DNA of 49,583 nt from a virus, in IMG/VR virus record IMGVR_UViG_3300030331_002167, positions 1-49,583 of that record; one strand, 5' to 3'. Under the pieces are notes generated by a model, which saw only the letters and a list, made by a program, of their open reading frames with translations, was not told the DNA's origin and searched no databases. Positions 1 through 49,583 of this stretch are shown here, one piece after another. The position numbers and the translations under genes are program-made. Every line of letters begins with the position of its first letter. Position 1 is the stretch's first letter.

Positions 1-64
1 TAGTACCATAATATCCGGCTAGAATATCTTGTGTTATAGCCTCAATTGCTTGTAGTTCATGCAT
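1..64 (-). CDS. Partial small hypothetical protein, runs off left edge
   Basis: Reading leftwards from an ATG at 64-62, the frame stays open for 21 codons (starting MHELQAIEAI) to the window edge. It overlaps the end of the 57-251 gene by 8 bases, the same tight packing seen through this minus-strand run. Nothing in the visible residues identifies a function. It is called because the spacing fits the operon, but it is too short to be sure. Confidence 0.45.
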   Translation of the reverse strand, partial: MHELQAIEAITQDILAGYYGT

Positions 65-251
65 AGCTTTCAATTATTTCTTTTATATATTCTTCATCGT
101 CTATAATATCATTACATAGATCAAGTAGACGTCTTAGACCTTGTACTTCATATTGATTTAAATCTTCTGTTTGACCACTTCTTATGGCGTTTACACAATC
201 AGTTAAATCATTTGCAGTGTTTTCAAACCTGCAGTAACTCATATTTCCCAT
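57..251 (-). CDS. Small acidic hypothetical protein
   Basis: A 64-residue acidic protein, not recognised. The C-terminal half is predicted helical and rich in D/E and I/L (LCNDIIDDEEYIKEIIES), so it may form a helical bundle or a decoy-like acidic surface. It is the fifth gene of a compact minus-strand run transcribed leftwards (1044 to 57); the gene upstream ends only two bases before its start. No signal peptide or membrane segment is visible. Small acidic early proteins of phages often bind host enzymes, but no specific target can be read from the sequence. Confidence 0.65.
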   Translation of the reverse strand: MGNMSYCRFENTANDLTDCVNAIRSGQTEDLNQYEVQGLRRLLDLCNDIIDDEEYIKEIIESYA

Positions 252-253
252 AG

Positions 254-397
254 TTATTTTATTTTTCTTTTGATGTTACACCAATAAGTTTCGTCCCACC
301 ATTCATTATTATAGAATTCTATTACTTCTTGATTAGTTACAATTCCTTCACTTATCATTTTATGTATTTGTTCTATAGTATAGTCGTCAAAATTCAT
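254..397 (-). CDS. Small hypothetical protein (47 aa)
   Basis: ATG at 397-395 and TAA at 256-254 give 47 residues beginning MNFDDYTIEQ. It contains an aromatic cluster (FYNNEWWDETYW) followed by a basic tail (KRKIK). It sits between two similar small genes with gaps of one or two bases, which supports translation in an early operon. No family is recognised. Confidence 0.55.
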   Translation of the reverse strand: MNFDDYTIEQIHKMISEGIVTNQEVIEFYNNEWWDETYWCNIKRKIK

Positions 398-398
398 A

Positions 399-569
399 TT
401 ATTTTATTAGTGTGTTAATTACTTTAGTTGCTAACTTGTCAGCATCTTCTACATACTTATCATTAGTTTCGGTATAACCTAATTCTTCAAACATGTAATA
501 GTCTATTTCGCTGAAAAGTACTGTGACTAAACGATCACAGATTTTTTCTATTACTTCTTGCTTAGTCAT
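399..569 (-). CDS. Small hypothetical protein (56 aa)
   Basis: ATG at 569-567 and TAA at 401-399 encode 56 residues starting MTKQEVIEKI. The protein looks all-helical with mixed charge and a central aromatic patch (EIDYYMFEELGY). It is flanked by genes one or two bases away on the same strand, consistent with polycistronic expression from the promoter at 1061-1091. No function can be assigned. Confidence 0.55.
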   Translation of the reverse strand: MTKQEVIEKICDRLVTVLFSEIDYYMFEELGYTETNDKYVEDADKLATKVINTLIK

Positions 570-571
570 AT

Positions 572-733
572 TTAGAATATATAATTAAACCAGAATACAA
601 ATAGATTTTTAAGTGCGATCGCCATAGTAGGCACCCATATAGCTAAGAATATAGTAGTCATTACTGTTGCATATATTTTTAGCATTTTTTCTTCAACTGC
701 TGCGTAGCAGAACTTTATTAATTTAGTTTTCAT
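572..733 (-). CDS. Small single-pass membrane protein (53 aa)
   Basis: ATG at 733-731 overlaps the TGA of the 730-1044 gene (ATGA), and the gene ends with TAA at 574-572. The N-terminus is basic (MKTKLIKFCY). One hydrophobic segment of about 20 residues (ATVMTTIFLAIWVPTMAIAL, residues 22-41) precedes an aromatic tail. A positive-inside reading puts the N-terminus in the cytoplasm. It belongs to the leftward early operon. A role at the host inner membrane, such as superinfection exclusion, is possible but not shown. Confidence 0.6.
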   Translation of the reverse strand: MKTKLIKFCYAAVEEKMLKIYATVMTTIFLAIWVPTMAIALKNLFVFWFNYIF

Positions 734-1044
734 AAGTATTCATTAACTTTGTTTAGTAATTCGTGTATTTGTTCGTTTGGAAAGGTAGAATACACTTCAT
801 CTACCTTTGATTTGACGTAGTCAAATGTAAATTCGTTTGCTTCAACTGCGAAATATGATCTTAGTAAATTTGTTTTAGTATAACCATAAGGAGATTTAAC
901 TTTCTCATTTATCATGAGCTTCACACTTTTGTCGCCATAGATTATAGCTGTTAATAGATTTGTACTTACATTAACCTTTGAGGATGTCATCTCGCGAGTT
1001 ATATTAGTGTCGTGTACTAGTGCTTTTATTTCTTTCTCTGTCAT
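730..1044 (-). CDS. Early-type hypothetical protein (104 aa)
   Basis: First gene of the leftmost minus-strand operon. Its ATG at 1044-1042 lies 16 bases downstream of the -10-like element of promoter motif copy 1. The protein is soluble with mixed charge, with no clear motif; the centre (KLMINEKVKSPYGYTK) contains a chance SP pair. Its last codons overlap the next gene by four bases. No family recognised; the call rests on length, promoter placement and translational coupling. Confidence 0.7.
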   Translation of the reverse strand: MTEKEIKALVHDTNITREMTSSKVNVSTNLLTAIIYGDKSVKLMINEKVKSPYGYTKTNLLRSYFAVEANEFTFDYVKSKVDEVYSTFPNEQIHELLNKVNEYL

Positions 1045-1060
1045 ATCGTTTATTTATATA

Positions 1061-1091
1061 TATTATCTTTACTTTATCGTATTTAGTTTGT
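1061..1091 (-). promoter_or_regulatory. Early promoter-like motif, copy 1
   Basis: On the minus strand, ACAAACTAAATACGA (1091-1077) is followed by 8 bases and AGATAATA (1068-1061). The same 15-mer, spacer length and -10-like octamer recur at 1396-1426, 1823-1853 and, with three changes, 2182-2212, each just upstream of a minus-strand gene. There is no TTGACA-type -35 and no Bacteroidota TTTG / TAnnTTTG pair, so recognition by a phage or modified polymerase is likely (inference). The 15-mer overlaps the stop codon of the 1083-1172 gene. Confidence 0.75.
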
Positions 1092-1172
1092 GAATAATTC
1101 TATTATTGTATCTACTAATATTGTTAGTGCAACGATCAGCGCTGCAGCTATTGGAAATGCTATTAGTATCAT
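1083..1172 (-). CDS. Membrane micropeptide (29 aa)
   Basis: ATG at 1172-1170 overlaps the TGA of the 1169-1369 gene (ATGA) and leads to 29 residues that are almost entirely hydrophobic (MILIAFPIAAALIVALTILV, then DTIIELFTN). This makes one transmembrane helix. Its last codons ACA AAC TAA lie inside the conserved promoter 15-mer, so the stop codon is supplied by the promoter of the next operon. It is too short for family assignment; the ATGA coupling is the main evidence that it is translated. Confidence 0.5.
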   Translation of the reverse strand: MILIAFPIAAALIVALTILVDTIIELFTN

Positions 1173-1369
1173 AATATTTGACCGAGTATTTCGTAAAGAT
1201 TATCTTGTTTGTCTTTACTTAGTTTATTATACTCACCATCTGATTTACCCGGATAGCCGGCTAGGTGATTTACTACTTGCTGAGTTAGTTCAGCTTGACG
1301 AACTGTCTTACGCATTTCTTCAAATGCTTTTGACCAAGACCAGTTTGAAGGATTATTAGGATTATACAT
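1169..1369 (-). CDS. Small hypothetical protein (66 aa)
   Basis: A 66-residue hydrophilic protein beginning MYNPNNPSNW, with a basic helical middle (FEEMRKTVRQAELTQQVVNH) and a C-terminus with charged helical character. The ATG at 1369 is 26 bases from the -10-like element of promoter copy 2, so it is the first gene of its own transcript. It is followed by an ATGA-coupled membrane micropeptide. No family recognised. Confidence 0.65.
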   Translation of the reverse strand: MYNPNNPSNWSWSKAFEEMRKTVRQAELTQQVVNHLAGYPGKSDGEYNKLSKDKQDNLYEILGQIL

Positions 1370-1395
1370 AGTTATTTAATTTAATTAGTTTATAT

Positions 1396-1426
1396 TATTA
1401 TCATACGACTTTCGTATTTAGTTTGT
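1396..1426 (-). promoter_or_regulatory. Early promoter-like motif, copy 2
   Basis: On the minus strand, the exact 15-mer ACAAACTAAATACGA (1426-1412) is followed by an 8-base spacer and TGATAATA (1403-1396). It drives the 1169-1369 gene and its micropeptide. The 5' edge of the 15-mer touches the 3' end of the tRNA-like element at 1426-1469. Confidence 0.75.
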
Positions 1427-1469
1427 AACCGGGTGAGGAGTCGAACCTCACTACCAACCGTTCCGGCCA
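1426..1469 (-). ncRNA. tRNA-like element without an anticodon arm
   Basis: On the minus strand there is a perfect T-arm with B-box (TGAGG, loop TTCGACT, CCTCA). Directly before it lies a D-loop-like segment (AACGGTTGGTAG). Around both, TGGCCGG (1469-1463) can pair over seven positions with CCGGTTA (1432-1426), including two G-T wobbles. The element is only 44 bases: the anticodon stem-loop expected between D-arm and T-arm is absent, and no CCA is encoded. It may be a decayed tRNA, a tRNA mimic or part of a structured leader. It is not a normal tRNA gene. Confidence 0.4.
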
Positions 1470-1476
1470 TGTGGTG

Positions 1477-1511
1477 TACTCGTTCATATTTGATTTACCA
1501 GTAAACGAGTA
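1477..1511 (-). other. Perfect 8-bp inverted repeat next to tRNA-like element
   Basis: On the minus strand TACTCGTT (1511-1504) is complementary to AACGAGTA (1484-1477) across a 19-base loop. It lies 7 bases upstream of the tRNA-like element, with no open frame through it, so the two may belong to one structured RNA or be operator DNA. No T-run follows, so it is not a standard terminator. Confidence 0.45.
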
Positions 1512-1543
1512 GAACTAACTGGACTTTAGTATGTAGTCAAAGA

Positions 1544-1783
1544 TTACTCTTTGATTTCACTTAATTCTCTGCAAAACTTTGGCACAGTATTTGAATTAGT
1601 GTATGATTTGTACTCTTGAAAACATGGCATACTTTCAAACTTTTCTTGAAATGTTGAGTAAATTTCGTCGTGATCGTAAGTAAATGTTACGCCTTTTTTG
1701 TTAGTAAAAGTAATTACAGTGTTTGTATCAAGTAATGATTTTCTTATTACAAATCTTTTAGTAGTTAAATTATTAGTTTTCAT
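1544..1783 (-). CDS. Early-type hypothetical protein (79 aa)
   Basis: A 79-residue basic N-terminal protein (MKTNNLTTKRFVIRKSLL) with a strand-rich middle (VITFTNKKGVTFTYDHDEIY). Its ATG is 39 bases from the -10-like element of promoter copy 3. It appears to be a single-gene transcript, as about 170 non-coding bases separate it from the next minus-strand gene. No family recognised. Confidence 0.65.
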   Translation of the reverse strand: MKTNNLTTKRFVIRKSLLDTNTVITFTNKKGVTFTYDHDEIYSTFQEKFESMPCFQEYKSYTNSNTVPKFCRELSEIKE

Positions 1784-1822
1784 ATGTTATATATTTATTT
1801 ATTATTAATTATTAGTTTATTA

Positions 1823-1853
1823 TATTATCTTTTGTGTGTCGTATTTAGTTTGT
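1823..1853 (-). promoter_or_regulatory. Early promoter-like motif, copy 3
   Basis: On the minus strand, the exact 15-mer ACAAACTAAATACGA (1853-1839), 8 bases, then AGATAATA (1830-1823), continuing into an AT run. It lies upstream of the 1544-1783 gene, and the TAA within the 15-mer ends the 1845-1925 micropeptide frame. Confidence 0.75.
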
Positions 1854-1925
1854 GTAATCATTTATAAAATCATAAATAATGAATAGTGAAATGATTATTG
1901 GTGGTATTGTAAAGAATATTAGCAT
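1845..1925 (-). CDS. Putative membrane micropeptide (26 aa)
   Basis: ATG at 1925-1923 gives MLIFFTIPPIIISLFIIYDF followed by INDYTN and TAA at 1847-1845. It is one hydrophobic helix with a short polar tail. Like the 29-aa peptide at 1083-1172, it ends in Thr-Asn-stop because ACA AAC TAA is the start of the promoter 15-mer. That parallel is the best support for a real gene; length alone would not be. Confidence 0.4.
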   Translation of the reverse strand: MLIFFTIPPIIISLFIIYDFINDYTN

Positions 1926-1993
1926 AAGAGTGTATATTAGTTTATTAGTTAAAATTAGTTAGTATGTGTTAGTGATAACTTCAATGTATGTGA

Positions 1994-2152
1994 CTAAAGT
2001 ATGTTAACTTTGTATATGCATTTAGTTATATTAATGTCTATTTCTTCTAAGAATTCTATGAACTCATCTGTTAGTTGAGGTGAATCATTGTATTGATAAG
2101 TAAGATCGCCGTTTGGTAGAGTTATTTCAAATTCGTATTTAAATTCTGACAT
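1994..2152 (-). CDS. Small acidic hypothetical protein (52 aa)
   Basis: ATG at 2152-2150 and TAG at 1996-1994 encode 52 residues starting MSEFKYEFEI. The first half looks like a beta hairpin (FEITLPNGDLTYQY) and the second like an acidic helix (DEFIEFLEEIDI). It is the first gene leftward from the divergent region, 29 bases after the -10-like element of promoter copy 4. No family recognised. Confidence 0.6.
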   Translation of the reverse strand: MSEFKYEFEITLPNGDLTYQYNDSPQLTDEFIEFLEEIDINITKCIYKVNIL

Positions 2153-2181
2153 GTTGTTTAGTTTATTAGTTTTGTTTATTA

Positions 2182-2212
2182 TATTATCTTATATGCATCG
2201 TAAATAGTCTGT
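2182..2212 (-). promoter_or_regulatory. Early promoter-like motif, copy 4 (variant)
   Basis: On the minus strand ACAGACTATTTACGA (2212-2198), 8 bases, then AGATAATA (2189-2182). It differs from the other copies at three positions of the 15-mer but keeps the exact spacing and -10-like octamer. It fires away from the divergent region into the 1994-2152 gene. Confidence 0.65.
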
Positions 2213-2519
2213 GAAAAAAGCTAAAACATTTACACAATATCGTATCGAAAACGACGACGTATACAAAATATCGTTCTGAACGATCGGGGGCTGGCAAAAT
2301 CAAATTGCGTTTTTGTTATAAAATACAAAATTCTATATAGGGGCCCAACCCTATATTTCTATATTTCTAATAATCAGTGTGACAGTAGCCTTATAAGTAG
2401 TATAATAAGAGGCAAATGTCACTATATATTGCAAATAACCTGTAGTAAAAAACAGTAAAAACCTGTAAATAGCTATAATATGCATAAATAACAAAAATAT
2501 TTTTAAAAAAACTAAAAAA
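2213..2519. promoter_or_regulatory. Divergent intergenic region between early and late genes
   Basis: No credible gene lies here. It separates the leftward early genes from the rightward fibre operon. It holds a short imperfect direct repeat (CAATATCGT near 2235 and AAATATCGT near 2266), a perfect hairpin ATCGTT-CTG-AACGAT (2270-2284) and a second hairpin at 2335-2356. The last 60 bases are an A-rich leader ending in a run of A just before the ATG at 2520, a context shared with the 6499 gene. Rightward late promoters probably lie here, but no consensus stands out. Confidence 0.5.
2335..2356. other. Perfect 8-bp hairpin upstream of the fibre operon
   Basis: ATATAGGG (2335-2342) pairs with CCCTATAT (2349-2356) around the loop GCCCAA. 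A locally GC-rich core in a strongly AT-rich context suggests a terminator for leftward or rightward read-through, an operator, or an mRNA stabiliser at the start of the late transcript. No clean T-run follows on either strand. Confidence 0.5.
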
Positions 2520-3680
2520 ATGGCCATAATATACACATATCCGTCCACATCTAGCCTAGAAGCAGACGATTTACTGCTTATATCAGACGATAGTGACGGT
2601 AAAAAGACTAAATCAGTGTCATTGGGTACAATAAAATCTTTTGTTGGTGGCGGAAGCGCGGCTTTCTTAACAGTTCAAACTGAAAATGGCGGCACAATAG
2701 TCAACAATGTAGTAGATATTAAGGTAACTAACAACACATTGACAGATAACGGTAACGGAGTAGTAACAATAGACACAGGCGGAGGTAGTGGTACACCAGG
2801 TGGTGATCAAGGTTCTATACAATATAACGATAACAGTGCATTTGAAGGTAGTGCTAATCTAATATTTAACGGTACAGACAAGCTTGACGTAACACACATG
2901 GTAGATATTAAAGGTGATGGTACTAATTCTGGTAAATTAAAGATATACTGCCAAGATAATACAACACCACACTATGTAGAAATAGAAGGTCCAGAACATG
3001 GAGTGTCAGGACAAAGCAATTATACTATAAAACTACCTGCTGTAGCACCTACAGATGGACAAATACTTGAATATGTAAATAATGCTACAGGTTATGAGTG
3101 GAAAACGCCAGCTACTGGTGGATTAACTGAAACTGCCGGAGTTTGGTATCCAATATTAGGAACACAAGCAGGTGTTAATGCTTCATTACAATACCAAAGT
3201 AAAATTACCAATGGAACTAGAAGTGGTACATGGAGAAGAATAGGTAAACAAATGTATTATGATTTCTATATTGAGTTTACAATAACTGCCGAATATCAAT
3301 CGGGTAATTTAGTTATAGGACAATCACTAAATGCAGGTGATAACGATAATGTTTATCCACTTCCAGTAGATACAACAGAACCATCTACTACTAATCCTAC
3401 GCTAGCAAATAATCTGCAGAATAATGGCAGCTGCCAAATAACGCAAGCCACTTCAAGTGATAATGCTTTAATGTGGTATTATATGCCTCAAACAGGTAAA
3501 GTAGGTAGAACAACTGCTGGTATAGTAGATTTAGCATCTCATAATTTTAGTAACTCTTTTGAAGCTGGACAATTACCTTATATTTTACACACAGAATACT
3601 CTCAGCAGTGGTGGACTGCAGAAGCAGACAATGTTGTATGTGTATTAGCGGGAACAATAATAGGAGTAGCTTCGTCGTAA
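2520..3680 (+). CDS. Tail fibre / receptor-binding protein with MAIIYTYP adaptor
   Basis: 386 residues. The N-terminus (MAIIYTYPSTSSLEADDLLL) is nearly repeated in the next gene and resembles virion-attachment adaptor domains of phage fibres, where a short beta segment is followed by an acidic loop and a helix (residues 1-45). Glycine-rich linkers follow (GGGSGTPGG near residues 89-97), then repeated strand-rich segments typical of fibre shafts (PGGDQGSIQYNDNSAFEGS). The C-terminal half is probably the receptor-binding head. It ends immediately before the ATG of the next fibre gene with no gap. No peptidase, lyase or chaperone domain is recognised, so receptor specificity cannot be inferred. 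Confidence 0.7.
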   Translation: MAIIYTYPSTSSLEADDLLLISDDSDGKKTKSVSLGTIKSFVGGGSAAFLTVQTENGGTIVNNVVDIKVTNNTLTDNGNGVVTIDTGGGSGTPGGDQGSIQYNDNSAFEGSANLIFNGTDKLDVTHMVDIKGDGTNSGKLKIYCQDNTTPHYVEIEGPEHGVSGQSNYTIKLPAVAPTDGQILEYVNNATGYEWKTPATGGLTETAGVWYPILGTQAGVNASLQYQSKITNGTRSGTWRRIGKQMYYDFYIEFTITAEYQSGNLVIGQSLNAGDNDNVYPLPVDTTEPSTTNPTLANNLQNNGSCQITQATSSDNALMWYYMPQTGKVGRTTAGIVDLASHNFSNSFEAGQLPYILHTEYSQQWWTAEADNVVCVLAGTIIGVASS

Positions 3681-5393
3681 ATGGCAATAATATATACATA
3701 TCCTAGAATATCTCCAGGTAATAAGTCACTATGGGTTTTAGTAACTGATAATAAAGATGATCAGAAAACTAAAAATATAAATCTTGAAGACTTTTCTAGA
3801 TTAATACCTGAGTTTATTGAGTTAAACGATTTTAAGCTATGTGGGCATCCGTTTGTACCGGTATGCCCTGTACCTATAAATGATGGTGATGGTATATTTT
3901 ACAATGAAATATCTGAAGTATGGGAAATAAAACCTGCACCTAGTGTAACATATGAGTTAAAAGGATTACAAGACGCTAGTACTAGTCCATTTAGTTTTGA
4001 TATAGAACTTCAAGGAAGCGATGGGTCTAGTAGTGATGTTAAATTAAGACCAGGAGCTAACATAAACTTTAGTGTATCTGGTGGTGAATTAACTATTGGA
4101 TCTACAGGTGGAGGTGGAGGAGGTTCTATAACAGTAACTGATAATACGACAACTGTAACACCTGCATCGAAACTTACATTTGTAGGAGCTACAGTAACAG
4201 GAGTAACTCCAGACGCTACTATTACTATAAATGGTAATGAATTTTATGTAAGTAGTGTAGCACCTTTAACAAATGTAGTAGGTACATGGGGAAATATAAA
4301 TTCTACATATGTATCATCTGGTGGACAAGATCCAGCTAAGAATATAGGTGACGGCACAAAAACATTTAGTGATATATTTGATTTAATATTTTTTCAAGTT
4401 CAACAGCCAACTGTTACTCAACAAATAAGTAGTAGTGCCTCTTGGTCTATACCTAAACAAGGTCTTTACTATGTAGTAGGTGAGTCAACATCAGTAACGT
4501 TGAATTCCGCAACACTTAACAGAGGTACTGTTAGTAATCCACCGCAAGATCCAGGTCATAATAGGTATTATGGTGAAACTACAGACGCTTACGTAGAAGG
4601 CGCTACACTATCACAGCCTGTACCAATAACAATACTTACAGATGGTAGACAAGACGCTAACCCAACATTTGCTACAAACACACTAATAGAAAATTCTGTA
4701 GTAGTACCAGCTTTTGGCCAAACTTATACATGGACATTAAAACTAGATGTAGCCGGTACTAATTCAAATCCACCTCAACCTTACGCTAACGAACCTTATG
4801 TAGATAGTCAAGGTCAAGTAGAAGGTTATTGGAAAACTAATCTTGGAACAGTGGCCACATCACCGGCATTAGCACCAAGCACAACAAGACCTCATCCTAT
4901 AAACTTAACAGGGCGTTTACCTATATATTTTGGAAAAGGAGGGCCTAATCAATATCAGCCACCATATGTAAATAATAATTATTTACCAGCTAACTTTAGT
5001 TTACCTAGCGTAGCTAGTCCTGTTCCTAGAGGTAATACATCTTGGACTGATCCATATCAAGCTTTGTGGAATGGCGCTGATATATTATTTTATCAAGAGT
5101 TTCCTCAAATAATGAGTCAAAACCAATTACACTGTGTAATGGTACCAGATAGTATATTAACACATTACGCTAACATGGGCAAGTCATTAACTATATTTGT
5201 TTGGGATCCAGTTCAGCTACAGTATGTTAATAATAATAGTTTTTGGACTACAGGTGGATCAACAACTTTACCATGGATTAATTCTAATGGTTATTCAAGC
5301 GAAACTTTTACTGTTTATTACAACAATAGCGGAAGTACTCAAGATGGCGATCCATCAACATCAATTGCAAAATATAAAATAAGAATGATATGA
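3681..5393 (+). CDS. Second tail fibre protein with the same adaptor
   Basis: 570 residues. Residues 1-45 repeat the MAIIYTYP adaptor of the preceding gene and then diverge. A poly-glycine linker (GGGGGGS, about residue 142) leads into a strand-rich T/V/G region (TVTDNTTTVTPASKLTFVG) and a large proline- and asparagine-rich C-terminal domain from about residue 210. That domain is of a type seen in fibre heads of marine phages. The ATG of the next gene overlaps the stop (ATGA at 5390-5393). It was probably made by duplication of the adaptor and acquisition of a different head, giving the particle two alternative or co-assembled fibres. Confidence 0.65.
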   Translation: MAIIYTYPRISPGNKSLWVLVTDNKDDQKTKNINLEDFSRLIPEFIELNDFKLCGHPFVPVCPVPINDGDGIFYNEISEVWEIKPAPSVTYELKGLQDASTSPFSFDIELQGSDGSSSDVKLRPGANINFSVSGGELTIGSTGGGGGGSITVTDNTTTVTPASKLTFVGATVTGVTPDATITINGNEFYVSSVAPLTNVVGTWGNINSTYVSSGGQDPAKNIGDGTKTFSDIFDLIFFQVQQPTVTQQISSSASWSIPKQGLYYVVGESTSVTLNSATLNRGTVSNPPQDPGHNRYYGETTDAYVEGATLSQPVPITILTDGRQDANPTFATNTLIENSVVVPAFGQTYTWTLKLDVAGTNSNPPQPYANEPYVDSQGQVEGYWKTNLGTVATSPALAPSTTRPHPINLTGRLPIYFGKGGPNQYQPPYVNNNYLPANFSLPSVASPVPRGNTSWTDPYQALWNGADILFYQEFPQIMSQNQLHCVMVPDSILTHYANMGKSLTIFVWDPVQLQYVNNNSFWTTGGSTTLPWINSNGYSSETFTVYYNNSGSTQDGDPSTSIAKYKIRMI

Positions 5394-6439
5394 GTTGGCC
5401 AACACCACCCGATCCGGTACCAGCATCAGGAGGCTGGCCAGGTATATTACCCATAGGTTCTAATTTTAACGTAGGATTTGCAGGACCTTTAGATAATAGA
5501 ATGACTGTAGGTTCTGTAAATGATTTACCTTCATTAGATAATCCATATGCAGGTATGTTTGCTAGCGTTTGGACTGGTACTAATGGAGATGCAGCTAATG
5601 GGTTATATTACTTTGAACCTCAAGTAAATGCTCAAGGAATAATAACAACTAATCCCGCTGTAAGTGATTGGGTAAAAGTTGGTGGAGGTGGTGGGGCTGT
5701 AACTGATGTTTTAATTGATCAACAAAATATACCTGGATTAGCTTTTGATCCTACAACAGCTCAAAACGGTAATGTAGTATTTACTTTAAAACCTCAAGCT
5801 ACTTCGTCTACAGGATCTGGTACATATCTAGGTTTACAAACTCTATATGTTGGAATAAACGAAGCAGCATCACAACCGGTTTATAAAGTTGGTCAGCCAG
5901 GAGCTGCCATGATAATTAACTACGATAACAATGATTACGTTTGGAAACAAAGTAATTTCTTTTCACTAGCTACAACCGCTACACCTACTTGGTATACTCA
6001 ATATGAAGATAATACCCAAACGCCAACTGCTAAGACGGTTTATGGTTTAAATACTAGAGTAACTCTAGATAAGAATATTACATTTGCAATTGGAGACGGA
6101 ACTAATGGCAATAAAATAATAGATGGTGAATTATGTACTCTTATAGTTAAACACCTTGATAATCACTCTTTTCAGTTAACCGCTGGAAACGTTAACGGTT
6201 CTAGTGTTACGCACGCTATAAACAATGTAGGTACAAATCCATTTACTTTAACAAATACAGCTGGAGCTATAGATGTTATAACAGGATTATGGGATGAAGG
6301 TGATCAAACTATGTATTGGACAGTAGGTTTAAACTATGGAGGAGGTTCACCACCTGTATCAGCTGGACTAGTTGAGTTAGAAGGTAACTTATTCTTAGTA
6401 GAATTAGAAAGTGGATCAGGACAAGTAGAGCTGGAGTAA
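5390..6439 (+). CDS. Third fibre-type / virion surface protein
   Basis: 349 residues without the MAIIYTYP adaptor. The N-terminus is proline- and glycine-rich (MSWPTPPDPVPASGGWPGIL). Next comes a segment common in fibre proteins (VWTGTNGDAANGLYYFEP, about residues 61-78), a GGGGG linker near residue 98, and a jelly-roll-like strand-rich C-terminal domain. The last 25 residues contain a triplicated LVELE-like motif (LVELE, LVELE, QVELE). It is translationally coupled to the fibre gene before it and is followed by a 59-base A-rich gap. A fibre tip or accessory fibre is the likely role. Confidence 0.6.
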   Translation: MSWPTPPDPVPASGGWPGILPIGSNFNVGFAGPLDNRMTVGSVNDLPSLDNPYAGMFASVWTGTNGDAANGLYYFEPQVNAQGIITTNPAVSDWVKVGGGGGAVTDVLIDQQNIPGLAFDPTTAQNGNVVFTLKPQATSSTGSGTYLGLQTLYVGINEAASQPVYKVGQPGAAMIINYDNNDYVWKQSNFFSLATTATPTWYTQYEDNTQTPTAKTVYGLNTRVTLDKNITFAIGDGTNGNKIIDGELCTLIVKHLDNHSFQLTAGNVNGSSVTHAINNVGTNPFTLTNTAGAIDVITGLWDEGDQTMYWTVGLNYGGGSPPVSAGLVELEGNLFLVELESGSGQVELE

Positions 6440-6498
6440 CGTAAAAAAACTAAAAAACAAGTAATAATAAAAAATAAGTCAAACCTAAAATAATAACC

Positions 6499-6792
6499 AT
6501 GACATTTTTATATACCCGCACTAACACGTGGACTAGTGCACCACAACCAAATGAAGAAACCATTAAGTTATGGAATCATATTACCAAAAAATCAAATTGG
6601 AGAATAGTTCAACTACCTAATGGATTTTTACAAACCGAATACAAAGACATCGACAATGAAGAATTATGGCACGATGTAACCAGAAGAGAAACAATAACCG
6701 GAGCCGAACAAGCAATCGATAGTTCTATAGAGCACTATGCTAAGAAACTAGAGTTTACCAAAGGACCGAAAGTAGTTAAAACCTTCGAGTAA
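6499..6792 (+). CDS. Small hypothetical protein (97 aa)
   Basis: A soluble 97-residue protein with aromatic and charged residues and no membrane segment. Its leader carries A-rich sequence resembling that before the fibre gene at 2520. It lies between the fibre operon and groEL, a position compatible with a fibre-assembly or chaperone-associated role, but no motif supports this. No family recognised. Confidence 0.6.
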   Translation: MTFLYTRTNTWTSAPQPNEETIKLWNHITKKSNWRIVQLPNGFLQTEYKDIDNEELWHDVTRRETITGAEQAIDSSIEHYAKKLEFTKGPKVVKTFE

Positions 6793-6824
6793 AGTATTCA
6801 AACAATATAATTTAATTAAATATA

Positions 6825-8372
6825 ATGCAAGAATTAAAGTTAGTTAAAAACCTGACTTTTGGCGAATATGCTAGAGGTCAGGTATTAACTGGCGTAGAAA
6901 AACTTACTAACGCGGTAGGATCTACGCTAGGCGCAAGTGGACAGTGTGTAATAATGGAAGACGGAAATGGCGAACCTGTTATAACTAAAGATGGCGTTAC
7001 AGTAGCAAACGCAATTACATTACAAGATCCTATAGAAAATATTGGTGCAACACTTGTCAAACAAGCTGCACAAAGAACTGTAAAAGACGCTGGTGACGGT
7101 ACTACTACAGCTACTGTAATAGCTAAAGCTATATTAGATGAAGCTAATCAGCACTCACTATTAGATGACGCTAGACAGATGAAAGATGGTATAAACGCTG
7201 GCGTAGAAAACGTTGTTAAGTATCTTAATAAAATATCTAAAAAAGTAACTGGATCAAGAATAAATCAAGTTGCTACTATATCTGCTAATAATGATAAAGA
7301 GTTAGGTAAAGTTATAGGTGATGCTTTCAAGTTAGTAGATGAAACAGGTATTGTAATGATGGAAACAAACGAACAACCTGAAACAGTAGTTGAATTAATT
7401 GAAGGAGTACAATACGACCAACCATTAAAAAATAATCATTTTATAACTAATAAAGAAAAAGGTACAGCAGAGCTTGATAATCCTTTGGTATTAATAGTAG
7501 AATCACAAATACCTAATATAAGGAAAATACAATCTGTACTAGAGTATGTTATAAAAAATAATAAAAGTTTACTTATTATAGCAGATGTAGATAATCAAGT
7601 AGTATCTGCCTTAGCCATGAATAAGTCAAAAGGAAATATTAAAGTTAATATAGTAGATGCACCTGTTTATGGATTAAACAAAAAAGATATGTTATCTGAT
7701 TTATGTGCAGTAACTGGAGCAACATTAATTAATGAAGACCTAGGAGATGATATGGATTTAATACAACCAGAGCATTTAGGTCAATGCGTTAAAGCTGTAA
7801 CCAATCATGAAGAAACTATATTACAAGTTGATTTATCTGATAAACCAGAAGTACAAGAAACAATTAATTTATTAGAGAGCCAGATAAAAGAAACTAAAAA
7901 TCCTAATATAATTATACGTTTAGAAAAACGTTTAGCTAAGTTAAAAGCTAAAGTAGCTACAGTAAAAGTAGGAGCTAATTCTGAAATAGAGTTAAAAGAA
8001 AAGAGAGATAGAGTAGAAGATGCTATATGTGCTACAAAAGCCGCGATTAAACAAGGTATAGTGCCAGGTGGTGGTATAGCTTTATTAAACGCCAGTATGC
8101 ATTTAAAATCAAAGTCAATAGGTGAAGAAGTGCTGTATCAAGCAATACGTAAACCATATGAACTTATACTAAAAAACGCAGGCGTAAAAGAATATAAAAA
8201 TCCAACTGAAAATGGTAAAGGATTAGATGTGGTTACAGGAAAAACGGTTGATATGGTTAAAGCCGGAATTATTGATCCTTTGCTTGTTACTAAAAGTGCC
8301 TTGCAAAACGCGGCTTCTGTAGCTACTACTATATTATCTACTGATTGTGTAATTAATAATATAAGAGCATGA
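6825..8372 (+). CDS. groEL: Phage-encoded chaperonin GroEL (Hsp60)
   Basis: A 515-residue type I chaperonin. The three catalytic aspartates of the ATPase are present: D56 in ITKDGVTVA, D91 in AGDGTTTATV and D399 in RVEDAICATKAA; the VPGGGIAL motif follows. The equatorial, intermediate and apical domains are collinear with bacterial GroEL. The glycine-methionine C-terminal tail is missing (it ends VINNIRA), accounting for part of the shorter length (E. coli 548). The substrate-binding helix region around residues 198-210 differs from the host consensus YLSPYF, suggesting a changed client preference. It would fold phage proteins in an ATP-driven cage with the GroES encoded directly downstream. 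Confidence 0.97.
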   Translation: MQELKLVKNLTFGEYARGQVLTGVEKLTNAVGSTLGASGQCVIMEDGNGEPVITKDGVTVANAITLQDPIENIGATLVKQAAQRTVKDAGDGTTTATVIAKAILDEANQHSLLDDARQMKDGINAGVENVVKYLNKISKKVTGSRINQVATISANNDKELGKVIGDAFKLVDETGIVMMETNEQPETVVELIEGVQYDQPLKNNHFITNKEKGTAELDNPLVLIVESQIPNIRKIQSVLEYVIKNNKSLLIIADVDNQVVSALAMNKSKGNIKVNIVDAPVYGLNKKDMLSDLCAVTGATLINEDLGDDMDLIQPEHLGQCVKAVTNHEETILQVDLSDKPEVQETINLLESQIKETKNPNIIIRLEKRLAKLKAKVATVKVGANSEIELKEKRDRVEDAICATKAAIKQGIVPGGGIALLNASMHLKSKSIGEEVLYQAIRKPYELILKNAGVKEYKNPTENGKGLDVVTGKTVDMVKAGIIDPLLVTKSALQNAASVATTILSTDCVINNIRA

Positions 8373-8629
8373 AAGCAGTAGGCAAGTATATAGTCATTAA
8401 TCCTATTAAAGAAGTTGATACTAAAACAGAAGGTGGTTTAATATTAGCTGAAAACCAAAGAGAAGATATTAGGTACAGAACAGCAGAGGTACTTGTTGTA
8501 GGTGATGCAGTGGAAGTTATAAAGCAAGGTGATAAAATCTATTATGATAAGTCTTCTGGCTTTAATATAGAAGTAAAAGGTAAAGTATTAAAAGTAATTA
8601 AAGAACACGATGTAGTTATAATATTATGA
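8369..8629 (+). CDS. groES: Phage-encoded co-chaperonin GroES (Cpn10)
   Basis: An 86-residue Cpn10 with the beta-barrel pattern (VINPIKEVDTKTEGGLIL near the N-terminus) and a mobile loop carrying the hydrophobic contact LIL after GG. VGDAVEVIKQGDKIYYDKSSG matches the conserved GDKV-type core. It is slightly shorter than bacterial GroES (about 97). It overlaps groEL by four bases (ATGA), so the order is groEL-groES, the reverse of bacterial operons. It forms the lid for the phage GroEL chamber. It also overlaps the next gene by four bases, placing both chaperonin genes in the late operon. Confidence 0.93.
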   Translation: MKAVGKYIVINPIKEVDTKTEGGLILAENQREDIRYRTAEVLVVGDAVEVIKQGDKIYYDKSSGFNIEVKGKVLKVIKEHDVVIIL

Positions 8630-9345
8630 GTTTTAGCAAAAAATTTAGAGATAAAAGTCCTATCAAAAAGGATGACGATGGAAACCCAATTATAGATTTT
8701 GTAAAAAAAGGGGTTAAGTCGCTTGCTGTGGGACCTGTTCCAACTTTAGCTGAAGAAGGAGGAAAGTTTATTAAAAGTCAACTAGCTAAAAATATAAATC
8801 CAATGGGTTATTATAATCCAGTAGAAAGAGTAACAAAAGCTGTATTAGGTAAAGCTGAGTCGGGTTCATACGCAAATCCTGTTAGTAAAGATCAAGGTGT
8901 GCTAGAAATGCAAGATTTGTTAAGCTTGATGATGACTGGAGAAATGAAAAATAACTCTTTAAAAGTTTCAAAATACAAACCAACTAACAGTAAAGATGCT
9001 AATGCTATTTATTATAATTCACCATCTACTGAAGACCGCTTAAGAAGATTAATAAAAAACAAAGCAGTTCAAACTGGTGTAGTAAATCATGGAGCAACAC
9101 TGGGAAACTATACTATTGATAGGGGTATAGACAAAGATGGAAGAGAATATTTTTCATATTACGATGTTTGGGATTTAAACCCTTTTGCGGCACCACCATA
9201 TAAATCTACTTCTTTAGACGAAATAGCTACAAAAGCTCAAGAAGTTATAGGTATTACACCTGCTGAAGTTTATGGAAGAGTATATGTAGATGAAGTAGTA
9301 GAAGAAACTTGGCAAGATAAAATGGAAAATAAAAATAAGCTGTGA
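8626..9345 (+). CDS. SP-tagged hypothetical protein, paralogue of the next gene at both ends
   Basis: 239 residues, not recognised. The N-terminus MSFSKKFRDKSPIKK is shared with the next gene through residue 13, and the C-terminus (EETWQDKMENKN) matches that gene's EETWQEEMERKN-like end. The middle is unrelated and lacks the HExxH motif of the neighbour. A small hydrophobic glycine/proline segment (SLAVGPVPTLAEEGG) sits near residue 30. It is coupled to groES by ATGA. The shared ends suggest handling signals, for example for packaging into the capsid or assembly on a common partner, around different cargo domains. Confidence 0.7.
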   Translation: MSFSKKFRDKSPIKKDDDGNPIIDFVKKGVKSLAVGPVPTLAEEGGKFIKSQLAKNINPMGYYNPVERVTKAVLGKAESGSYANPVSKDQGVLEMQDLLSLMMTGEMKNNSLKVSKYKPTNSKDANAIYYNSPSTEDRLRRLIKNKAVQTGVVNHGATLGNYTIDRGIDKDGREYFSYYDVWDLNPFAAPPYKSTSLDEIATKAQEVIGITPAEVYGRVYVDEVVEETWQDKMENKNKL

Positions 9346-9357
9346 AATATTAAAATT

Positions 9358-10404
9358 ATGAGTTTTAGTAAAAAGTTTAGAGATAAAAGCCCTATAAGAC
9401 AAAACGGTAATCCAGGAGATGAAAAAGTTAAAAAACTAAGAAAAAAACTTAGATCTCAATATAATCTGCCTTTAAGTCCTAAAGATGATTATCCAGATGT
9501 TAAACTTACAGACGATATGTTTAGTCCTTCACAAGACGCGGTAAGAAAGTGGAATCAAGCTAGATATGAAACAGGTAGATATGATGATCAATTAGGAGAT
9601 GGTAATTTAAAAAGACAAGAAATAAATTTAGCCTCTACACGTACTTTAAAACATCCTGATGAATATTATGATGAATATTATGAAGTAGTAAAAAAAGCTA
9701 AAAACTATAAAGATTTAGAAGGACTTATAGTGCCAGGCAACAATAATGAGTTAGGTATAGATAATTTTGAATACGTTAAGAAATATTTCACCAGTCCACA
9801 AGCTATAAAAAATTGGTATGATAATGCAAGAGCAAACCAATCTTTTATAGGGAAAATGTTAGGAACTGGAGGTATTGCAGGAATTTATAAACCTGCTACT
9901 CATACTACATTTACAAAACCATTAAGTTTTTTAGACAAGATAAATCCATCTACACAGCCTAGGTTTTCTACACAAAAGCACGAAGCAGCACACGCTGCTA
10001 GAGCCTTACCTCAAGATGATAAAATAACTGAAATTACTGGTTTTGTTCAACCTAAAGATTTAAACACAGATGCAGAACAAGGTGGATACCTTAATCGAGC
10101 AAATGAAATATACGCAAGATTAATGGCATTTAGATTAGACAATAATATAGATCCTAATCGAATATGGACTATGGAAGATATACCAGAGTTGAATGATAAA
10201 ATGAGAGGCTTTGATAAACTTAGACAGATAGGTGTAAAATATGAGGAAAAAGAGAATCTGCTTTCTCCAGGAGGTGTAGAGTACATACAAGTAGGAAAAC
10301 CTATATCTGACGAAGATTTATTAAGATTAATGAATGAAGTTGCTGCTAATTCACCACAAGAAACTTGGCAAGAAGAGATGGAAAGAAAAAATAATATTAC
10401 GTGA
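9358..10404 (+). CDS. SP-tagged putative zinc metalloprotease (HEAAH)
   Basis: 348 residues. The N-terminal tag MSFSKKFRDKSPIRQ repeats that of the previous gene, and the C-terminal EETWQ-type tail is shared. The central region contains HEAAH (residues 208-212) and, about 38 residues later, NEIYARLMAFR with E250, a plausible third zinc ligand, as in phage and gluzincin-like peptidases with HExxH...E spacing. A membrane segment is not evident. It could be a particle-associated protease, acting during maturation or after injection; the substrate is unknown. Its stop overlaps the GTG start of the next gene. Confidence 0.6.
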   Translation: MSFSKKFRDKSPIRQNGNPGDEKVKKLRKKLRSQYNLPLSPKDDYPDVKLTDDMFSPSQDAVRKWNQARYETGRYDDQLGDGNLKRQEINLASTRTLKHPDEYYDEYYEVVKKAKNYKDLEGLIVPGNNNELGIDNFEYVKKYFTSPQAIKNWYDNARANQSFIGKMLGTGGIAGIYKPATHTTFTKPLSFLDKINPSTQPRFSTQKHEAAHAARALPQDDKITEITGFVQPKDLNTDAEQGGYLNRANEIYARLMAFRLDNNIDPNRIWTMEDIPELNDKMRGFDKLRQIGVKYEEKENLLSPGGVEYIQVGKPISDEDLLRLMNEVAANSPQETWQEEMERKNNIT

Positions 10405-10829
10405 GACTTAGCTCTTCTGACTTAAAAGATCTTAAACTTTTAAAACATTATAGAATAATACGTAAATGGGCGTGCAAAACGTGTAATATTAAAGATGCGG
10501 ATCTTGAGTTACTGATATATCTCGATGCAATAGACTTCTTTACAAAAGATGATTTTAAAAAAGGTACGTACTCATATAGCTGGGACAATAGACGCTGGAA
10601 CAGATTATTGAAACAAGGGTGGATAGTTGTGTGGAGAGAGAGAAATCGCACTACCCAAAAATATCATATATATAAAGTTTCCTACAAGTGCAAACAGCTA
10701 ATAAGTCGTATGTACCGTATTATGTTAGGTGAAGAAGATATGCCTACAAAAACATTAGATAAAAACAATAGATATATTTATAAAGTAACAGCGCAAGCAA
10801 TACGTTACGCAAATAAAGATAAATTATGA
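10401..10829 (+). CDS. Putative winged-helix DNA-binding protein, GTG start
   Basis: 142 residues, beginning with GTG at 10401 inside the preceding stop (GTGA). It is basic and helical, with a pattern like a MarR-type winged helix: helix (LELLIYLDAIDFFT), recognition-like segment (DNRRWNRLLKQGWIVVWRER) and a beta-wing (NRTTQKYHIYKVSYKC). No zinc site is obvious, although several cysteines are present. Similar small proteins occur beside structural genes in marine Bacteroidota phages (family recollection). It may regulate late transcription or bind packaged DNA. The fold assignment is by pattern only. Confidence 0.5.
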   Translation: MRLSSSDLKDLKLLKHYRIIRKWACKTCNIKDADLELLIYLDAIDFFTKDDFKKGTYSYSWDNRRWNRLLKQGWIVVWRERNRTTQKYHIYKVSYKCKQLISRMYRIMLGEEDMPTKTLDKNNRYIYKVTAQAIRYANKDKL

Positions 10830-11032
10830 ATGAAAATATAGACCCAATTACTGGAATGCCTATGGATCCAAATAGAGCTGGTATGCCTGCTAGATCAATT
10901 AATGATTTACAGCCTATTAATACTATACAAGATCCTGGTATGCAATCAGCGCAACAAGCTGCTGCTTTTCAAAGATTTAATAATGTAGCTCAATACATGC
11001 CGCCTCCAGCAATGATGAAGAATAAAAATTAA
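10826..11032 (+). CDS. Small proline/methionine-rich protein (68 aa)
   Basis: 68 residues of low complexity, rich in P, M, Q and N (DPITGMPMDPNRAGMPARS). It is probably disordered. It overlaps the previous gene by four bases (ATGA). No family recognised; its Gly-Met-Pro style resembles disordered linker proteins found among internal virion genes, but no role can be assigned. Confidence 0.6.
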   Translation: MNENIDPITGMPMDPNRAGMPARSINDLQPINTIQDPGMQSAQQAAAFQRFNNVAQYMPPPAMMKNKN

Positions 11033-11044
11033 AAATTTTAAATA

Positions 11045-11203
11045 ATGAAAGCAACAATAGGATCAGGTATTAAATTACCATGCGGCTGTAAGCCAGCAGG
11101 CACTAGAACAATGAGGACTAACAATACTACCGTTATGCCTACATTAAGAAAAATTGATAATATAGAGTACAAAGGCAATGCTGTACTCAACGCTAACAAA
11201 TGA
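11045..11203 (+). CDS. Small cysteine-containing protein (52 aa)
   Basis: ATG at 11045 to TGA at 11201-11203 encodes 52 residues starting MKATIGSGIKLPCGCKPAGT. The CGC segment at residues 13-15 could bind metal or form a disulphide. The rest is polar and basic. It overlaps the next gene by four bases (ATGA) and follows the previous one after 12 bases. Not recognised. Confidence 0.6.
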   Translation: MKATIGSGIKLPCGCKPAGTRTMRTNNTTVMPTLRKIDNIEYKGNAVLNANK

Positions 11204-11355
11204 TCGGTATAGACGACTTGAAGTTGTATTGTTTAAATATAACTTCATTTACTATAGCTAGTTTAGATTGGTTAGAGCCATTTTTAAAAGTAATGCTATT
11301 AGTAGTTACTATAGGTTATACTGTACATAAATGGTGGAAACTTAAAAACAAATGA
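11200..11355 (+). CDS. Small single-pass membrane protein, holin-like candidate
   Basis: 51 residues from ATG at 11200 to TGA at 11353-11355, coupled by ATGA on both sides. Residues 29-43 (LKVMLLVVTIGYTVH) form a transmembrane helix with a preceding amphipathic hydrophobic stretch, and the C-terminus is basic and tryptophan-rich (KWWKLKNK). It lies directly upstream of the amidase, where small lysis membrane proteins are usually found, so it may be a pinholin, antiholin or signal-arrest helper. A separate two-helix holin candidate lies at 17075-17527. Confidence 0.6.
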   Translation: MIGIDDLKLYCLNITSFTIASLDWLEPFLKVMLLVVTIGYTVHKWWKLKNK

Positions 11356-11765
11356 GGCAGATAAAAGAAATTATTGTACATTGCTCAGCAACTAGAGAAG
11401 GCCAAGATATACCAGTAGATACTATAAAACAATGGCATGTCAATGGTCGAGGTTGGAGCGACATAGGCTATCATTTCTACATCGATATATACGGAGAAAT
11501 ACATAAAGGTAGAGACATAGCTAGAATCGGGGCTCATTGCTCAGGGCATAACCGTAATTCTATAGGTATATGCTATTGTGGAGGCGTTGAGGCAGATGGC
11601 AAGACCCCGAAAGATACTAGAACAGAAAAACAAAAAGAAGGTTTACTTGCGGTACTTAGAACTTTAAAAGCTATGTATCCGCTCGCTACTATATATTCAC
11701 ATAACGAGTTTGCTAATAAAGCATGCCCTTCATTTGATGCAACTAATGAGTACAAAAATCTCTGA
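11352..11765 (+). CDS. T7 lysozyme-type N-acetylmuramoyl-L-alanine amidase (endolysin)
   Basis: 137 residues, the usual length of single-domain Amidase_2 endolysins. It begins MRQIKEIIVHCSA and retains the T7 lysozyme residues: zinc ligands H10, H117 and C125 in SHNEFANKACPSFD, with Y40 in GYHFYI and K123 also present. It cuts the bond between N-acetylmuramic acid and L-alanine in peptidoglycan, releasing progeny. There is no signal peptide, so export depends on a holin. It is flanked by a membrane micropeptide gene (overlap of four bases) and a coiled-coil membrane protein gene (overlap 20 bases). Confidence 0.93.
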   Translation: MRQIKEIIVHCSATREGQDIPVDTIKQWHVNGRGWSDIGYHFYIDIYGEIHKGRDIARIGAHCSGHNRNSIGICYCGGVEADGKTPKDTRTEKQKEGLLAVLRTLKAMYPLATIYSHNEFANKACPSFDATNEYKNL

Positions 11766-12156
11766 ATCAACCGAATTTAAAATAGATATAAAAACCGTAA
11801 TTGGTATCATAATGGTAACAGCTTCTTTTGTAGGTATGTATTATACATTACAGGCAGATATTGAAGAAGCAAAAAAATTACCACCTATAGAAGTTAAGCG
11901 TTTAGAATATGATCTTAAAGAACAATGGAACAAAGAAAACATTGATAATTTAAAAGAGAGAGTAGACATGCTTGAACAAGTAGATGATGTTACTTTTGAA
12001 GAAATAAATATATTATCTACACTTATTAAGGATGGTACTGAAAATGATGGTAAGTTAGAAGAACTTAACAGGCAATTAGAAGAATTAAAAAATAGAAAAC
12101 CTAAAACAACTGTTATAGTTAAAGAAGTGGAAGTAAATAAGAAAAACCGTAGATAA
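11746..12156 (+). CDS. Membrane-anchored coiled-coil protein, spanin-like candidate
   Basis: The ATG at 11746 is chosen, as an upstream TTG start lies deeper in the amidase gene; this gives 136 residues. A hydrophobic anchor (IKTVIGIIMVTASFVGMYYTL, about residues 13-33) is followed by a long charged coiled coil (EELNRQLEELKNRK-type heptads) and a basic C-terminus. This topology matches the inner-membrane spanin (Rz/i-spanin) that links the membranes after amidase action. No outer-membrane lipoprotein partner is visible. A structural tail or scaffold role is the alternative. Confidence 0.55.
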   Translation: MSTKISESTEFKIDIKTVIGIIMVTASFVGMYYTLQADIEEAKKLPPIEVKRLEYDLKEQWNKENIDNLKERVDMLEQVDDVTFEEINILSTLIKDGTENDGKLEELNRQLEELKNRKPKTTVIVKEVEVNKKNRR

Positions 12157-12476
12157 TGAAAAAACAAAGTATAGTAAGAAAAATATTAAGCGGATCACCT
12201 ATAAAAAAGTATACTCAACCTTCTTTAGTATTAGACACTAGTGGTGGTGGAACTTTAGCTTCGGCGTCTGAAGGCGTTGCAGATGCTATTAGTGATAAAA
12301 TTACTCCAAAAGACGATGATGAAGATAACGACACTGACACTGAACCTACTCAAAAAGTAGTAAATGTTAAGCAATTTATTAAAGGTGCTAAAAAGAAAGG
12401 TGTAGACGTTTCTCCAGAACAAGCTAAAACTATAGCTCAAGCAGCTAAAATGATGGGAGATTTAAAATATAAATAA
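12156..12476 (+). CDS. SP-tagged small protein with acidic middle
   Basis: 106 residues. The start overlaps the previous stop by one base. The N-terminus is basic (MKKQSIVRKILSGSPIKK) with the SPIKK tag at residues 14-18. The middle is acidic (KDDDEDNDTDTEPT) and the C-terminus looks like a small helical domain (GVDVSPEQAKTIAQAAKMMG). It continues the run of SP-tagged proteins. Function unknown; the charge layout resembles DNA-interacting or internal virion proteins. Confidence 0.65.
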   Translation: MKKQSIVRKILSGSPIKKYTQPSLVLDTSGGGTLASASEGVADAISDKITPKDDDEDNDTDTEPTQKVVNVKQFIKGAKKKGVDVSPEQAKTIAQAAKMMGDLKYK

Positions 12477-12486
12477 AAATTAAACA

Positions 12487-12651
12487 ATGAAAAAAAGTCC
12501 AGTTAAAGCATTTAAGTATAGCGGTGATTCACCTGCTATGAGAAAATTATCTGCATCTTGTAAAGCTGCAGCTAGAAAAAAGTTTGATGTTTATCCTTCT
12601 GCATATGCTAATATGTGGGCCTCTAAACAACAGCGTCAAGGTAAGTGTTAA
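12487..12651 (+). CDS. Small basic SP-tagged protein (54 aa) with cysteine ends
   Basis: ATG at 12487 to TAA at 12649-12651 gives 54 residues beginning MKKSPVKAFKYSGDSPAMRK. There are two SP motifs (SPVK, SPAMRK) in the first 20 residues. The remainder (ASCKAAARKKFDVYPSAYAN and MWASKQQRQGKC) is a conserved-looking Cys-to-Cys module: similar sequences recur in proteins of marine phages and some large eukaryotic viruses (family recollection). It stops one base before the next ATG. A DNA-binding or internal virion role is suggested by charge only. Confidence 0.65.
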   Translation: MKKSPVKAFKYSGDSPAMRKLSASCKAAARKKFDVYPSAYANMWASKQQRQGKC

Positions 12652-13116
12652 ATGAAAAAAAGAGGTGGAGCATATCGCGGCACTTTAAAAGCTAGAGTAT
12701 CTAAACTATATGGCGGTGATGTAACTGTAGATAAAGCAAGGAAATTAAAAAAAAGAAAAAACGCTACGTCTAGAGATAAACAATTAGCTAACTGGTTTAT
12801 TAATATGCATACTGCTAAAAGTCCTGTAACAAAAGATCCTAAAGTAGGTACTGGTAAAAAACCAAAAGGTTCAGGGAGAAGATTATATACAGATGAAAAT
12901 CCTAAAGATACTGTTAGTATAAAGTTTGCTACACCTGCTGATGCTAGAGCTAGCGTTAGAAAAGTATTAAACTCTGGTAAGTCTTATGCTCGTAAAATGC
13001 AAATATTAACTGTTGGTGAACAAAGGTCAAGATATTCTAAAAAACCTAAAAGACAACAACAAAGTATATTTAAAAACGGTAAAATTAGATTAAGAAAAAG
13101 TAGAAAAAATGTTTGA
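12652..13116 (+). CDS. Highly basic SP-tagged protein (154 aa)
   Basis: 154 residues, strongly lysine/arginine-rich. The first part (MKKRGGAYRGTLKARVSKLY) and the helical region that follows resemble basic phage proteins seen in marine genomes. KSPVTK lies at residues 56-61. The C-terminal third is a basic, glutamine-containing tail (KKPKRQQQSIFKNGKIRLRK). A nucleic-acid-binding function is likely from composition alone. It overlaps the PAP2-like gene by eight bases. Confidence 0.65.
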   Translation: MKKRGGAYRGTLKARVSKLYGGDVTVDKARKLKKRKNATSRDKQLANWFINMHTAKSPVTKDPKVGTGKKPKGSGRRLYTDENPKDTVSIKFATPADARASVRKVLNSGKSYARKMQILTVGEQRSRYSKKPKRQQQSIFKNGKIRLRKSRKNV

Positions 13117-13648
13117 TAATTTTGATTATACTAATTTTAAAAATATGCCACCTCCAAAAGATGGTTCGCTTAGAAGTTTATCAGAAATAAGAGATTTAAA
13201 TAACATACCTATCGATAAAGATTTTGTTAAAAAAAGAGATAACATCTATGGATCTTTTAAAGAAGTAGCAGACAAAAATAATATTACACTAGATAAAAAA
13301 GAAATAAAAGATTTAACTGAAGGTTCTGCTAGTGTGATAATGAAACTAAAAAAATATTATAATAGACCTAGACCAAAAACACAAGCTAAAACTTTTGGTA
13401 TTGATTTAGAAAATATAGAACTTGCTTCTATGAAAACACCATCTTATCCATCAGGTCACTCAGCTCAAGGTATATTAATAGGTAATTATTTAGCTGATAA
13501 ATATGATAACAATGAGTTTTTACAAGTAGGAAACGAAATATCAGATGCTAGAAATGTAGCAAGAGCTCATTATAAATCTGACTCTGATATGGGTAAAAAA
13601 TTAGGACAAGCTATGTATAACCACTTAAAACAAAATGGAAGCGCGTAA
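13109..13648 (+). CDS. Soluble PAP2-family phosphatase
   Basis: 179 residues with all three PAP2/class A acid phosphatase motifs: K79-x6-R86-P87 (KLKKYYNRPRP), PSGHS at 114-118, and a variant of SRx5HxxxD (A147-R148-x5-H154-x3-D158), where alanine replaces the usual serine. Catalytic histidines are H117 and H154. No membrane helices or signal peptide are seen, unlike lipid-phosphate PAP2 enzymes. It would hydrolyse phosphate esters, with an unknown substrate such as nucleotides or phospholipid head groups. It lies inside the SP-tag cluster but lacks the tag. Confidence 0.85.
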   Translation: MFDNFDYTNFKNMPPPKDGSLRSLSEIRDLNNIPIDKDFVKKRDNIYGSFKEVADKNNITLDKKEIKDLTEGSASVIMKLKKYYNRPRPKTQAKTFGIDLENIELASMKTPSYPSGHSAQGILIGNYLADKYDNNEFLQVGNEISDARNVARAHYKSDSDMGKKLGQAMYNHLKQNGSA

Positions 13649-14312
13649 ATTAAAAAAAGTATCATCACAGCTTAAGAAATCAGTTAAAGCTCATGCAAAG
13701 CAAGCTAATATAATTGATGGTTATTTAAGTAGCATAAAAGACAAAAGTCCTGCTATGAAAAAAGTTAAAGCAAAAGGTGGTGGTACTAAAAAAGTATGTT
13801 TACCTTTAGCTAAAATTAGAAGCATGAGCTCTAGTGAAAAAGCTAAAATAGTTAGAGCTAAAAGAAAAGCTGGTGCAGCAGGTAAATACAAAAGAAGTTC
13901 TAAAAGTAATACTACAGGTACAGGTAGTGGCGGTAGTTTAAAAAACTGGGTAAAGCAAGACTGGAGACAAGTTGCTAACCCTCATTTAAAGTGTGGTGAA
14001 AAAGCACCAGGTGAAAAAAAGTCACCAGCTAAAAAAGCAGAGCCTAGAAGAACTATTGGTAGAGGTAAAAATTTTAATAAAGCAAACGATACTGGTACTG
14101 GTGCTGCAGCTGGTGGTGGTATGACACAGAAAGGTGTTAATGAATATAAAAGAAAAAATCCTGGTAGTAAATTAAAAACAGCTGTAACTAAAGATCCATC
14201 TAAACTAAAGCCAGGAAGTAAAGATGCAAAACGTAGAAAATCATTTTGTGCTAGATCAAGAGGTTGGAAAAGTAAAAGAGGTTTAGCAGCTAGAAGAAGG
14301 TGGAATTGTTAA
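13635..14312 (+). CDS. Lysine-rich SP-tagged protein with WNC C-terminus
   Basis: 225 residues, very basic. DKSPAMKK occurs at residues 36-43 and EKKSPAKK near residue 130. Two cysteines in the N-terminal half and the C-terminal pattern KSFCARSRGWKSKRGLAARR then RWNC resemble a conserved tail of basic phage proteins (recollection). Glycine-rich linkers (GTGSGGS, GTGAAAGGG) separate the basic blocks. It probably condenses or binds nucleic acid, or is packaged in the head. It overlaps the PAP2 gene by 14 bases. Confidence 0.6.
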   Translation: MEARKLKKVSSQLKKSVKAHAKQANIIDGYLSSIKDKSPAMKKVKAKGGGTKKVCLPLAKIRSMSSSEKAKIVRAKRKAGAAGKYKRSSKSNTTGTGSGGSLKNWVKQDWRQVANPHLKCGEKAPGEKKSPAKKAEPRRTIGRGKNFNKANDTGTGAAAGGGMTQKGVNEYKRKNPGSKLKTAVTKDPSKLKPGSKDAKRRKSFCARSRGWKSKRGLAARRRWNC

Positions 14313-14322
14313 TATATATAAT

Positions 14323-14547
14323 ATGTGGGAATTAACTAAAAAATATTTTAAAGACGTTTGGACTCATTTATGGGGTAAAACAGATATAGATGAAAAAGCT
14401 AAAGCTATTATAGATGAGGCTAAAGATAGATATGAAGAAACATCTAAAGAAATAAAAGATGTAGCAAAAGCTATAAAAGAAGTTGGTAATCAAGTTGGTG
14501 ATGTTGGTGGAGCATTAAAAGGTAAAAAACGTAAAGGTAGAAAATAA
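14323..14547 (+). CDS. Small amphipathic helical protein (74 aa)
   Basis: 74 residues. The N-terminus is aromatic (MWELTKKYFKDVWTHLWG), followed by a long charged helix (AKAIIDEAKDRYEETSKEIK) and a very basic tail (GKKRKGRK). The amphipathic pattern could bind membrane or form a coiled coil. It lies between SP-tagged basic genes, and its stop shares one base with the next start. No family recognised. Confidence 0.6.
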   Translation: MWELTKKYFKDVWTHLWGKTDIDEKAKAIIDEAKDRYEETSKEIKDVAKAIKEVGNQVGDVGGALKGKKRKGRK

Positions 14548-14906
14548 TGGCTTTTAAATTAAAACCACCTTATAAAATAGAAACAACGCCTATATATAGA
14601 GTTGACGATGATCCAAATGTTTTAGGACGTGCTAATAATAACGGTACTATAACTATAAATAAAGATATAGAAGATCCTAAAGAATTAGAAGAAATAAAAA
14701 AGCATGAAGAAACTCATGTAAATCAGTTTAAAGACTTTAACAAGTCAAACGGTAAAAAAGGACTAGACTACAGCGACGACTACATTATGTGGAACGGTGT
14801 TAAGTATCCTAGAAAAAATGGTAAAATAAAATACAAAGGCAAGTGGTATCCAGAAGGAAGCAAGTCTTTTCCTTGGGAAGCTGAAGCCTATAAAACAGAG
14901 AAATAA
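14547..14906 (+). CDS. Small zinc metallopeptidase-like protein (HEETH)
   Basis: 119 residues. HEETH at 53-57 followed by a Tyr/Trp-rich segment (DYSDDYIMWNGVKYPR) and PWEAEAYK near the C-terminus matches the layout of small phage HExxH proteins whose third zinc ligand is the Glu of a PWExEAY motif (E111 or E113). The family is common in Bacteroidota and their phages (recollection). No signal peptide is present. The substrate is unknown; virion maturation or cell-wall processing are possible. It is tightly packed between basic SP-tagged genes. Confidence 0.7.
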   Translation: MAFKLKPPYKIETTPIYRVDDDPNVLGRANNNGTITINKDIEDPKELEEIKKHEETHVNQFKDFNKSNGKKGLDYSDDYIMWNGVKYPRKNGKIKYKGKWYPEGSKSFPWEAEAYKTEK

Positions 14907-16291
14907 TGAGTTTTAAAAGCTTAGTAAATAAATTAATGAAAGAAGGCAAAAGCGAGGAAGCTGCCATAAAGATTGCTGGTAAAGTTGCAAATGCTAAAAG
15001 GAAAGGTGCTGGATCAGGGCCTACTGCTAGACAAAAAGCAAGAGCTAAATCTCCTGTACCTAAAAGAAAAAAAGGTATGGAGATACGCGGTGTAGAGCCA
15101 GATAAAAAATCTACATATACTAATAAAAGAGGCAAGACTGTAGAGTTAAAAAGATATAAAAGTAAAGAGTATAAAAGAACTACAGATCCTGATGCTACTA
15201 AAGAAACTAGAAGAGCTAGTAGAAGATCAAATACATTAGAGCTTTCTAAAACTAAAACAAAAAAAGACGGAACAACTAAAACAAGAGTCAAAAGAGCCCC
15301 TGGCGGCACTAAAAGAGCTGAAAGATTAACTAGACAGTTTAAAAGAGGTGCTAGAAAAGAGGGAGCTTCTGACGTAATAATAGAAAGAAAATCACCAACA
15401 ACAATGAAAAAATCACCAAACAAAATGAAAAAGTCTATGGCTACTATGAAAGATAAGTCAATGGCTAAGATGAAAAAGTCACCAGCTAAAAAACCTTTAA
15501 CTGGTAAACAAAAAAATTTACCTGAACATCTTAAAAAAGCTATATTAGATGCACCTGCTAAAATGCTTAGTAAGTCTGGTATGAAAATGATGAAAGAAGG
15601 TTCACCGGCGCAGTTAAAAGAAACAAAAGCTCAAATGAAATCTAGATTCAAAGATGAGAAAGCAAAGCGTAAGACAGCTAAGAAAGCTATAAGAAAAGGG
15701 GCTTATCCTGAAAACGCAGCCAGAGATGCAGGTATTGCATTAGACCTTTCAAAAGGAAGTAACTATAGTCAAGTATTATCTTCTAGAGCTACAGCAAAAA
15801 ACAAAGCGAAGCAAGAAGGAACAACTGTAAGAAAGTCTAAGAAAAATTTTGTAAAGGGTTTTAATGAAAGTCAAGAAGCAGCTAATAATCCTGGTAGATT
15901 AAAAGTTTCTCTTTCAGGAAAAATAAAAGAAGTACCTACTAAAATGAAAGCGCCAGTTAAATTATCAAAACAAAAAGTCGAGCAAGATTTATCTAGAAAT
16001 GCTATAGCTGATTATAAAGCTGGTGATAAAAAAGCAGGTAATTATGAGAAGAAAAAAGCTTTAGAATTAGCAGCTGGTGAATCAGGTGTTATGATGAAGA
16101 AGTCTCCAGGTATGATGAAAACACCTATGATGAAATATGATAACTCACCTGCTTTAATTAAGAAAGCACCTACAATGATGAAAACAAATCAAATGGGTGG
16201 TGCCGTCGCTGCTAAAGATTCTGCTGCACCGGCCAAACAACTTAAAAAATTAGGTGGTAGTATACTTTCTAAACACTTCAAATCTAATTAA
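14906..16291 (+). CDS. Very basic SP/MKKSP repeat protein
   Basis: 461 residues, extremely lysine-rich. AKSPVPKRKK occurs at about residue 47, a block of short repeats lies at residues 167-195 (MKKSPNKMKKSMATMKDKSM and so on), and a C-terminal methionine-rich block has MMKKSPGMMK and NSPALIKKAP. Long helices (residues 1-35 and 240-330) and glutamine/lysine segments suggest a mostly disordered or coiled protein. There is no catalytic motif. Composition fits a DNA-condensing or internal virion protein, the clearest example of the SP-x-KK cluster. Confidence 0.7.
   Translation: MSFKSLVNKLMKEGKSEEAAIKIAGKVANAKRKGAGSGPTARQKARAKSPVPKRKKGMEIRGVEPDKKSTYTNKRGKTVELKRYKSKEYKRTTDPDATKETRRASRRSNTLELSKTKTKKDGTTKTRVKRAPGGTKRAERLTRQFKRGARKEGASDVIIERKSPTTMKKSPNKMKKSMATMKDKSMAKMKKSPAKKPLTGKQKNLPEHLKKAILDAPAKMLSKSGMKMMKEGSPAQLKETKAQMKSRFKDEKAKRKTAKKAIRKGAYPENAARDAGIALDLSKGSNYSQVLSSRATAKNKAKQEGTTVRKSKKNFVKGFNESQEAANNPGRLKVSLSGKIKEVPTKMKAPVKLSKQKVEQDLSRNAIADYKAGDKKAGNYEKKKALELAAGESGVMMKKSPGMMKTPMMKYDNSPALIKKAPTMMKTNQMGGAVAAKDSAAPAKQLKKLGGSILSKHFKSN
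15404..15490 (+). repeat. Tandem MKKSP-like codon repeats
   Basis: Within the 14906-16291 gene, units of about 21 to 24 bases beginning ATGAAAAA(A/G)TC recur imperfectly and encode MKKSPNK, MKKSMAT, MKDKSMAK and MKKSPAK. Drifted unit sequences point to old slippage or selected duplication rather than a recent expansion. Confidence 0.65.
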
Positions 16292-16292
16292 A

Positions 16293-17078
16293 ATGGCTTT
16301 TAAAATGTCGCCTCTTGGCAAAAAGAAATGTCCATATTCACCAATGCAGAAGAGGGGTTTAATAAATCCCTCTCCTGTTAAGTTGGATGATAATACTGTA
16401 AGTAGCACCGGCGCTGACACACAAATACAGCGAACTAAAGGAGTTAACACGGTTTTTGGTGGAAGAGATGCTGATAGTGAAAGAGCGGATTTAAATAGTA
16501 GAACAAAAGATTTCAATAATAGTCCAGAAGGTAGACAAATGGCTAAAACTCTTCAAGCTATGGGTGGAACACTGGGCACAGGAGTAAAAGGGTCTAAACA
16601 TAAAGACGGTAAGATTTATTTTAGTTTTCAAGATGCAGAAAATAATAAACAATATTTTACTAAAGAAGATTATGATAATTTAATGGTAAATTATAAAAGA
16701 GCAAAAAATGCAACTGTAGGTAGAACCTCTTTAATGGAGTCAAGAGCAAGTGATGGACAACAAGCTACATACATGAATCAAGACGCAATGACTAATTTTG
16801 TAAATACAAAAGATGCAGTCGGTAGAGGCGAAAGAAGTGTAAATATAAATAGAGATCAACCTGATTATACTGGTCCACATTATGGAAGTGATGAATACTA
16901 TGCTAAGGTAGATGCTGATAATATGAAGAAATATGCTCACCGAGATGATGGAGGTTATGTAGATAAAGATAGTAATGCTGGGAAGCTTCCTCTTAAGTAT
17001 GATAATTTTGGTTTTTTACTAGACCATCACGGGAGAAGAGTTGAGAGAAGAGGAGCCTTTAATTATAGACCTAAATGA
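16293..17078 (+). CDS. SP-tagged hypothetical protein (261 aa)
   Basis: The ATG at 16293 is chosen, one base after the previous stop; an earlier in-frame start would overlap that gene. The N-terminus MAFKMSPLGKKKCPYSPMQK carries two SP tags, and SPVK follows near residue 28. The middle contains glycine-rich and strand-like segments (GTLGTGVKGSKHKDGKIYFS) that fit a small structural domain, and the C-terminal part is tyrosine- and aspartate-rich. It overlaps the holin gene by four bases. Not recognised beyond its tag. Confidence 0.65.
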   Translation: MAFKMSPLGKKKCPYSPMQKRGLINPSPVKLDDNTVSSTGADTQIQRTKGVNTVFGGRDADSERADLNSRTKDFNNSPEGRQMAKTLQAMGGTLGTGVKGSKHKDGKIYFSFQDAENNKQYFTKEDYDNLMVNYKRAKNATVGRTSLMESRASDGQQATYMNQDAMTNFVNTKDAVGRGERSVNINRDQPDYTGPHYGSDEYYAKVDADNMKKYAHRDDGGYVDKDSNAGKLPLKYDNFGFLLDHHGRRVERRGAFNYRPK

Positions 17079-17527
17079 GTAAAAATAAAAAGTTTAAAGA
17101 AACAAAAGTAGGTGCGTTCTTAACACAGAAGGCGCCTCATATTGTTTCACAGCTTGGAGAGTTTTTACCTGATCAAGGAGGCTTGGGTATAGTAAAAAAT
17201 ATTATAACAAGTGATAATAGTATAGAGCCTCAAGATAAAGAAATGGCTATGAAGCTTTTAGAACAAGATATTGCAGAAATGCAAAACGTTTCTACTAGGT
17301 GGAGTAGCGATATGAAAAGTGATTCGTGGTTAAGTAAAAACACTAGACCACTTACTTTGATCTATCTTACGTTTGCCTCTACTACTTTAATAATAATAGA
17401 TTCATTTCATACTACGTTTGACGTAGATACTGCTTGGGTAGAATTACTCAAAACATTATTAATAACAGTATATGTAGCGTACTTTGGTTCTAGAGGCGCA
17501 GAAAAAATAACAAAAATAAATAAATAA
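17075..17527 (+). CDS. Holin of the Phage_holin_3TM type
   Basis: 150 residues. The soluble N-terminal half is charged and helical. Two membrane helices follow the motif WLSKNTRPLTLIY: residues 93-109 (LTLIYLTFASTTLIII) and about 124-138 (LLKTLLITVYVAYFG), ending in the basic tail SRGAEKITKINK. The pattern of a soluble domain, then SK-x-RP, then two helices matches the 3TM holin superfamily. It would form membrane lesions letting the amidase at 11352 reach the cell wall. It lies about 5 kb from the amidase, with the SP-tagged genes between them. Confidence 0.8.
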   Translation: MSKNKKFKETKVGAFLTQKAPHIVSQLGEFLPDQGGLGIVKNIITSDNSIEPQDKEMAMKLLEQDIAEMQNVSTRWSSDMKSDSWLSKNTRPLTLIYLTFASTTLIIIDSFHTTFDVDTAWVELLKTLLITVYVAYFGSRGAEKITKINK

Positions 17528-17528
17528 A

Positions 17529-18095
17529 ATGAGTGGAATAATAGGAAATTTCGCGGCTAATCCTAGAGTTTTTGGTCATGACGCTAAAACAGTTACAATA
17601 GGAGCTGTAAATGATTTATGGCCAGGTGATATAAACGGTACTGGAATTGGTGGTTATGTAGTAACCGTTGCTGGTGCAGGATACGAAGTAGGCGATACTG
17701 CAGATCAAGTAAGTGTTACAAATGGTGGTACTGATTTTGATGCTAAAGTTGCTGAGGTAGACGCTAATGGTGGAATTGTAAGATTAGATATAATAAACAC
17801 AGGTAGTGGCTACAATGCTACAACTACAAATAGTGTAATTACATTAACTACGCCTTCAGGTCAACAAGCAGTTGCAGCTCAAATAACAATAGTTAATATA
17901 GATATAAGAGGTACAGATACAAGAGGAGTAGCTTTATATAATGGTAAAAGCACAGCACAAGATATTACAATAATAACTGAAACTGGTGAGAACGTTCAAT
18001 TCAAGCAAGTTCAACCTGGAGATGTAGTAGGTAGTAAAGTTCCTGTATTAGTTAAAAGATTAGTAACAGGTACTGATTGTGTAGCAATATATTAG
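17529..18095 (+). CDS. Virion surface / decoration-type protein (188 aa)
   Basis: 188 residues, beta-rich. The N-terminus (MSGIIGNFAANPRVFGHDAK) is of a type repeatedly found in marine phage structural modules (recollection). Residues 40-100 contain GAGYEVGD and GSGYNATT turns, the same kind of glycine-tyrosine turn found in the 1518-aa protein near GAGFTAGD. The C-terminus ends VLVKRLVTGTDCVAIY, a typical compact beta-sandwich end. It is probably a small head or neck surface protein. It begins two bases after the holin. Confidence 0.55.
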   Translation: MSGIIGNFAANPRVFGHDAKTVTIGAVNDLWPGDINGTGIGGYVVTVAGAGYEVGDTADQVSVTNGGTDFDAKVAEVDANGGIVRLDIINTGSGYNATTTNSVITLTTPSGQQAVAAQITIVNIDIRGTDTRGVALYNGKSTAQDITIITETGENVQFKQVQPGDVVGSKVPVLVKRLVTGTDCVAIY

Positions 18096-18096
18096 T

Positions 18097-19305
18097 ATGT
18101 CTAACGTTAAGATAAGTAATTTTACTACGGTATCTGGAACACCAGCTAATGTAAACAATATGACTGCTATAGCAGGAGTAGAGTTTGATACTGGTACACA
18201 AGCTAATATAAATGTTAAAATATCTGGAGCACAACTTATTACTAGCTTAGAATCAAATATGGTTTTAAGCAATATTAGTGGAACTTTAAGTATAGCAAAA
18301 GGTGGTACAGGTAGCGTTACAGCACAATCAGCTATAGATGCTTTAACTGGTGTAAGCTCGGCTAACACTAATCAGGTACTTACTAAAGATTCAAATGGTA
18401 ATGCTACTTTTCAAAGTTTACCTGCTGGTGCAGGTGTAATGACGACAACTACACTGGGAACAGCTAAACTATTTTATGCAGCTGCTCAAGCAGTCGCTCC
18501 TCCGCTTAATGCTAGTAATGATGCTAATAGAACTTATGGTATTCAATTAAACGGTTCAAATCAGTTAGTTGTTAATGTTCCTTGGGAAGATACAGAAGGA
18601 CCTGTAACTGATGTAACTGCTGGTACACCAGGGCTATCAACTGGGGTTCCTTTAAAAGTTACACCTACTACAGGTAACGTGGTGATTACATCTCAAGCGT
18701 ATGATGGAGGTTCTAATGTCGGTCATGTACCTGATGGTGGTTCAAGTAGTAATTTTTTAAGAGGTGATGGACAATGGGTTGTTCCAACTAATACTGTTTA
18801 CACAGCGGGCACGGGTATTGCAATAAGCCAAGCAAACGTAATATCAAACAATGACTTAGGTAGTAGTCAATCTATATATAAAACTATAACTGGAACAAGT
18901 GGAAGCACAGCAGCAAACAGCAATAATGATACTTTAAATATAACTGGATCAGACGGAATAAAAACTACCGTAACAACAGATACAGTTACTGTAGCACCTG
19001 TTGCTCCTACTACTTATGCTACTTTAACAGGAGCAACACCTAGTTGGAATATAAATAATAATTATAATGCAAAGTATACTATACCATCAGGTGGTGGAAC
19101 TATAGATATAACAGCAGCTGACGGATCATACGGCACGTTACTAGTAGATGCTTCTACAAGTAGTGATTTAACATATCCACCTAATGCTAAATTTGAAGGT
19201 GGAACAGAACCAGAGTTAGAGGGCACATGTTTGTTATCTGTATTAGTAGAAGGAACTGATGGAGCTACTGCTATATACTTTGCTGTTGGGTTAAATTTTT
19301 CTTAA
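18097..19305 (+). CDS. Tail fibre protein (402 aa)
   Basis: 402 residues. The N-terminal 60 residues (MSNVKISNFTTVSGTPANVN and INVKISGAQLI) resemble an attachment adaptor. They are followed by the classic fibre-shaft motif LSIAKGGTGSVTAQSAIDAL (about residues 64-83) and GFNQVLTKDSNG-like turns (NTNQVLTKDSNGNATFQSL). The C-terminal 250 residues are strand-rich with T/S/G repeats. The next gene starts on the final base. It is a second fibre locus distinct from 2520-6439, likely the trimeric shaft of another fibre or whisker. Confidence 0.7.
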   Translation: MSNVKISNFTTVSGTPANVNNMTAIAGVEFDTGTQANINVKISGAQLITSLESNMVLSNISGTLSIAKGGTGSVTAQSAIDALTGVSSANTNQVLTKDSNGNATFQSLPAGAGVMTTTTLGTAKLFYAAAQAVAPPLNASNDANRTYGIQLNGSNQLVVNVPWEDTEGPVTDVTAGTPGLSTGVPLKVTPTTGNVVITSQAYDGGSNVGHVPDGGSSSNFLRGDGQWVVPTNTVYTAGTGIAISQANVISNNDLGSSQSIYKTITGTSGSTAANSNNDTLNITGSDGIKTTVTTDTVTVAPVAPTTYATLTGATPSWNINNNYNAKYTIPSGGGTIDITAADGSYGTLLVDASTSSDLTYPPNAKFEGGTEPELEGTCLLSVLVEGTDGATAIYFAVGLNFS

Positions 19306-20123
19306 TGTTTGGTAGAAGAGTAATAACAACTTTTGGATTATTAGGCGCTGAAGGTGGTGGTGGTGGATTACCAACTGGTAATTTAGAATTAGACGTTAAT
19401 CCTGCAATTGGCGCGTTTCAAGACTCAAGTTCTAGTGTACCTTGCACGAATAATACAGCTTGTTACACGCTAGCAAATCAAGGTACTACATTTAACTTTC
19501 AACAATCTTCAAGTTCTAGAAGACCTCAATGGTTTTCTTCATCAGCAGCTCAAAATAATAAACCATATTTAGATTTTACAGAAGACTTTATGCTTAGTCA
19601 AGGTGGAGCACCGCTAGGTGTTATGGATGGTGACGATGGAAGTTTATATTGTGTTGTTAAGTTTGATTCAGGTGCTAGTACTTATGATACTATAATGGAT
19701 AAAAATACTGATTGGGATTGGGACGATGGTTGGAGATTAGCTGTTAACACCTCTGAAGACTGGGTTACTAATGTAGGTGGTGGCGGACAGTCAGAAAATG
19801 AAATAGAAAACGAAGACACTACTACAACTCAAGCTGAAGTTTATACTTTAAGATTTAGATCTTCTACTACACCTTATATTAATACATCATTTTCAAGCTG
19901 GAGTATTGGAAATACTGAGACAGGAACTACTACAGGTTTTGCTAATAAATCTACTCCTTTTAAACATATAATGTTTGGAACTAGTTGGAACTCAAGTGGA
20001 ACTGGAGCAAGTTCATTTAGATGGAATGGTTTAGTTTTTAGAATATTAGGTTATAACGCTTTTCATGATAATGCAACACATGATAGTATTGTCGCCACAC
20101 TTAAAACAGAATATGGAATATGA
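19305..20123 (+). CDS. LamG-like carbohydrate-binding fibre tip candidate
   Basis: 272 residues. A short hydrophobic N-terminus and GGGGG linker (GLLGAEGGGGGLPTGNLELD) precede a concanavalin/LamG-like pattern: KPYLDFTEDFML, GSLYCVVKFDSG, a tryptophan- and aspartate-rich region (DWDWDDGWRLAVNTSEDW) and strands ending RWNGLVFRILGYNAF. Such domains bind sugars and fit receptor recognition at a fibre tip. It overlaps the previous fibre gene by one base and the next by four. The fold call is by pattern only. Confidence 0.55.
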   Translation: MFGRRVITTFGLLGAEGGGGGLPTGNLELDVNPAIGAFQDSSSSVPCTNNTACYTLANQGTTFNFQQSSSSRRPQWFSSSAAQNNKPYLDFTEDFMLSQGGAPLGVMDGDDGSLYCVVKFDSGASTYDTIMDKNTDWDWDDGWRLAVNTSEDWVTNVGGGGQSENEIENEDTTTTQAEVYTLRFRSSTTPYINTSFSSWSIGNTETGTTTGFANKSTPFKHIMFGTSWNSSGTGASSFRWNGLVFRILGYNAFHDNATHDSIVATLKTEYGI

Positions 20124-20407
20124 CACAGGAAGAAGTAATAATATATGACTCTATTGAAACAATAAATGTAGATCAATTATTAATATGGACAGAAATAGTA
20201 AGGGAATTTGAGTTTGAAAAGTTTGATGAAGGTTGCTACGCTGAAGATTACGCTCATAATAAAGTTACAAGTCAGTGGGCTTTACCAATAAAAGATTATT
20301 ATACACCACAAATAATAAAAGCAATAGGTTTAGATAAATACAATACTAAAACCTATATAAACAAAAACGATCCTAATTGGTTTCCAACTAAAGAGGATAC
20401 TAAATAA
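20120..20407 (+). CDS. Small acidic hypothetical protein (95 aa)
   Basis: 95 residues, acidic and aromatic (EEVIIYDSIETINVDQLLIW, then EIVREFEFEKFDEGCYAEDY). It overlaps the LamG-like gene by four bases (ATGA), suggesting a partner or fibre chaperone, though no motif proves it. No family recognised. Confidence 0.6.
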   Translation: MTQEEVIIYDSIETINVDQLLIWTEIVREFEFEKFDEGCYAEDYAHNKVTSQWALPIKDYYTPQIIKAIGLDKYNTKTYINKNDPNWFPTKEDTK

Positions 20408-20423
20408 AATTTAATTAAATAAA

Positions 20424-20660
20424 ATGAAAAAAATAAATAAAGATCATCTTGAAAAAATTCAAGATCAACAAAAAAAATTAAATGAAATAATCCAGCAAAT
20501 AGGAGTACTAGAAAGTCAAAAACACGGATTACTTCATGAGTTAGCGGCAGTTAATAAAGAGGTAGAAGATTTTAAAGTAGAATTAGAAAAAATATACGGA
20601 TCAGTTAATATAAATGTAGAAGACGGCGTATATACTCCTATTGAAAAAGAAAAAGAGTAA
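20424..20660 (+). CDS. Small coiled-coil protein (78 aa)
   Basis: 78 residues. Residues 1-60 form a continuous coiled coil (HLEKIQDQQKKLNEIIQQIG with heptad L/I) and the rest is short and acidic. Its size and location just before the terminase genes are compatible with a small packaging or scaffolding helper. No family recognised. The stop and the next start share a base. Confidence 0.65.
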   Translation: MKKINKDHLEKIQDQQKKLNEIIQQIGVLESQKHGLLHELAAVNKEVEDFKVELEKIYGSVNINVEDGVYTPIEKEKE

Positions 20661-20884
20661 TGTCTAATATTAGAAAAATAAGTATTGGATCAGATTATAA
20701 AAATGATGCAATGCATTACTCTATAGGTCAAGAAGTATATGGAGGTCATAATATATGTAATATATTATATGATGATGAAGATTTGTCATATAATATTTAT
20801 ATAGAAAAAAACCAAGAGATATTACCATGGAAAAAATTTAATAAAAACATGGCAGTATCTTTGGAGTATGATCTTAATTACTAA
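20660..20884 (+). CDS. Small hypothetical protein (74 aa)
   Basis: 74 residues, strand-rich with glycine turns (HYSIGQEVYGGHNICNILYD). It is acidic in the middle and basic nearer the C-terminus. Tightly packed between the coiled-coil gene and the 194-aa gene (one-base overlaps on both sides). No family recognised. Confidence 0.6.
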   Translation: MSNIRKISIGSDYKNDAMHYSIGQEVYGGHNICNILYDDEDLSYNIYIEKNQEILPWKKFNKNMAVSLEYDLNY

Positions 20885-21468
20885 TGAAGAGTTTATATCA
20901 GTTTATTATAAAACCTCTAAATGAGAGATATAATAATACAAAAAAAATAGGAGATAAATCTCTTATTATTAATACCACTATAGAAAACCACCGATTTGTG
21001 AGCAAAGAGGCAGTTGTTGTTTCGGTGCCAGCTGCTTACCGCTCACCTATTAAAGTTGGTGATAAAGTAATTGTTCATCATAATTTATTTCGTAGATGGT
21101 ATGATCAAAAAGGTAGAGAAAGAAATAGCTCTACTTACTTTAAAGATAATTTGTATTTTTGTACGCCTCATCAAATATATATGTATGAAGGTAAATCTCA
21201 TTTAGATTATTGTTTTATAAAACCTATATTAAATAAAGATCATCTAAGACATCGTAAAGAACAACCTAATGTTGGCATAGTTAAATATAGCAATAGTTTC
21301 TTAGAAGCTCTTAAAATAACACCTGGAACGTTTATTACATTTACACCAGCTTCAGAATTTGAGTTTGTAATTGATAATGAACGTTTATATTGTATGAAAT
21401 CTAATGATATAGCTTTAATAAATGAGTACGAAGGAAACGAGAAAGAATATAATCCGAGCTGGGCGTAA
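20884..21468 (+). CDS. Cpn10-like co-chaperonin candidate beside terminase
   Basis: 194 residues. The first half has a GroES-like arrangement: MKSLYQFIIKPLNERYNNTK as the first strand, then VVSVPAAYRSPIKVGDKVIV HHN-type strands ending like the Cpn10 GDKV core. A second barrel-like repeat follows (PNVGIVKYSNSFLEALKITP). It is longer than GroES (86-97) and has no clear mobile loop, so this could be a T4 gp31-style capsid-specific co-chaperone or just a beta-barrel structural protein. Its position directly before the terminase genes fits a head-assembly helper. It overlaps the next gene by 47 bases. Confidence 0.45.
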   Translation: MKSLYQFIIKPLNERYNNTKKIGDKSLIINTTIENHRFVSKEAVVVSVPAAYRSPIKVGDKVIVHHNLFRRWYDQKGRERNSSTYFKDNLYFCTPHQIYMYEGKSHLDYCFIKPILNKDHLRHRKEQPNVGIVKYSNSFLEALKITPGTFITFTPASEFEFVIDNERLYCMKSNDIALINEYEGNEKEYNPSWA

Positions 21469-21697
21469 AGCTGTAGACGAGTTAATTAAAGTCGCTGAAG
21501 AACAAATTATAACTGATAGCGCTGATGATCTAGCAGCTGATAGATTAAAAAATGCAGCCGCTACAAAAAAGCTTTGTATTATGGATGCGTTTGAAATATT
21601 ACAGCGTATTGAAGAAGAAGAGAATATTTTAAAAGGTATAGACAAACCTAAAGAAGCGAAGACATTTAAAGGTTTTGCAGAAGGGAGAAGCAAGTGA
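21422..21697 (+). CDS. Putative small terminase subunit
   Basis: 91 residues, charged and helical (MSTKETRKNIIRAGRKAVDE, then a helix with DDLAADRLKNAAATKKLCIM). Its size and its place directly before the large terminase suit a DNA-recognition subunit, with a basic N-terminal segment for DNA and a C-terminal coil. It overlaps the upstream gene by 47 bases and its stop shares bases with the GTG start of the large subunit. No canonical HTH can be pinned down, so the call is mostly positional. Confidence 0.6.
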   Translation: MSTKETRKNIIRAGRKAVDELIKVAEEQIITDSADDLAADRLKNAAATKKLCIMDAFEILQRIEEEENILKGIDKPKEAKTFKGFAEGRSK

Positions 21698-23886
21698 GTT
21701 ATCAACAAACGCTTTGGAAAGAAATTAAAGACGTTGTTAATTCTAAAATACTAGCTAAAAACAACAGGTTTAAAAAATGGCAATATGGTTATAATGAAGA
21801 TTATGACTTTATAGTAATCAGTAAAACAGGTAAAATTGGACAGATCATCGAAATACAAAATCTCCGCATTGCTTTACCAGCAGCAGATGAACCGTATAAA
21901 CGAAGCAAAAGAAAAGAGGAACAATATTGGGAAAGATTTGATTACCCAAAAGAGTTACAAAGAATTAAAACAAGATTTGACTGGGAAGAACAATCTTTAG
22001 ATTTCAAAGAGAAATGGTATGATTACATTGATCAAGAATTTAAACGTAGAGAAGAAGGTTTTGTTTTTTACAACTGTGGTGATCCTGTATATATTACCGG
22101 CACTCATTACATGTACTTGCAATGGTCAAAAATTGATGTCGGAGCACCTGATTATAGAGAAGCAAATAGATTATTCTTTATATTCTGGGAAGCTTGTAAA
22201 GCAGATGATAGATGTTACGGAATGTGCTATCTTAAAAACAGACGGAGTGGCTTTAGCTTTATGTCAAGCGCGGAACTTGTTAATCAAGCAACAATATCGA
22301 GTGACTCAAGATTTGGGATATTATCTAAAACAGGTGCAGACGCCAAAAAAATGTTTACAGATAAAGTTGTACCAATATCCGTTAACTATCCGTTTTTCTT
22401 CAAGCCAATACAAGATGGTATGGACAGGCCAAAAACTGAACTGGCATATAGGGTTCCGGCCGCCAAACTTACTCGTAGAAAGTTACAAGACAATATTAAA
22501 GAACTAGAACTACAAGGACTAGATACAACTATTGATTGGAAAAACACAGGTGATAACTCTTACGATGGTGAGAAATTAAAATTATTAGCACACGACGAAT
22601 CAGGAAAATGGGAAAGACCAGACAACACACTAAGGTTAGGATCAAGAATCGTAGGCAAGTGTATGATGGGCTCAACTTCAAACGCATTAGATAAAGGTGG
22701 AGACAATTTCAAAAAGCTTTATTACAATAGCGACGTTACTAAAAGAAATAGAAACGGACAAACATCTTCTGGGCTCTATAGCTTGTTCATACCTATGGAG
22801 TGGAACTACGAAGGATTCATGGATACTTTCGGATCACCTGTCTTTATTGGAGGAGGAAATAATGTTAAAGGAATCGACGGTCATGAAATTACAACAGGAG
22901 TTATTGAACACTGGGAAAATGAAGTCGACGGTTTAAAAAATGATCAAGATAGTTTAAACGAATATTATAGGCAGTTTCCAAGAACAGAAGATCACGCGTT
23001 TAGAGATGAAACTAAAAATAGCTTATTTAATTTAACTAAAATATATGAGCAAATAGATTACAATAACGATGTAAACAATTTAGCTAATATTTCTAAAGGT
23101 AATTTTATATGGGCACAAGGAATAAAAGACACAAGAGTAATGTTTGTGCCTAGTAATAATGGAAGATTTAATATATCGTGGGTTCCACCCAACAACTTGC
23201 AAAATAATATAATATTAAAAAATGGACTTAAATACCCAGGTAATGAACACGTGGGGGCTTTTGGTTGCGACTCTTACGATATTAGCGGTACTGTTGATGG
23301 TCGCGGTTCTAAAGGAGCTTTACATGGATTAACTAAATTTTCTATGGAAGATGCTCCAGCAAATCATTTTTTCTTAGAATATATATCTAGACCTGAAACT
23401 GCTGAAATATTTTTTGAAGATGTACTTATGGCTTGCGTGTTTTATGGCATGCCAATATTAGCAGAAAATAACAAACCTAGATTATTATATTATTTCAAAC
23501 GTAGAGGATATAGAGGTTTTAGCATGAATAGACCTGATAAAATTTGGAATAAATTATCTACAACAGAAAAAGAAGTTGGTGGTATACCAAACTCTAGTGA
23601 AGATGTAAAACAAGCTCACGCAGCCGCCATAGAGAGTTATATAGAAGAGTTTGTAGGTAAATTAGAAAATAATTATGGTGATATGTACTTTCAAGATACT
23701 TTGATAGATTGGAGTGGTTTTAATATAAATAATAGGACTAAGTATGATGCTACTATAAGTTCTGGGCTAGCTATAATGGCCTGTAATAAAAATAGATATA
23801 GACCTATACCACAAAGATCTATGAAAAAAATAAATTTAGGTATAAAACGATACGACAACAACGGCATTATTTCAAAATTAATATAA
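21694..23886 (+). CDS. Large terminase subunit (TerL)
   Basis: 730 residues from a GTG at 21694 (GTGA overlap). A deviant Walker A-like loop KNRRSGFS lies at about residues 181-188, a Walker B-like LLAHDES around 296-302, and the coupling motif GSTSN near 326. The C-terminal RNase H-like nuclease begins at FGCDSYD (about residue 522), with further acidic residues near IDWSGFN. It is the motor that translocates DNA into the prohead and cuts concatemers. Length and the KxRRxG-type P-loop match TerL of crAss-like and marine Bacteroidota podoviruses. Confidence 0.85.
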   Translation: MSYQQTLWKEIKDVVNSKILAKNNRFKKWQYGYNEDYDFIVISKTGKIGQIIEIQNLRIALPAADEPYKRSKRKEEQYWERFDYPKELQRIKTRFDWEEQSLDFKEKWYDYIDQEFKRREEGFVFYNCGDPVYITGTHYMYLQWSKIDVGAPDYREANRLFFIFWEACKADDRCYGMCYLKNRRSGFSFMSSAELVNQATISSDSRFGILSKTGADAKKMFTDKVVPISVNYPFFFKPIQDGMDRPKTELAYRVPAAKLTRRKLQDNIKELELQGLDTTIDWKNTGDNSYDGEKLKLLAHDESGKWERPDNTLRLGSRIVGKCMMGSTSNALDKGGDNFKKLYYNSDVTKRNRNGQTSSGLYSLFIPMEWNYEGFMDTFGSPVFIGGGNNVKGIDGHEITTGVIEHWENEVDGLKNDQDSLNEYYRQFPRTEDHAFRDETKNSLFNLTKIYEQIDYNNDVNNLANISKGNFIWAQGIKDTRVMFVPSNNGRFNISWVPPNNLQNNIILKNGLKYPGNEHVGAFGCDSYDISGTVDGRGSKGALHGLTKFSMEDAPANHFFLEYISRPETAEIFFEDVLMACVFYGMPILAENNKPRLLYYFKRRGYRGFSMNRPDKIWNKLSTTEKEVGGIPNSSEDVKQAHAAAIESYIEEFVGKLENNYGDMYFQDTLIDWSGFNINNRTKYDATISSGLAIMACNKNRYRPIPQRSMKKINLGIKRYDNNGIISKLI

Positions 23887-23895
23887 TAAACATAT

Positions 23896-26277
23896 ATGAT
23901 TTATACTACTAACAATAGTTCTTTTCCAGATCAGGTGGTACCTGATGCAGAAAAAGCTACTTTAGAATATGGGCTTGCTGTAGGTAGAGCTATAGAAGGC
24001 GAGTGGTTTAGAAATTATAGATATGGTACTAATATGCCTGGCTATGCTGTCAACTATAATCAATATCACCTTTTAAGATTATACGCAAGAGGAGAGCAAC
24101 CTGTTCAAAAATACAAAGATGAATTAGCTATAAATGGTGATTTAAGTTATTTAAATTTAGACTGGAAACCTGTGCCTGTTATTTCTAAATTTGTAGATAT
24201 AGTTGTTAACGGTATGTCTCAAAGAAATTATGAAATAAAAGCATTTGCAATAGATCCTTTTTCTACAAACAAAAGAACTGAGTATGCTGAAATGTTAATG
24301 AGAGATGTTAGAGAAAGAGAATTAGCAGAAAAAATAAAAGAAACTACAGGTATAGAAGTTCAATCAAAAGAATTTCAAGCATTAGGTTTAGAAAGTGAAG
24401 AAGAAATAAAACTACATTTACAATTAGATTATAAACAGTCTATTGAAATAGCAGAAGAAGAAGTAATAAATGATGTATTAGATCGAAATAAATATGATTT
24501 AATTAGAAGAAGATTAGCGTATGATCTTACTACTTTAGGTATTGGAGCAGTTAAAACTAATTGGAATAAGTCAGAAGGTATAATGGTAGAATACGTAGAT
24601 CCAGCCGCTCTTGTTTATTCATATACAGAAGATCCTAACTTCGAAGATTTATATTATGTTGGTGAAGTAAAGTCTGTTTCTATACAAGATTTAAAAACTC
24701 AGTTTCCATATTTAACAGATCAAGAAATGGAAACTATACAAAAGTATCCAGGCAATGCTGAGTATTTAAGAGGATATAACGGTAGAAATGATAATTTAAC
24801 CGTTCAAGTATTATACTTTGAATACAAAACTTATAGTGATCAAGTTTTTAAAATAAAAGAAACACCTCAAGGTTTAGAAAAGTCTTTAGAAAAACCTGAT
24901 ACTTTTAACCCACCTGAGAATGATAACTTTGAAAGAGTATCTAGAACTATAGAAACGTTATATAGTGGAGCTAAAATATTAGGACATCCAATGATGTTAA
25001 GATGGCAACTAGCTAAAAATATAACTAGGCCAATGGCAGATACTACTAGAGTAAAAATGAATTACAACATTTGTGCTCCAAGAATATATAAAGGTAGAAT
25101 TGAAAGTTTAGTAAGTAGGATAACAGGTTTTGCTGATATGATACAGTTGACTCATTTAAAGATTCAACAAGTATTATCTCGTACAGTACCTGATGGTGTA
25201 TTTTTAGATATGGACGGATTAGCAGAGGTTGACCTTGGTAATGGGACAAATTATAATCCTGCTGAAGCTTTAAATATGTATTTTCAAACTGGTAGTATAG
25301 TTGGTAGATCTTTAACTCAAGATGGAGATATTAATAGAGGTAAAGTACCTATACAGGAATTACAAACAGGAAGTGGTGGTGCTAAAATACAAAGTTTAAT
25401 ACAAACTTATCAGTATTACTTACAAATGATAAGAGATGTGACTGGTTTAAATGAAGCTAGAGATGGTAGTACCCCTGATAAAAATGCTTTAGTAGGTTTA
25501 CAAAAATTAGCAGCTGCTAATAGTAATACAGCAACAAGACATTTATTACAAGCTATGCTTTATTTAACTTCTAGAACTTGCGAAAATATATGTTTAAGAG
25601 TTTCTGATTCTTTAGAGTTTCCTTTTACAAAATCAGCGTTAGAAAATAGTATATCAAGATATAACGTCGCAACACTTGAAGAAATTAATAAATTAAATCT
25701 ACATGACTTTGGTATATTTTTGCAATTAGAACCAGACGAAGAAGAAAAACAGTTTTTAGAACAAAATATTCAAATAGCCTTAAAAGGTGGTGCTATTGAT
25801 TTAGAAGATGCTATAGATTTAAGAGAAATAAAAAATATTAAACTTGCTAATCAAATGTTGAAAGAGCGTAGAAAACGCAAATTAAAACGCGATCAACAAA
25901 TACAACAGCAAAATATGCAGGCTCAAGCTCAATCAAATGCAAAGTTAGCTGAACAAACTGCATTAGCTGAAACTCAAAAACAACAAGTAATAACTGAACA
26001 AAAAATACAATTAGCAAAAGCTGAGAGTGATTTTGAAATACAGCAGATGCAGCAAAAGGCTCAAATAGATCAAAACTTACTTAATTTGCGATATACTTAT
26101 GATATGCAATTAAAACAAATGGAAGTGCAGTCAAGAGTACAAAGAGAGCAAATGATAGAAGATCGAAAAGATAATAGAACTAAACTTGAGGGAACTCAAC
26201 AAAGTGAAATGATAGATCAAAGAAAAAATGATTTATTACCTATAGACTTTCAACAAAAAGATTTACAAAATATATAA
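23896..26277 (+). CDS. Portal protein
   Basis: 793 residues, starting nine bases after TerL. The conserved core is helical with a large wing and the stem region around residues 350-520. Residues 650-793 form a long glutamine-rich coiled coil (QQIQQQNMQAQAQSNAKLAE and LRYTYDMQLKQMEVQSRVQR), a typical C-terminal barrel or tail extension in podovirus-type portals. It forms the dodecameric ring through which DNA enters and leaves. Identification rests on its position between TerL and MCP, its size and composition. Confidence 0.8.
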   Translation: MIYTTNNSSFPDQVVPDAEKATLEYGLAVGRAIEGEWFRNYRYGTNMPGYAVNYNQYHLLRLYARGEQPVQKYKDELAINGDLSYLNLDWKPVPVISKFVDIVVNGMSQRNYEIKAFAIDPFSTNKRTEYAEMLMRDVRERELAEKIKETTGIEVQSKEFQALGLESEEEIKLHLQLDYKQSIEIAEEEVINDVLDRNKYDLIRRRLAYDLTTLGIGAVKTNWNKSEGIMVEYVDPAALVYSYTEDPNFEDLYYVGEVKSVSIQDLKTQFPYLTDQEMETIQKYPGNAEYLRGYNGRNDNLTVQVLYFEYKTYSDQVFKIKETPQGLEKSLEKPDTFNPPENDNFERVSRTIETLYSGAKILGHPMMLRWQLAKNITRPMADTTRVKMNYNICAPRIYKGRIESLVSRITGFADMIQLTHLKIQQVLSRTVPDGVFLDMDGLAEVDLGNGTNYNPAEALNMYFQTGSIVGRSLTQDGDINRGKVPIQELQTGSGGAKIQSLIQTYQYYLQMIRDVTGLNEARDGSTPDKNALVGLQKLAAANSNTATRHLLQAMLYLTSRTCENICLRVSDSLEFPFTKSALENSISRYNVATLEEINKLNLHDFGIFLQLEPDEEEKQFLEQNIQIALKGGAIDLEDAIDLREIKNIKLANQMLKERRKRKLKRDQQIQQQNMQAQAQSNAKLAEQTALAETQKQQVITEQKIQLAKAESDFEIQQMQQKAQIDQNLLNLRYTYDMQLKQMEVQSRVQREQMIEDRKDNRTKLEGTQQSEMIDQRKNDLLPIDFQQKDLQNI

Positions 26278-26294
26278 ATTGTAAATAACTTATA

Positions 26295-26315
26295 TTAATT
26301 ATTATATTATATTAT
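26295..26315 (+). promoter_or_regulatory. 21-bp AT direct repeat before scaffold gene, copy A
   Basis: A TTAATTATTATATTATATTA-type sequence lies immediately before (and touching) the ATG at 26314. The identical 21 bases recur at 29286-29306 just before the 29310 gene. It may be a late promoter element or translation enhancer. AT-richness makes chance recurrence possible, but both copies occupy the same position relative to a start. Confidence 0.4.
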
Positions 26316-27447
26316 GTCAGAAACACAAGAAAAAGTAGGCGCAGATAAAAGCGACTTAAAAGTTAAAATAAAAAAGCCTTCTCTTATGAAAAAAGATAAA
26401 GGCCCTATTAAATTAGATTTAAGTAAAAAAGAAGAAAATGCCGTTCAAGAGCAAACAACAGATGAAGTACCTGTTCGCGACGAACCCACAATTAGCGAAG
26501 AAGTTCCTCAAGAAAACATCGAAAAAACAGATGAACAACCTACCGAAGAGATCAAGGAAGAAGTAGTAATTGAAGCTACTGAAGAAACAAAAGAAGAGCC
26601 AACAGAGGTAGAAAAACCTGAAATAGTAGTTCCAGAAAATTTGCATAAATTAGTGAATTTTATGAATGAAACAGGTGGAAACATAGAAGATTATGTAAGA
26701 TTAAATACTGACTACACTGATGTTAATCCAGATACATTATTAGTAGAGTACTATAAAACTACAAAACCTCATTTAGATAAAGAAGAAATTGAATTTTTAA
26801 TAGAAGATAAATTTTCTTACGACGAAGATGAGGACGAGAAAAAAGAAATTAAAAAAAAGCAGCTTGCTGCTAAAGAAGAACTTGCGAAAGCTCGAAAGTT
26901 TTTTGAAGATACAAAAAAACAATATTATGACGAGATCAAAGTTAGATCAAGCGTAAATCCGGATCAACAAAAAGCTATCGATTTTTTCAATAGATACAAC
27001 AAAGAACAAAAAGTAGCCAATGAACGTCACGCTAGGTTTGAAAAATTAACTGAAGAGTTATTTACAGATTTCAAAGGTTTTGATATTAATGTAGGTGACA
27101 GAAACTTCAAATATAAAATAAACAATGCGCAAGACGTGAGTAAAAGGCAATCTAACTTAAACACTTTTGTTAAGAAGTTCTTAAACAAAGAAGGTGAAGT
27201 TGTAGATACTGCCGGTTACCATAAGGCTATTTATGCCGCAGAAAACATAGACTCAATAGCTAAAAATTTTTATGAGCAAGGCAAAGCCGATGCTACTAAA
27301 GAGATAATGGCTAAGTCTAAAAATATAGATGTAGAACCTAGAGCTGCTGCTTCAGGTGATATATTTATAAATGGTCTGCGTGTAAAAGCTATAAGTGGTG
27401 CTGATAGTTCTAGGTTGAAATTTAAAAAAACAAATAAAACAACTTAA
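26314..27447 (+). CDS. Capsid scaffolding protein candidate
   Basis: 377 residues. Residues 30-110 are a very acidic, low-complexity stretch (EEVPQENIEKTDEQPTEEIK). A charged coiled-coil core follows (about 170-270: KKKQLAAKEELAKARKFFED), and the C-terminus is basic (KFKKTNKTT). The position between portal and major capsid protein and the charge pattern are those of an internal scaffold that is removed during maturation. No protease motif is visible in the gene itself. Confidence 0.7.
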   Translation: MSETQEKVGADKSDLKVKIKKPSLMKKDKGPIKLDLSKKEENAVQEQTTDEVPVRDEPTISEEVPQENIEKTDEQPTEEIKEEVVIEATEETKEEPTEVEKPEIVVPENLHKLVNFMNETGGNIEDYVRLNTDYTDVNPDTLLVEYYKTTKPHLDKEEIEFLIEDKFSYDEDEDEKKEIKKKQLAAKEELAKARKFFEDTKKQYYDEIKVRSSVNPDQQKAIDFFNRYNKEQKVANERHARFEKLTEELFTDFKGFDINVGDRNFKYKINNAQDVSKRQSNLNTFVKKFLNKEGEVVDTAGYHKAIYAAENIDSIAKNFYEQGKADATKEIMAKSKNIDVEPRAAASGDIFINGLRVKAISGADSSRLKFKKTNKTT

Positions 27448-27462
27448 CTTAAAATTTAACAA

Positions 27463-28962
27463 ATGAGTTTTACACAAAATGCTCAATTTCCAGCTAGCTT
27501 AAAGCCAGCTCCTCAGCAAATGACGTTAAGAGATAATTATCTTGATTTCACAGGTGATGCGGGTGGTAATTTTGCTCAGCAATATTTACCAGAGCTTTAT
27601 GAAGCGGAAGTTGAAAGATACGGAAACCGAACAATTGGAGGTTTCCTAAGAATGGTTGGTGCTGAAATGCCAATGACATCAGATCAAGTTGTATGGTCTG
27701 AACAAAATAGATTACATATTGCATACAGAAAATGTAGTGTTAGTGATGCAGCTGCTGCAGGTGACGTAGATGCTACTGTTACTCTTAACCTAACAGAAGC
27801 AGGAGCTGATCAAGGTGCTGTTAGAGTTGGTCAAACAATTTTAATGTCAGATGTAGCTACAGGTTTAATAGTGCAAAAAGCGTTAGTACAAGCTGTGCGT
27901 AGTACTGCACAAACTACAGACAAAAAGTTATTAGATATAAAACTTTATGGAACTGATACTTTAACTTTACCAGATGATGTTAATAACAGTATTAATTTGT
28001 TTGTATACGGTTCTGATTTTGGAAAAGGAACAGTTGGTATGGAAGGTTCTATTGAGCCACAATTTACTCAGTTTTCTAATTCACCTATCATTTTAAAAGA
28101 TAACTTTAAAATTAACGGTTCTGACACTGCTCAGATCGGTTGGGTTGAAGTTGCTACTGAAGATGGTCAATCAGGTTACTTATGGTATTTAAAGTCTGAG
28201 TCTGAAACAAGATTAAGATTTGAAGATTACCTAGAGACCGCTATGGTTGAAGCTGAATTTATGAAGCCTAATGATGTTTATGGATCAACTGCTAAATATG
28301 ATTTTCCAACAGCATCTGATACGCAAGTTATAAAAGGTTCTGAAGGTTTATTTGCTGCTATTGAATCAAGAGGTAATGTATATTCTGGTTTTGCTGGAGC
28401 TGCTGCTCCTGGCGCTGGTGCATTAGCTGACTTTGATGAAATATTAAAGCAACTAGATAAGCAAGGTGCTATTGAAGAAAACATGTTATTCTTATCAAGA
28501 GCTACTGCTTTAGATTTTGATGATATGATTGCTGCTGTTAACGGAGCTTATGCTTCTACTCAAGCTGTTTCTTACGGTTTATTTGAGAATGACGGTGACA
28601 TGGCACTTAACTTTGGTTTCTCTGGATTTAGAAGAGGTTCTTATGATTTCTATAAAACTGATTGGAAATATTTAAATGATATTTCTTTAAGAGGTTTATC
28701 TAAAGAAATAGATGGTGTATTAATTCCTGCTGGAACTACTACAGTATATGACCAAATGTTAGGATCTAACATCAGACGTCCTTTCTTACATGTAAGATAT
28801 AGAGCTTCTGAAACTGAAGATCGAAGAATGAAGTCTTGGATCACTGGATCTGTTGGCGGTGCTTACACTGACACACTAGATGCAATGACCGTAAGTTTCT
28901 TATCTGAGAGATGTTTAGTAACTCAAGCTGCTAATAACTTCGTGTTATTCAAAGGAGCTTAA
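27463..28962 (+). CDS. Major capsid protein, HK97 fold expected
   Basis: 499 residues. It has the smooth, uniform composition and clean start (MSFTQNAQFPASLKPAPQQM) typical of MCPs. An N-arm of about 60 residues precedes a globular region with conserved-looking W/Y patterns (SGYLWYLKSESETRLRFEDY), and an insertion with glycine/alanine linkers (GFAGAAAPGAGALADF) lies near residue 310. It follows the scaffold by 15 bases and is followed by a small gene and a strong terminator, as expected for the most abundant protein. Confidence 0.85.
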   Translation: MSFTQNAQFPASLKPAPQQMTLRDNYLDFTGDAGGNFAQQYLPELYEAEVERYGNRTIGGFLRMVGAEMPMTSDQVVWSEQNRLHIAYRKCSVSDAAAAGDVDATVTLNLTEAGADQGAVRVGQTILMSDVATGLIVQKALVQAVRSTAQTTDKKLLDIKLYGTDTLTLPDDVNNSINLFVYGSDFGKGTVGMEGSIEPQFTQFSNSPIILKDNFKINGSDTAQIGWVEVATEDGQSGYLWYLKSESETRLRFEDYLETAMVEAEFMKPNDVYGSTAKYDFPTASDTQVIKGSEGLFAAIESRGNVYSGFAGAAAPGAGALADFDEILKQLDKQGAIEENMLFLSRATALDFDDMIAAVNGAYASTQAVSYGLFENDGDMALNFGFSGFRRGSYDFYKTDWKYLNDISLRGLSKEIDGVLIPAGTTTVYDQMLGSNIRRPFLHVRYRASETEDRRMKSWITGSVGGAYTDTLDAMTVSFLSERCLVTQAANNFVLFKGA

Positions 28963-28992
28963 TTATTGTTTAACATTTAAAGAATAGAAATT

Positions 28993-29247
28993 ATGGGATT
29001 TATAAAAGTAAATGGGGTTGGCCCAATAGGTATGGATGAAGTGGCTTTTGTTAAAGATTCAGGTACTGATAAAGTAAATTTACATTACAATAATTTAACA
29101 ACTGCTGTACAGTTAAGTTTTACAGATGATACACAAGCTGCTGCTTTAGCTGCTGTTAGAGCTGCTGTAGAGAAATATCAAGGCAACCAAGAAGGACCAA
29201 TAATTACAGTTGAAGGCGTAACTGCTTCAAACGTATCGTTGGTATAA
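28993..29247 (+). CDS. Small virion protein after MCP (84 aa)
   Basis: 84 residues, beta-rich start (MGFIKVNGVGPIGMDEVAFV) and a helical alanine-rich segment (TQAAALAAVRAAVEKYQGNQ). It lies between the MCP gene and a rho-independent terminator, so it is probably co-expressed with the MCP and could be a capsid decoration or stabilising protein. No family recognised. Confidence 0.65.
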   Translation: MGFIKVNGVGPIGMDEVAFVKDSGTDKVNLHYNNLTTAVQLSFTDDTQAAALAAVRAAVEKYQGNQEGPIITVEGVTASNVSLV

Positions 29248-29261
29248 CACAACAATAATAA

Positions 29262-29287
29262 GATCCCGCTACGGCGGGGTCTTTTTT
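29262..29287 (+). terminator. Rho-independent terminator after MCP operon
   Basis: GATCCCGC, loop TACG, GCGGGGTC (8 bp with one G-T pair), then TTTTTT. It is GC-rich in an AT-rich genome and lies 15 bases after the stop at 29247. It would end or attenuate the MCP transcript. Confidence 0.9.
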
Positions 29288-29306
29288 AATTATTATATTA
29301 TATTAT
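29286..29306 (+). promoter_or_regulatory. 21-bp AT direct repeat, copy B
   Basis: The same 21 bases found at 26295-26315, here overlapping the T-tract of the terminator and ending four bases before the ATG at 29310. A possible restart promoter for the gene between the two terminators. Confidence 0.4.
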
Positions 29307-29309
29307 ATT

Positions 29310-30077
29310 ATGGAAACAAAAGCGAGTAAAGCTCCTAAAATAGAAAAATGGGAGTATAAAGATAGAAATTACTATCTTAAAACAAATAAAAATCCTTTAA
29401 CTTATACTATACCTACTAGACACTCAAGAAGATACCCGCTAACCTGGTTTGATCCAGAGTTAGGATATGAAAGAGAACTAAGGTATGCTACAAATCAAAA
29501 AAGTATTTTTGTAGATGAGCAAGAAGGTCCATGCACTATGAAGCATGTAGTATTTGAAAACGGTGTTTTACAAGTACCAAAAGAAAAAAGAAACTTACAA
29601 GAATTTTTACATCATCACCCTCACAACGGTTTAATATTTCTTGAATTTGATCAAGTAGTAGCAAATGAGAATCAATTTGATGTAATGGAATTAGAACTAG
29701 CTGCTCAAAATATGGCTTATCAAATGGATGTAGATAAATTAGAGGCTATATTAAGAGTTGAAGTAGGAAGTAAAGTTAATAATTTAACTACTAAAGAATT
29801 AAAGCGAGATGCTTTAATATTTGCAAAAAGAAATCCTTCACTATTTATAGAGTTATCAGAAGATGATAATGTTGAATTAAGAAACGTAGCTATTAAAGCT
29901 GTTGAAGCTAAGATATTAACTTTAGCTGATGATAATAGAACGTTTAAATGGAGAAGTAACGGTAGGAAATTAATGACTGTTCCGTTTGATGAAAACGCTT
30001 ATTCAGCTATAGCAGCTTGGTTTAAAACTGACGAAGGCTTAGAAGTTTATAAGTCTATTCAGAAAAAACTAAAATAA
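29310..30077 (+). CDS. Head-proximal structural protein of unknown role (255 aa)
   Basis: 255 residues, mixed charge, mostly soluble. The middle has an HHHPHNGL segment (about 100-107) and C-terminal helices (YKSIQKKLK). It sits alone between two rho-independent terminators, which suggests an expression level independent from both the MCP and the connector genes. Position in crAss-like and related phages between MCP and neck genes suggests a virion role, but no motif is diagnostic. Confidence 0.7.
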   Translation: METKASKAPKIEKWEYKDRNYYLKTNKNPLTYTIPTRHSRRYPLTWFDPELGYERELRYATNQKSIFVDEQEGPCTMKHVVFENGVLQVPKEKRNLQEFLHHHPHNGLIFLEFDQVVANENQFDVMELELAAQNMAYQMDVDKLEAILRVEVGSKVNNLTTKELKRDALIFAKRNPSLFIELSEDDNVELRNVAIKAVEAKILTLADDNRTFKWRSNGRKLMTVPFDENAYSAIAAWFKTDEGLEVYKSIQKKLK

Positions 30078-30092
30078 CAAGTGATTATAATT

Positions 30093-30118
30093 AAGGCGGC
30101 AATGCGCCGCCTTTTTTT
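30093..30118 (+). terminator. Rho-independent terminator
   Basis: AAGGCGGC, loop AATGC, GCCGCCTT with a run of seven T (CTTTTTTT). Sixteen bases after the stop at 30077 and 12 bases before the next ATG, so downstream connector genes need a separate promoter or read-through. Confidence 0.88.
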
Positions 30119-30130
30119 AAATATAGATAT

Positions 30131-30889
30131 ATGATTAATGTAAACACTGTTTATCAAACTGTCTTGTTCATATTAAACAAAGAACAAAGAGGATATATGA
30201 CACCAGCTGAATTTAATAGTTTAGCAACACAAGTTCAATTAGAAATATTTGATAAGTATTTTGAAGATTTAAATGTATTCTTACGACAACCTACAAATGA
30301 TAGTGAATATGCTAACAGAATAAAAACAGTAGAAGAAAAAATATCTATATTTGAAGAACAAAAAACTTTACAAACTCCATATGATTTAACTAGTCTTGAT
30401 CCTACTTTTTATAAATTAGGTTCTGTAACTTATGAAAGATCTACGTTAAATCCTTATGGTCCAGAATACCCTACAGTATTAGAGGAAATTACACAAGGAG
30501 AATTTAACTTAATAAATAAATCACCCTTAACTAGACCGTCAAGCACGTTTCCAGTGTTTACACTTAGAAATAATCAATTAAAAATATCACCTTCAATAGT
30601 AGAAATAATAGTAAACTACATACGAAAGCCTAAAGACGTTAGATGGGGCTACACGACAGGTAGTTTAGGTCAGTATTTGTATGATAACACTGTTTATAAT
30701 CCATCTACTTATCCTAGCCCTACTGATCCACTTACTGCAGGTTCTACTCAATTTGAACTTTCGGATATTGATCAAACTGAAGTTATAATAAAAATATTAC
30801 AATATGCTGGAATAATTATAAGAGATCCGCAAATAGTACAAACAGCTAGTGTTTTATCACAACAAGAAGAAGTAGCAGAAAAATCTTAA
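30131..30889 (+). CDS. Head-tail connector / ring protein 1
   Basis: 252 residues. It begins MINVNTVYQTVLFILNKEQR, a helix-rich N-terminal domain that in podovirus-type phages forms a ring attached below the portal. The middle is strand-rich (FTLRNNQLKISPSIVEIIVN), and the C-terminus carries a short helix. Two consecutive genes of this kind, directly before the giant tail-tube-type protein, match the ring-protein pair of crAss-like phages. Assigned by position and composition. Confidence 0.6.
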   Translation: MINVNTVYQTVLFILNKEQRGYMTPAEFNSLATQVQLEIFDKYFEDLNVFLRQPTNDSEYANRIKTVEEKISIFEEQKTLQTPYDLTSLDPTFYKLGSVTYERSTLNPYGPEYPTVLEEITQGEFNLINKSPLTRPSSTFPVFTLRNNQLKISPSIVEIIVNYIRKPKDVRWGYTTGSLGQYLYDNTVYNPSTYPSPTDPLTAGSTQFELSDIDQTEVIIKILQYAGIIIRDPQIVQTASVLSQQEEVAEKS

Positions 30890-30892
30890 TAA

Positions 30893-32038
30893 ATGGGACT
30901 AATAACAGAAACTAATTATCAATATTATCAAGGAAGTCAATTGTTTTTAGGCAGCGGTGTTGCTGGTCAAAAACTTGAATGTACTTTTGATATTGTGTTG
31001 AACGATGCTGTAGATTCAATAAGAAATTATATAGTAGAAATAAGACCTGACACTGCTCAAGATTATTCTCCTTATACAGGTAGTACATATAGTTTGGTAG
31101 GCTATAATAAAATAGAAATATTAGGTTCAATACCTACAACAACTAGTATTAGAGTTAGAGCTATAGACAAGGCTAGATGGAACAATTATGGTGGATATGA
31201 ATATGTACCATTAAGTGAGATAGTTACTAATTTTATGAACATATATGTAGGTAGTAGTAATATAATATCTAGCGCTAGACGATCTGATGTAATATTTCAT
31301 GCTAAACGAGCATTACAAGAATTTAGTTATGACACTTTAAAAAGTGTAAAATCTCAAGAACTTACAATACCTCACAATTTAACATTGCCGATACCTCAAG
31401 ACTATGTAAATTATGTGCAATTGTCTTGGATAGATCAAGCTGGCGTAAAACATATTATATATCCAATAAATGATTTAAGTAGTAATCCTACACCTATTCT
31501 TCAAGACAAAGAAGGTATACCTACACAAGATAATTACGGTAATAATTTAGAAGCTGCTCAATCATTAACTAGTGACCGTTGGAGCAGAACAAACGATAGA
31601 GATCTTACAGGTGAAATATTTTTAGATGAAGAACCTTTTGTTTACGGTTTTGATTGGTGGAAATTATTTTATGGACAAAGATATGGACTTGATCCACAGA
31701 TTAGTCAAAAAAACGGATGGTTTAATATAAACGAAAGAAAAGGAAGTTTTTCATTTAGCAGTGATTTAAGAGATCGATTAATTATATTAGATTATATATC
31801 AGATGGTTTAGCTTATGATGAAGATACTAAAGTACCTAAGATGGCTGAAGAAGCTATGTATATGCAAATTATGTATTCTTTATTATCTACAAGAGCTAAT
31901 ATTCCTGAATATATAATAAATAGATATAGAAGAGAAAAATCTTCTAAATTAAGAAATGCAAAAATAAGATTAAGTAATATTAAATTAGAAGCATTTACTC
32001 AAGTAATGAGAGGTAAATCTAAATGGATTAAACATTAG
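30893..32038 (+). CDS. Head-tail connector / ring protein 2
   Basis: 381 residues. An N-terminal fibronectin-like strand region (residues 1-105, for example TSIRVRARD-like ATTSIRVRAI) precedes the helical ring domain (SSARRSDVIFHAKRALQEFS), and the C-terminus is basic and helical (SSKLRNAKIRLSNIKLEAFT). It starts three bases after the first ring gene and ends three bases before the giant protein. It probably forms the second ring of the neck. Confidence 0.6.
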   Translation: MGLITETNYQYYQGSQLFLGSGVAGQKLECTFDIVLNDAVDSIRNYIVEIRPDTAQDYSPYTGSTYSLVGYNKIEILGSIPTTTSIRVRAIDKARWNNYGGYEYVPLSEIVTNFMNIYVGSSNIISSARRSDVIFHAKRALQEFSYDTLKSVKSQELTIPHNLTLPIPQDYVNYVQLSWIDQAGVKHIIYPINDLSSNPTPILQDKEGIPTQDNYGNNLEAAQSLTSDRWSRTNDRDLTGEIFLDEEPFVYGFDWWKLFYGQRYGLDPQISQKNGWFNINERKGSFSFSSDLRDRLIILDYISDGLAYDEDTKVPKMAEEAMYMQIMYSLLSTRANIPEYIINRYRREKSSKLRNAKIRLSNIKLEAFTQVMRGKSKWIKH

Positions 32039-32040
32039 AT

Positions 32041-35000
32041 ATGGCAGAAAGTAAAAATAATTTTATAAAAGCCAAAATGAATCAAGACCTAGATGATAGG
32101 TTGATTCCAAAAGGTGAATATAGAATAGGTCAAAATGTTACGATAAGTAGATCAGAAGGCGATGATGTAGGTACGTTTCAAAATATACTTGGAAATAATT
32201 TTGTTACCAATTTTAACTTAACAGATTATGCAGGAAGCGCTACTAAGTTAGAAGTTATAGGTTATATAATAGACGAAGTAAATAATTTAGCATATATATT
32301 TTTAACAAATTATACTGACTCTTCTCAAAATAGATTAAGTAACATAGCTCCTTCTAGTTCTTCTCATTTTATAATTTCATATAATTTTAAAACAGATACT
32401 ACTAATGTATTAGTTAGTGGTAGTTTTTTAAATTTCTCTAAAACACATAGAATATATGGAATAAATTTAATAGAAAATTTACTTTTCTTTACAGACTATA
32501 GAAATCAACCAAGAAAAATAAATGTTCAAACAGCTAGTTCTAATCGTAATTATTATAATTCTGAAGATAAAATATCTGTAGCTAAATTTTACCCATCTAA
32601 TCCTTTACAATTTTATAGAGAATATACCTATCTAGCTAGTGCTAACTCTGGCGGCGGCGAGACAGCCGCGCCTTCTGATACTCTTACACTTGATCTAAAA
32701 GGAACACCTGAAGAAGCTGGATTATTTGTAGGTATGGCAGTTAGTCTTGGTAGTGTAGGTGCAGTAGGTATTAATGTTTATATAGAAAGCATTTCCGCAG
32801 TAAATAAACAAATTACTTTAAATTCTACTCAGACCTGGAATAAAAATCAGCCTATAACTTTTACAGAGTACGGACTAAAAAGTTGTGGCTCTAAATTTTT
32901 GCCAGTAATATATGAAGGTTTTATTAAATCTGTTGAAGATTCGGCCGCGGGAGAATATATTTTAGAAGATGTTAATGGAGTTAAACCCCAGTTAGAAGGT
33001 GTAGATAATACCTATGCTGATTCTAAAATTTATATAGCAAGTGCAGGCAGTAGTGAACCTATAGTTACTGTAGAACAAAATGCTAAAATAACTACTTACG
33101 ATAACACTAATGGTGAAATAAAAATTGAAGATTCAACTGGCGCTATAACTAATTTAAGTGCAAGTGATCAAGTTAAAATATACAGAGAAAATCCTAATTA
33201 CAATGCTAATTTCTCTGGAGATACTGAGTTTTTAAAAGATAAATTTATAAGATTTTCCTATAGATATAAATTTGATGATAATGAATATTCATTAATAGCT
33301 CCATTTACTCAAATAGCTTTTATACCTCAGAACTTTGGAAGCTTTATATTAAATGAAGAAGAAAAAGCAGGTAAAACTTCTGTTATTAATTTCTTTGAAA
33401 ATAATATCGACTGTGTAGACCTTCAGATACGAACTCCTTTTGAACAAGGAAATTATGATGGAAGATCGTGGAATCAAACAATAGATGCTTTAAATATAAA
33501 AGAAATAGAAATTTTATGTAAATTTTCTAATGAAAATACTATAAAAGTTATAGACGTTTTAGATCAAGCATTTATAAGTAGTTTGTCAAACAACGGTGAT
33601 GATTCTTATATTAAATATACATATAAATCTACTAAACCTATACGAGTATTACCAGAAAAAGATATTACTAGAGTATATGATAAAACACCAGTAAGAGCTT
33701 TTGCTCAAGAAGTTACAGGTAATAGAGTTATGTATGGTAATTATATAGATAAACATACTTCTCCTCTTAGTTTGGATTTTAAATTAAGCGTAGGTAATAA
33801 AATAGATATTCCTCTTTCTCAAGATAAAAGAACTTTAATTAATCATAATTTAAAAGAAAATAGAAATTATCAAGTAGGTATTGTTTTGTCAGATAGATAT
33901 GGTAGACAATCTGATGTAATTTTATCTAGCATACAAGGTTTTTTAGATTTATCAGGAACCGCTTTTGGATCTTCAACTTTATACAATCCTTATTCAGATA
34001 AAATTTCATTATCTGTTACTAATGTTTTAAATTTCTTTGGTAAACAAATGGTTTTACTATTAGAAAATGCTATACCAGAAACTTTATCACAACCAGGTTA
34101 TCCAGGTTTATACTCGCCTATTGGTCAAGTTCAAACTTTAGAAATAACTGGTCCTTCTAGTGACCCTGGAGGTGCTGGTTTTACTGCTGGAGATATAGCG
34201 ACTGGAGTTTACGATGGAAATACTATACAAATAGAAGTTACGGAAGTAGATGAAGGTGCCATAACAAATTTTACAATAATAGATCAAAGCGTTTCTGATA
34301 TAGGTTTTTCAATAGGTCAAGTCGTAAGTTTTTCTTCTGAAGAGTCTACTATACCTTGTGAGATGACTGTTATTAAATTAAGAAAAGCAAATCCATTAGG
34401 TTGGTATACTTATAAAATAGTTGTTAACCAACAGCAACAAGAATATTACAATGTTTATATACCTAGTTCTTATCGAGACAATACTCCTGATTATAGTGAT
34501 TTAAATAGTTATTTTTCATTAGTTAATGATAACATAAATAAAGTACCTAAAGATTTATCTAATGTTGGGCCAGAAGAAAAAGAGTTTAGATCTTCAGTTC
34601 AACTTTTTCCTAGAGTAAATCCTTCAGAACAAACTTTTAATAACGTTACTGCAAAAGATAGTTTTTTTATTGCACCGTTAAGAAAGTCAGATGAAGTAAG
34701 TTCTATAATATATAACTCTCAATTTAATAATACTTCAGGTAATTTTGTAGGTACAGAAATAGATGTTACTAAAGTTTACAAAGGAAAATCTGCTGCATTA
34801 GCACAGGTATCTAATAATAAGTTATTTGGACTAACTGCATCGAACTTTGATACTTTAGGAGTTTATGAGACAGATCCTTTTATTTCTAATTTAGATATAT
34901 ATTATGAAACCTCTACAAGTGGATTTATATCAGAACTTAATAAAGACATAAACTCAGGCAATTTAGGTCCAGTATCATTAAATCTAATAGAGGTATTAGA

Positions 35001-36597
35001 CTTTTTTGAAAACACAGAACCTTATGGTATAGGGAATGGAACTGCAGAATTGCCAGAGTTTGGTACTGTTATATACACTGTAGAGTTAATAGATAAAGAC
35101 GGCGTGCCGATAGTTAGTACGTTTAACGAGTGTATATTAACTTCTGTTTTTTCTTCTTTAAATCCTAGTACTAATATATCTAATTTATTTACTTTAATTA
35201 GGCAAATTGATAATTCAAGTGGTTCGCCTGTATTTACAGGAAGGTTTGATATTTACACTAATGAATATAGATATATAGGAATAGGTCAAAATATAACTTT
35301 TAATTTTACTGCAACAGCTAATTCTGTTACTAATAACACCTTGAGTTTTACTGGGCCAATGAGTAATATTCAACCTCAATATAATCAACAAGCAAACCCA
35401 GGAGCAACACAGTTAGGTAATGATTTTATACCTATAAGCGTAGAGCCTTATGGTCAATATAGTAGGCAAACAAGTACGGGTGAATCTTTAAGACCTAAAG
35501 ATTACACTACAAACCCAGGTGATAATATAGCTGTTCAAGGTATAGGTGAATTTGGTTCAATACCTTTAATATATACAACTAGCGGAGCTGGTATACAACT
35601 TCCGAAAAATGTAAATGGAATAGGCGGATTGTCTCTTGATCCTGATTATTTTAATGATCAATATTCAATACAAAATTATAAGCTTCAAAATAATGGATCA
35701 ACACCTACTGTAAATTTAGGTAGAAATGTATATTCTCCATACATATCATATGGTGGAATAGGAGACATTCCAGATAACACAGGCTCTGGAAGTATTTCTT
35801 CTGGTAATTCAGCTATTTATTGGTGGAGAAAACTTCTTGGTTTTGATGATCCTTCAACTAGGGCTGATTTTGATAATTATCCTTTTCAAGAGATTAGTCA
35901 AATCGTAAACACAAGCACTAGCGTTTATAACAATAAACTTCCCTCTTGGAAAGCTATTGAAGATACTCCAGATCAATTAATATCAGGCAATCAATCTGCT
36001 TTTTACTCTTTAGTTGATTATTCTTCCCACGCAAATGCTGGAGACCCTGATTACGGACCTTGGAGGATATTAGAACAAAATCAAAATGTTTCTAAATTTA
36101 TAAACAATAATGGTGGTACAGGTTTTTTAAATGGAACTTTAAATACTAATTTTTATCAAGATGATTTAACATATTCACTTTCAGACTTGCATTTACCTAC
36201 AGGTAATATATTTACAGACCCTCTTAATCCAACAGGTAGATTTCCAGATCCTAATAACGAAATAGCAGATCAACTAGATTTTATAGTTAATATTAATAAT
36301 AATGGTGAAATTATTATTGTTGATGGAGCTTTACAACAAAAATTTGGTATTAATGGAAGTAAAGTTGATTTAATTCCTGATACACAAGCTTTAAATTCTG
36401 GTTTTATACATCAAGGTGGTTTAATAATAAATGATAGAATAGGCCATGGTAATCTTCAGTATATACCTTCTGGTCAATCTTACGGGCCAAAATACGTAGG
36501 TTCCTACGGTATTTTTTGGATAGGATTTAATATAAACGTAACTGATTCTTTTGGAACAACAACAACAATACCTAGAAACATAATAGTAATTTCATAA
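32041..36597 (+). CDS. Giant tail stabilisation / tube-type protein (1518 aa)
   Basis: 1518 residues. The N-terminus (NNFIKAKMNQDLDDRLIPKG, then EYRIGQNVTISRSEGDDVGT) is a signature recognised from the stabilisation/tail protein of crAss-like and other marine podoviruses (recollection). The rest is beta-rich with many N/D/G/S turns, including a GAGFTAGD turn about residue 715. It has no membrane helix. It probably forms or braces the tail hub with the ring proteins just upstream. The next gene starts with a one-base gap. Confidence 0.7.
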   Translation: MAESKNNFIKAKMNQDLDDRLIPKGEYRIGQNVTISRSEGDDVGTFQNILGNNFVTNFNLTDYAGSATKLEVIGYIIDEVNNLAYIFLTNYTDSSQNRLSNIAPSSSSHFIISYNFKTDTTNVLVSGSFLNFSKTHRIYGINLIENLLFFTDYRNQPRKINVQTASSNRNYYNSEDKISVAKFYPSNPLQFYREYTYLASANSGGGETAAPSDTLTLDLKGTPEEAGLFVGMAVSLGSVGAVGINVYIESISAVNKQITLNSTQTWNKNQPITFTEYGLKSCGSKFLPVIYEGFIKSVEDSAAGEYILEDVNGVKPQLEGVDNTYADSKIYIASAGSSEPIVTVEQNAKITTYDNTNGEIKIEDSTGAITNLSASDQVKIYRENPNYNANFSGDTEFLKDKFIRFSYRYKFDDNEYSLIAPFTQIAFIPQNFGSFILNEEEKAGKTSVINFFENNIDCVDLQIRTPFEQGNYDGRSWNQTIDALNIKEIEILCKFSNENTIKVIDVLDQAFISSLSNNGDDSYIKYTYKSTKPIRVLPEKDITRVYDKTPVRAFAQEVTGNRVMYGNYIDKHTSPLSLDFKLSVGNKIDIPLSQDKRTLINHNLKENRNYQVGIVLSDRYGRQSDVILSSIQGFLDLSGTAFGSSTLYNPYSDKISLSVTNVLNFFGKQMVLLLENAIPETLSQPGYPGLYSPIGQVQTLEITGPSSDPGGAGFTAGDIATGVYDGNTIQIEVTEVDEGAITNFTIIDQSVSDIGFSIGQVVSFSSEESTIPCEMTVIKLRKANPLGWYTYKIVVNQQQQEYYNVYIPSSYRDNTPDYSDLNSYFSLVNDNINKVPKDLSNVGPEEKEFRSSVQLFPRVNPSEQTFNNVTAKDSFFIAPLRKSDEVSSIIYNSQFNNTSGNFVGTEIDVTKVYKGKSAALAQVSNNKLFGLTASNFDTLGVYETDPFISNLDIYYETSTSGFISELNKDINSGNLGPVSLNLIEVLDFFENTEPYGIGNGTAELPEFGTVIYTVELIDKDGVPIVSTFNECILTSVFSSLNPSTNISNLFTLIRQIDNSSGSPVFTGRFDIYTNEYRYIGIGQNITFNFTATANSVTNNTLSFTGPMSNIQPQYNQQANPGATQLGNDFIPISVEPYGQYSRQTSTGESLRPKDYTTNPGDNIAVQGIGEFGSIPLIYTTSGAGIQLPKNVNGIGGLSLDPDYFNDQYSIQNYKLQNNGSTPTVNLGRNVYSPYISYGGIGDIPDNTGSGSISSGNSAIYWWRKLLGFDDPSTRADFDNYPFQEISQIVNTSTSVYNNKLPSWKAIEDTPDQLISGNQSAFYSLVDYSSHANAGDPDYGPWRILEQNQNVSKFINNNGGTGFLNGTLNTNFYQDDLTYSLSDLHLPTGNIFTDPLNPTGRFPDPNNEIADQLDFIVNINNNGEIIIVDGALQQKFGINGSKVDLIPDTQALNSGFIHQGGLIINDRIGHGNLQYIPSGQSYGPKYVGSYGIFWIGFNINVTDSFGTTTTIPRNIIVIS

Positions 36598-36598
36598 T

Positions 36599-38344
36599 AT
36601 GGCAGCAAGAGTACCTATAAGTTATTATAATTCTTTTTGGATAAAAAAGACAGGTTCAGCAGTAACAGAAACTGATGAAAACACAGATTATTGGTTTCCA
36701 GTTTGGCCTGGTATATTCTTTTCGCCGTATAATACTGGTACTTTTCCTATCAATGCTGAGGTTTCAGATCAAGAAGTAGGTAACAGAAATTGGTTTGTAG
36801 AAGAAGCTAGAATTAAAGGAGGATTTAATAATACAAGTGTAGACTTTGGCGTAAAAGCATACCTAAATGAAGACAATCCTGTACAATTAAATAGATTTAA
36901 TTCTATAATATATTCAGGTGTTTTTAACTCTAGAACTGGTTTTAATGAAACAAACGTATTTTCAGTTGGAGAAACTATAAGTACTTCTTTAGACCCTAGC
37001 CATGGTTCTATACAAAGGTTATACGCGTTAAATAATGATTTAACAATATTTCAAGAAAATAAAGTAAGTAGATCTTTAATAGATAAAGATGCTATATATT
37101 CTGCTGAAGGTGGCCAAACTCAAGTTAGTTCTTTAACTCAAGTAATAGGTCAAAACGTACCTTACTTAGGTAATTATGGAATTAGTAAAAATCCAGAAAG
37201 CTTTGGTACTTTTGGTTTTAGAAGATATTTTGCTGATAAATATAGAGGTAAAGTGATGAGACTTTCACGAGATGGCTTAACTGAAATTTCTAGTTATGGA
37301 ATGAATGATTTTTTTAGAGATCAATCTGAATTAATAAGTGATGATTTCAAAAGATATAACGTAGTAACAAGTACAGCAAGTGGTACAGGTTTTACTAATT
37401 CTATTGTAGTTACAGCAGCTAATATAGCAAATTTAGAATATGGTATGACAGCTTCTATAGCTGGGTTAATAACTACAGCTTATATAACAGGTTTAGACAT
37501 GAGCACTAATACGGTCACATTATCTGAGCGTGTTACTATACCATCTTCAGATGAAGGAAAAATAGAAGTAACTTTTTTTAAGTTTGTTAAAGATACTATA
37601 GAAGGAACATTTGATGTAAGAGACAGAGTATATACACTTTCGTATCAACAAGCTTTAACTAATATTGCCTCTACTGAAGAGTTTACGTTTTTAAATGAAC
37701 CATTTGAAATAAAAAACACTTCAACATTAGTTTTTGATGACACGGTTAATGGTTGGGCTAGTTACTATACTTATAGACCTAACATTATGTTTAGTTCTAA
37801 AAACAACTTTTATTCTTTTAAAAATGGTTCTTTATGGAAACATTACGATCAAAGTGTGATTAATAATAGAGGAGTGTTTTATAATGTTAGTAATCCAGCT
37901 AGTATAGTGTTTACTATAAATGATATGCCTTCTATAAAAAAAGTATTTCAAACTGTTAATTATGAAGGTGATAATGGCTTTCAAATTAATTTCTTTAGAT
38001 CAGATTTTCAACGTATAGATCCTTTTCCTAATTCAAATCCAGTTTCTTATGGAGAAGAATATCAAGATATTACTAGTTTAATTCGTAGTTACGATCAAGG
38101 ATTATATAATGATCCTATTACAGGTCAACCAATGCATGCTGGTTTTAATAGAAAAGAAAATTTATACACGGCTAACTTAGTTAACAATAGTACAGTTAAA
38201 CAAGGAGAAATAATATTTGGTAGTGATATATCTGGTATAAAAGGTTATTTTGCTACAGTAAAAATATCAACAGACAATTACACTGACGTAGGTGGTTTAA
38301 AAGAACTATGGAGTGTAGGAACAAAATTTGTACAATCATCTTAA
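36599..38344 (+). CDS. Tail hub / stabilisation-associated protein (581 aa)
   Basis: 581 residues, beta-rich. Around residues 66-90 (WFVEEARIKGGFNNTSVDFG) and 180-235 (VSRSLIDKDAIYSAEGGQTQ, YFADKYRGKVMRLSRDGLTE) lies a segment known from tail proteins of marine Bacteroidota phages (recollection). Its start one base after the giant gene suggests the two act together in the tail hub, and they might represent one split ancestral protein. No enzyme motif. Confidence 0.65.
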   Translation: MAARVPISYYNSFWIKKTGSAVTETDENTDYWFPVWPGIFFSPYNTGTFPINAEVSDQEVGNRNWFVEEARIKGGFNNTSVDFGVKAYLNEDNPVQLNRFNSIIYSGVFNSRTGFNETNVFSVGETISTSLDPSHGSIQRLYALNNDLTIFQENKVSRSLIDKDAIYSAEGGQTQVSSLTQVIGQNVPYLGNYGISKNPESFGTFGFRRYFADKYRGKVMRLSRDGLTEISSYGMNDFFRDQSELISDDFKRYNVVTSTASGTGFTNSIVVTAANIANLEYGMTASIAGLITTAYITGLDMSTNTVTLSERVTIPSSDEGKIEVTFFKFVKDTIEGTFDVRDRVYTLSYQQALTNIASTEEFTFLNEPFEIKNTSTLVFDDTVNGWASYYTYRPNIMFSSKNNFYSFKNGSLWKHYDQSVINNRGVFYNVSNPASIVFTINDMPSIKKVFQTVNYEGDNGFQINFFRSDFQRIDPFPNSNPVSYGEEYQDITSLIRSYDQGLYNDPITGQPMHAGFNRKENLYTANLVNNSTVKQGEIIFGSDISGIKGYFATVKISTDNYTDVGGLKELWSVGTKFVQSS

Positions 38345-38354
38345 AAAATATAAT

Positions 38355-39035
38355 ATGGCAATACCTTTAATAATTCCAGCACTAGCTGTAGGAGGTCAAC
38401 TAATTAACGGCATTATGGCTCAGAATAAAGCTAATCAAGCTAAGCTTGATGCTCAAACTTTAGCTGACGATATTACAAGATTAGAAAATAATAGAGTGCC
38501 TATTGAAAATCCTTATGCAGGTGCTACTGATTTATCTGGAACTTTACGTAATCCTTATGCTAACTTAGGTGTTGCTACTCAAGCGGCTGAAATGCAAGCA
38601 GAAGAAGCTGATCAAGCTTTAGCAAACACATTAGATGCGATGAGAGCTGGAGGTTTTGGAGCGGGTGGTGCAACAGCTTTAGCACAAGCAGCGGCTAAAT
38701 CTAAACAAGGTATATCGGCAGATATTCAAAAGCAAGAAGCAGCTAATGAAAAATTAAGAGCTGATGGCGAAACTGCATTACAAACTCAAATAATGAATGA
38801 AAAAATAAGGATGCAAAATCTAGATGCTAAAGGCAAAGCGTTCATGTATAAAGAACAAGACAAAAGAGATATGCAGCAATTAGATAGAGCACAAGCATTG
38901 TATGATAATCAATTAGCTCAACAAATGCAATACCAGCAAGATGCTACAGCAGCGTTTACAGGTGCTGCCACTAGTCTTACGCAGTTTGGTATGGCTCCAG
39001 AAAACACTTTTTCAGATAGCTTATTTGGAACATAA
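38355..39035 (+). CDS. Internal / ejection protein (226 aa)
   Basis: The ATG at 38355 is chosen, after the previous stop at 38344. A hydrophobic start (MAIPLIIPALAVGGQLINGI) is followed by a long alanine- and glutamine-rich helical body (ANLGVATQAAEMQAEEADQA, GGATALAQAAAKSKQGISAD). This fits small internal virion/ejection proteins such as T7 gp14 or P22 gp7-like proteins that insert into the envelope during DNA injection. Position before two large internal-type proteins supports it. Confidence 0.65.
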   Translation: MAIPLIIPALAVGGQLINGIMAQNKANQAKLDAQTLADDITRLENNRVPIENPYAGATDLSGTLRNPYANLGVATQAAEMQAEEADQALANTLDAMRAGGFGAGGATALAQAAAKSKQGISADIQKQEAANEKLRADGETALQTQIMNEKIRMQNLDAKGKAFMYKEQDKRDMQQLDRAQALYDNQLAQQMQYQQDATAAFTGAATSLTQFGMAPENTFSDSLFGT

Positions 39036-39044
39036 AACTTAATC

Positions 39045-41027
39045 ATGGGAACATATACACAGCCAACTCAAATATTAGATAAAAGACATTCAGAAGTACA
39101 AAAAGGTTTTGACAACCTAACTAGTCTTCTAGAAGCCCAGCTTGCGGAGAATAAAAAAGAAAAGAAAAAAGAGCTAGAGGAATTAGAAAAACAAAAAAAA
39201 TTAAATGATCTAAGGCAAGTAGATATAGAAGAAATAAGACAAAAGCAAGCTGCGGCTAATTTAAAAATAGTACATAATCTTGGCCCTGATCCAGGTAATA
39301 CTGTAAATATACAAGCTGAAAATGGTAATATTATACCAGTTAATTTAGATGATTTAGAAACACTTAAAAAAGCAGATGAAAATAAAGATCAAGTAATAAG
39401 TGATGAAGAAGCAGAGAAATATAAAATTGGAGACGAAGTATTACAGCTTCAAGAAGATTTTAATATATTTACACCTGAGTTTGAACAAAACATAAAAGAT
39501 AATATTGGAGGTATACAATTTGATATTGAGAGTGATATTAACTTTCTTTATGGAAAGTTAGGCGAATTAGATTATGGAACTGCTGAATATAAAATGACTA
39601 AGCTTAGATTATTAGGAATAATAGAGCAAGCGCCTGTTTTAGTAGGATTGCTTAATAAAACTGCTGAAAATAAAAAAAGTGCCTGGAACATGGATGGCAC
39701 AGTTAAAGATATATATAATACTTCAAATCCTGATATAGAAGGTTTACTCTTAGATGATGGAAAGCCTAACTTTGCATTACGATCTGAAGCTGCACAACAC
39801 ATAATATTTGGTACTAAACAAGGTAGATTTAAATATCATTCTTGGGGCGATGACGGTGTGTTTAATGATACTAGTACTTACATAACTTACGAAAGTCCTG
39901 AACACGGCATATTAAGAATAAGTTATTCAGAATATAAAGACTTGTTAGAAAACGGAGGTAGCTTAGTAGGTACTACGCATAGAGGTCCTTATAATGAAGT
40001 TAAAGCAGCTATATGGCAAGCGAATAAACACGTTTATAATGAGTTAGTTAAAACAAGTAAACAAGTTGAAGTTGAAGAAACTGAAGATGGAAAAAATAAA
40101 AGAATAAGTCAAACTGTAAAACAATTTGATGAAGCAAACGCTCAATTAGAAGCTGGTATTGCTTCATTTGTTAGAGATGGAGGTTTACAGGGCTTTTCAT
40201 ATTCTCAAAAAAATAGTCTACCTGGTTATAACTATTTACAAAATATTTGGCAAATGGCAGGTGGTAAGGGTTTTTATAATCCTGAAGAAAAGTCTTCTGA
40301 TTCCAAATATGCTAATAAAGAAGAAGAATTAATAGATCTTTTAACCCAGCAAATTAAAAGAGAATATGCATCTCAAACAAAGATAACTAGCTACAATGTA
40401 ACAGAAACACGGGCTGCTAGAGAAAGAATGAAAGAATCTGATAAAGCTGCGCTAGCTGTTGCTATTAGAGATGGAATTAATTTTGTGCCACAAGCAGATG
40501 ACGAAGCTATTGTAGAACAGAATTTTAAAGAAATAAGAAAGTTACTAGACTTAGAACCTGATGCTACATCATTTGATTTAGAAGATGTTAAAAGTAATTT
40601 TAGTAGACTTACTGGACAAGGTCCTACTTCATCTGAAAATGCTAAGTATAAAATAGATAATCTAGCAAGATTTTTAAGTTCTATAAACACTACAGGTGAT
40701 CAAAGTGAATATGCGCAATATTTATCTGGAGCGGATGTGAAGAAATTAATGTTAGAAAAAGATGCAAACGCTGACGTGAGTGGTATAAAAGATGATGTTT
40801 TATATTATGACAAAAATTTAAACGGAGGATATGAACCAGTTGAAAAATTTACAGAATATCATCAATTAGAATCAAGAATACTACAACAAATGAAAAATTC
40901 TCAACTGCCTGGTGCAACTAGAACTAATCCTAATCAACGTAAAATTGATGAAGCTTTGAAGAACGTTAAATTGGTATATACACCGGTTGAGACTATCACT
41001 ACAGAAACATTAGAAGATTTTACTTAA
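39045..41027 (+). CDS. Internal virion protein with EF-hand-like loops (660 aa)
   Basis: 660 residues. A charged coiled-coil N-terminal region (residues 20-75, EKKKELEELEKQKKLNDL) is followed by a calcium-loop-like motif ADENKDQVISDEEAE at about 108-122. Another such loop, DKNLNGGYEPVE, lies near 588-599. The middle is helical with a glycine-containing globular part (ITYESPEHGILRISYSEYKD). It is probably an ejection/internal protein acting with its large neighbour. No catalytic motif recognised. Confidence 0.6.
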   Translation: MGTYTQPTQILDKRHSEVQKGFDNLTSLLEAQLAENKKEKKKELEELEKQKKLNDLRQVDIEEIRQKQAAANLKIVHNLGPDPGNTVNIQAENGNIIPVNLDDLETLKKADENKDQVISDEEAEKYKIGDEVLQLQEDFNIFTPEFEQNIKDNIGGIQFDIESDINFLYGKLGELDYGTAEYKMTKLRLLGIIEQAPVLVGLLNKTAENKKSAWNMDGTVKDIYNTSNPDIEGLLLDDGKPNFALRSEAAQHIIFGTKQGRFKYHSWGDDGVFNDTSTYITYESPEHGILRISYSEYKDLLENGGSLVGTTHRGPYNEVKAAIWQANKHVYNELVKTSKQVEVEETEDGKNKRISQTVKQFDEANAQLEAGIASFVRDGGLQGFSYSQKNSLPGYNYLQNIWQMAGGKGFYNPEEKSSDSKYANKEEELIDLLTQQIKREYASQTKITSYNVTETRAARERMKESDKAALAVAIRDGINFVPQADDEAIVEQNFKEIRKLLDLEPDATSFDLEDVKSNFSRLTGQGPTSSENAKYKIDNLARFLSSINTTGDQSEYAQYLSGADVKKLMLEKDANADVSGIKDDVLYYDKNLNGGYEPVEKFTEYHQLESRILQQMKNSQLPGATRTNPNQRKIDEALKNVKLVYTPVETITTETLEDFT

Positions 41028-41037
41028 ATAAAATTAC

Positions 41038-44000
41038 ATGTATATATTTAAAGATAAAGCTTATACACAAGCACAGTTAGAAGAAATAGCTAAAAGAAAA
41101 GGTTATACTTTTGAAGAATTAATGCTATATAATCCTGAGATACAAGGCTTAAAAGACGAAGATATTGTGGAAAAGGATATAGCCGAGGCAACGTTAAATC
41201 CTGCGAGTGCGTCGGCAAACCCTACAGCAGGAGATACGGAATTCAAATCGGAAGAGGTTTCTTTGGATACACCATGGAAACCAACTAAATTAACTAAAGA
41301 TGGAGAAGTTGATCATGAATATTATAGAGCGTTAGGCACTTTTAGTGGTTTTCAAGTAGCTCCAGACTTATCTCCAGAAGAGAGAGAAAACGAATATAAT
41401 TCATATTTAAACTGGCAAGAAACTTCACTCGCTGATCCTGGTCAAATGATGTTACAGCAGCAGAGGGAAATGGATCAAAAAGTTTTAGCTAATAATATAG
41501 AAGATCTTAAAATAAGAAATGATATAGGTAAACAAATTGATTTAAGTTTTTCATCATTAGGTGAAATAGAAAATCCAGAAGAATTTTTTGAAGATTCTAA
41601 AATGATTACTGGTGATATAATAAATCAAGACGTAGTAATAAAAGGTTTAATCAATGATGTTAACAAACGTATAGAAGCTTATAATAAAAAAGAAATCGAT
41701 GCTATACAGAAAGAGTTTGATCTTGATATTAAAAAATTAGTTTCTCAAATAGAAACTAAATATGACTTGTCTACTGCTGATGGAATTGAGGCTGCTGAAA
41801 AAGAATTAGAAAAATTATACAACGCTAGATTAGCTGTCGCTAATCAAGCAATACAAGAAGCGCAGAATAGAGGTAATAAATTCCAAGAAGATCAAATAAA
41901 TAGTTTATTTAGTAGTAAAATATACAATGGTAGAGTTAACTATTTAAATGGCATTATCAATGAAAAAATAGATCCTTTATGGAAACAGTGGCAAAAAGAT
42001 AATGCTGATGGATTAGCTAGCTTTTATGGTTTTAGTAATCCAACTGATCAAACAATAGCAGGTATATATGAAATAGGAAAAAACTGGGAGGCCGCTAAAG
42101 TTTCAATAGCGCAGTTAGGTATTAGTGGCGTTAAACAAGAAATGGAAATGTTAAATCAAGCGCTTCCTACTACAACTACAATAACTCCTAAAGGTGAGGT
42201 TAAGCAACTAGAACGTGATCCAGATAGAATAATATATGTATATCCTGATGGTACTATAGATTATGAAAAATCTAACCTTCGAAGACCTGCAACATTATCC
42301 CAAGGTACTGGTACTCCTAGACAAGGAAGATTTACTTTAACTGGTCAAATAGACACAAGCAAGCAAGGTGCGTTTGGTGAAGTCTTTAGTAAGCCTATGA
42401 CTTACAAAGATTACATTGCTATGCAGGAAAGAAAAATTGAAAAGTTTAAAGATGATGTAAAAATAAACTTAGAAGAAATACAAGAGTTTGATAGATTAAT
42501 AAATTTAGTAGAGGCGCCTGAACTTTTTGATGAAGACGGCGCAACTGTTAGTGACGTTATAGGCGTTGTATTTAGAATGGCACCTCAATTAGGCGCATCT
42601 ATAACTGGTGCTGCTTTAGCTCCAGCTACAGGTGGATCATCTCTTGTAGCTTCAAGTATGTTTATGTTTGCTAATGAATATGGATCTGCATATTGGCAAG
42701 GTGTTACACAAAATTTAGCTGAAGAATTAAATAGGCAACCTACTAACGAAGAGATAATGGAAGCTATGGTTAGTGATAAATATCAAAATCAAGGTGAAGC
42801 AGCGGGTTGGGCTACAGTGTCAGCTTTATTAGAACAAGGAACAGGTTTAAGAGGATCTGCAGCTTTGAAAGCTTCTAAAAAATCATTATTAAATTTTGCT
42901 AAAAAACTTGGTTATAAAGATTTAAAAGAGTTTATTACAAAAACTAATAAGAATCAAATAATTAAAATTATAAAAGAAAATTCTAAAAAAATAGCAGACA
43001 AAGGTTTAGAAGCTTTTCAAGAAGGTGGTGTTGAAGTATTGCAGGGAGCTGGACAAGCAGCGGCTGTTAATGCAGCTAAAGGTGATGCAGCATTTGCAAA
43101 TGTAAATATATTAGAAGATTTTAAAGAAGATTTTGGTGGTGGTGTGGCCGCTACAATTGCTATACCAGGTTTTGGTAAAATGATGCGATTGTCTAGAAAT
43201 AGTATTAGTTACTTATCTGAACAAGCTTATAAAGTATCTATTGGTAAAGTTAAAGCAGAGCAAAGAGATCAATTTTTTAAAGATGCTGGTAATGTATTAT
43301 TACAGCTTAGAAATAATAATAAAATAAGCGAAGAGCAATATCAAGCTGAATCAAAAAGAATAGCTAATTTAAAAAATAAATCTAAAGATATTCCTAAAGA
43401 TTATTCATTTCAAGCAACTCAACAAACTTTAGATTTAATGCTTGAAAGAGATAAATTAGAAGCTAAAATAAAAAATGGTGATCCTGCTCTTACTATTCCT
43501 GATAAAGAAAGAGTTAAAGCTATCAATGCTGAACTATTAGAAATATTAGTTAATGAAGATAATAGAATTAAATCTGATATAACTAAACAAAATATTGATA
43601 AGCAAATGAGCCAAGTACTACCAGCTAAAGGTATGGAAGTACCTACTGATAGTAGAATTATAATTGTCAATGAACAAAACGTAGATGCTTTAGCTCAACA
43701 ATATGGAGTAGCTCCAGAAGTAATTTTAAACCCAGATGAAGATACAGAAGGAGGTTATATAGCAAAAGAAGGCGTTATATTAATGTCAGAAACAGCTGCT
43801 AAAGACGTTATAAAGCATGAAGGGTTACATAACTATCTAGACATAGCTTTTAATAAACCAGGTAATGAGAATTTAGTTTTTGGTATGGCAGAAATTTTGA
43901 TGGAGAAAATGCAAAATCAAAATCCTGAAATATACAACGCTCTTCAAAAACATTTAAATTCATATAGAAAAGATCCTAAATATTCTCCAGCTAAAGTAGC

Positions 44001-47000
44001 AGAAGAAGTTATTACTTATTATGGTCAGTTAAAAGATCAAGGAGCTTTTAATGCTAATGAAAACAAACCTTTATTACAAAGTTTTATTGATACTATAAAA
44101 AGTTTATTAGAAAATTTAGGATTTAAAAATGTAGAAATAAACGAGCAAAACGTAGACAGAATAATAGATAATTATGTAACTAATATTGAAGGAAAAGGTT
44201 TAACTACTGCGCAAAGGAAAATAGCTAGAGGTGATGTAACTATAGCGCCTGAAATAGAGGCAAGAGGAGAAACTAGCATTTTAAGAGATCCAACACCTCA
44301 AACAACAGTACAAGAAACAGTACAAGAAACTGTGCAAGAACCTTTAGCTATGGCTGCGGCTAAAAAACTAAATATAGAAACTACTAATCAGATAAACGAA
44401 GATATAAAATCTTTACAGCAAGAAATAAAAGAAAATGAAGAAGTAGCAAAAAGATTTAATAAAGAACCTGAGCCTACCGCTAAACAGCAAAGATTAGAAA
44501 ATAAAATTAAAGAAGATTTATCACCTACTATTGAAGCGTTTGTAGAATCTCAAACTAAAAGACTATACGATCCTATACCTAAAAACATAATTCCTGAAGG
44601 AGTTACTAGAGATTATTTTAAAAATACTATGCGTAATGATGTAGAGTCAATGGTGTTTAGTGAGTATGAAGTAGGCAAACAAGATATAGAAAAATTTATA
44701 GTTAATAGAGGTTATTTAAGAGCTAACAGTTTAGCTGAAACATTAGGTATACCAGGAGTAGAACAAGGAGTAGCTGTAAATATAGATGAACAAGTAAATT
44801 TAGCAGCTGATGATCCAACACCAAAAGCAGAAGATAAAAAACCTAAACCTACTAAAAGAGGTAAATTACCTAGAGAGTTTCCTGAAATATTTGATCAAAA
44901 TTTAAAAGATGATTTTGAAACTGCAGCATTTGAAATATTAGAAAGTGATGTTCCAGATGTAGATAGTAAAGATTTTAAAAGCGTAGTAACAGATATATTT
45001 AGAGGTAAATTAAATGAGTCAGTAAAAAAGAAACTAGGCGGTGGTAAAAATTATGAGTTTGCTATTAAAAAGTTAGCTCCTAAAATGAAAGAGATGTTAC
45101 CTGTCCAATGGTTTGTTAGGATAGAAGGTCAAACAAAACCTGAAGATAGATTATTTACTAATCCACCTGTTAAATTAACTAAGCAAGAAGATATTTACGC
45201 TGCTAAAAGAAGAGATGACGTGTATGTAGAAAATACAGCTCAAGGAGTTAATTTATACACTTTTAAAGACTTTGATCCTAAAGTATTAGCTGATTATCTA
45301 TTAGCTCCTCCTATAAATCCTGAAACTGGAGCGCGTAGTGGATTAAGAGGAACTAGAAAAACAGCTGTTACAGAAGGCGTAGTAGATACTATGGGCGAAG
45401 ATGTAGTTCCTCAAACTGTAAAACAAGTACCTAAATTAAAAGATCAATTAGGAAAGATAAGCGAGAAGATGCGTAGAGATCCTGATTTTTTAGCTGCTAA
45501 GAAATTTAAAGTACAAGAAAATATAGATAAAAAAGTTAAACAAGCAGGAGGTAAAGTTATTAAACCAGGTAAAGATGGTGTTGATAGAATAGTAGAATTT
45601 TTTACTGAAGGTGATGGCTTAGAAATATTTAGTAATTTCTTATTTCAAGATACAGGTAAGCGAGGTAAGTTTCAGTTTTTGACAAGTTCGGTTTTAAGTA
45701 ACGCTGGTAATAGCTTAAAAAGAGCTTTAGGTAGAGGCTTTCCTTTTATAGGTAACTATGACAAAGGATTAGAAGCTGCTGTTAATAATGTCATGCAAAG
45801 AAATCCTGAGATGACTAAAGAGCAAGCTACTGTTGAAGCTGAAAAAATAATGGCTGAAACTAAAAAAGCTCTTGAAGATGGAACTCTATTTGAAACATCT
45901 GAATTACAAGATAGAGTACGTGAAGCTTTAACAGGTAAAGAAAAAAAATTTACACCTGATCAGATTCGTAAAATGAATCTAGCTATAGATGGTCAAACTA
46001 GTAATAAGTTAAACAATAACTTAAATAATATAAAAGATATAAATGAAGGTAAAGATCTTTTATTAGATTTATTTAGAGAAGCTTATGTTAAAAATCCTAA
46101 AAATCTAGATGTATTAGCTTTCATATCTTATAATCAAAACTCTAATACAAATCCATTTAGAAACTTAGCTACAGTATTAGGTAAAGAATTAGGTATTTTA
46201 ACTAAAGAACAATACGAAGAACATACTTTACCATTTGGTGAATTTGCTAATACATTGATAACTGCTTTAGCTTCAGATGATAAAACTTGGCAAGGATTTA
46301 AAAATTGGGCTAAAGACAATTACTTTCAAGAAGTAATATCTAAAGGAGATGTTAAAGAAGGTATATTTAAAACTAGAGAAATATTAGATCACCCTACTAG
46401 ATCTTTAGGCAAAGATGGTAAAACTGTTTTACCTGACTGGGCTTCTAAATCTGAAATGCATCCTTTACTAAAACAACATATAAGAGAAGCTATAGCTGGA
46501 ACTAGAGACTGGTCTGATGTTGTATCAGCAGATATTAGAAAATATAATGAGTACAAATCTGAAAGAGGCTATGTAAATCCTAATACAGCTAATAGATTAG
46601 GACTAACAGATGCAGAAAGATACAATGTAGTTGTTCCTAAATCACTGTCACAAGATCCTAATGTAATATATTTACAGAATCAGTTAATATACGACCAGCT
46701 TATAGGTAAAATAGATAGTAAAAAAGCAAAACAAAGTATTGATTTATACGTTAAAGAGCAAGCTAAAGGTCAACCTAGTTTAGCTACTACGCAGCAAAAG
46801 GCTAATACAGGTAACGCGATAGAAGTTAAAGAGTCTGGTGTTATGGTTGCTAGTAAAAAGATGGACATGTCAACTTTACTAGATAAAGCTAACAATTTAG
46901 ATAAGGCTTTAAAGATAGCCAATGCTATAGATAAACCTGTTAAAAAAATTAGAATATTTGATTTTGATGACACTGTAGCTCGAAGTAATAGTTTAGTATT

Positions 47001-49500
47001 TTATACAAAACCTGATGGAACAGAAGGTCAACTAACTGCTGAGCAGTTTGCTAAAGATGGTGCAAGACTTGTAGATGAAGGAGCAGTAATGGATTTTAGT
47101 GATTTTAATATTGTAAGAGATGGAAAAAAAGGTCCACTGTTTGAAGTAGCTGAAAAAATAAAAGAAGCTAGAGGTAATGAAGATTTATTTATACTAACAG
47201 CTAGAGCTCCTGAGTCACAACAAGCTATTTATGAATTTTTAAAATCTGAAGGATTAGAATTTAAAATGGAAAACATAATTGGCTTAGGTAATTCTACAGC
47301 AGAAGCTAAAGCTAATTGGGTTTTAGATAAAGCAGCTGAAGGATATAATGACTTTTATTTTGCAGATGATGCTATAAAAAATGTTGAAGCAGTTAAAAAA
47401 GTTTTACAAGTTGTTGATGTTAAGTCTAAAATACAACAAGCTAAAATGCAAGAAGCTAAAGGACTTAATGAAGAATTTAATAAGCTCATAGAACAAACTA
47501 CTGGTATTGGTGCAGAAAAAGTATTTTCTAAAGCTAAAGCAAAAATACTAGGTGAAAGAAAAGGTAAGTGGAAATTTTGGATACCACCTTCTGCTGAAGA
47601 TTTTACTGGTCTAATGTATCCTTTGTTATCTAAAGGTAAAACTGGTGAAAAACAAATGGGCTTTATTAAGAAAAACTTATTAGATCCATGGGCTAAATCA
47701 ATGGCTAATTTACAGCAAGATAGATTAAATTTAATGCTAGACTTTAGGCAACTTAAAAAATCTTTAAATGTGCCTAAAGAATTAAGAAAGCAAAATGAAA
47801 CAGGTTTTACCAATGAACAAGCTGTAAGAGTTTATTTATATACTGCAATGGGTAATGAAGTTCCTGGTCTTTCAAAGAGAGATACTAAAGACTTAAATGA
47901 TATAGTAAGTAATGATCCAAAACTAAAATTATTTGCTGAACAAATACTTGCTATAACTAAAGGTGATGGATATGTTTCACCAAAAGAAGACTGGTTATCT
48001 GGAACTATTACTACTGATTTAATAGAATTATTAAACACTACTAAAAGACAAAAGTATATTGCTGATTGGCAGCAAAACGCTGATGCTATTTTTAATGAAA
48101 ACAATTTAAATAAATTAGAAGCTTTATATGGAGCTAATTACAGAGAAGCTGTAGAAAATATGCTTCAAAGGATGAAGACTGGTAGAAATAGATTAGCTGG
48201 TGGAAATAGATTAAGTAATAGAGTATTAGACTACATTAATGGTTCTATTGGTACTATAATGTTCTTTAATACTAGATCTGCTATATTGCAAAGTATATCT
48301 GCTATTAATTATATTAATTGGAGTTTTAATAATCCTATTAAAGCTGGTATGGCTTTTGCTAATCAACCACAATACTGGAAAGACTTTATGTATTTAATGA
48401 ACTCTACTTATTTAAAAGATAGGCGTAATGGACAAAGAATAAACATAAGTGAAGCTGAAATAAGAGATGCTGCTAAAACTAGTAAAAATAAAGCTAAAGC
48501 AGCTATGAGTTACATTTTATCAAAAGGTTATTTACCTACTCAATTTATGGATAGCTTTGCTATTGCTTCTGGTGGCGCTACATTTTATAGAAATAGAATA
48601 AATGATTTATTAAAAGAAACTGATGCAGAAGGTAATAAAGTTTATAATAAACAACAAGCAGAAGAGATAGCTTTAAGAGAGTGGCAAGAACAAGCAGAAG
48701 AAAATCAGCAGTCTAGTAGAGTTGATAAAATATCACAACAACAAGCTAGTGACTTAGGTCGTGTTGTTTTAGCTTTTGCTAACACACCAATGCAGTACGC
48801 TAGATTACAGAAGAGAGCTTTTCAAGATCTTGCAAATGGTAGAGGCGACGCTAAGTCTCACATTAGTAAAATAATATATTATGGTTTTGTGCAGAATATG
48901 TTATTTAATGCTTTACAACAAGCTGTATTTGCTTTAGGCTTTGGTGATGATGAAGAAGAAAAAGAAGCTAGAAGTGAAAAATATTTTGATGTAGCTAATG
49001 GTATGTTAGATTCTACATTAAGAGGATTAGGAGTTGGTGGTCAAGCAGTTTCTGTTAGTAAAAACTTTTTACTTGATTTATACGAAAGATCAGGAAGATC
49101 AAGACCTGAATATGTAGACTCTATGTGGAAGTTAATGCAATTTTCTCCTCCTATTAGTTCTAAAATATCTAAACTTAGGCAAGCAGCATGGCAGTTTGAT
49201 AGTAAGAAAAGAAGAGAAAAAATATTTGAAGGAGGTTTTAGTTTAGATAACCCAGCTTACTTAGCATTTGCTAAAGTAGTTTCAGCTACTACTAATTTAC
49301 CTTTAGATAGAGTATTACAAAAATTTGAAAACATAGAATCAGCACTTGCAGAAGATAATGACTTTTGGCAAAGAGTTGCAATGTTAGCTGGTTGGCCAGA
49401 GTGGCAAATAAAACAACCAGATAAAAAGAAAACTACTGCTACAAAGAAAAAATCAAGAGGTGGTATAACTGTAAAAAAGAGAAAAATAAAAATAAAATAG
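41038..49500 (+). CDS. Giant multidomain internal protein: LysM-like, HExxH and HAD domains (2820 aa)
   Basis: 2820 residues, the largest gene. Residues 1-45 resemble a LysM-type module (YTQAQLEEIAKRKGYTFEEL, then MLYNPEI). A glycine/alanine-rich hydrophobic stretch around 505-550 (GASITGAALAPATGG) may insert in membrane. HEGLH at 927-931 is a metalloprotease-type zinc motif. A complete HAD phosphatase domain lies at about 1965-2130: motif I DFDDT near 1972, LTAR near 2053 and DDA near 2109. The C-terminal 500 residues are helical with hydrophobic segments. It is likely injected or lines the ejection channel. RNA polymerase motifs such as DFDGD are absent. Confidence 0.75.
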   Translation: MYIFKDKAYTQAQLEEIAKRKGYTFEELMLYNPEIQGLKDEDIVEKDIAEATLNPASASANPTAGDTEFKSEEVSLDTPWKPTKLTKDGEVDHEYYRALGTFSGFQVAPDLSPEERENEYNSYLNWQETSLADPGQMMLQQQREMDQKVLANNIEDLKIRNDIGKQIDLSFSSLGEIENPEEFFEDSKMITGDIINQDVVIKGLINDVNKRIEAYNKKEIDAIQKEFDLDIKKLVSQIETKYDLSTADGIEAAEKELEKLYNARLAVANQAIQEAQNRGNKFQEDQINSLFSSKIYNGRVNYLNGIINEKIDPLWKQWQKDNADGLASFYGFSNPTDQTIAGIYEIGKNWEAAKVSIAQLGISGVKQEMEMLNQALPTTTTITPKGEVKQLERDPDRIIYVYPDGTIDYEKSNLRRPATLSQGTGTPRQGRFTLTGQIDTSKQGAFGEVFSKPMTYKDYIAMQERKIEKFKDDVKINLEEIQEFDRLINLVEAPELFDEDGATVSDVIGVVFRMAPQLGASITGAALAPATGGSSLVASSMFMFANEYGSAYWQGVTQNLAEELNRQPTNEEIMEAMVSDKYQNQGEAAGWATVSALLEQGTGLRGSAALKASKKSLLNFAKKLGYKDLKEFITKTNKNQIIKIIKENSKKIADKGLEAFQEGGVEVLQGAGQAAAVNAAKGDAAFANVNILEDFKEDFGGGVAATIAIPGFGKMMRLSRNSISYLSEQAYKVSIGKVKAEQRDQFFKDAGNVLLQLRNNNKISEEQYQAESKRIANLKNKSKDIPKDYSFQATQQTLDLMLERDKLEAKIKNGDPALTIPDKERVKAINAELLEILVNEDNRIKSDITKQNIDKQMSQVLPAKGMEVPTDSRIIIVNEQNVDALAQQYGVAPEVILNPDEDTEGGYIAKEGVILMSETAAKDVIKHEGLHNYLDIAFNKPGNENLVFGMAEILMEKMQNQNPEIYNALQKHLNSYRKDPKYSPAKVAEEVITYYGQLKDQGAFNANENKPLLQSFIDTIKSLLENLGFKNVEINEQNVDRIIDNYVTNIEGKGLTTAQRKIARGDVTIAPEIEARGETSILRDPTPQTTVQETVQETVQEPLAMAAAKKLNIETTNQINEDIKSLQQEIKENEEVAKRFNKEPEPTAKQQRLENKIKEDLSPTIEAFVESQTKRLYDPIPKNIIPEGVTRDYFKNTMRNDVESMVFSEYEVGKQDIEKFIVNRGYLRANSLAETLGIPGVEQGVAVNIDEQVNLAADDPTPKAEDKKPKPTKRGKLPREFPEIFDQNLKDDFETAAFEILESDVPDVDSKDFKSVVTDIFRGKLNESVKKKLGGGKNYEFAIKKLAPKMKEMLPVQWFVRIEGQTKPEDRLFTNPPVKLTKQEDIYAAKRRDDVYVENTAQGVNLYTFKDFDPKVLADYLLAPPINPETGARSGLRGTRKTAVTEGVVDTMGEDVVPQTVKQVPKLKDQLGKISEKMRRDPDFLAAKKFKVQENIDKKVKQAGGKVIKPGKDGVDRIVEFFTEGDGLEIFSNFLFQDTGKRGKFQFLTSSVLSNAGNSLKRALGRGFPFIGNYDKGLEAAVNNVMQRNPEMTKEQATVEAEKIMAETKKALEDGTLFETSELQDRVREALTGKEKKFTPDQIRKMNLAIDGQTSNKLNNNLNNIKDINEGKDLLLDLFREAYVKNPKNLDVLAFISYNQNSNTNPFRNLATVLGKELGILTKEQYEEHTLPFGEFANTLITALASDDKTWQGFKNWAKDNYFQEVISKGDVKEGIFKTREILDHPTRSLGKDGKTVLPDWASKSEMHPLLKQHIREAIAGTRDWSDVVSADIRKYNEYKSERGYVNPNTANRLGLTDAERYNVVVPKSLSQDPNVIYLQNQLIYDQLIGKIDSKKAKQSIDLYVKEQAKGQPSLATTQQKANTGNAIEVKESGVMVASKKMDMSTLLDKANNLDKALKIANAIDKPVKKIRIFDFDDTVARSNSLVFYTKPDGTEGQLTAEQFAKDGARLVDEGAVMDFSDFNIVRDGKKGPLFEVAEKIKEARGNEDLFILTARAPESQQAIYEFLKSEGLEFKMENIIGLGNSTAEAKANWVLDKAAEGYNDFYFADDAIKNVEAVKKVLQVVDVKSKIQQAKMQEAKGLNEEFNKLIEQTTGIGAEKVFSKAKAKILGERKGKWKFWIPPSAEDFTGLMYPLLSKGKTGEKQMGFIKKNLLDPWAKSMANLQQDRLNLMLDFRQLKKSLNVPKELRKQNETGFTNEQAVRVYLYTAMGNEVPGLSKRDTKDLNDIVSNDPKLKLFAEQILAITKGDGYVSPKEDWLSGTITTDLIELLNTTKRQKYIADWQQNADAIFNENNLNKLEALYGANYREAVENMLQRMKTGRNRLAGGNRLSNRVLDYINGSIGTIMFFNTRSAILQSISAINYINWSFNNPIKAGMAFANQPQYWKDFMYLMNSTYLKDRRNGQRINISEAEIRDAAKTSKNKAKAAMSYILSKGYLPTQFMDSFAIASGGATFYRNRINDLLKETDAEGNKVYNKQQAEEIALREWQEQAEENQQSSRVDKISQQQASDLGRVVLAFANTPMQYARLQKRAFQDLANGRGDAKSHISKIIYYGFVQNMLFNALQQAVFALGFGDDEEEKEARSEKYFDVANGMLDSTLRGLGVGGQAVSVSKNFLLDLYERSGRSRPEYVDSMWKLMQFSPPISSKISKLRQAAWQFDSKKRREKIFEGGFSLDNPAYLAFAKVVSATTNLPLDRVLQKFENIESALAEDNDFWQRVAMLAGWPEWQIKQPDKKKTTATKKKSRGGITVKKRKIKIK
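44305..44340 (+). repeat. Three 12-bp tandem repeats (TVQE x3)
   Basis: Units ACAGTACAAGAA, ACAGTACAAGAA and ACTGTGCAAGAA encode TVQE three times in a linker of the giant protein, between the HExxH region and the next helical block. The first two units are identical, so this is a recent slippage duplication in a flexible hinge. Confidence 0.8.
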
Positions 49501-49543
49501 GAGCAAAAAATACTGGGCACCATACCCAAAGTTCCTGTAACCA

Positions 49544-49571
49544 AAAAGGGAGGCCGCAAGACCTCCCTTTT
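49544..49571 (+). terminator. Rho-independent terminator with GNRA loop
   Basis: AAAAGGGAGG (49544-49553) pairs with CCTCCCTTTT (49562-49571) through a 10-bp stem; the inner part CC-GCAA-GA holds one mismatch and a GCAA tetraloop. It ends the long late transcript 43 bases after the TAG at 49500. The stem is A/T-symmetric, so it could also work on the minus strand. Confidence 0.85.
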
Positions 49572-49583
49572 ATTATTTAGCAG

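Follow-up and report, generated by a model that had tools for sequence, protein, structure and literature searches.

The window, by which is meant the whole stretch of DNA analysed, is a virus record of 49,583 bases whose kin include Cellulophaga phi38:1 (Pervagoviridae), Elemovirus and the Manatee Spring phage ctfjg026. Its TerL protein is 62% identical to that of ctfjg026 and 46% identical to that of elemovirus, and among the TerL matches in the phage collection searched the nearest record is likewise 62% and the nearest isolates 46% identical, so that the collection holds no cultured member of the tagged clade (TerL identity to the window of about 70% or above); for the capsid protein the corresponding values are 51% (ctfjg026), 39% (elemovirus) and 35% (phi38:1). 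The phage group concerned is that of marine podoviruses of the phi38:1/Elemovirus kind, the cultured members of which have Flavobacteriia as hosts. Between groEL/groES (6825-8629) and TerL (21694) lies a block of late genes, named here by their start positions and defined, as throughout, by simple ORF calls. A sequence-only reading had listed eight genes of this block as carriers of a short motif, SP followed by a hydrophobic residue and commonly lysine, and every copy named does translate at the gene concerned (Table 1). The motif, referred to below as the tag, was not found in block genes 13109 (PAP2-like), 14323 and 11352 (amidase).

Table 1. Tagged genes, their motifs and neighbouring genes of the block
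Feature	Position	Strand	Details
Tagged gene	8626..9345	+	leader MSFSKKFRDKSPI(KK)
Motif RDKSPIKK in 8626	8647..8670	+	
Tagged gene, metalloprotease-like core	9358..10404	+	13-residue leader as in 8626; HEAAH
Motif RDKSPIRQ in 9358	9379..9402	+	
Tagged gene	12156..12476	+	SGSPIKK close to N-terminus (12189-12209)
Tagged gene	12487..12651	+	MKKSPVK (12487-12507); DSPAMRK (12526-12546)
Tagged gene	12652..13116	+	AKSPVTK (12814-12834)
Untagged neighbour, soluble PAP2-superfamily phosphatase-like protein	13109..13648	+	K-x-RP, PSGH and SR-x5-H-x3-D kept
Tagged two-module gene, motif ahead of each module	13635..14312	+	DKSPAMKK (13740-13763); KKSPAKK (14016-14036)
HExxH (zincin-like) gene	14547..14906	+	leader MAFKLKPP
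Tagged gene, strongly basic	14906..16291	+	AKSPVPK (15044-15064); KSPxxMK repeat block (about 15386-15613)
Tagged gene	16293..17078	+	leader MAFKMSPLGKK; SPMQK (16338-16352); SPVK (16371-16382)

The tagged proteins had been described as otherwise unrelated, and this is mostly so; the exceptions are 8626 and 9358, which share both their leader and a C-terminal ETWQ[DE]xMExKN sequence around unrelated middles. The ETWQ sequence was considered as a second tag and dropped, since it is present in these two genes only. Beyond its leader, 8626 matches an SLT transglycosylase protein of a relative by homology over that protein's C-terminal half, and the HEAAH core of 9358 has weak relatives in Crassvirales (cr125_1, cr114_1 and cr108_1). 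Where the tag is internal, it stands at the edge of a module: in 12652 it marks the junction of two modules that relatives encode as separate genes, and in 13635 the two copies precede a GGGTKKVCLP module and a DUF6321 (PF19846) module, respectively, which are separate tagged genes in other genomes. In 12487 the DSPAMRK copy immediately precedes a SACKAAARKKF-DVYPSAYANMWASK module that is also found in cyanophages and pelagiphages, there without a tag. Within this phage group, SP lies upstream of the 12487-family module in 14 of 16 distinct scored members (L006 is doubtful), and the sequence preceding the module differs between them; the homologues in T4-like cyanophages and a pelagiphage lack SP, which shows that the tag is a feature of the phage group and not of the modules. 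A 553-residue protein of one relative (G009, gene 61939) has two copies: SPLKQ lies ahead of a PF01464 domain (SLT transglycosylase, scoring above its curated cut-off), SPFKQ ahead of a domain homologous to window gene 8626. The expectation that enzymes would be among the passengers was thus borne out, by this tagged lytic transglycosylase and by the zincin-like HExxH family. SLT transglycosylase domains are common among virion-carried enzymes.

To quantify the tag, it was scored as SP[IVAMLF].?[KRQN] against within-protein, composition-preserving shuffles. In the window, the stretch from GroES to TerL contains 15 sites where 1.8 are expected (0 of 100 shuffles reach 15), the region downstream of TerL contains three (2.8 expected from shuffles), and reversing the dipeptide to PS gives no enrichment. 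The motif was picked after the window had been viewed, and therefore the real test lies in other genomes. Across 56 loci (relatives plus the window), non-redundant proteins of the block hold 71 sites versus 14.8 expected and those of the downstream module 13 versus 12.9, in a set that passed a rough redundancy filter and still contains window-like proteins. Ten near-complete relatives and the window were also compared gene class by gene class, with early genes defined by the opposite strand, core genes as those from TerL onward together with very long proteins, and accessory late genes as the remainder. The accessory late genes carry 73 sites (23.5 expected), the core genes from TerL to ejection 33 (29.4 expected, that is, background) and the early genes four (12.3 expected, a depletion), in shuffles that handle proteins as independent although the relatives have a common ancestry. 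The PS[..] control is flat in all three classes, and the window contributes 10 of the 56 motif-bearing accessory genes; the enrichment therefore does not rest on the window. It is also biased to the N-terminus, as 41 of 105 SP sites fall within the first 30 residues (19 expected). Taken with the early and core controls, the shuffles and the reversed motif rule out chance or composition as the cause. The sequence-only reading had suggested testing whether related genomes cluster the motif in one locus, and the enrichment is indeed confined to a single kind of locus, their accessory late genes; it had also named background frequency in lysine-rich proteins as the outcome that would count against it, and the motif was found well above background. 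In the literature that was searched, neither DUF6321 nor a motif of this kind was the subject of any paper found.

The SP motif often sits inside a leader of the form M-A-[FY]-[KI]-[MQL]-K-x-[SN]-P-[LFMI], with variants such as MAFKMKSPL, MAYIQKNNPL and MAFKLKPP. The start M[AS][FY][KITVS][MQLK] is found in 33 of 395 accessory late genes (0.35 expected), two of 108 core genes and none of 355 early genes; this pattern was drawn up after seeing examples in the same genomes, for which the early genes are a fair control. A scan of IMG/VR for MAFKMK[ST]P returned 63 stretches, most with genes of the same phage group nearby and the exceptions mostly short. The swapped pattern MAFKMKPS did not give a clean control for specificity at the DNA level: it returned 32 stretches, the matches being leader variants from the same phage group (MAFKMKPCSP, MAFKMKPSPF). 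Modules joined to the leader include the HExxH family (14547), the KVWPSAYASG family (12487), the GGGTKKVCLP family (the N-terminal half of 13635), CWKGY modules and the family of phi38:1 gp080. A leader without SP is found in window gene 14547, the relatives of which start MAFKMKSP, and also in relatives G004 and G008, which means that the definition of the tag is still loose. Among the 19 HExxH proteins of the accessory set, the strict SP pattern is present in only one. The tag is predicted to be disordered (pLDDT 50 over the first ten residues).

The manner in which the leader is copied bears on whether it acts as protein at all. In G002 (also L119), MAFKMKSP starts three consecutive genes with unrelated modules, and the copies in neighbouring genes differ in synonymous codons; it is therefore the amino-acid sequence that is kept. 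In the window, the 13-residue leaders of 8626 and 9358 show three synonymous DNA differences. A neutral or translation-enhancing start sequence, spread by recombination and with no function at the protein level, would fit with the roughly 40 bp around the start that 8626 and 9358 have in common at the DNA level, and AAA-rich start codons could aid translation. Such an origin is very unlikely, however, as the residues stay constant whilst synonymous codons vary, internal copies at module junctions cannot act on initiation, and the early genes do not use the leader.

The tag also differs from genome to genome. In non-homologous genes, the flanks of SP resemble one another more closely when they come from one genome than when they come from different ones, by 2.7 BLOSUM units, a difference reached in 0 of 2000 label permutations (z = 6.5; PS, NP, TP, SG and random positions in the same genes give −0.5 to 2.1). 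Examples of these dialects are RK[TS]SPLN in G001, MAFKMKSP in G002, MAFKMKG in G008 and DKSP[IA] in the window, where one full tag reads MSFSKKFRDKSPIKK and its G002 counterpart MAFKMKSPFKK. In one further genome, G003, six of seven module genes lack the tag at once. Dialects of this kind are what would be expected if each genome had its own receptor to read the label. Leader spread by recombination inside a genome could add to it, and the 8626/9358 pair reflects some copying at the DNA level. These comparisons show a real tag that is confined to accessory late genes, can move between unrelated modules, directly precedes them and has a sequence specific to each genome.

The sequence-only reading had likened the motif to the SPKK motifs of histone H1 and sperm histones. 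Its description of a tag on mostly unrelated, often basic late proteins holds, but the binding of the minor groove is not supported. In an SPKK motif the third and fourth residues are basic (S/T-P-K/R-K/R), whereas the residue after SP here is hydrophobic: F, M, L, A and V are enriched at this position, K occurs at 0.51 times its expected frequency and R at only 2 of 222 sites. Minor-groove binding is therefore not the general role of the motif. That the proteins are histone-like and condense DNA through it is decidedly unlikely, even though the window genome has a GC content of about 31-32%, some proteins (14906, and one in L073) contain tandem SPxK repeats, and tagged proteins are more basic than their untagged neighbours with the tag windows removed (median net charge per residue 0.053 versus −0.005, p = 0.0008). 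Besides the hydrophobic third residue, dialects such as SPLND (in one genome the tag is RK[TS]SPLND) and SPFALS are not basic, the usual arrangement is one copy close to the N-terminus and not an array, and enzyme domains bear the motif. The tagged proteins had been called mostly very basic; many are basic but some are not, and several of the very basic ones may bind DNA by other means.

A closer parallel is the capsid targeting sequence (CTS) of phage T4, a short N-terminal peptide that is the sole feature common to a diverse group of small internal proteins and that sends them into the head (PMC3012670). Like the CTS, the tag of the window group is a short, mostly N-terminal peptide on otherwise unrelated small proteins. 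It differs in sequence, being SP-hydrophobic-x-K in the leader MA[FY][KI][MQL]K-x-[SN]P as opposed to MKT[FY]xEF (T4 ipI starts MKTFKEF and ipIII MKTYQEF), and it is also found internally, at module junctions; furthermore, its carriers are podoviruses and not T4-like phages, and any role in packaging would be putative. By analogy, the best explanation is that the tag works like the T4 CTS whilst being unrelated to it in sequence. The modules themselves occur in another arrangement in the T4-like cyanophage protein T4-GC0119 (S-P4 AYR01841, S-SSM4 CYXG_00074). This protein joins in one chain the 12487 module, the DUF6321-like module seen in 13635, an SLRDWF...WVQ stretch resembling another part of that gene, and modules of the CWKGY type. 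Unlike the window-group genes, it is one long protein without SP tags, and its linkers (VSFSDFQEKAQ, PFQTFQEEAK) are more like the T4 CTS. T4-GC0119 is annotated as 'structural protein' in S-P4 and is termed hypothetical in PMC3037559. A Sau3AI match to the cyanophage protein was set aside as probably spurious.

We consider it most likely, with a probability of roughly 55%, that SP motif and leader together form a virion-targeting docking peptide, an address tag. Short docking peptides of this type would be carried by a changing set of late accessory proteins, with each module given its own tag; at assembly, the tagged proteins would be gathered into the virion by one shared receptor that the phage encodes, most probably a core part of the head (capsid, scaffold or portal, for instance), and they would be ejected along with the DNA on infection. 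We infer the recognition by a receptor, the incorporation into virions, the ejection and the roles of the passengers from the pattern of the genes. A link to the virion is provided by Cellulophaga phage phi40:1, in which gp069, gp077 and gp080, all encoded upstream of TerL, carry the deposited note 'annotation based on experimental MS/MS proteomics analysis'. The gp069 and gp080 proteins of phi40:1 and phi38:1 resemble the block proteins in being small, very basic and encoded upstream of TerL, but they lack the SP tag. The gp080 family is tagged in four loci (L094, G005, G007 and G009) and untagged in G003, phi38:1, elemovirus, Panino and a gut phage. By homology, this supports a virion location for one tagged family, and it does not imply that the tag is the cause: phi40:1 gp080 is itself untagged, which means that a member of the family can enter virions without it. 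SP tags were not found in the cultured relatives phi38:1 and elemovirus. This absence counts against the docking peptide, as do the tagged proteins that are not basic, the scarcity of the strict pattern among HExxH proteins and the loose definition of the tag.

Candidates for the receptor were sought by presence and absence, and no accessory family was found that occurs in all tagged complete genomes yet is missing from the tagless G003. An N-terminal FK[IM]K in many scaffold candidates resembles the leader, but as a shared docking site it was not adopted, being missing in G002 and G005, which both use the MAFKMK leader; that it does not follow tag use counts against the docking peptide, and so does the lack of a receptor candidate in the presence/absence comparison. 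A non-capsid partner, such as the phage GroEL/GroES or a host assembly factor, could instead bind the tag and gather late proteins at the assembly site. The block adjoins groEL/groES in the genomes compared, but GroEL/GroES is also encoded by the tagless G003, elemovirus and ctfjg026, and a partner of this kind is quite unlikely.

It is also unlikely, if slightly less so, that a phage protease, for which the HExxH protein is a possible candidate, recognises or cuts the tag in the course of maturing head-associated proteins, with their collection in the head as a side effect. The HExxH family of 14547 is encoded within the block in all 11 genomes compared, and tags lie at module junctions, where cutting would free the modules. 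Cleavage-like residues are not conserved beyond SP-hydrophobic, however, and the core head proteins lack the motif. A model of the 14547 family (pLDDT 86, leader predicted to be disordered) recovered zincin-like names from the PDB (IrrE, selecase, ArdC), every one at E above 1 and none significant.

Returning to the docking peptide, a broader formulation has odds slightly short of even: that this is an undescribed cargo-addressing system of marine Bacteroidota phages, in which a genome-specific dialect co-evolves with a phage receptor and loads a modular, exchangeable set of proteins into the virion. The cargo would comprise basic DNA-associated modules, a lytic transglycosylase and metalloprotease-like proteins. 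Another Bacteroidota phage, phi-crAss001, carries much protein cargo in its head and tail (gp45-gp50), and the parts of the account consulted report no shared tag for it (PMC10172136). As described there, that cargo consists of large ejection and RNA-polymerase proteins, unlike the tagged set of the window group. The SP tag and its enrichment were not found in one 24.5-kb head-gene region of the gut Crassvirales genome cr125_1.

If the tag is an address, its sequence would serve as a rule by which to predict, among the uncharacterised proteins of these marine phages, those that ride in the virion and enter the host first. The T4 targeting sequence did as much for the internal (anti-restriction) proteins of T4. 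It is predicted from the dialects that a tag should work poorly in a phage other than its own, which would make the receptor findable, and an address of this type would also offer a short peptide with which to load proteins into phage heads.

The tagged genes 8626 and 9358 of the window encode products that share, besides their leader, a C-terminal ETWQ[DE]xMExKN, and their middle parts are unrelated to each other. A homologue of the 9358 product is found in the crAss phage cr125_1, where its gene lies between the portal and the major head protein genes; when read with translation table 11 the frame contains several in-frame stops, as if this phage recodes a stop codon. The PAP2-type protein encoded within the block retains all three signature motifs across ten sequences, and the SP tag is absent from the members of this family that were listed. 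An HEGLH motif is located inside the putative ejection protein.

Coordinates of the features discussed
Feature	Position	Characteristics
Tagged gene pair	window 8626-9345 and 9358-10404	same leader, same C-terminus
PAP2-type protein	window 13109-13648	soluble; three signature motifs; inside block
Putative scaffold protein	window 26314-27447	homologues in relatives
Putative ejection protein	window 41038-49500	2,820 residues, single chain; HEGLH motif
9358 homologue, cr125_1	L226:11842-12954	HExxH-like
T4-like cyanophage GC0119 protein	L181:5035-6624; L222:1047-2234	small modules in one chain

In the GC0119 protein, the small modules of the tagged phages are joined in series; the linkers between them, VSFSDFQEKAQ and PFQTFQEEAK, are similar to the capsid targeting sequences of phage T4 (compare MKTYQEFIAEA in ipIII). 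Both ends of the putative scaffold protein are conserved in most relatives, with [FL]K[IMV]K at the N-terminus and DSS[KR]LKxK at the C-terminus; the homologues in loci L015, L017 and L028 carry AT-hook-like GRPRK/GRPKK stretches. The notes of KC821614.1 state that the structural proteins of Cellulophaga phage phi38:1 were annotated by similarity to ‘phi18:1’; according to PMC11946311, that 39-kb phage is unrelated. The reference meant appears to be phi40:1, whose record carries the MS/MS notes.

Six of the seven module genes in the related phage G003 (L203-L206) lack the tag, and this genome is a natural control in the search for the proposed tag receptor.
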